IMG/VR virus record: IMGVR_UViG_3300020204_000373 | Location: 1-23,786 of that record | DNA from: a virus | Direction: 5' to 3' (one strand) | DNA: 23,786 bases | Shown: positions 1 to 23,786 of the stretch, piece after piece | Layout of the letters: each line of letters opens with the position of its first letter | How positions within the stretch are numbered: the first letter of the stretch is position 1 | Position numbers and translations under genes: made by a program | The notes under the pieces: generated by a model | Databases searched by the model: none | Told to the model about the DNA's origin: nothing | What the model saw: the letters and a program-made list of their open reading frames with translations, nothing else

Positions 1-2
1 TC

Positions 3-191
3 TCTGCGTCTTTAATTCGTGATGAAATTGAAAATACAATCAAAAATTATGAGCCAAGAGTAAATTTAACAGGTGTTGACGTTGCTCCAGACTTTGATAA
101 CAACAATTTTGACGTAACAGTCAGGTATACAATTGTAGGAATTGATGTATTACCACAACAATTGTCATTTGCACTACAGCAAACACGATAA
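3..191 (+). CDS. gp25: Baseplate wedge subunit gp25, C-terminal part (5' truncated by window edge)
   Basis: Only the last 62 codons are present, ending in TAA at 189-191; the start lies upstream of the window. The visible protein begins SASLIRDEIENTIKNYEPRV and ends in LQQTR. A helix with a conserved arginine, followed by 'nyEPRv', then 'gvdV' and a final 'ftVtvrYtIvgid' strand pair, is the usual C-terminal pattern of the GPW/gp25 family (T4 gp25, about 130 residues). That family is related in fold to lysozyme-like sheath-initiator proteins and sits in the inner baseplate, where it helps start sheath assembly. The next gene is gp6, exactly as in T4, which supports the call. The stop codon is directly followed by the ATG of gp6 (TAAATG), so the two genes are probably translationally coupled. 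Identification rests on the C-terminal half and on gene order. Confidence 0.85.
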   Translation, partial: SASLIRDEIENTIKNYEPRVNLTGVDVAPDFDNNNFDVTVRYTIVGIDVLPQQLSFALQQTR

Positions 192-2105
192 ATGGCACTA
201 GTCAACTTTAGCAATCTAGATTTTGATCAAATTAAGAGTTCGCTCAAGGAGTATTTAAGAGCGAACTCTAATTTTACTGATTATGATTTTGAAGGATCTA
301 ACCTTTCATCGATTATTGATGTATTAGCATATAATACTTACATTACTTCGTACAACGCTAACATGGTTAGCAACGAAGTATTTCTTGATAGTGCGACTTT
401 AAGAGAAAATGTAGTATCTCTTGCGAGAGCAATTGGTTATGTATCTAAGTCAAGACGAGCTGCAGAAGCAAGAGTATCATTTTTTGTAGATACTACAAAT
501 TTAGACACAAATCCAATTTCTTTAACTCTACAGAAAGGAATTGTTTGTACAAGTGCGGTTGCATTTGGAAATGAGAGTTATACTTTTACAATTCAGGATT
601 CAATTACCGTTCCTGTTGTGAATGGAATTGCTTCATTTGATAATATTCAAGTTTTTGAAGGAACTTATGTAACTCAAACCTTTACTGTTAATGCAAATGA
701 TCCCAATCAACGTTTCATTCTAACAAATCCAAATATTGATACTAATTTAATTCGTGTAGTCGTAAGAAATACTCAAAATAGCACTGTAACTCGTAAATTT
801 ACGCTTGCAGAAAATTTAATTGATATCAACTCCGAATCTAAAGTCTTTTTCATTCAAGAAATTGAAGATCAAAGATATGAATTAATTTTTGGTGATGATG
901 TTTTTGGTAAAAAACTTGATAATTTGAATTATATTGAAGTTTCTTATGTTATAACAAACGGAGAAGCAGGAAATCGAATTAATGCATTCAATTATAGTGG
1001 AAGATTACTTGATAATAATGGATCTGTCGTTACAGAAGATATTTCTTTAGTTACAACTGATTCTGCATCACAATATGGTGCAGAAATTGAGTCTGTCAAT
1101 TCAATTAAGAATTATGCACCAAGAATATACGCATCTCAAAACCGCGCAGTAACGGCAGCTGACTATGAAGCAATTATTCCATCTCTTTATCCAGAAGCTG
1201 AGTCAATTTCAGTATTTGGCGGCGAAACTTTAAGTCCTCCAAAGTATGGAAAAGTGTTTATTTCAATCAAACCTTATAATGGTTCATTTGTTCCAAATCC
1301 AATCAAAGATAATATCAAAGCAGGCCTAAGAAAATATACAGTTGCAGGAATTGTCCCAGAAATTCTTGATTTGAAATATATCTACGTTGAATATGATTCA
1401 ACAGTTTATTATAACGCAAATACTTCTCCTGGAGCTAGCACGGTTAAATCTATAGCATCATCAAATATTGAAAAATATGCTGACTCAACAGAATTAAATA
1501 AGTATGGTGCAAGATTTAAGTATAGTAAATTTCAAAAAATAATTGATGATAGTCATGCGTCTATTACTTCAAATATTACAAAAATTACAATGCGTCGTGA
1601 TGCAAAACCTGCTTTAAACAAACCTGCAGATTATGAAATTTGTTTTGGTAATCAATTTCATATTAAAGACTTGAAGAATGGTTATAATATCAAGTCTTCT
1701 GGATTTACAATTGATGGTGTATCTGAAACATTATATTTGTCAGATTCTCCAAATGCTGATGAAAAAACTGGAACAATATTTTTCTTCTCACTCAAATCGC
1801 CAACTGAACCAATTATAAAAAGAAGTAATGTTGGTGTAGTTGATTATGAACGTGGAGAAGTTAGATTATCTGCAATTAAATTTACCAATACATCTAAAAC
1901 GGATTCTGGAATCCCAATCATACAAATTTCAGTAAGTCCTCAATCAAATGATGTCATTGGAAAAGAGGATCTTTATTTGCAACTAGATATTAATAACAGT
2001 GTGTTGAACATGCAGTCAGATGACATCTCATCTGGAGCAAATATTTCAGGTTCAACCTATATCGTGACTTCAAGTTACACAAACGGAGCCCTCGTAAGAT
2101 TATAA
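192..2105 (+). CDS. gp6: Baseplate wedge protein gp6
   Basis: A 637-residue protein, close to T4 gp6 (660). T4 gp6 dimers link neighbouring wedges and form the inner ring of the baseplate around the hub. Residues about 1-100 hold the family's N-terminal signature: a short helix, 'dYdFEGSNLSSIIDVLAYNT', then 'NMVSNEVFLDSATLRENVVSLARAIGY'. Residues about 305-360 hold the second conserved block (NYAPRIYASQNRAVTAADYE, then GGE..SPPKYGKVFISIKP), which is the baseplate-J-like core shared with P2 gpJ. Residues about 470-637 are less conserved and beta-rich. The ATG at 192 directly abuts the gp25 stop and begins the conserved N-terminus, so it is taken as the start. No Shine-Dalgarno sequence is visible before it, so coupling to gp25 translation is likely. 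The gene after it starts 3 bases past its stop. Confidence 0.93.
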   Translation: MALVNFSNLDFDQIKSSLKEYLRANSNFTDYDFEGSNLSSIIDVLAYNTYITSYNANMVSNEVFLDSATLRENVVSLARAIGYVSKSRRAAEARVSFFVDTTNLDTNPISLTLQKGIVCTSAVAFGNESYTFTIQDSITVPVVNGIASFDNIQVFEGTYVTQTFTVNANDPNQRFILTNPNIDTNLIRVVVRNTQNSTVTRKFTLAENLIDINSESKVFFIQEIEDQRYELIFGDDVFGKKLDNLNYIEVSYVITNGEAGNRINAFNYSGRLLDNNGSVVTEDISLVTTDSASQYGAEIESVNSIKNYAPRIYASQNRAVTAADYEAIIPSLYPEAESISVFGGETLSPPKYGKVFISIKPYNGSFVPNPIKDNIKAGLRKYTVAGIVPEILDLKYIYVEYDSTVYYNANTSPGASTVKSIASSNIEKYADSTELNKYGARFKYSKFQKIIDDSHASITSNITKITMRRDAKPALNKPADYEICFGNQFHIKDLKNGYNIKSSGFTIDGVSETLYLSDSPNADEKTGTIFFFSLKSPTEPIIKRSNVGVVDYERGEVRLSAIKFTNTSKTDSGIPIIQISVSPQSNDVIGKEDLYLQLDINNSVLNMQSDDISSGANISGSTYIVTSSYTNGALVRL

Positions 2106-2108
2106 GAT

Positions 2109-5100
2109 ATGTCAGAAGTAAGAGTTAAGATTAGTCAAGTTGTTGAAAATCAACTTCCAAGATTTGTAAGAGAAGAATTTCCTCTTGTTTCGGAATTCTT
2201 AAAGCAGTATTATCGCTCCTTTGAATTTCAAAGTGGAGCATCAGATCTTTTACAAAATATTGATCAATATATCAAAGTTGATGAACTGACAAATCTTACA
2301 GAAAGTACTACTCTTACTTCTAACGTTTCGTTTACTGATGATACTATTTTTGTAGACTCTACTTATGGATTTCCAGATTCATATGGTCTCATCAAAATTG
2401 ATAATGAGATTATCACATATACATCCAAAACTTCAACTCAATTTCAAGGTTGTGTAAGAGGGTTTAGTGGCGTAACATCTTATGATGATCCAGCAACTAC
2501 AGATCAACTTGTATTTTCTAACTCGGAAATTGCAGAACATACCTCCGAGTCTGTTGTAACAAATTTAAGTATTCTCTTTTTAAAAGAATTTTTTAATAAG
2601 GTTAAAAAACAAGTTAGCCCAGGATTTGAAAGTAGAGAACTGTATTCTGGTTTAAATGAAAGTCTTTTTGTCAAACAATCAAAAGATTTTTATTCTTCAA
2701 AAGGAACCGATGCATCTTTTAAAATTTTATTTGGAGCTCTTTACGGAAAAAATGTAGAAGTTGTACGCCCAAGAGATTATTTAATTCAACCATCAGATGC
2801 TCAATATAGAATTACAAAAGATTTAGTAGTTGAAGCAATTGAAGGGGATCCTATAGATCTCCAAAATAAAACTCTTTATCAAGATTTTGATGGATTTTTT
2901 AAAAAAGCAGAGGGAACAATATCTAAAGTTGAAAAAATTGTTCGCGGCGAAAAAGAATATTACGTAATAAGTCTTGATTATGATTATGATAAAGATATTA
3001 ATGTTTCCGGAACTGTTTTAGGTGAATTCAGTATTCATCCAACAACGCAAACAGTCACAAACACTGCGATTAATGCAACAACCTTAGATGTTGATTCTAC
3101 AGTAGGATTTCCATCTTCAGGTAAATTGATTGTAGATTTGGCAAATGGAACATCTCTGACTGTAACTTATACAGAAAAATCTTTAAATCAATTTTATGGA
3201 TGTTTTGGAATTGCACAATCCTTTTTAAGTGGCCAAGAGATTAGAATCAATGCGTATTCATACGGTTATAGTGGAATAACAACAACTGATGTTGTAAAAG
3301 TCAGAGTCAGTGGAGTATTATCTGATCTTAATATTTTAGATGAAACTAGTTTTTATCAAAAGAATGATTTAATTAAGATAAAATCTTTGGGCGTAAATTT
3401 AACTGATTATAAATCAAACAATTGGTTTTTCAATATTGCAACACGATATGATGTCAAAACCCTTGAACTTCTTGATATTTCAGATTTTACTTATAAAATA
3501 AATTTATATGATGATCATAATTTTTCTATTGGAGACTCGGTTACATTAATAGGAGTTGATAATGAAGAATTTTTATCCACAATTGTTAATGAAGAAATTA
3601 TTGATACTTCGGAATCTAGTATAGTTTTATTGCAAAATAAAACTTCTTTCAATATCAGTGGTCAAGGGCAATTAGATACATCAAAATTCTACACTATTAG
3701 AAAAAATATTTTAAAAGTAAATACTCCAACATATCCAAGTTTAATAAATTATACTTCAAATGTTCAAAATGTATACACTGATTTAGATGGTTCTCTTTAC
3801 ATTGCATCACCATCTTTACCAAATTATTCAAATCAACCATTAAGCATTAATGATCGTTCGGTTGTTTTTTCTGGCACATTTGCAGGAACAGAATTAAATA
3901 TTGGAAATCATAATTTTTATACTGGTGATATAATTGTTTATAATCCAGAAGATGCAAATAATAAATTAGATTTACTCAAAGGAATTTATTTTGTAAAGAA
4001 AGTTGATGATGTAACAATAAAATTAGCTAAAAGCAAAGAAAGCATTTTTACAAATAATTTTATTTCAATATCTGGAACAGTATCAAATAATAAATTTTAT
4101 TTTTATGATTTTGCTGATAGTGGTTTAAATCTTAATTTAGTCGAAAATCAAAAATTAATCAGAAAACTTTCTAGTCCAGAAAATACGGTTGAAACTTATG
4201 AGACCGTGCCTGGATCTACGGGAATTTTTGTTAATGGTGTAGAACTGTTAAATTACAAATCTGAGGATTTGGTATATTATGGCAAAATTGAAAGTATTGA
4301 CGTTTTAGGGCCTGGTGATGGATATGATATTATAAATCCACCAATCTTAACAATATCTGATGATATTGGAAGTGGAGCATCTGGATATTGCTCTGTAATA
4401 GGATCTCTTGATCGTGTTGAAATAATTGATCCTGGATTTGATTATCTAGAAAATCCAATCATCACAGTTTCTGGTGGTAATGGATCTGGTGCATCAGTCA
4501 AATCAAATTTAATTAATTTTGATCATTTTGTTGAATTCAATTCAACTTCTCCAGCTGGTCATATAAATCTTACCAATAACACAGTAGGATTTTCAAGTTA
4601 TCATAGGTTTAGAAATTCTGAAAAAATAATTTATAATTCTCAGGGTGGAACAAGTATTGGTGGATTGTCAAATGGCGCTTTCTATTATGTTGCGGTTCAA
4701 GATGGATTTACTGTAAAACTTCACAAAACACTTAATGACTCAGTGGTTGGTATTAATACCATTGATTTAACATCTTTTGGGACAGGAATACATAAACTTT
4801 CATCTATAATCAAGAAGAAAAAACTTGGATCTATATCAGTAATTTCACCTGGAGACGGATATCAAAATAAAAAAGTAACGACAACAACTGTAGGAATTAT
4901 TACGTCTTCCAATATAGTCAATATTAAAAACCACGGATTTAAGAGTGGTGAATTAATATCATATCAAACAACAGGATCTGTCATTGGTGGACTGTCTACA
5001 TCATTAAATTATTACGTTACAAAAGTAACTAATGATGAATTTAAATTATCAAAAGTTGGTTTGGGAACTGTGGGAATTGGAACAGAAATTACAGATTTTT

Positions 5101-8100
5101 ATTATAACACAAAACAATATATTGATTTTACTTCCACTGGAAGTGGATCCCATACATTTAATTATCCAGAAATTCAAATCAATATTAAAGGTTCAATAGG
5201 AGTATCAACTCTATCAGGCCAAAACTTTGATGCCATTCTTCAACCAATTTTTAGGGGGTCCATTAACTCTGTTTTTGTTGAGTCGGGTGGAGTAAATTAT
5301 GGATCAGAAGATATTCTGAATTTTGACAGACAACCATCTTTTAATTTAAGTAGTGGCACGGCAGCCGAAGTTATAGTAATAGTTCTCAATGGAAAAATTT
5401 CAGAAGTTCTTGTTGTAAATGAAGGATCTGGTTATAACTCTCCACCAAATCTAACAATTAATGGAACTGGTAGTGGAGCGCGGCTAACTCCTATTATATC
5501 TAATGGATCTTTAGTTGAAGTCAAAGTCATTTCTAGTGGAAATGACTACTCGTCCTCTACTTTTATAACTGTAACCGCTGCTGGATCTGAAGCTAAATTC
5601 AATGCAGAAGTAAAATCTTGGAGAATTAATTTAGTTGAAAGATTAATTAACGCTGGACAAATTCCTAACGATGATGGAATATTAAATAAATCCTTGAATG
5701 AAAATTTTGGACTTAAATATTCGCACGCATATGCGCCAAGAAGTCTTAGATCTTTATTATTATCAACTAAATTTTTAAATGAAAGTGTTACATTTGTTCC
5801 TGATTTACAAATTTTGTCTGGAGTTGAGGTATTATCAAATGCACACTCGTCAATTATCGGATATGCATATGATGGAAATCCAATTTATGGACCTTATGGA
5901 TATAATGACCCAGCTGGTGGAGTTGTAAAATGTTTAGAATCTGGATATTCACTATCAATTAAATCAAATAGACCAAGTACCTCATTATATCCATCTGGAT
6001 TTTTTATTGAGGATTATGAATTTACAAAATCTGGAGATTTAGATGAATACAATGGAAGATTTTGTGTTACGCCAGAATATCCTAACGGAGTTTATGCATA
6101 TTTTTGTACAATAAATTCAGTATCATCCGATACTGGCGGCGTTTTTAACAATTACAGAAGACCTTTATTCCCATATGTGATTGGGCACGAATATAAATCA
6201 AAACCAATTGGATTTAATTTTGAAAAATTATCAAATCAAGATGAAATTGATATTAATGAAACCAAGTGGTTACGTAACACAACTCCGTATGGGTTAACAA
6301 AACAAAGAAATTATTACGATTATATAATCGATCCTAATAAAATTAAAAAACAACTATCGTCAATAAAAAGTACATCAAAAGGAAGCATAGAATCAATAGG
6401 AATTGTTACTGGAGGAACTGGATATCAAGTTGGCGATCAACTTGTTTTCAATAGCAATGGAACCGGTGGTTTTGGACTCAATGCAAGAGTTTCTACTATA
6501 GGTGGAAAACAAATATCACAAGTAAGTGCAGCCAACTCAACAGTATATAATGTTGAGTTTGTTCCTTTATCTGGCGGAAATAATTTTATTGGGTTCGCAA
6601 CACAACCACATGCTTTTTTAAGTAATGAAGTTGTTACAGTTTCTTCATCATTAGATTATCAAAAGTCAGGAAAAATTTCAATTAGATCAAATACTTTAAC
6701 ACTTACTAATGGTATTGGATCAATAAGTGCAACTGGGAATGTAGTATATCTACAAGTAGATGGACTATTAAATTATCCAAATATTAAAGAAAATGACATT
6801 TATCAAATTATAAACGAACAAGTAAAGATTTTAAATATTGACACCTTATCATCTAGAATAAGAGTTTTAAGAAATACTAATGGTGCAGCTGGGGTTAACA
6901 CATATTCTGCGGGTATAGCATTAACTGAAGTAACTAGAAAATTACAACTTAATTTTGGAATTTCTACGTCATATCAATATAATTTAAATAAAGAGTTTTA
7001 TTTTGATCCTAGCGAATCTGTGGGTCTTGGAACAACCTCAGGACCTGGAATTGGATACACATTATCATTCACAAATCCAGGAGCTGGAATTACTCAAATT
7101 AATATTCCAACTAGAGCAGTATATTTACCGGGTCATCAATTAACAACTGGAATACCATTAATTTATAAGTCTAATGGTGGAACTTCAGTGTCAATTTCTA
7201 CTGATGGAATTTCTAATTTTCAACTTGCAGAAAACTCCGTCGTATATGCGGCTAAAATTTCCGATGATTTGATTGGCATATCTACATTTAGAGTTGGACT
7301 TGGAAGCACAGGATCTTTTGTAGGAATTGGCAGCACTGTAACAGATATACTTTACTTTACAAGTATTGGAGTTGGAAATAGTCATAGTTTTAAAACGAGT
7401 TATTCCAATATCTTGAGCGCACAAGTCAGTAGAAATAAAGTTACAGTATCAACAGCATCTTCTCATGGTTTAACAGTAAATGATGATGTTTATGTTAATG
7501 TAAATCCAGGATTAACGACTACAGTGGCAGTAAAGTATGATAATTACAACAGAAGATTAGTTGCTAATCCAAGATCTTTTGTTTCTGGAGATGTCAATAT
7601 TGAAAATGATACGATTACAATACCAAATCACAAATACAAAGTTGGAGAAAAAATTATTCACACTTCCACTGCTCCTTCTGGTGGATTATCAAATGAGTCA
7701 ATTTATTATGCAGTCCCTGTAGATGAAAATAGAATCAAATTATCGGAAACTTATTATAGCGCAGTGCAACCTATTCCAACTGTTGTTGGGATTAGCACAG
7801 CTTCCTCTGGAACAATTTCACAAGTAAATCCTCAAATTACTTTAATTAAAAACTATACTTTAGTATTTGATGTTTCGGATTCTTCTTTGTCATTCTTCAA
7901 TAATGGAGTTCAATATTCAGCATTTGATTTAAACTTCTACACTGATTCTAAATTTAAAAATGTTTTTGATTCAACTTCATCTTCATCTTCATTTGAAGTT
8001 GTAAAAACTGGATCTATTGGTGTAACTTCTACCGCAACGGTTGCGTTAAAAACAACCGATAACGTTCCTTCAATTTTATATTATTCTTTGGTTCCAATAG

Positions 8101-11100
8101 ATTTAAACGCAAACAATAATATTAAGAAAGAAATTATTATTGATGATGAAATATCATCTTACAATCAAGTAGTATTAGAAAATAGTGTATACTCTGGAAA
8201 ATTCAATGTGATTAGAGAATCTGATACTGAATTTTCATATACTATTTTAAAAAATCTCGAAGCTAGTTCTTATACAGACACTAGTGGACTGTTAGAATAT
8301 TATACAAATTCAACTACAGCTTTTGGTAAAATAAATTCCGTTTCAGTTACATCAAAGGGTAGAAACTATCAAAAAACACCAAGAATAACTGAAGTTTCAT
8401 CAACATATGGAACTGGAGCAGTTTTAATTGCATCCAGCTCAGGAATTGGTTCCGTTACTAAAGTTGAAATAGAAGACATTGGATTTGATTATCCTTCAGA
8501 TTTAAGTTTAAGACCTTTTGCTAAACTACCAGAAATATTAAAGATTGAGTCCTTAACGTCATTTAAATCAATAGGTATTGCTTCAGTTGGTAAAAATTAT
8601 ACAATAGCTCCCAATCTGGTAGTAATTGATGGTTTGACTAATAAAGTAATTTCTGACGTTGACTTGTCATACAGCATTGGAGATTCTCAAGTTGCAATTT
8701 TAAAAAATACTAAGGGAATTAATAATGTAACTCCTACCATTATTCCAGTTAATAACATTAATGGAGTGGGAATTAGCACTATAAAATTTATCCAGTCTTC
8801 AAAAGATGTTGTTGTGACTCTCGGAGCAAGTTTTAGCAATGCTTCAGATTTTCCATTTGATATTGGCGATAAAGTTTTAATAGAGAGTATTAGTGTTGGA
8901 GTAGGATCTACAGCAAAAGGATATAACTCAGAAAATTATAATTATACCCTGTTTACTATCGTAAATACTGATCCAAACATTGGTGGAGTTGGAGCTACAG
9001 TTTCATATAATTTATCACAATACATATCTACTGATGAAATCCCAGGAACTTATGATCCTGTTAATTCTTACGGTAGAATTGTTCCTCAAAAATATTTCCC
9101 AATTTTTAATGTAGAACTTCAAAAAAATCAATTTTATGTTGGAGAAAATGTTTATTCAGAAACTTCTTCAGGATTTGTTCTCAGTTGGGAAGAGGAAAGT
9201 AGTTATTTGAAAATAGCCACAGAATTGGACTTCTTGCCAAATCAAATTATATTTGGTGAATCATCTAATTCTCAAGGTAGAATAGAGGAAGTTATTAACT
9301 TTGATTCTGTTTATGATGTAAAATCATCTTCTATTGTTAAAAAAGGATGGAACACTGAAACTGGATTTTTAAATAATGCTTTACAAAGAATGCATGATAA
9401 TGATTATTATCAATATTTTTCATACGCTCTTAAATCCGAAGTTTCTTTAGATACATGGAATGATGTTGTTAGCGATTTAAATCACACATCAGGATTTAAA
9501 AAATTCAGCGATTTAATATTGGAGTCTTCATCAGATTATTCTGGTATTGCAACAAGTCAAGATAATGGAGACTTCCAAGCAATTGTAGATATTGATGCAG
9601 TAATTGATACTAACTGCATTTTTGATTTTGATTTGGCAAAAGAAAACAATATTAATTTAAATAACAAAATTAACTCAAATCAAATAACATTCAACTCAAA
9701 GTTGGTACAAGATTATATTGAATCGATTGGAAATAGAGTTTTGATGATTGATGACTTAAGTCCTCAATTTAATAGCACTGCCAGATTAACAGAATTTAGT
9801 GTTGTTGATACTTTTTCAGTTGACGAATTTGATTTGAATGCATATAGATTTAGAAAATATATTACATTAATAACTGATAGATTTACAATAACTGATCAAC
9901 AAGTATTACTTGTTTCACTTCTTCATGACAGTACAAATGGATATTTAAATCAATATGGACGTGTAGAAACAATACATGATCTTGGATCATTTGATTTTGG
10001 AATTTTTGGCACAGAGGCAAATCTTCTCTTCTATCCAAATTATTTCTTAGTTAATAACTATGATGTAAGTTTAGCATCCTATAATTTAAGAGATATTACA
10101 ACTGGAATTGGAACGGTTTCTCTTGGAAACTCTGTAGTAGTAAAAACATCTACACAAAATATTTCGGTTGGAACCACAACAGCTTCAACCATTGTTGGAA
10201 TTGCATCTACTTATAGAGCATCTAAACTTTTAATTCAAATTGAAGCATCTGACAAATCTTATTTTGAAGTTGATGAAGTTACTGTAATTCATGATGGGAC
10301 ATCAGTATCATTAATAGAATATGGTCAAATGACCGCAAATGATATAACTCCAACTGCTATAAGTGGACTGGGAACTTATAATGCTTATCTTTCTGGATCT
10401 AATTTGAATATTGATATCACTCCAAATTCTGGATTAACAACTAACTACAATATTAATGCATTTATAGTTTCTATTGGAAATACTTCTTCGACGACTACAG
10501 GATCGCAAACTATTACTGACTCCACTATAAAATCTACAATAACGTCAATTGCATCATCGATAGCACCAACAGCTAACATTGTATCACAATATCCAAATAC
10601 TTCGTTTGGTGCATATTATATTGCTGTTGTTGAAGATAAAACAAATAATCAATATCAGGTTTCAGAACTTGTTTCGGTATCAAATAGCGGGAACACCTGT
10701 TTAACTGAATTTGCAGTTCTTGAAACTGGATCTTCTATAGGATCTTTTACAATTGATAATCCATCTGATGTAAATCTATCCTTTACTCCAATTGCAAACG
10801 CAAATGTAGAAGTTAGAGTCTATCAACATGCAATTACAAACATACACGACTCATCACTAACCTCATCTGTTGATTTTATAAATGGATCCATAGAATCTGG
10901 TTATGGAGATTATGAGGGAACGCTAATTGATGTTAAAAAATCTTTCTATTTAACTCATAAAGACAAACCAATTTTTGAAAGATATATTCTTGGTGATGAT
11001 CCAAACATTATTGACATAAGCAATAATAGAATAAAAATTCCAGAGCATTTCTTTGTAACTGGACAAGAATTATCATACGCACACTCTGGAGCTGGCACGA

Positions 11101-14100
11101 CACAAGCAATTGGAATTGCAACTACAACGATAACAGGAGTTGGATCAACTGATAAACTTCCAGCAACTTTATATGTTGTTAAGTCAAGTGATCTACACAT
11201 TCAAGTTGCTGCTTCAGCATCAGAAGCACTTAGAATTCCACCTTCAGTCCTAACACTTTCAAGTGTTGGTATTGGCACTTCTCATGTTTTAAGAGTTAAT
11301 AACGAAAATTCAAAAGTTATCATTGGTCTTGATAATGTAATTCAATCACCAATAGTATCTACTGCAGTGACAACAACACTATCTCTTGGTGTTGAGTTAA
11401 TTGATAATTCAATTCATATTTCTGGTATTACTTCGTTTTTTGCTGGTGACATTGTAAAAATTAATAATGAATTTATGAGGTTGACATCCGTTGGATTTGG
11501 ATCTACTAACAACGTTCTTGTTGACCGAGGATGGATGGGAACAGGACTATCAACACATGCTTCTGGAACTACGGTTAGAAAAGTTTTTGGTAATTTTAAT
11601 ATTGCAAATAATTATGTTTATTTTGCAGAGGCACCATATGGTGAAGTTCCATTCCCAAATCCATCATCGAGACCAGATGAACAAGATTATATTGGACTGT
11701 CAACTAGTACAACATTCAGTGGAAGAGTTTTTCTAAAATCGGGCGATCCAAATTCATTACAAGAATCTTATCATGATAATTATATTTTTGATGATATATC
11801 AGATCTATTTGATGCGACTACAAAAGATTTTACTTTAAGATCCAATTCGCAAAATATCACTGGAATATCAACATCAAATGCTATTGTATTAATTAATTCA
11901 ATATTCCAACAACCAAAGAGATCTGGATTAGTTAATATAATTGGAGACTATACTTTAACAGAAAATTCTGGTATTACCTCAATATCATTTACTGGTACTG
12001 CCTCTTCTACTTCACATGATGTAAACACTGCGTCTATTCCTCGTGGAGGTGTAATTATTTCCGTTGGATCTACTGCTGGATTTGGATATCAACCACTTGT
12101 TTCTGCTGGAGGCACTGCAATTGTATCCATAGCAGGAACAATTTCTTCAATTAGCATTGGAAATAGTGGGTCTGGATATAGAGCAGGGATTCAAACCATT
12201 GTTAATGTTGGCGTCCAAACTTCAAGTGTCGAAACACCAAATATTGAATTTATTGGAACAGCAGCTATTAGTGGTGGACATATTGTGAGTATTGCAATCA
12301 CAAATCCTGGAGTAGGATATACTTCAACCAATCCACCAATTGTTGTTTTTGATGATCCACTTTCTTATTCAAATATTCCATTAATTTACAGTTCTGCATC
12401 ACGAACTGGATTTGGTACAGAGGCAACAGCTGATATTATTGTTGGCCAAGGTTCTAGTGTTATCAATTTTGAAATTAAAAATATTGGTCGTTCATATGGT
12501 CAAGGAGAAATATTAACTGTTGAAGTTGGTGGTTCAACTGGTATACCCACAGATACTTCTTTAACGTTTAAAGAGTTCCAGGTTTCTATTGATAGAACAT
12601 TTAAAGATAGTTTTTCTGGGTGGGTGATTGGAGATTTACAAGTATTTGATACTATTGATTCATTATTTGATGGTGAAAGAAAAGACTTCCCATTAAGTAT
12701 TGATGGTGTTCAAACCACGATTAGATCTAAAAAAGGTTCAAATATTGACATTCAAGCAACTTTATTGATATTTATAAACGACATACTTCAAGTTCCTGGA
12801 ATTGGATATGAATTTAATGGGGGAAGTACAATTATATTCCCAGAGCCTCCTAAGATTGATAGTGTTTCAAAAATTATTTTCTATAAGGGAAATGCTGATG
12901 TTGACGTTGAATTTGTTGATGTTTTGGAAACAGTAAAGATTGGTGACGAATTAACATTGCATTCAGATAATCAAGATTTAACTGAAACTGAAAGACTAGT
13001 TACTGAAATTAAGTCATCTGATGCAGTTCTAACAAGTCTTTATAATGGTGCTGGTCTTTCTTTTGATACGACTCTGCTCAGACCAGTTACATTATGCAGA
13101 CAAACTGAGGACAAAATTATTAATGCTCAAAGAGTGGGAAAAGATAGAGAAAGTTATGAAGCACTGATTCAACCAACAACTAATATTATTCAAAACGTTG
13201 GTGTAACTTCTGATGTGATATTTGTCGAAAGTGTAAAAACTTTCTTTGATAATTCAAGCGAATATACATCTTCAGATCAACAACCAAAAAGAATTATTAT
13301 CACATCACAAGATACTATAGTAGCAGCAGCTGCAACAGCTGTTGTTTCAGTTGCTGGAACAATTAGTTCTATTGTAATCAGTGACGGTGGTAGTGGTTAT
13401 GTTTCTGCACCATCAGTAACAATCGAGTCCCCTGTTGGTTTAGGATCGACTCAGAGAGCATCTGCAGTCTCTTCCTTGACTGGAGGGTCTGTTACAACAA
13501 TTTCAATCACATCGCCAGGAACTGGATATACATCATCAAATCCACCAGTTGTTCTTATCGAATCTCCAAGTTCAAAAACAGAAAAAATTACGAAAGTAAA
13601 TTACAGTGGAGACTTTGGAGTTATCACTGGTATTTCTACAACTTCTGTAGGTGTAGCATCTACAGGACTTGTTTTAGATTTGTTTGTTCCAACAAACTCA
13701 TTCTTAAGAAACACCTCTGTAAATAACGTTGGAGTTGCAACAACAGGAATTAGTGGTATTCAAACTGGTTATTACTTCGTCGTGTTTAATTCTAATGTTG
13801 GATCTGCAGTTACTTCTATTCGTCAAGATGGAACAGTAGTTGGATATGGAACTCAGTTTATCGACAACATCTATGAGGCTGCTGCAGTTTCAATTGCTCA
13901 AACAAGTGTTCTGGGGATTGGAATTACTTATGTGACAAAAGTTACTGTAAGTTTGCAAAACTACAATGGTATAACTGGAATTGGATTTAGCAATTTCTAT
14001 GGTGAATTTAGTTGGGGTAGGATTACAAATCTTACTAGATCTAATCCAGAATCGTTTACAATTTATAATACAGGATTATCTGGAATTACAACTTCACCGG

Positions 14101-14147
14101 TTGTTCAAAGAATACAACCACTCAAGTCTCGCAATTACACTACATAA
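2109..14147 (+). CDS. Giant modular baseplate wedge/virion structural protein at the gp7 position, with YHYH-like domain
   Basis: A 4012-residue protein lying between gp6 and gp8, the place of T4 gene 7 (gp7, 1032 residues, the wedge initiator). Equivalence to gp7 is inferred from gene order and from N- and C-terminal wording known in marine T4-like phages, not from clear similarity to T4 gp7. Map by residue: 1-60 helical start (QLPRFVREEFPLVSEFLKQYY); 70-125 'DST.GFP..IdnEiItYts' module, with a second at 325-370; 190-245 conserved block with SKGTDASFKILFGALYG and YLIQPSDAQY; 590-3065 several copies of an 'nHgf.tGe.i.Y..ggLs...YYv' module; about 735-3805 some 15 'sGxGY' strand motifs; 1225-1365 a YHYH-like domain; 2415-2480 conserved HDNDYYQYFSYALKS block; 3228-3290 and 3513-3600 'lFDg..kdF.L' modules; 3600-3735 block with KDRESYEALIQP; C-terminus with YGEFSWGRI and TSPVVQRIQPLKSRNYT. 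No signal peptide or membrane segment is seen. It is uninterrupted, with no frameshift. Baseplate location is likely; the role of the repeated modules (surface binding, spacer or decoration) is unknown. Confidence 0.85.
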   Translation: MSEVRVKISQVVENQLPRFVREEFPLVSEFLKQYYRSFEFQSGASDLLQNIDQYIKVDELTNLTESTTLTSNVSFTDDTIFVDSTYGFPDSYGLIKIDNEIITYTSKTSTQFQGCVRGFSGVTSYDDPATTDQLVFSNSEIAEHTSESVVTNLSILFLKEFFNKVKKQVSPGFESRELYSGLNESLFVKQSKDFYSSKGTDASFKILFGALYGKNVEVVRPRDYLIQPSDAQYRITKDLVVEAIEGDPIDLQNKTLYQDFDGFFKKAEGTISKVEKIVRGEKEYYVISLDYDYDKDINVSGTVLGEFSIHPTTQTVTNTAINATTLDVDSTVGFPSSGKLIVDLANGTSLTVTYTEKSLNQFYGCFGIAQSFLSGQEIRINAYSYGYSGITTTDVVKVRVSGVLSDLNILDETSFYQKNDLIKIKSLGVNLTDYKSNNWFFNIATRYDVKTLELLDISDFTYKINLYDDHNFSIGDSVTLIGVDNEEFLSTIVNEEIIDTSESSIVLLQNKTSFNISGQGQLDTSKFYTIRKNILKVNTPTYPSLINYTSNVQNVYTDLDGSLYIASPSLPNYSNQPLSINDRSVVFSGTFAGTELNIGNHNFYTGDIIVYNPEDANNKLDLLKGIYFVKKVDDVTIKLAKSKESIFTNNFISISGTVSNNKFYFYDFADSGLNLNLVENQKLIRKLSSPENTVETYETVPGSTGIFVNGVELLNYKSEDLVYYGKIESIDVLGPGDGYDIINPPILTISDDIGSGASGYCSVIGSLDRVEIIDPGFDYLENPIITVSGGNGSGASVKSNLINFDHFVEFNSTSPAGHINLTNNTVGFSSYHRFRNSEKIIYNSQGGTSIGGLSNGAFYYVAVQDGFTVKLHKTLNDSVVGINTIDLTSFGTGIHKLSSIIKKKKLGSISVISPGDGYQNKKVTTTTVGIITSSNIVNIKNHGFKSGELISYQTTGSVIGGLSTSLNYYVTKVTNDEFKLSKVGLGTVGIGTEITDFYYNTKQYIDFTSTGSGSHTFNYPEIQINIKGSIGVSTLSGQNFDAILQPIFRGSINSVFVESGGVNYGSEDILNFDRQPSFNLSSGTAAEVIVIVLNGKISEVLVVNEGSGYNSPPNLTINGTGSGARLTPIISNGSLVEVKVISSGNDYSSSTFITVTAAGSEAKFNAEVKSWRINLVERLINAGQIPNDDGILNKSLNENFGLKYSHAYAPRSLRSLLLSTKFLNESVTFVPDLQILSGVEVLSNAHSSIIGYAYDGNPIYGPYGYNDPAGGVVKCLESGYSLSIKSNRPSTSLYPSGFFIEDYEFTKSGDLDEYNGRFCVTPEYPNGVYAYFCTINSVSSDTGGVFNNYRRPLFPYVIGHEYKSKPIGFNFEKLSNQDEIDINETKWLRNTTPYGLTKQRNYYDYIIDPNKIKKQLSSIKSTSKGSIESIGIVTGGTGYQVGDQLVFNSNGTGGFGLNARVSTIGGKQISQVSAANSTVYNVEFVPLSGGNNFIGFATQPHAFLSNEVVTVSSSLDYQKSGKISIRSNTLTLTNGIGSISATGNVVYLQVDGLLNYPNIKENDIYQIINEQVKILNIDTLSSRIRVLRNTNGAAGVNTYSAGIALTEVTRKLQLNFGISTSYQYNLNKEFYFDPSESVGLGTTSGPGIGYTLSFTNPGAGITQINIPTRAVYLPGHQLTTGIPLIYKSNGGTSVSISTDGISNFQLAENSVVYAAKISDDLIGISTFRVGLGSTGSFVGIGSTVTDILYFTSIGVGNSHSFKTSYSNILSAQVSRNKVTVSTASSHGLTVNDDVYVNVNPGLTTTVAVKYDNYNRRLVANPRSFVSGDVNIENDTITIPNHKYKVGEKIIHTSTAPSGGLSNESIYYAVPVDENRIKLSETYYSAVQPIPTVVGISTASSGTISQVNPQITLIKNYTLVFDVSDSSLSFFNNGVQYSAFDLNFYTDSKFKNVFDSTSSSSSFEVVKTGSIGVTSTATVALKTTDNVPSILYYSLVPIDLNANNNIKKEIIIDDEISSYNQVVLENSVYSGKFNVIRESDTEFSYTILKNLEASSYTDTSGLLEYYTNSTTAFGKINSVSVTSKGRNYQKTPRITEVSSTYGTGAVLIASSSGIGSVTKVEIEDIGFDYPSDLSLRPFAKLPEILKIESLTSFKSIGIASVGKNYTIAPNLVVIDGLTNKVISDVDLSYSIGDSQVAILKNTKGINNVTPTIIPVNNINGVGISTIKFIQSSKDVVVTLGASFSNASDFPFDIGDKVLIESISVGVGSTAKGYNSENYNYTLFTIVNTDPNIGGVGATVSYNLSQYISTDEIPGTYDPVNSYGRIVPQKYFPIFNVELQKNQFYVGENVYSETSSGFVLSWEEESSYLKIATELDFLPNQIIFGESSNSQGRIEEVINFDSVYDVKSSSIVKKGWNTETGFLNNALQRMHDNDYYQYFSYALKSEVSLDTWNDVVSDLNHTSGFKKFSDLILESSSDYSGIATSQDNGDFQAIVDIDAVIDTNCIFDFDLAKENNINLNNKINSNQITFNSKLVQDYIESIGNRVLMIDDLSPQFNSTARLTEFSVVDTFSVDEFDLNAYRFRKYITLITDRFTITDQQVLLVSLLHDSTNGYLNQYGRVETIHDLGSFDFGIFGTEANLLFYPNYFLVNNYDVSLASYNLRDITTGIGTVSLGNSVVVKTSTQNISVGTTTASTIVGIASTYRASKLLIQIEASDKSYFEVDEVTVIHDGTSVSLIEYGQMTANDITPTAISGLGTYNAYLSGSNLNIDITPNSGLTTNYNINAFIVSIGNTSSTTTGSQTITDSTIKSTITSIASSIAPTANIVSQYPNTSFGAYYIAVVEDKTNNQYQVSELVSVSNSGNTCLTEFAVLETGSSIGSFTIDNPSDVNLSFTPIANANVEVRVYQHAITNIHDSSLTSSVDFINGSIESGYGDYEGTLIDVKKSFYLTHKDKPIFERYILGDDPNIIDISNNRIKIPEHFFVTGQELSYAHSGAGTTQAIGIATTTITGVGSTDKLPATLYVVKSSDLHIQVAASASEALRIPPSVLTLSSVGIGTSHVLRVNNENSKVIIGLDNVIQSPIVSTAVTTTLSLGVELIDNSIHISGITSFFAGDIVKINNEFMRLTSVGFGSTNNVLVDRGWMGTGLSTHASGTTVRKVFGNFNIANNYVYFAEAPYGEVPFPNPSSRPDEQDYIGLSTSTTFSGRVFLKSGDPNSLQESYHDNYIFDDISDLFDATTKDFTLRSNSQNITGISTSNAIVLINSIFQQPKRSGLVNIIGDYTLTENSGITSISFTGTASSTSHDVNTASIPRGGVIISVGSTAGFGYQPLVSAGGTAIVSIAGTISSISIGNSGSGYRAGIQTIVNVGVQTSSVETPNIEFIGTAAISGGHIVSIAITNPGVGYTSTNPPIVVFDDPLSYSNIPLIYSSASRTGFGTEATADIIVGQGSSVINFEIKNIGRSYGQGEILTVEVGGSTGIPTDTSLTFKEFQVSIDRTFKDSFSGWVIGDLQVFDTIDSLFDGERKDFPLSIDGVQTTIRSKKGSNIDIQATLLIFINDILQVPGIGYEFNGGSTIIFPEPPKIDSVSKIIFYKGNADVDVEFVDVLETVKIGDELTLHSDNQDLTETERLVTEIKSSDAVLTSLYNGAGLSFDTTLLRPVTLCRQTEDKIINAQRVGKDRESYEALIQPTTNIIQNVGVTSDVIFVESVKTFFDNSSEYTSSDQQPKRIIITSQDTIVAAAATAVVSVAGTISSIVISDGGSGYVSAPSVTIESPVGLGSTQRASAVSSLTGGSVTTISITSPGTGYTSSNPPVVLIESPSSKTEKITKVNYSGDFGVITGISTTSVGVASTGLVLDLFVPTNSFLRNTSVNNVGVATTGISGIQTGYYFVVFNSNVGSAVTSIRQDGTVVGYGTQFIDNIYEAAAVSIAQTSVLGIGITYVTKVTVSLQNYNGITGIGFSNFYGEFSWGRITNLTRSNPESFTIYNTGLSGITTSPVVQRIQPLKSRNYTT
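3876..11303 (+). repeat. Dispersed protein-level repeat, 'nHgf.tGe.i.Y..ggLs...YYv..v....ikLs' module, at least six copies
   Basis: Diverged copies are visible in the translation of the giant gene at residues about 590-650, 821-897, 934-1017, 1664-1763, 1830-1907 and 2973-3065. Each runs: a hydrophobic strand, a small polar residue with H and a 'tGe/tGd' turn, an 'i.Y' strand, usually GGLS or a variant, a 'YYV/YfV/YAV' strand, and a hydrophobic strand ending in K/QL or V. Several are followed by a glycine-serine-rich tail (GIGST/GVGST) and then 'f.stG.GsHtF/SF'. The copies are too diverged to show as DNA repeats, so the duplications look old. The fold is unknown to me; an all-beta domain is inferred. 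Confidence 0.7.
4300..13570 (+). repeat. Dispersed 'sGxGY' beta-strand repeat in the giant protein, about 15 copies, often paired
   Basis: The unit reads roughly 'I.sI.I...GsGY..pP.vtI...gsGA.a.a....G.i..v.I..pG.gY'. Copies by approximate residue: 735 and 775; 914; 1058, 1106 and 1142; 1434; 2083, 2124 and 2161; 3352, 3400 and 3459; 3760 and 3803. The two best-preserved pairs (3335-3418 and 3743-3820) share AGTISSI at the start and GYTS.NPP near the end, which suggests a relatively recent duplication. Similar motifs occur once in gp8 and twice in the DUF4815 protein further downstream. The glycine-tyrosine turn and alternating hydrophobic pattern suggest stacked beta strands; that is inference. 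Confidence 0.75.
5781..6203 (+). other. YHYH-like domain within the giant gp7-position protein
   Basis: Residues about 1225-1365 of the giant protein. The first hallmark is H1246 followed by GYAYDGNPIYGPYGY at 1251-1265. The second is FCVTPEYPNG, then YAYF at 1329-1332, and finally PYVIGHEY at 1355-1362. This order matches the YHYH family found in secreted and surface proteins of marine bacteria and in marine phage structural proteins. The name-giving YHYH tetrapeptide is replaced here by YAYF, so the central histidine pattern is lost. Three cysteines (1275, 1319, 1333) fall in or near the domain of an otherwise cysteine-poor protein. The biochemical function of the family is not established, as far as I know. 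Confidence 0.8.
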
Positions 14148-14150
14148 ATA
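14143..14150 (+). promoter_or_regulatory. Candidate T4-type late promoter element CATAAATA before gene 8
   Basis: CATAAATA matches the T4 late promoter core TATAAATA at 7 of 8 positions. It overlaps the TAA stop of the giant gene and lies 17 bases before the gene 8 ATG, so a transcript would start with a very short leader. T4-like marine phages are known to use late elements of this kind, read by a sigma-like gp55 factor. It is the only structural junction here with more than 6 bases between genes, which adds some weight. In AT-rich DNA a 7-of-8 match can arise by chance, so this stays tentative. Confidence 0.4.
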
Positions 14151-14167
14151 GATAAAAAAACGGCAAA

Positions 14168-15721
14168 ATGGCTGCAATTATAACTGACCAATTAAGAATT
14201 CTGAATGCTAAGAATTTTGTCTCTGTGGCAACTTCTTCTTCAAATTCTTACTATGTGTTTGTTGGTTTACCCAATGCAACTGATTATAGTTCAACTTGGA
14301 ATACAAATCCACCAGCACCTAAAGATAATTTTGATCAAGAGAATGATTATTGGGATACAACAATAGCATTGAAAAAATTAAATTCCAGTGATGTTCAACA
14401 AGTAATTAGAAAAATTACTTGGGAATCTGGAACAACATATGATATGTATCGTCATGATATTAGTGTCACTAACATAGCAAAACCATCTGGTGCAGTAAGT
14501 TTGTATTCTGCAAATTATTACGTTGTAAATAGCGATTATAAAGTCTATATTTGTCTCCAAAATGGAACTGATCCAGAAAATCCAGAAGGAAAACCATCTT
14601 TAGACGAACCAACATTTACAGATTTAGAGCCAAGATCAGCAGGAAACAGTGGCGATGGATATATTTGGAAATATCTATACACAATCAAACCAAGTAATAT
14701 TGTAAAGTTTGATTCTATTAATTTTATGCCAGTTCCTAATGACTGGTATACAAATACAGCAGATGCTGCAGTTAGAAATAATGCAGCAACAAGTGGCCAA
14801 TTAAAAATTGCTACAGTTATCAGTCGCGGAGTTGGGATTGGAACTGCCAATAAAACATATACTAAAGTTCCCATTAAAGGTGATGGATCTGGAGCTGAAG
14901 CAACCATTGTTATTAACAATGATTCAAAGGTTCAGTCAATTACAATATCCAAAGGTGGATCAGGATATACATATGGAACAGTTGATTTGGTTGCCGGAAA
15001 TGTTCCAACAGCAACAACAGATCCAGTCTTTAATGTCATCATTCCACCTAAAGGCGGGCATGGCGCTGATATCTATAGAGAATTGGGAGCTGACAATGTT
15101 TTAATATATTCCCGTATAGAAAATGACAATCAAAATCCAGACTTTATCACTGGTAATGAAATTGCAAGAGTTGGTATAATTGAAAATCCTCAAGCATATG
15201 CCTCAACATCTTTACTAGATTTGCCAAAGGCAAGTGCTGTTTATGCTTTGAAATTAACTGGCATTGGATATACCTCAGCTACTTTTACTGCTGACAGTAG
15301 ATTTACTCAAACTGTCGGTGTTGGTTCCACCGCCGTAGGTAGAGTTATTTCTTACGATCAATCAACAGGTGTTCTTAAATATTGGCAAGATAGAAGTCTT
15401 GTTGGATTCAATACAGACGGAACACAAAATACATCACCAACTTATGGATTTAAATTAAATAGGTTCACATCAAATCCTGGAGTTGGTGGAACAATATTTA
15501 TTTCTGGTGGAAGTGTAAGTCTTTCTATCGATACTAACTTTACTGGTTTTTCAACCACAATAAATAGTAAGACATATTATTTTGGACAATCTTTTACAGG
15601 TGGAATTTCTGATCCAGAAGTTAAAAAGTATTCTGGAAATACAATTTATGTTGACAATAGACCATCTATTACAAGATCGTCTAATCAAAAAGAAGATATC
15701 AAAGTAATTTTGCAATTCTAA
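14168..15721 (+). CDS. gp8: Baseplate wedge protein gp8, enlarged
   Basis: A 517-residue protein; T4 gp8 is 334. In T4, gp8 forms a dimer in the outer wedge and contacts gp7, gp10 and gp6. Recognisable gp8 blocks are: an N-terminal part with NSYYVFVGLP and PPAPKDN; IRKITWESGTTYDMYRHDI; GDGYIWKYLYTIKP at 162-175 (T4 GDGYVWEYLFEIPP); GNEIARVGIIENP at about 329-341 (T4 GNKGFRQISIITNP); and the C-terminus SGNTIYVDNRPSITRSSNQK then EDIKVILQF (T4 SGEMIYMENRPPI, then EEINILFTF). The extra length lies in two places: about 215-300, which carries a GGSGY module like those of the preceding gene, and about 345-480, with 'GSTAVGRVISYDQSTGVLKYWQDR'-type wording. The ATG at 14168 begins the conserved N-terminus; the sequence before it is A-rich with no clear Shine-Dalgarno. 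A late promoter candidate lies just upstream. Confidence 0.92.
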   Translation: MAAIITDQLRILNAKNFVSVATSSSNSYYVFVGLPNATDYSSTWNTNPPAPKDNFDQENDYWDTTIALKKLNSSDVQQVIRKITWESGTTYDMYRHDISVTNIAKPSGAVSLYSANYYVVNSDYKVYICLQNGTDPENPEGKPSLDEPTFTDLEPRSAGNSGDGYIWKYLYTIKPSNIVKFDSINFMPVPNDWYTNTADAAVRNNAATSGQLKIATVISRGVGIGTANKTYTKVPIKGDGSGAEATIVINNDSKVQSITISKGGSGYTYGTVDLVAGNVPTATTDPVFNVIIPPKGGHGADIYRELGADNVLIYSRIENDNQNPDFITGNEIARVGIIENPQAYASTSLLDLPKASAVYALKLTGIGYTSATFTADSRFTQTVGVGSTAVGRVISYDQSTGVLKYWQDRSLVGFNTDGTQNTSPTYGFKLNRFTSNPGVGGTIFISGGSVSLSIDTNFTGFSTTINSKTYYFGQSFTGGISDPEVKKYSGNTIYVDNRPSITRSSNQKEDIKVILQF

Positions 15722-15727
15722 CGAGTC

Positions 15728-18700
15728 ATGCCCCAGCAAACTAATCTCAATGTTTCTCCATATTTTGATGACTTTAATGCAGATAAAAACTATTATAGAG
15801 TCTTATTTAAACCAGGATATCCTGTTCAAGCTAGAGAATTAACAACATTACAGTCAATTTTACAAAATCAAATTGAACAATTTGGAAATTTTACTTTTAA
15901 AGAAGGGTCTATTGTAATACCGGGGCAAATCAATTATAATACCAGATTTAATGCGGTAAAAATTGAAAATTCGTATTTGGGTGTAAATGTTGGATTATAT
16001 GTAAATGACTTAGTTGGAAAAACAATTAAAGGAGATACATCAAAAGTTGAAGCTAAAATTGCATATGTTTTGAGTGAAAATGAAGATGATAATGAATATA
16101 CAACTTTATACGTATCATATTTGGCTTCTGGAGTAAATAATGACCAGTCAACTTTTTCTGATCAAGAAAAATTAGTTCTTGAAGAATCGTTCACTAAAAA
16201 TAATATTATTATCCAAGCAGGAGAAGGATTTGCAAATACAACAATAGATTCAACAGCAGTGGGATCTGCTGTTATTTTATCTTCTGGAGTATATTTTTTA
16301 AGAGGAATTTTTGTAAATGTTAAGGATCAAATTTTAGTTCTTGATCCATATTCAAATAAATCATCATACAAAGTTGGATTTGATGTTATTGAAGAAATTG
16401 TAACATCAGATGATGATGATTCATTAAATGATAATGCACAAGGATTCTCAAATTATGCAGCTCCGGGTGCTGATAGATTTAAAATTAAAGCAATTTTAAG
16501 TAAAAGAGATATTACCACAACAAATACTGAAAATTTTGTAGGTCTTTTAGAAATTAGAAATGGAGAGTTAATTAAAAATGTTGCTACAAATCCAACTTTA
16601 AATGTTTTAGCAACAGAATTAGCTAGAAGAACTTCAGAAGAATCTGGTGATTATTATGTAAGACCACTTGATGTTTCATCTAAAGAAACATTGAACAACA
16701 GATTAGGAAATAATGGTATTTTTAATCAAAATCAATTAACTTACAATAATAACACTCCAAGAGAAGATTTAGGAACATATAGAATTTCTGCAGGAAAAGC
16801 ATATGTTCAAGGATTTGAAGTTGAAAATATTTCTGCAACATATGTAGATTTTGAAAAACCAAGAACAACCAATACAAATACGGATGTAAATCTTACATAT
16901 TTAACTGGACCAACTTTTACTTTAAACAGAGTTGCAGGATCTCCAAACTTAAATCTTGCAAGTCCTTTTATCGTAAGTTTAAGAAACTCTAGAGTAGGAA
17001 TTTCTTCAACAACAGGAGCGGGAAAAGAAATTGGTCTGGCAAGAGTTTATGATTTTGCACTGGAGTCTGGATCTTACAATACTTTAAATCAAAATTTAAA
17101 CCAATGGGACCTTGCGTTATTTGATATTGATACTTATACAGAAATTTCTTTGAATCAAAATACTACGCTGACAGTTCCAACTCATATTCAAGGAAAATCT
17201 AGTGGGGCCACCGCACATTTAAGATATGATGTTAATAACGTAGGAATTTTAACTGCATATGGAGTTCAGGGATCATTTGTTTCTGGTGAAAAATTCATCT
17301 TTAATGGTGTAGAAACAACAAGTAGAGTATCAACTGCCGTCACTGCATATACTACAAAAGATGTTTTATCAGTCTCCCAATATGTGACTGGAGTTGGAGC
17401 AACTATTTTTACGGCAGATATTATTCTATCAACTCAGTATTTTGTTGGATTATCTTCAATTACTGCAAGATCTGCAACTGGAATTAGTAGTATTTCTATT
17501 GCATCAGACACTAATTTTATATTTACAAATAATGTAAAAGTAGGTGGTTTAGTAGCATTTTCAATATCTGGATCAACAGTTCCAACATACTGTAGTGTAC
17601 AATCAGTTTCTGATAGATCAATTACTGTAACTGGTGTAACCACCGTAACTGGAATATGTGAAGGAACAGCACCTGCAACGGCTCAGACATTATCCGATTT
17701 AAAAATCTTAGGATCAAATTTTCAATCATCTGCAGATAATACTTTATACACATTCTTCAAAAAACCATTTGTAAAGTCTGTAGATCTTACTGATTCTTCT
17801 TTAACCATCAAAAAAGAATTTGCAGTTACTATTACAAGTGAACAATCTAATACTTTGACTTCTTCATCAAATGAAGTTTTCTTACCGTTTGATGAAGAAA
17901 GATATGCTTTAGTTCGTTCTGACGGATCTTTTGAATCTCTAAGTTCTGATAAACTTGTATTTGATGAGCAAGCAAAACAACTCACAATTTACGGTTTAGG
18001 TGCAAATGACGCTGGTTCAAGATTAATTGCTACTTTAAGAAAGTCAAATGTAACTTCAAAAGTTAAGAATAAAAATAGAATTGTATCCTTAATTGTGGAC
18101 AAATCAAAATACAGTTCTTCTGGTATTGGATCCACAACAATCAATGATGGATTAACTTATGGTTCTTATGCGTATGGAACTAGAGTTCAAGATAAAGAAA
18201 TTTCATTAAACAGAGCCGATGTTACAAAAATATATGGTATTTTTGAATCGAGCGGAACTTCTGCTGCTGCGTTACCAAAAATAACTTTTAGTAGTTTGGA
18301 CGGCCCAACAAATAAAACTACAGATTTATTGATTGGTGAGCAATTTATTGGTCAAACTAGTGGAGCAGTTGGTGTATATGTTGCAAAAAATAATGATTTT
18401 CAAATTGATTTTATCTATCTCAATGATATTGCATTTTTAGAAACAGAAAATGTTAAGTTCAGTGATTCTGGAATAACGGCCGTTATTTCGGTAGTTTCAC
18501 TTTCTGATAAAGATGTAACTGACAGTTATGCTTTAGATGCTGCTAGAAAAGATACTATTCTTGACTATGCAAAAATAGTCAGAAAATCAAATGTAAAGGA
18601 ACCAGTAAGACAACTCAAAATTATTTTTGAAGCGGCAAGTTTCTTATCTTCTGATTCTGGTGATATTACCACTGTAAATTCTTATAGTCAATTTGATTAT

Positions 18701-21700
18701 GGCAATCTTTCACTTGTAGATGATGTAAGAGCAGTTTCTGATATCTTGGATATTAGACCAGTAGTTTCAAACTACACTGTTTCTACAGGATCTCGTTCTC
18801 CGTTTGAATTTTTGTCAAGATCATTCTCACAAGTTTCAAACAGTGGAAAAAATATTCTTGCGTCGGATGAATCAATCACTTTATCATATGAAAATTACTT
18901 GGGAAGAATTGATAGAATTTTCTTGAATAAAAACAGTCAGTTCCAATTAATTAAGGGTGAACCATCAGAAAATCCTCAACTTCCAGCTACAGTGGATGAT
19001 GCATTAGAAGTAGCATCTATAGTTTTACCACCATATCTTGCAGATGTAACTAAAACTTCTATTGAATTGTTTGAACATAAGCGATATCAGATGAAGGATA
19101 TTGCAAAACTTGAAACTAGATTAACAAGACTTGAAAATCACACTGTACTGAACCTTCTGGAAATAGATACAAATAACTTTAAAGTAAAGGATGCCAATGG
19201 GTTAGATAGATTTAAATCTGGATTTTTTGTAGATAATTTTAGATCAACACAATTCCAAAACAAAACAATATCAATTAAAAATTCTATTGATGTTGCAAAG
19301 TCTGAATTAAGACCATCGCCATATTGCACATCTTTAGATTTGATGATTGGATCCAAATCTTTAGTTGGAATTGGACAATCTGTAGATCCTGCAGCAGATC
19401 CAAAATTTGTCACTGATTTAGTTGCAAATAATGTTAGAAGAACTGGACAATTAATCACATTAGATTATGTTGATGATTCTTATATTATTCAACCTTATGC
19501 TACCAGGGTTGAAAATGTAACACCATATTTGGTAACAAAGTATGTTGGATCAATTCAACTGTATCCCTCATCTGATACTTGGACAGATCAAGTTAGACTT
19601 GATCCAAAAACAATTAGCGTTGATACCTATGCAAGCACAGTTCAGCAACTTGCATCTTCAGGGTTTGATCCACAATCAGGATCCACAGCACCATTCTGGG
19701 GTTCTTGGGAAACCACTTGGACTGGTACAAATGAAACAATAGAACGCAACCCCGACTTCCGTCGCGGGATGGGGCATCTGCAAAGATTTGCACAACAAAC
19801 TGGCGTTGAAAAAAGAACTGGAATCGCATTCCAAGTAACTGAAAATCTCAAAACAGTATCTTTGGGTGATAGAGTTGTTTCGACTGAACTTGTTAAGTTC
19901 ATGAGATCTAGGAATGTTGAATTTACTGCAAATAGATTCAGACCATTTACAAGAGTCTATTCTTTCTTTGATGGAGAAGATGTAAACAATTACATTGTTC
20001 CAAAACTTCTTGAAATTACAATGCAATCTGGAATATTCCAAGTTGGCGAAACTGTAATTGGAACTTTTGCATCTTCTTTTACTAATGTAAACTCAACTCC
20101 TGGACAAACAACGACAGAAATTTCGTTTAGAGTTGCAACAGCAAATCATAAGTATGGACCATATAATACACCAGTTGATATCTATATAAGAAATCCTTAT
20201 GATCAACAAAACACTGCAGCAATTCCATCTGTTTATTCATCAACATCAACGATTTTAAATGTTGATACATCGAGTCTGTCATCAGAAGTATCTGGTCAAT
20301 TCTATGGTAGAGTTTTAAACGGTCTTGTCTTAAAAGGACAAACCAGTCAAGCTCAGGCAGTTATTAATAATGTAAGATTGGTTGCAGATAATGTTGGAAC
20401 TGTCATTGGATCTTTCTATATTCCAAATCCAAACGTACCATCAAATCCATCTTTTGAAACGGGAACTAAAACATTTAAATTGACAAGTAGTTCAGTTAAT
20501 TCTCTTGTACAAGGAACTGTAGATTCTTTAGGTGAAGTAAATTATTTTGCATCTGGATATTTAAATAGTGTTCAGGAAACAATACAATCTACAAGGGAGG
20601 CAATAGTAACTCCAAGAACTGTAACTGATACCAGATCAATAATAGGTCCTAAAGTCCCTGTAGGACAACCATTTGATCCATTAGCACAATCTTTCCTTGT
20701 TACTGATGAAACTGGTATTTTTGTTACTAAGGCTGATATATTTGTTAAAACAAAAGATGATACTTTACCTCTGATTGTACAATTAAGACCCATGGAATTG
20801 GGAATTCCTAAGGCATCGATTTATCCATTCAGTGAAGTTGTAGTTCAACCAAAAGATATTAATGTTTCCGAAGATGGTTCTGTAGCAACGACTGTTACTT
20901 TTCCATCTCCAATTTATCTGCAAGGTGGACAAGAACATTCAATTGTTCTTCTATCTGAAGCAAGCACATATAATGTTTGGATTTCTAGATTAGGAGAAAC
21001 TGAAATTAGCACAGCAAATCTTGCAGAATCTCAAAGAGTTGTTGTGACTCAGCAACCAAATTTAGGATCGTTGTTTAAATCTCAAAATGGATCAACTTGG
21101 GATCCAAGTCAATATGAAGATTTGAAATTTACAATTTATAAAGCTAACTTTATCACCACTTCTGGTGATGTTAATTTCTACAATCCGAAACTTGATGTTG
21201 GAAATAGACAAGTTGCAAATCTTTTAAACAATTCACTTGAATTCAATTCAAGAAAAATTGCAGTTGGACTTGGAACAACTGTAACTGATGTAAATTTAGC
21301 TTTAGGTAATACAATCATTCAAAGAAATTCAAATGCAACTGGAAAATATGTTGGAGCTGCTGGATCTGCAACAGGAACACTAAATCTCATTAATACTGGC
21401 ATTGGATATTCAAACGGAGCATTTACCAACCTTGCACTAACAAATGTTACTGGGTCTGGAATTAATGCGACGGCAAATATTACCATCACTGGTGGTGTTG
21501 CTGTTGGAGCAACAATAAATGCTGGTGGTTCTGGATATAGTGTTGGTGATGTATTGACAATTACCAACTTTAATGGAAGCACTATTGGAAAAAATTTACA
21601 ACTTTCTGTACAGCAAATTGCTGGTGTTAATCAATTAATCCTTGACAATGTTCAAGGAACATTTACCACTGGAGCTGGAAGTACAATCGCGTTTATTGGA

Positions 21701-23158
21701 ACTGGAGTTGGAACCACTGATCTAAACGTAACTGGAGGAGATGTAAAAGTTTCGTCTGTTGGAGTTATCTCTGAAGAAACCGAAGGATTATTCATCAAGG
21801 TTAATCATAAGAATCATGGAATGTATTCTTCAAATAATTCAGTTACAATTACTGATGCATATTCTGATATTACTTCGACCAAACTTTCTGTAGCATATTC
21901 AAATCAGGATAGTGGAGTTATTACTCTTTCTGATATGATTGTTGATCCATCCACTTCATTGAGTACTTTTAACACCTTTGAAAATGTAAGCGTAAGTTCA
22001 ACAAATCCAGGATACATTAAGATTGAAAATGAAATTATTTCTTATGAAGGAGTAAGCGGCAATACTTTAACCGGAATTACAAGACAGATTGACCAAACAC
22101 CAAAATTCTCTTATACCTTTGGAACTCCAGTATTTAAATATGAACTGGATGGGATTTCTTTAAGAAGAATCAACAAGACACATTCATTAGATGATGTTGG
22201 ATTTACTACAGTCAGATCTAAGGATCTTGATTATTATTACATTAAGATTGATCCTAGCACTTCTGGAATTGATCGAAGTGTTGGAACCAGTTTCCCACTC
22301 TTGTATATCAAAGAAACAAAATCTACTGGTGGTTCAAACATCTATGCTACACAAAATATTCCTTTTGAAATTGTAAGGCCAAATCTTCAAACATTAACTC
22401 TGACAGGAACTTCAATTTCTGCAAGTGTAAAAACTGTTAGTGGAACAAGTGTTGATGGAACTGAGATATCATTTGCAAATAAAGGATTTGAACAGATTGC
22501 ATTGGATCAAAATAATTATCTATCTTCAACTAGAATTGTTGCATCGCATGTAAACGAAACAACAAACCTTGGATCTTTACCTGGCAATAAATCATTTACT
22601 TTAAATTTAAATCTATCTACAAACAATTCTAATATTTCTCCAGTAATTGATCTTGACAGAGTAAACGTGGTTTTTGTAAGTAATAGAATCAATAGTGCAA
22701 TTTCAAATTATGCAACCGATTCTAGAACTTCTAGTCTGATTGAAGATCCATCGGCATTTGTTTATGCTACAACTTCAATTGCACTTGAGGTCCCTGCTTC
22801 ATCAATTAAAGTGGTTGCTGCAGCATATGTAAATAGAGACAGTGATTTAAGAGCATTCTATGCAGTTATGAAAGATCCAAATGAAACTCCAATTTACTAT
22901 CCTTTCCCAGGATATAGTAATTTAAATGGAATTGGCGAAGTTATCAACATATCTGCAAGTGATGGATCATCAGACAAACTAATTGCTAAGTCTGACAATT
23001 ACAACTTCTTGTCTCAAGATTTAGAATTTGTAGACTATGTGTTTACCAAAAACAATCTTCCAGATTTTAGATATTTTAGCCTTAAATTAGTTGGATCTTC
23101 TACAAATATGGCCAATCCGCCAAGAGTAAGAGATCTTAGAGTAATTGCTTTAGCATAA
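15728..23158 (+). CDS. Giant DUF4815-type virion structural protein, probable peripheral baseplate component
   Basis: A 2476-residue protein starting 6 bases after gp8. The N-terminus (DDFNADKNYYRVLFKPGYPV, then QARELTTLQSILQNQIEQFG and FKEGSIVIPG) is the start of the DUF4815 family of marine phage structural proteins. By residue: 1-400 DUF4815-like region; about 1095-1150 a helix that looks like a coiled coil (ELFEHKRYQMKDIAKLETRL, then TRLENH), possibly for oligomerisation; about 1320-1450 a W-rich stretch, then VVSTELVKFMRSRNVEFTAN and RPFTRVYSFFDG; 1648-1800 a 'DPLAQSFLV...GIFVTKADIF' domain of 100-150 residues ending near WISRLGE; about 1890-1950 two sGxGY motifs; about 2097-2125 a KIENEIISYEG module like those in the 4012-residue protein; C-terminus a conserved beta-rich end with VIDLDRVNVVF and RYFSLKLVG. 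Between gp8 and gp13 T4 has genes 9-12 and wac, so this protein probably replaces some of those roles; which one is not decidable from sequence. No signal peptide or transmembrane segment is seen. Confidence 0.85.
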   Translation: MPQQTNLNVSPYFDDFNADKNYYRVLFKPGYPVQARELTTLQSILQNQIEQFGNFTFKEGSIVIPGQINYNTRFNAVKIENSYLGVNVGLYVNDLVGKTIKGDTSKVEAKIAYVLSENEDDNEYTTLYVSYLASGVNNDQSTFSDQEKLVLEESFTKNNIIIQAGEGFANTTIDSTAVGSAVILSSGVYFLRGIFVNVKDQILVLDPYSNKSSYKVGFDVIEEIVTSDDDDSLNDNAQGFSNYAAPGADRFKIKAILSKRDITTTNTENFVGLLEIRNGELIKNVATNPTLNVLATELARRTSEESGDYYVRPLDVSSKETLNNRLGNNGIFNQNQLTYNNNTPREDLGTYRISAGKAYVQGFEVENISATYVDFEKPRTTNTNTDVNLTYLTGPTFTLNRVAGSPNLNLASPFIVSLRNSRVGISSTTGAGKEIGLARVYDFALESGSYNTLNQNLNQWDLALFDIDTYTEISLNQNTTLTVPTHIQGKSSGATAHLRYDVNNVGILTAYGVQGSFVSGEKFIFNGVETTSRVSTAVTAYTTKDVLSVSQYVTGVGATIFTADIILSTQYFVGLSSITARSATGISSISIASDTNFIFTNNVKVGGLVAFSISGSTVPTYCSVQSVSDRSITVTGVTTVTGICEGTAPATAQTLSDLKILGSNFQSSADNTLYTFFKKPFVKSVDLTDSSLTIKKEFAVTITSEQSNTLTSSSNEVFLPFDEERYALVRSDGSFESLSSDKLVFDEQAKQLTIYGLGANDAGSRLIATLRKSNVTSKVKNKNRIVSLIVDKSKYSSSGIGSTTINDGLTYGSYAYGTRVQDKEISLNRADVTKIYGIFESSGTSAAALPKITFSSLDGPTNKTTDLLIGEQFIGQTSGAVGVYVAKNNDFQIDFIYLNDIAFLETENVKFSDSGITAVISVVSLSDKDVTDSYALDAARKDTILDYAKIVRKSNVKEPVRQLKIIFEAASFLSSDSGDITTVNSYSQFDYGNLSLVDDVRAVSDILDIRPVVSNYTVSTGSRSPFEFLSRSFSQVSNSGKNILASDESITLSYENYLGRIDRIFLNKNSQFQLIKGEPSENPQLPATVDDALEVASIVLPPYLADVTKTSIELFEHKRYQMKDIAKLETRLTRLENHTVLNLLEIDTNNFKVKDANGLDRFKSGFFVDNFRSTQFQNKTISIKNSIDVAKSELRPSPYCTSLDLMIGSKSLVGIGQSVDPAADPKFVTDLVANNVRRTGQLITLDYVDDSYIIQPYATRVENVTPYLVTKYVGSIQLYPSSDTWTDQVRLDPKTISVDTYASTVQQLASSGFDPQSGSTAPFWGSWETTWTGTNETIERNPDFRRGMGHLQRFAQQTGVEKRTGIAFQVTENLKTVSLGDRVVSTELVKFMRSRNVEFTANRFRPFTRVYSFFDGEDVNNYIVPKLLEITMQSGIFQVGETVIGTFASSFTNVNSTPGQTTTEISFRVATANHKYGPYNTPVDIYIRNPYDQQNTAAIPSVYSSTSTILNVDTSSLSSEVSGQFYGRVLNGLVLKGQTSQAQAVINNVRLVADNVGTVIGSFYIPNPNVPSNPSFETGTKTFKLTSSSVNSLVQGTVDSLGEVNYFASGYLNSVQETIQSTREAIVTPRTVTDTRSIIGPKVPVGQPFDPLAQSFLVTDETGIFVTKADIFVKTKDDTLPLIVQLRPMELGIPKASIYPFSEVVVQPKDINVSEDGSVATTVTFPSPIYLQGGQEHSIVLLSEASTYNVWISRLGETEISTANLAESQRVVVTQQPNLGSLFKSQNGSTWDPSQYEDLKFTIYKANFITTSGDVNFYNPKLDVGNRQVANLLNNSLEFNSRKIAVGLGTTVTDVNLALGNTIIQRNSNATGKYVGAAGSATGTLNLINTGIGYSNGAFTNLALTNVTGSGINATANITITGGVAVGATINAGGSGYSVGDVLTITNFNGSTIGKNLQLSVQQIAGVNQLILDNVQGTFTTGAGSTIAFIGTGVGTTDLNVTGGDVKVSSVGVISEETEGLFIKVNHKNHGMYSSNNSVTITDAYSDITSTKLSVAYSNQDSGVITLSDMIVDPSTSLSTFNTFENVSVSSTNPGYIKIENEIISYEGVSGNTLTGITRQIDQTPKFSYTFGTPVFKYELDGISLRRINKTHSLDDVGFTTVRSKDLDYYYIKIDPSTSGIDRSVGTSFPLLYIKETKSTGGSNIYATQNIPFEIVRPNLQTLTLTGTSISASVKTVSGTSVDGTEISFANKGFEQIALDQNNYLSSTRIVASHVNETTNLGSLPGNKSFTLNLNLSTNNSNISPVIDLDRVNVVFVSNRINSAISNYATDSRTSSLIEDPSAFVYATTSIALEVPASSIKVVAAAYVNRDSDLRAFYAVMKDPNETPIYYPFPGYSNLNGIGEVINISASDGSSDKLIAKSDNYNFLSQDLEFVDYVFTKNNLPDFRYFSLKLVGSSTNMANPPRVRDLRVIALA

Positions 23159-23162
23159 AACT

Positions 23163-23396
23163 ATGAACTTACATCATTATAAAGTTGAAGGACATAGCAA
23201 TCTTGTACGTGATATTAACACTAATGCCATTGTAAATACAAACATAAATGAATATGAAAACTATAAGTCCCTTAAAAAAATTAAGGATACAGAAAAAGAA
23301 AGAATGGAATCTCTTGAAAATGATGTAAACGAAATGAAAAATGATTTAAATGAAATTAAAAACCTTTTGAGGGCATTAGCAAATGAATCCAAATGA
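23163..23396 (+). CDS. Small conserved-type phage protein with C-terminal coiled coil, function unknown
   Basis: A 77-residue protein starting 4 bases after the giant DUF4815 gene. Residues 1-30 (LHHYKVEGHSNLVRDINTNA) look like a short ordered segment. Residues about 35-72 are highly charged with heptad-like hydrophobic spacing (MESLENDVNEMKNDLNEIKN, then LLRALA), so a coiled coil is likely. Small proteins of this shape are common between the baseplate and neck genes of marine T4-like phages, but I know no function for them. No Shine-Dalgarno is visible upstream; close spacing suggests coupling. Its last 14 bases overlap the start of the next gene. Confidence 0.75.
   Translation: MNLHHYKVEGHSNLVRDINTNAIVNTNINEYENYKSLKKIKDTEKERMESLENDVNEMKNDLNEIKNLLRALANESK
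23369..23373 (+). promoter_or_regulatory. Probable ribosome binding site GAGGG for the 64-residue gene
   Basis: GAGGG lies 9 bases before the ATG at 23383 and inside the end of the preceding gene. It is the clearest Shine-Dalgarno-like sequence at any gene start in this window; the other starts rely on tight spacing or overlap. Confidence 0.5.
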
Positions 23397-23577
23397 AATT
23401 GAATTAACAAATTTAAATAAGTCCTTTGAATATGAAAGGGTTGCTCGTGATATAGATAGTATAAGCGATATTGATGAATTAAAAAATGTAGCTAAATCGT
23501 TTTTAAAATTATATCTTAAGCAAGCAGAAGTTTTATCTGAACTCAAATGGCCCAACCCAGCACAAGACAAGAACTGA
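23383..23577 (+). CDS. Small protein overlapping both neighbours, function unknown
   Basis: A 64-residue, mostly helical, charged protein. It reads NLNKSFEYERVARDIDSISD, then DELKNVAKSFLKLYLKQAEV. The 'fe.eRvarDId.i.didELknvaksf.klYlkQ' pattern resembles small helical proteins found beside neck genes in marine T4-like phages. It overlaps the preceding gene by 14 bases and the following neck gene by 31 bases, in different frames. The overlaps plus a GAGGG site before its ATG support a real, coupled gene. An antisense frame also covers this region but has no comparable support. No catalytic or binding motif is seen. Confidence 0.7.
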   Translation: MNPNEIELTNLNKSFEYERVARDIDSISDIDELKNVAKSFLKLYLKQAEVLSELKWPNPAQDKN

Positions 23578-23786
23578 TTGATTATTGCAAAAGAAAACTG
23601 GGTTATCCAGTTTTGGAGATCAACGTTGCTGATGAGCAAATTGAAGATCTTGTCGATGATGCGGTTCAGTATTTTCAAGAAAGACATTTTGATGGTGTCT
23701 ATCAAACCTACATGAAGTATCAGATCACTCAAGATGATATTAATAGGGGAAGAGCAAGAGGAGGATCTGCAGGTGGCGTTGGTATA
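23547..23786 (+). CDS. gp13: Neck protein gp13-like, N-terminal part (3' truncated by window edge)
   Basis: Eighty codons are present, beginning MAQPSTRQELIDYCKRKLGY and continuing PVLEINVADEQIEDLVDDAVQYFQERHFDG; the gene runs off the window. 'sr.ELidYc.RkLGaPVleINV.d.QieD.iddAlqyfqeyHyDG' is the typical start of gp13 neck proteins in marine T4-like phages. In T4, gp13 with gp14 seals the filled head and provides the tail attachment site. Its position just after the baseplate block fits the T4 order (12-wac-13-14-15). The start lies inside the preceding gene (31-base overlap) with no Shine-Dalgarno visible, so coupling is likely. A glycine-arginine-rich turn (RGRARGGSAGG) follows the conserved N-terminal domain. 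gp13 is preferred over gp14 because of this N-terminal wording; full length would settle it. Confidence 0.8.
   Translation, partial: MAQPSTRQELIDYCKRKLGYPVLEINVADEQIEDLVDDAVQYFQERHFDGVYQTYMKYQITQDDINRGRARGGSAGGVGI

Follow-up and report, generated by a model that had tools for sequence, protein, structure and literature searches.

The 4012-residue protein encoded between genes 6 and 8 of this viral contig is, judging from its relatives and its place in the genome, the gp7 ortholog of a Kyanoviridae-type T4-like cyanophage, in which about 3,800 extra residues of beta-rich modules are carried by a small core like that of T4 gp7.

Gene 7 and its neighbors

The window (the whole stretch of DNA analyzed) is a 23,786-base viral contig, and the genes and gp7 parts located on it below are on its + strand. 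Along it lie the end of the gp25 gene, gp6, the gene for the 4012-residue protein, gp8, a gene for a 2476-aa protein of the DUF4815/VrlC type, a short gene (77 aa) and the first part of a neck gene. The giant gp7 (baseplate wedge initiator/subunit; 2109..14147) is encoded in a single open frame that runs from an ATG at 2109 to a stop at 14147, has a mass of ~434 kDa and matches phrog_2885 ("baseplate wedge subunit") with E = 0. Upstream are the C-terminal part of gp25, the sheath initiator of the wedge (3..191; PF04965, phrog_261), and gp6 (192..2105; phrog_219, E 1.3e-194; PF21379), and downstream are gp8 (14168..15721; phrog_438, E 1.8e-162; PF09215) and the VrlC-type wedge protein (DUF4815, 2476 aa; 15728..23158; PF16075, phrog_358; this slot is annotated VrlC in phiM7). 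In the order gp25-gp6-gp7-gp8, the last three genes follow the T4 arrangement, and gp25 precedes them, a position that it also has in other Kyanoviridae. In T4, gp6 is the partner of gp7 in the wedge heterotrimer. At 14143-14150 an ATAAATA late-promoter-like motif shares bases with the gp7 stop codon and lies 25 bases ahead of gp8.

The 4012-residue gene is not an assembly artifact, because its frame is uninterrupted and the same intact gene is present in two independent contigs (L004 and L005) in the same frame, at full length and with 77-83% identity; a partial copy (L009) is nearly identical to it across residues 1-1980. An earlier reading of the letters and open reading frames (the sequence-only reading) had described one uninterrupted gene of 4012 residues at 2109-14147, which is exact, and had placed it in the slot of the 1032-residue T4 gp7, which agrees with the gp6 and gp8 genes on either side.

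Identification as gp7

Single-protein phmmer searches of the PDB with the giant gp7 found nothing, and a family profile was required. A profile made from 34 cyanophage N-termini without a T4 member (A2), when run against all 177,635 distinct PDB sequences, ranks T4-type gp7 first and second (1.1e-5 and 2.6e-5), and the next matches stand at 0.04. With hhalign, T4 gp7 residues 725-841 align to residues 185-343 of the window protein (N-core, below) with P 97.3 and E 2.2e-11; as controls, the best of 20 column-shuffled T4 profiles gave 0.075 and the reversed profile 0.31. Residues 166-218 also match Escherichia phage gp7s as single sequences (43-47% identity, E ~0.01). For the second core piece (C-core, below) hhalign against T4 gave E 1.1e-4 (shuffled best 0.028), plain HMMER found nothing in the PDB, and a C-terminal profile likewise found nothing there; the C-core is weakly linked to T4, by one weak profile-profile match and by bridging families. 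The HMMs used for the core spacings given below had members from both T4 and cyanophages in their training set, and the scores that they give to these are therefore not independent, but the hhalign, PDB and S-SZBM1 results are.

None of the Pfam T4 gp7 domains (Gp7_helical, domains V and VI) matches the window protein above cut-off, while T4 gp7 itself does match, and with PF23786 ("Baseplate_wedge") the window protein stays below cut-off (E 4e-4) where Melnitz-3 and phiM7 pass. We read the missing domains as divergence, the Pfam domains marking the T4 branch and not defining the family. Residues 1-345 gave a poor AlphaFold model (mean pLDDT 64.6, pTM 0.37, TM to T4 only 0.14), as may be expected for helices that pack only with gp6. 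Among 350,542 chains, Foldseek matches this low-confidence core model best to 5iv5_BJ of the T4 baseplate (E 1.2e-3), whose length of 1004 residues suggests that it is gp7.

Cyanomyophages and pelagimyophages have been stated to be without gp7 and to use VrlC instead (PMC7029224), and Sullivan (2010) put gp7 only in the non-cyanophage core and remarked on divergence (PMC3037559). Replacement of gp7 by VrlC would also fit the lack of a Pfam T4 gp7 domain above cut-off in the window. However, gp7 is the sole significant family in the profile searches, and the window also has the VrlC-type gene, which lies two genes downstream of gp7 and beside gp8 (15728-23158, 2476 aa), so gp7 and VrlC coexist there, in contradiction to the replacement statement (PMC7029224). 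That cyanophages have no gp7 is scarcely credible, and the gp7 identity proposed in the sequence-only reading is upheld by the PDB profile search, hhalign and the slot.

Lengths and relatives of the giant gp7

A tblastn search with a 2800-aa query matched 470 phage records, nearly all of them from Synechococcus or Prochlorococcus phages, and in 93 of these the match spans 80% or more of the query. The similarity to PHROG 2885 extends along the whole length of the protein (E = 0), and the annotation "gp7, baseplate wedge initiator/subunit" is carried by the proteins of Bellamy, S-SM2, P-SSM2 and others. Proteins in the same slot have lengths of 503 (Yut2), 631 (OC), 881 (OLIVR6), 896 (Melnitz-3), 1006 (phiM7) and 1032 (T4) residues at the small end and of 3515 (S-RSM4), 4012 (window), 4067 (Bellamy), 5195 (P-SSM2), 5893 (IMG/VR locus L064), 6376 (Syn33) and 6619 (S-SZBM1) residues at the large end; relatives annotated as baseplate wedge initiator/subunit span 3515-6619 residues. 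The 6619-aa protein, S-SZBM1_208, was detected by mass spectrometry of CsCl-purified virions with 71 peptides and 13.5% coverage (PMC9146016), and S-CREM2 virions have a wedge protein of 1937 aa (5,814 bases), detected with 91 peptides, that adjoins the inner wedge genes as here (PMC10665884). Giant gp7 proteins, already known in cyanophages, are therefore the norm in the Kyanoviridae, and the implication of an unusual size in the sequence-only reading does not hold.

The Kyanoviridae gp7s of PHROG 2885 (Synechococcus phage Bellamy gp111, P-SSM2 gp7 and S-SM2 gp7) occupy the same slot, are similar over the full length and fall in the same length class, and they differ from the window protein only by sequence divergence (Bellamy gp111 has 44% identity over residues 1-2776) and by indels at a few sites. 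S-SZBM1_208 has both core pieces and the same slot after gp25-gp6, but it is longer, with ~600 aa at growth site A (below), and three extra genes lie between it and gp8. T4 gp7 (PDB 5hx2, 5iv5) has the same core pieces in the same order, between the gp6 and gp8 genes, but its expansion is elsewhere, in an N-terminal extension of ~640 residues ahead of the core that has no match in the window gp7; it has 62 aa between the core pieces versus 2169 in the window and a tail of 118 aa versus 1524. The small gp7s of Stenotrophomonas phage Yut2, Ochrobactrum phage OC, Melnitz-3 and phiM7 share the core order and have far less added material.

The core pieces

Because same-slot homologs range from 503 to 6619 aa, gp7 can be described as a small scaffold to which much has been added, at sites that can be defined; both core pieces are found in the same order throughout this range, and the difference in length lies in the spacer and the tail. 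Alignment shows the scaffold to be residues 1-60 plus 145-245 (first piece) and 2405-2488 (second piece), with the additions placed at three sites, ~80 aa within the first piece, ~2160 between the pieces and ~1520 after the second. Residues 1-60 (2109..2288), an N-terminal helix-turn-helix that should form the contribution of gp7 to the core bundle of the wedge, align with the N-terminus of the short gp7s and with T4 gp7 from about residue 644, and helices are predicted with low confidence at residues 8-40. The N-core (residues 145-245, 2541..2843), with its DFYSSKGTDASFKILFGALYGKNV motif, is homologous to T4 gp7 from about 705-780 according to hhalign and the PDB profile. The C-core (residues 2405-2488, 9321..9572; DNDYYQYFSYALKSEVSLDTWNDVVSDLNHTSGFKKF) is by hhalign the apparent counterpart of T4 gp7 at about 860-895; its motif is DNDYYQYFSYALKS...H..GF, T4 has RSYYVMKIKSNLPSSRWKSDVIRFVHPVGFGF in the matching place, and the piece is present in Yut2, OC, phiM7, OLIVR6 and Melnitz-3.

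Four conserved blocks had been named in the sequence-only reading. Two of them, residues 190-245 and 2415-2480, stand, at the 97th and 91st conservation percentiles, whereas residues 3600-3735 (48th) and the last ~170 residues (53rd) are of only average conservation and for that reason were rejected as conserved scaffold; residues 3301-3375, 76-125 and 1251-1350, all within modules, are more conserved than either. When close relatives are compared, the core is only slightly more conserved than the modules, so that only distant comparison defines a "core". The earlier picture of a wedge scaffold with inserted modules is nevertheless largely right, in view of the range of homolog lengths and the definable sites of addition.

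Sites of growth

Growth site A (residues 61-144, 2289..2540) is a single beta module within the first core piece, with strands predicted at residues 66-124; it measures ~80 aa in the window and ~600 in Syn33 and S-SZBM1, and it is absent from Yut2, OC and phiM7. Growth site B (residues 246-2404, 2844..9320) holds the beta-rich modules between the core pieces, and the N-core to C-core spacing, derived from HMM positions, is 47-62 aa in T4-type gp7s, 76 in OC, 239 in Yut2, 369 in Melnitz-3, 403 in OLIVR6 and 782 in phiM7, and among the giants 1551 in S-RSM4, 2169 in the window, 2134-2346 in most relatives, 2702 in Syn33 and 2768 in S-SZBM1. Growth site C (residues 2489-4012, 9573..14144) is the C-terminal tail, whose length after the C-core varies from 1 aa (phiM7) to 3237 aa (L064). 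Equal length and module content in all homologs would have refuted the history of insertion proposed in the sequence-only reading, but the homologs range from 503 to 6619 aa, and the proposal is not refuted by this comparison.

The first 2400 residues are almost free of indels across relatives of 36-83% identity, and large indels occur at few sites, namely about residue 1650, residues 2557-2940, 3408, 3480 and 3776-3811, and the C-terminal end. The hot spot at about residue 1650 (7056..7061) has +60 to +150 aa in L054, L058, L064 and L068, the main hot spot at about residue 3408 (12330..12341) has ~+176 to +480 aa and several hundred more in P-SSM2, and that at residues 3776-3811 (13434..13541) has +79 to +180 aa. 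Comparison of the protein with itself in pieces gave 29 off-diagonal matches (best E 2.8e-11) versus 0-3 in 20 shuffles (best 0.001), which confirms the earlier claim that the beta-rich modules are repeated; BLAST self-comparison as one piece gave the diagonal only.

A tail that can be a separate gene

Three groups of relatives have a gene of its own for the tail: L051/L082 (77% DNA identity to each other); L074, L075 and L077 with related contigs; and L057/L080, two members of one population. The split in L051/L082 (with an ATGA overlap) and in L074/L075/L077 (with a TAATG overlap) corresponds to about residues 2909-2943 of the window protein (10833..10937), and in L057/L080 it is closer to the C-core, at about residues 2469-2525 (9513..9683). 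A tree of the N-core, which took in two of the three groups (L051/L082 and L074/L075/L077), keeps these two apart in all 200 bootstrap trees and nests L051/L082 within a set of fused forms, which makes at least that split derived. The separate tail genes on the tree and in relatives argue strongly that the tail is a structural unit in its own right.

Between the two gp7 halves of L057 (10430-10660) and L080 (17776-18006) there are an inverted repeat, AACCGAC...GTCGGcGGTT, an ATAAATA late-promoter-like motif and an ORF of ~50 codons that resembles the missing linker. In L059 (1870-10729) gp7 is in two frames with a gap of ~2 kb between them. Extra structural genes lie between gp7 and gp8 in L098:4260-9232 (S-SZBM1), L011:19014-23515, L032:22785-26798 and L086:14718-17443. 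One of these extra genes, S-SZBM1_207, carries a YHYH-like module (41% identity) that in the window sits inside gp7, which indicates that modules move between gp7 and neighboring genes.

Possible roles of the added modules

The YHYH-like domain of the window protein (residues 1190-1345, 5676..6143; PF14240, E 2.2e-24) might suggest an enzyme, since YHYH domains have been predicted to be Zn hydrolases (PMC7824862), and with the Pfam match this would make the giant gp7 a metal-dependent hydrolase that acts on the cell envelope. The match in the window protein, however, covers only profile positions 90-183 of 193, and the HYH motif (the proposed Zn site) is missing in 27 of the 28 giant gp7s, including that of the window; the histidine before DGxPIYG and that aspartate are kept. 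The sole HYH, at residue 1311 of L054, lies elsewhere in the domain. With the motif lost the hydrolase prediction (PMC7824862) is doubtful here, an enzyme role of this domain is unlikely, and an envelope-cutting gp7 seems to us very improbable. YHYH domains have also been listed as carbohydrate-binding or recognition candidates in marine myophages (PMC7029224), which bears on the suggestion in the sequence-only reading that the modules put extra host-contact surfaces on the baseplate; as receptor- or polysaccharide-binding surfaces they would give gp7 a direct part in adsorption. The Bacillus phage Vp4 wedge protein, which has carbohydrate-binding modules, does bind cells (PMC11406892), and gp7 diverges faster than its neighbors (83% identity among close relatives versus 92% for gp6 and gp8), but its changes are spread evenly, the VrlC-type protein diverges about as much in L005 and L028, and no hypervariable segment is found among close relatives (the lowest 80-residue stretch has 62% at 83% mean identity). 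A model of the tail (1088 aa, pLDDT 73) is a string of beta domains in which no lectin, CBM or fiber-tip fold was found; fold search with this C-terminal model gave no match below 0.001 and no whole-chain relative, only local beta-barrel modules. One tail module of ~100 residues shows local similarity to parts of two tailspikes, 4y9v and 9k4a (prob ~1, E 0.2-0.6), but it matches the F1-ATPase barrel too and so is no pointer to receptor binding. With no hypervariable segment, HYH motif or lectin/fiber-tip fold found, we consider host contact by the modules unlikely.

A passive ruler or filler, which would determine how wide and how stiff the baseplate is and bind nothing, would agree with the nearly fixed length of residues 1-2400 in relatives of 36-83% identity and with repeats that are divergent copies of a few module types, but tail and site B lengths that shift by hundreds of residues between genera, and a tail that can be a separate gene, do not suit a fixed ruler, and we rate it as somewhat less likely even than host contact. 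Two described systems point to docking. In XM1 gp17 (242 aa), the gp7 ortholog, extra segments at residues 80-106 (inside domain I) and 201-242 (C-terminal end) hold the tail spikes (PMC10457771), and these are similar in place to window sites A and C; in AlgoCIS, the gp7-like part of Alg12 has been named a hot spot of re-engineering and binds different fibers (PMC8894135). Both are, by their published descriptions, gp7-type scaffolds whose extra segments carry spikes or fibers, and judged by them the modules would most likely act as an outer framework to which gp8, the VrlC-type protein and fibers dock. None of the papers searched gave a structure of a cyanophage wedge of this type. Overall, the best explanation, and in our estimation a probable one, is a gp7 with an outsized peripheral arm that serves more likely for docking and as framework than as a receptor-binding tip. 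More tentatively, the arm could be a multi-partner docking frame in which one polypeptide replaces the separate peripheral wedge proteins of T4 (gp9, gp10, gp11 and the fiber sockets) and which can be divided into separate genes at module borders without loss of function.

Proposed arrangement and meaning

By analogy with T4, XM1 and AlgoCIS, the core of the giant gp7 would pack with two gp6 chains as core bundle and trifurcation and so keep gp25, the sheath initiator, in place. The added beta modules, in six copies per baseplate, would form the stable outer part of the wedge, where gp8, the VrlC-type protein and the fibers would be spaced and docked by them; the assignment of particular partners to particular modules is less certain. 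On adsorption, the opening movement would be transmitted through the modules to the core within.

In the sea, the cyanophage baseplate is one of the most abundant contractile machines, and the usual label for one of its largest proteins is just "baseplate wedge initiator" or "structural protein". What is new here is a corrected core map (residues 1-245 plus 2405-2488), three sites of growth and natural split points. The mapped core, sites and splits are ready construct borders for structural work, and they make the role of the extra 3,800 residues directly testable.
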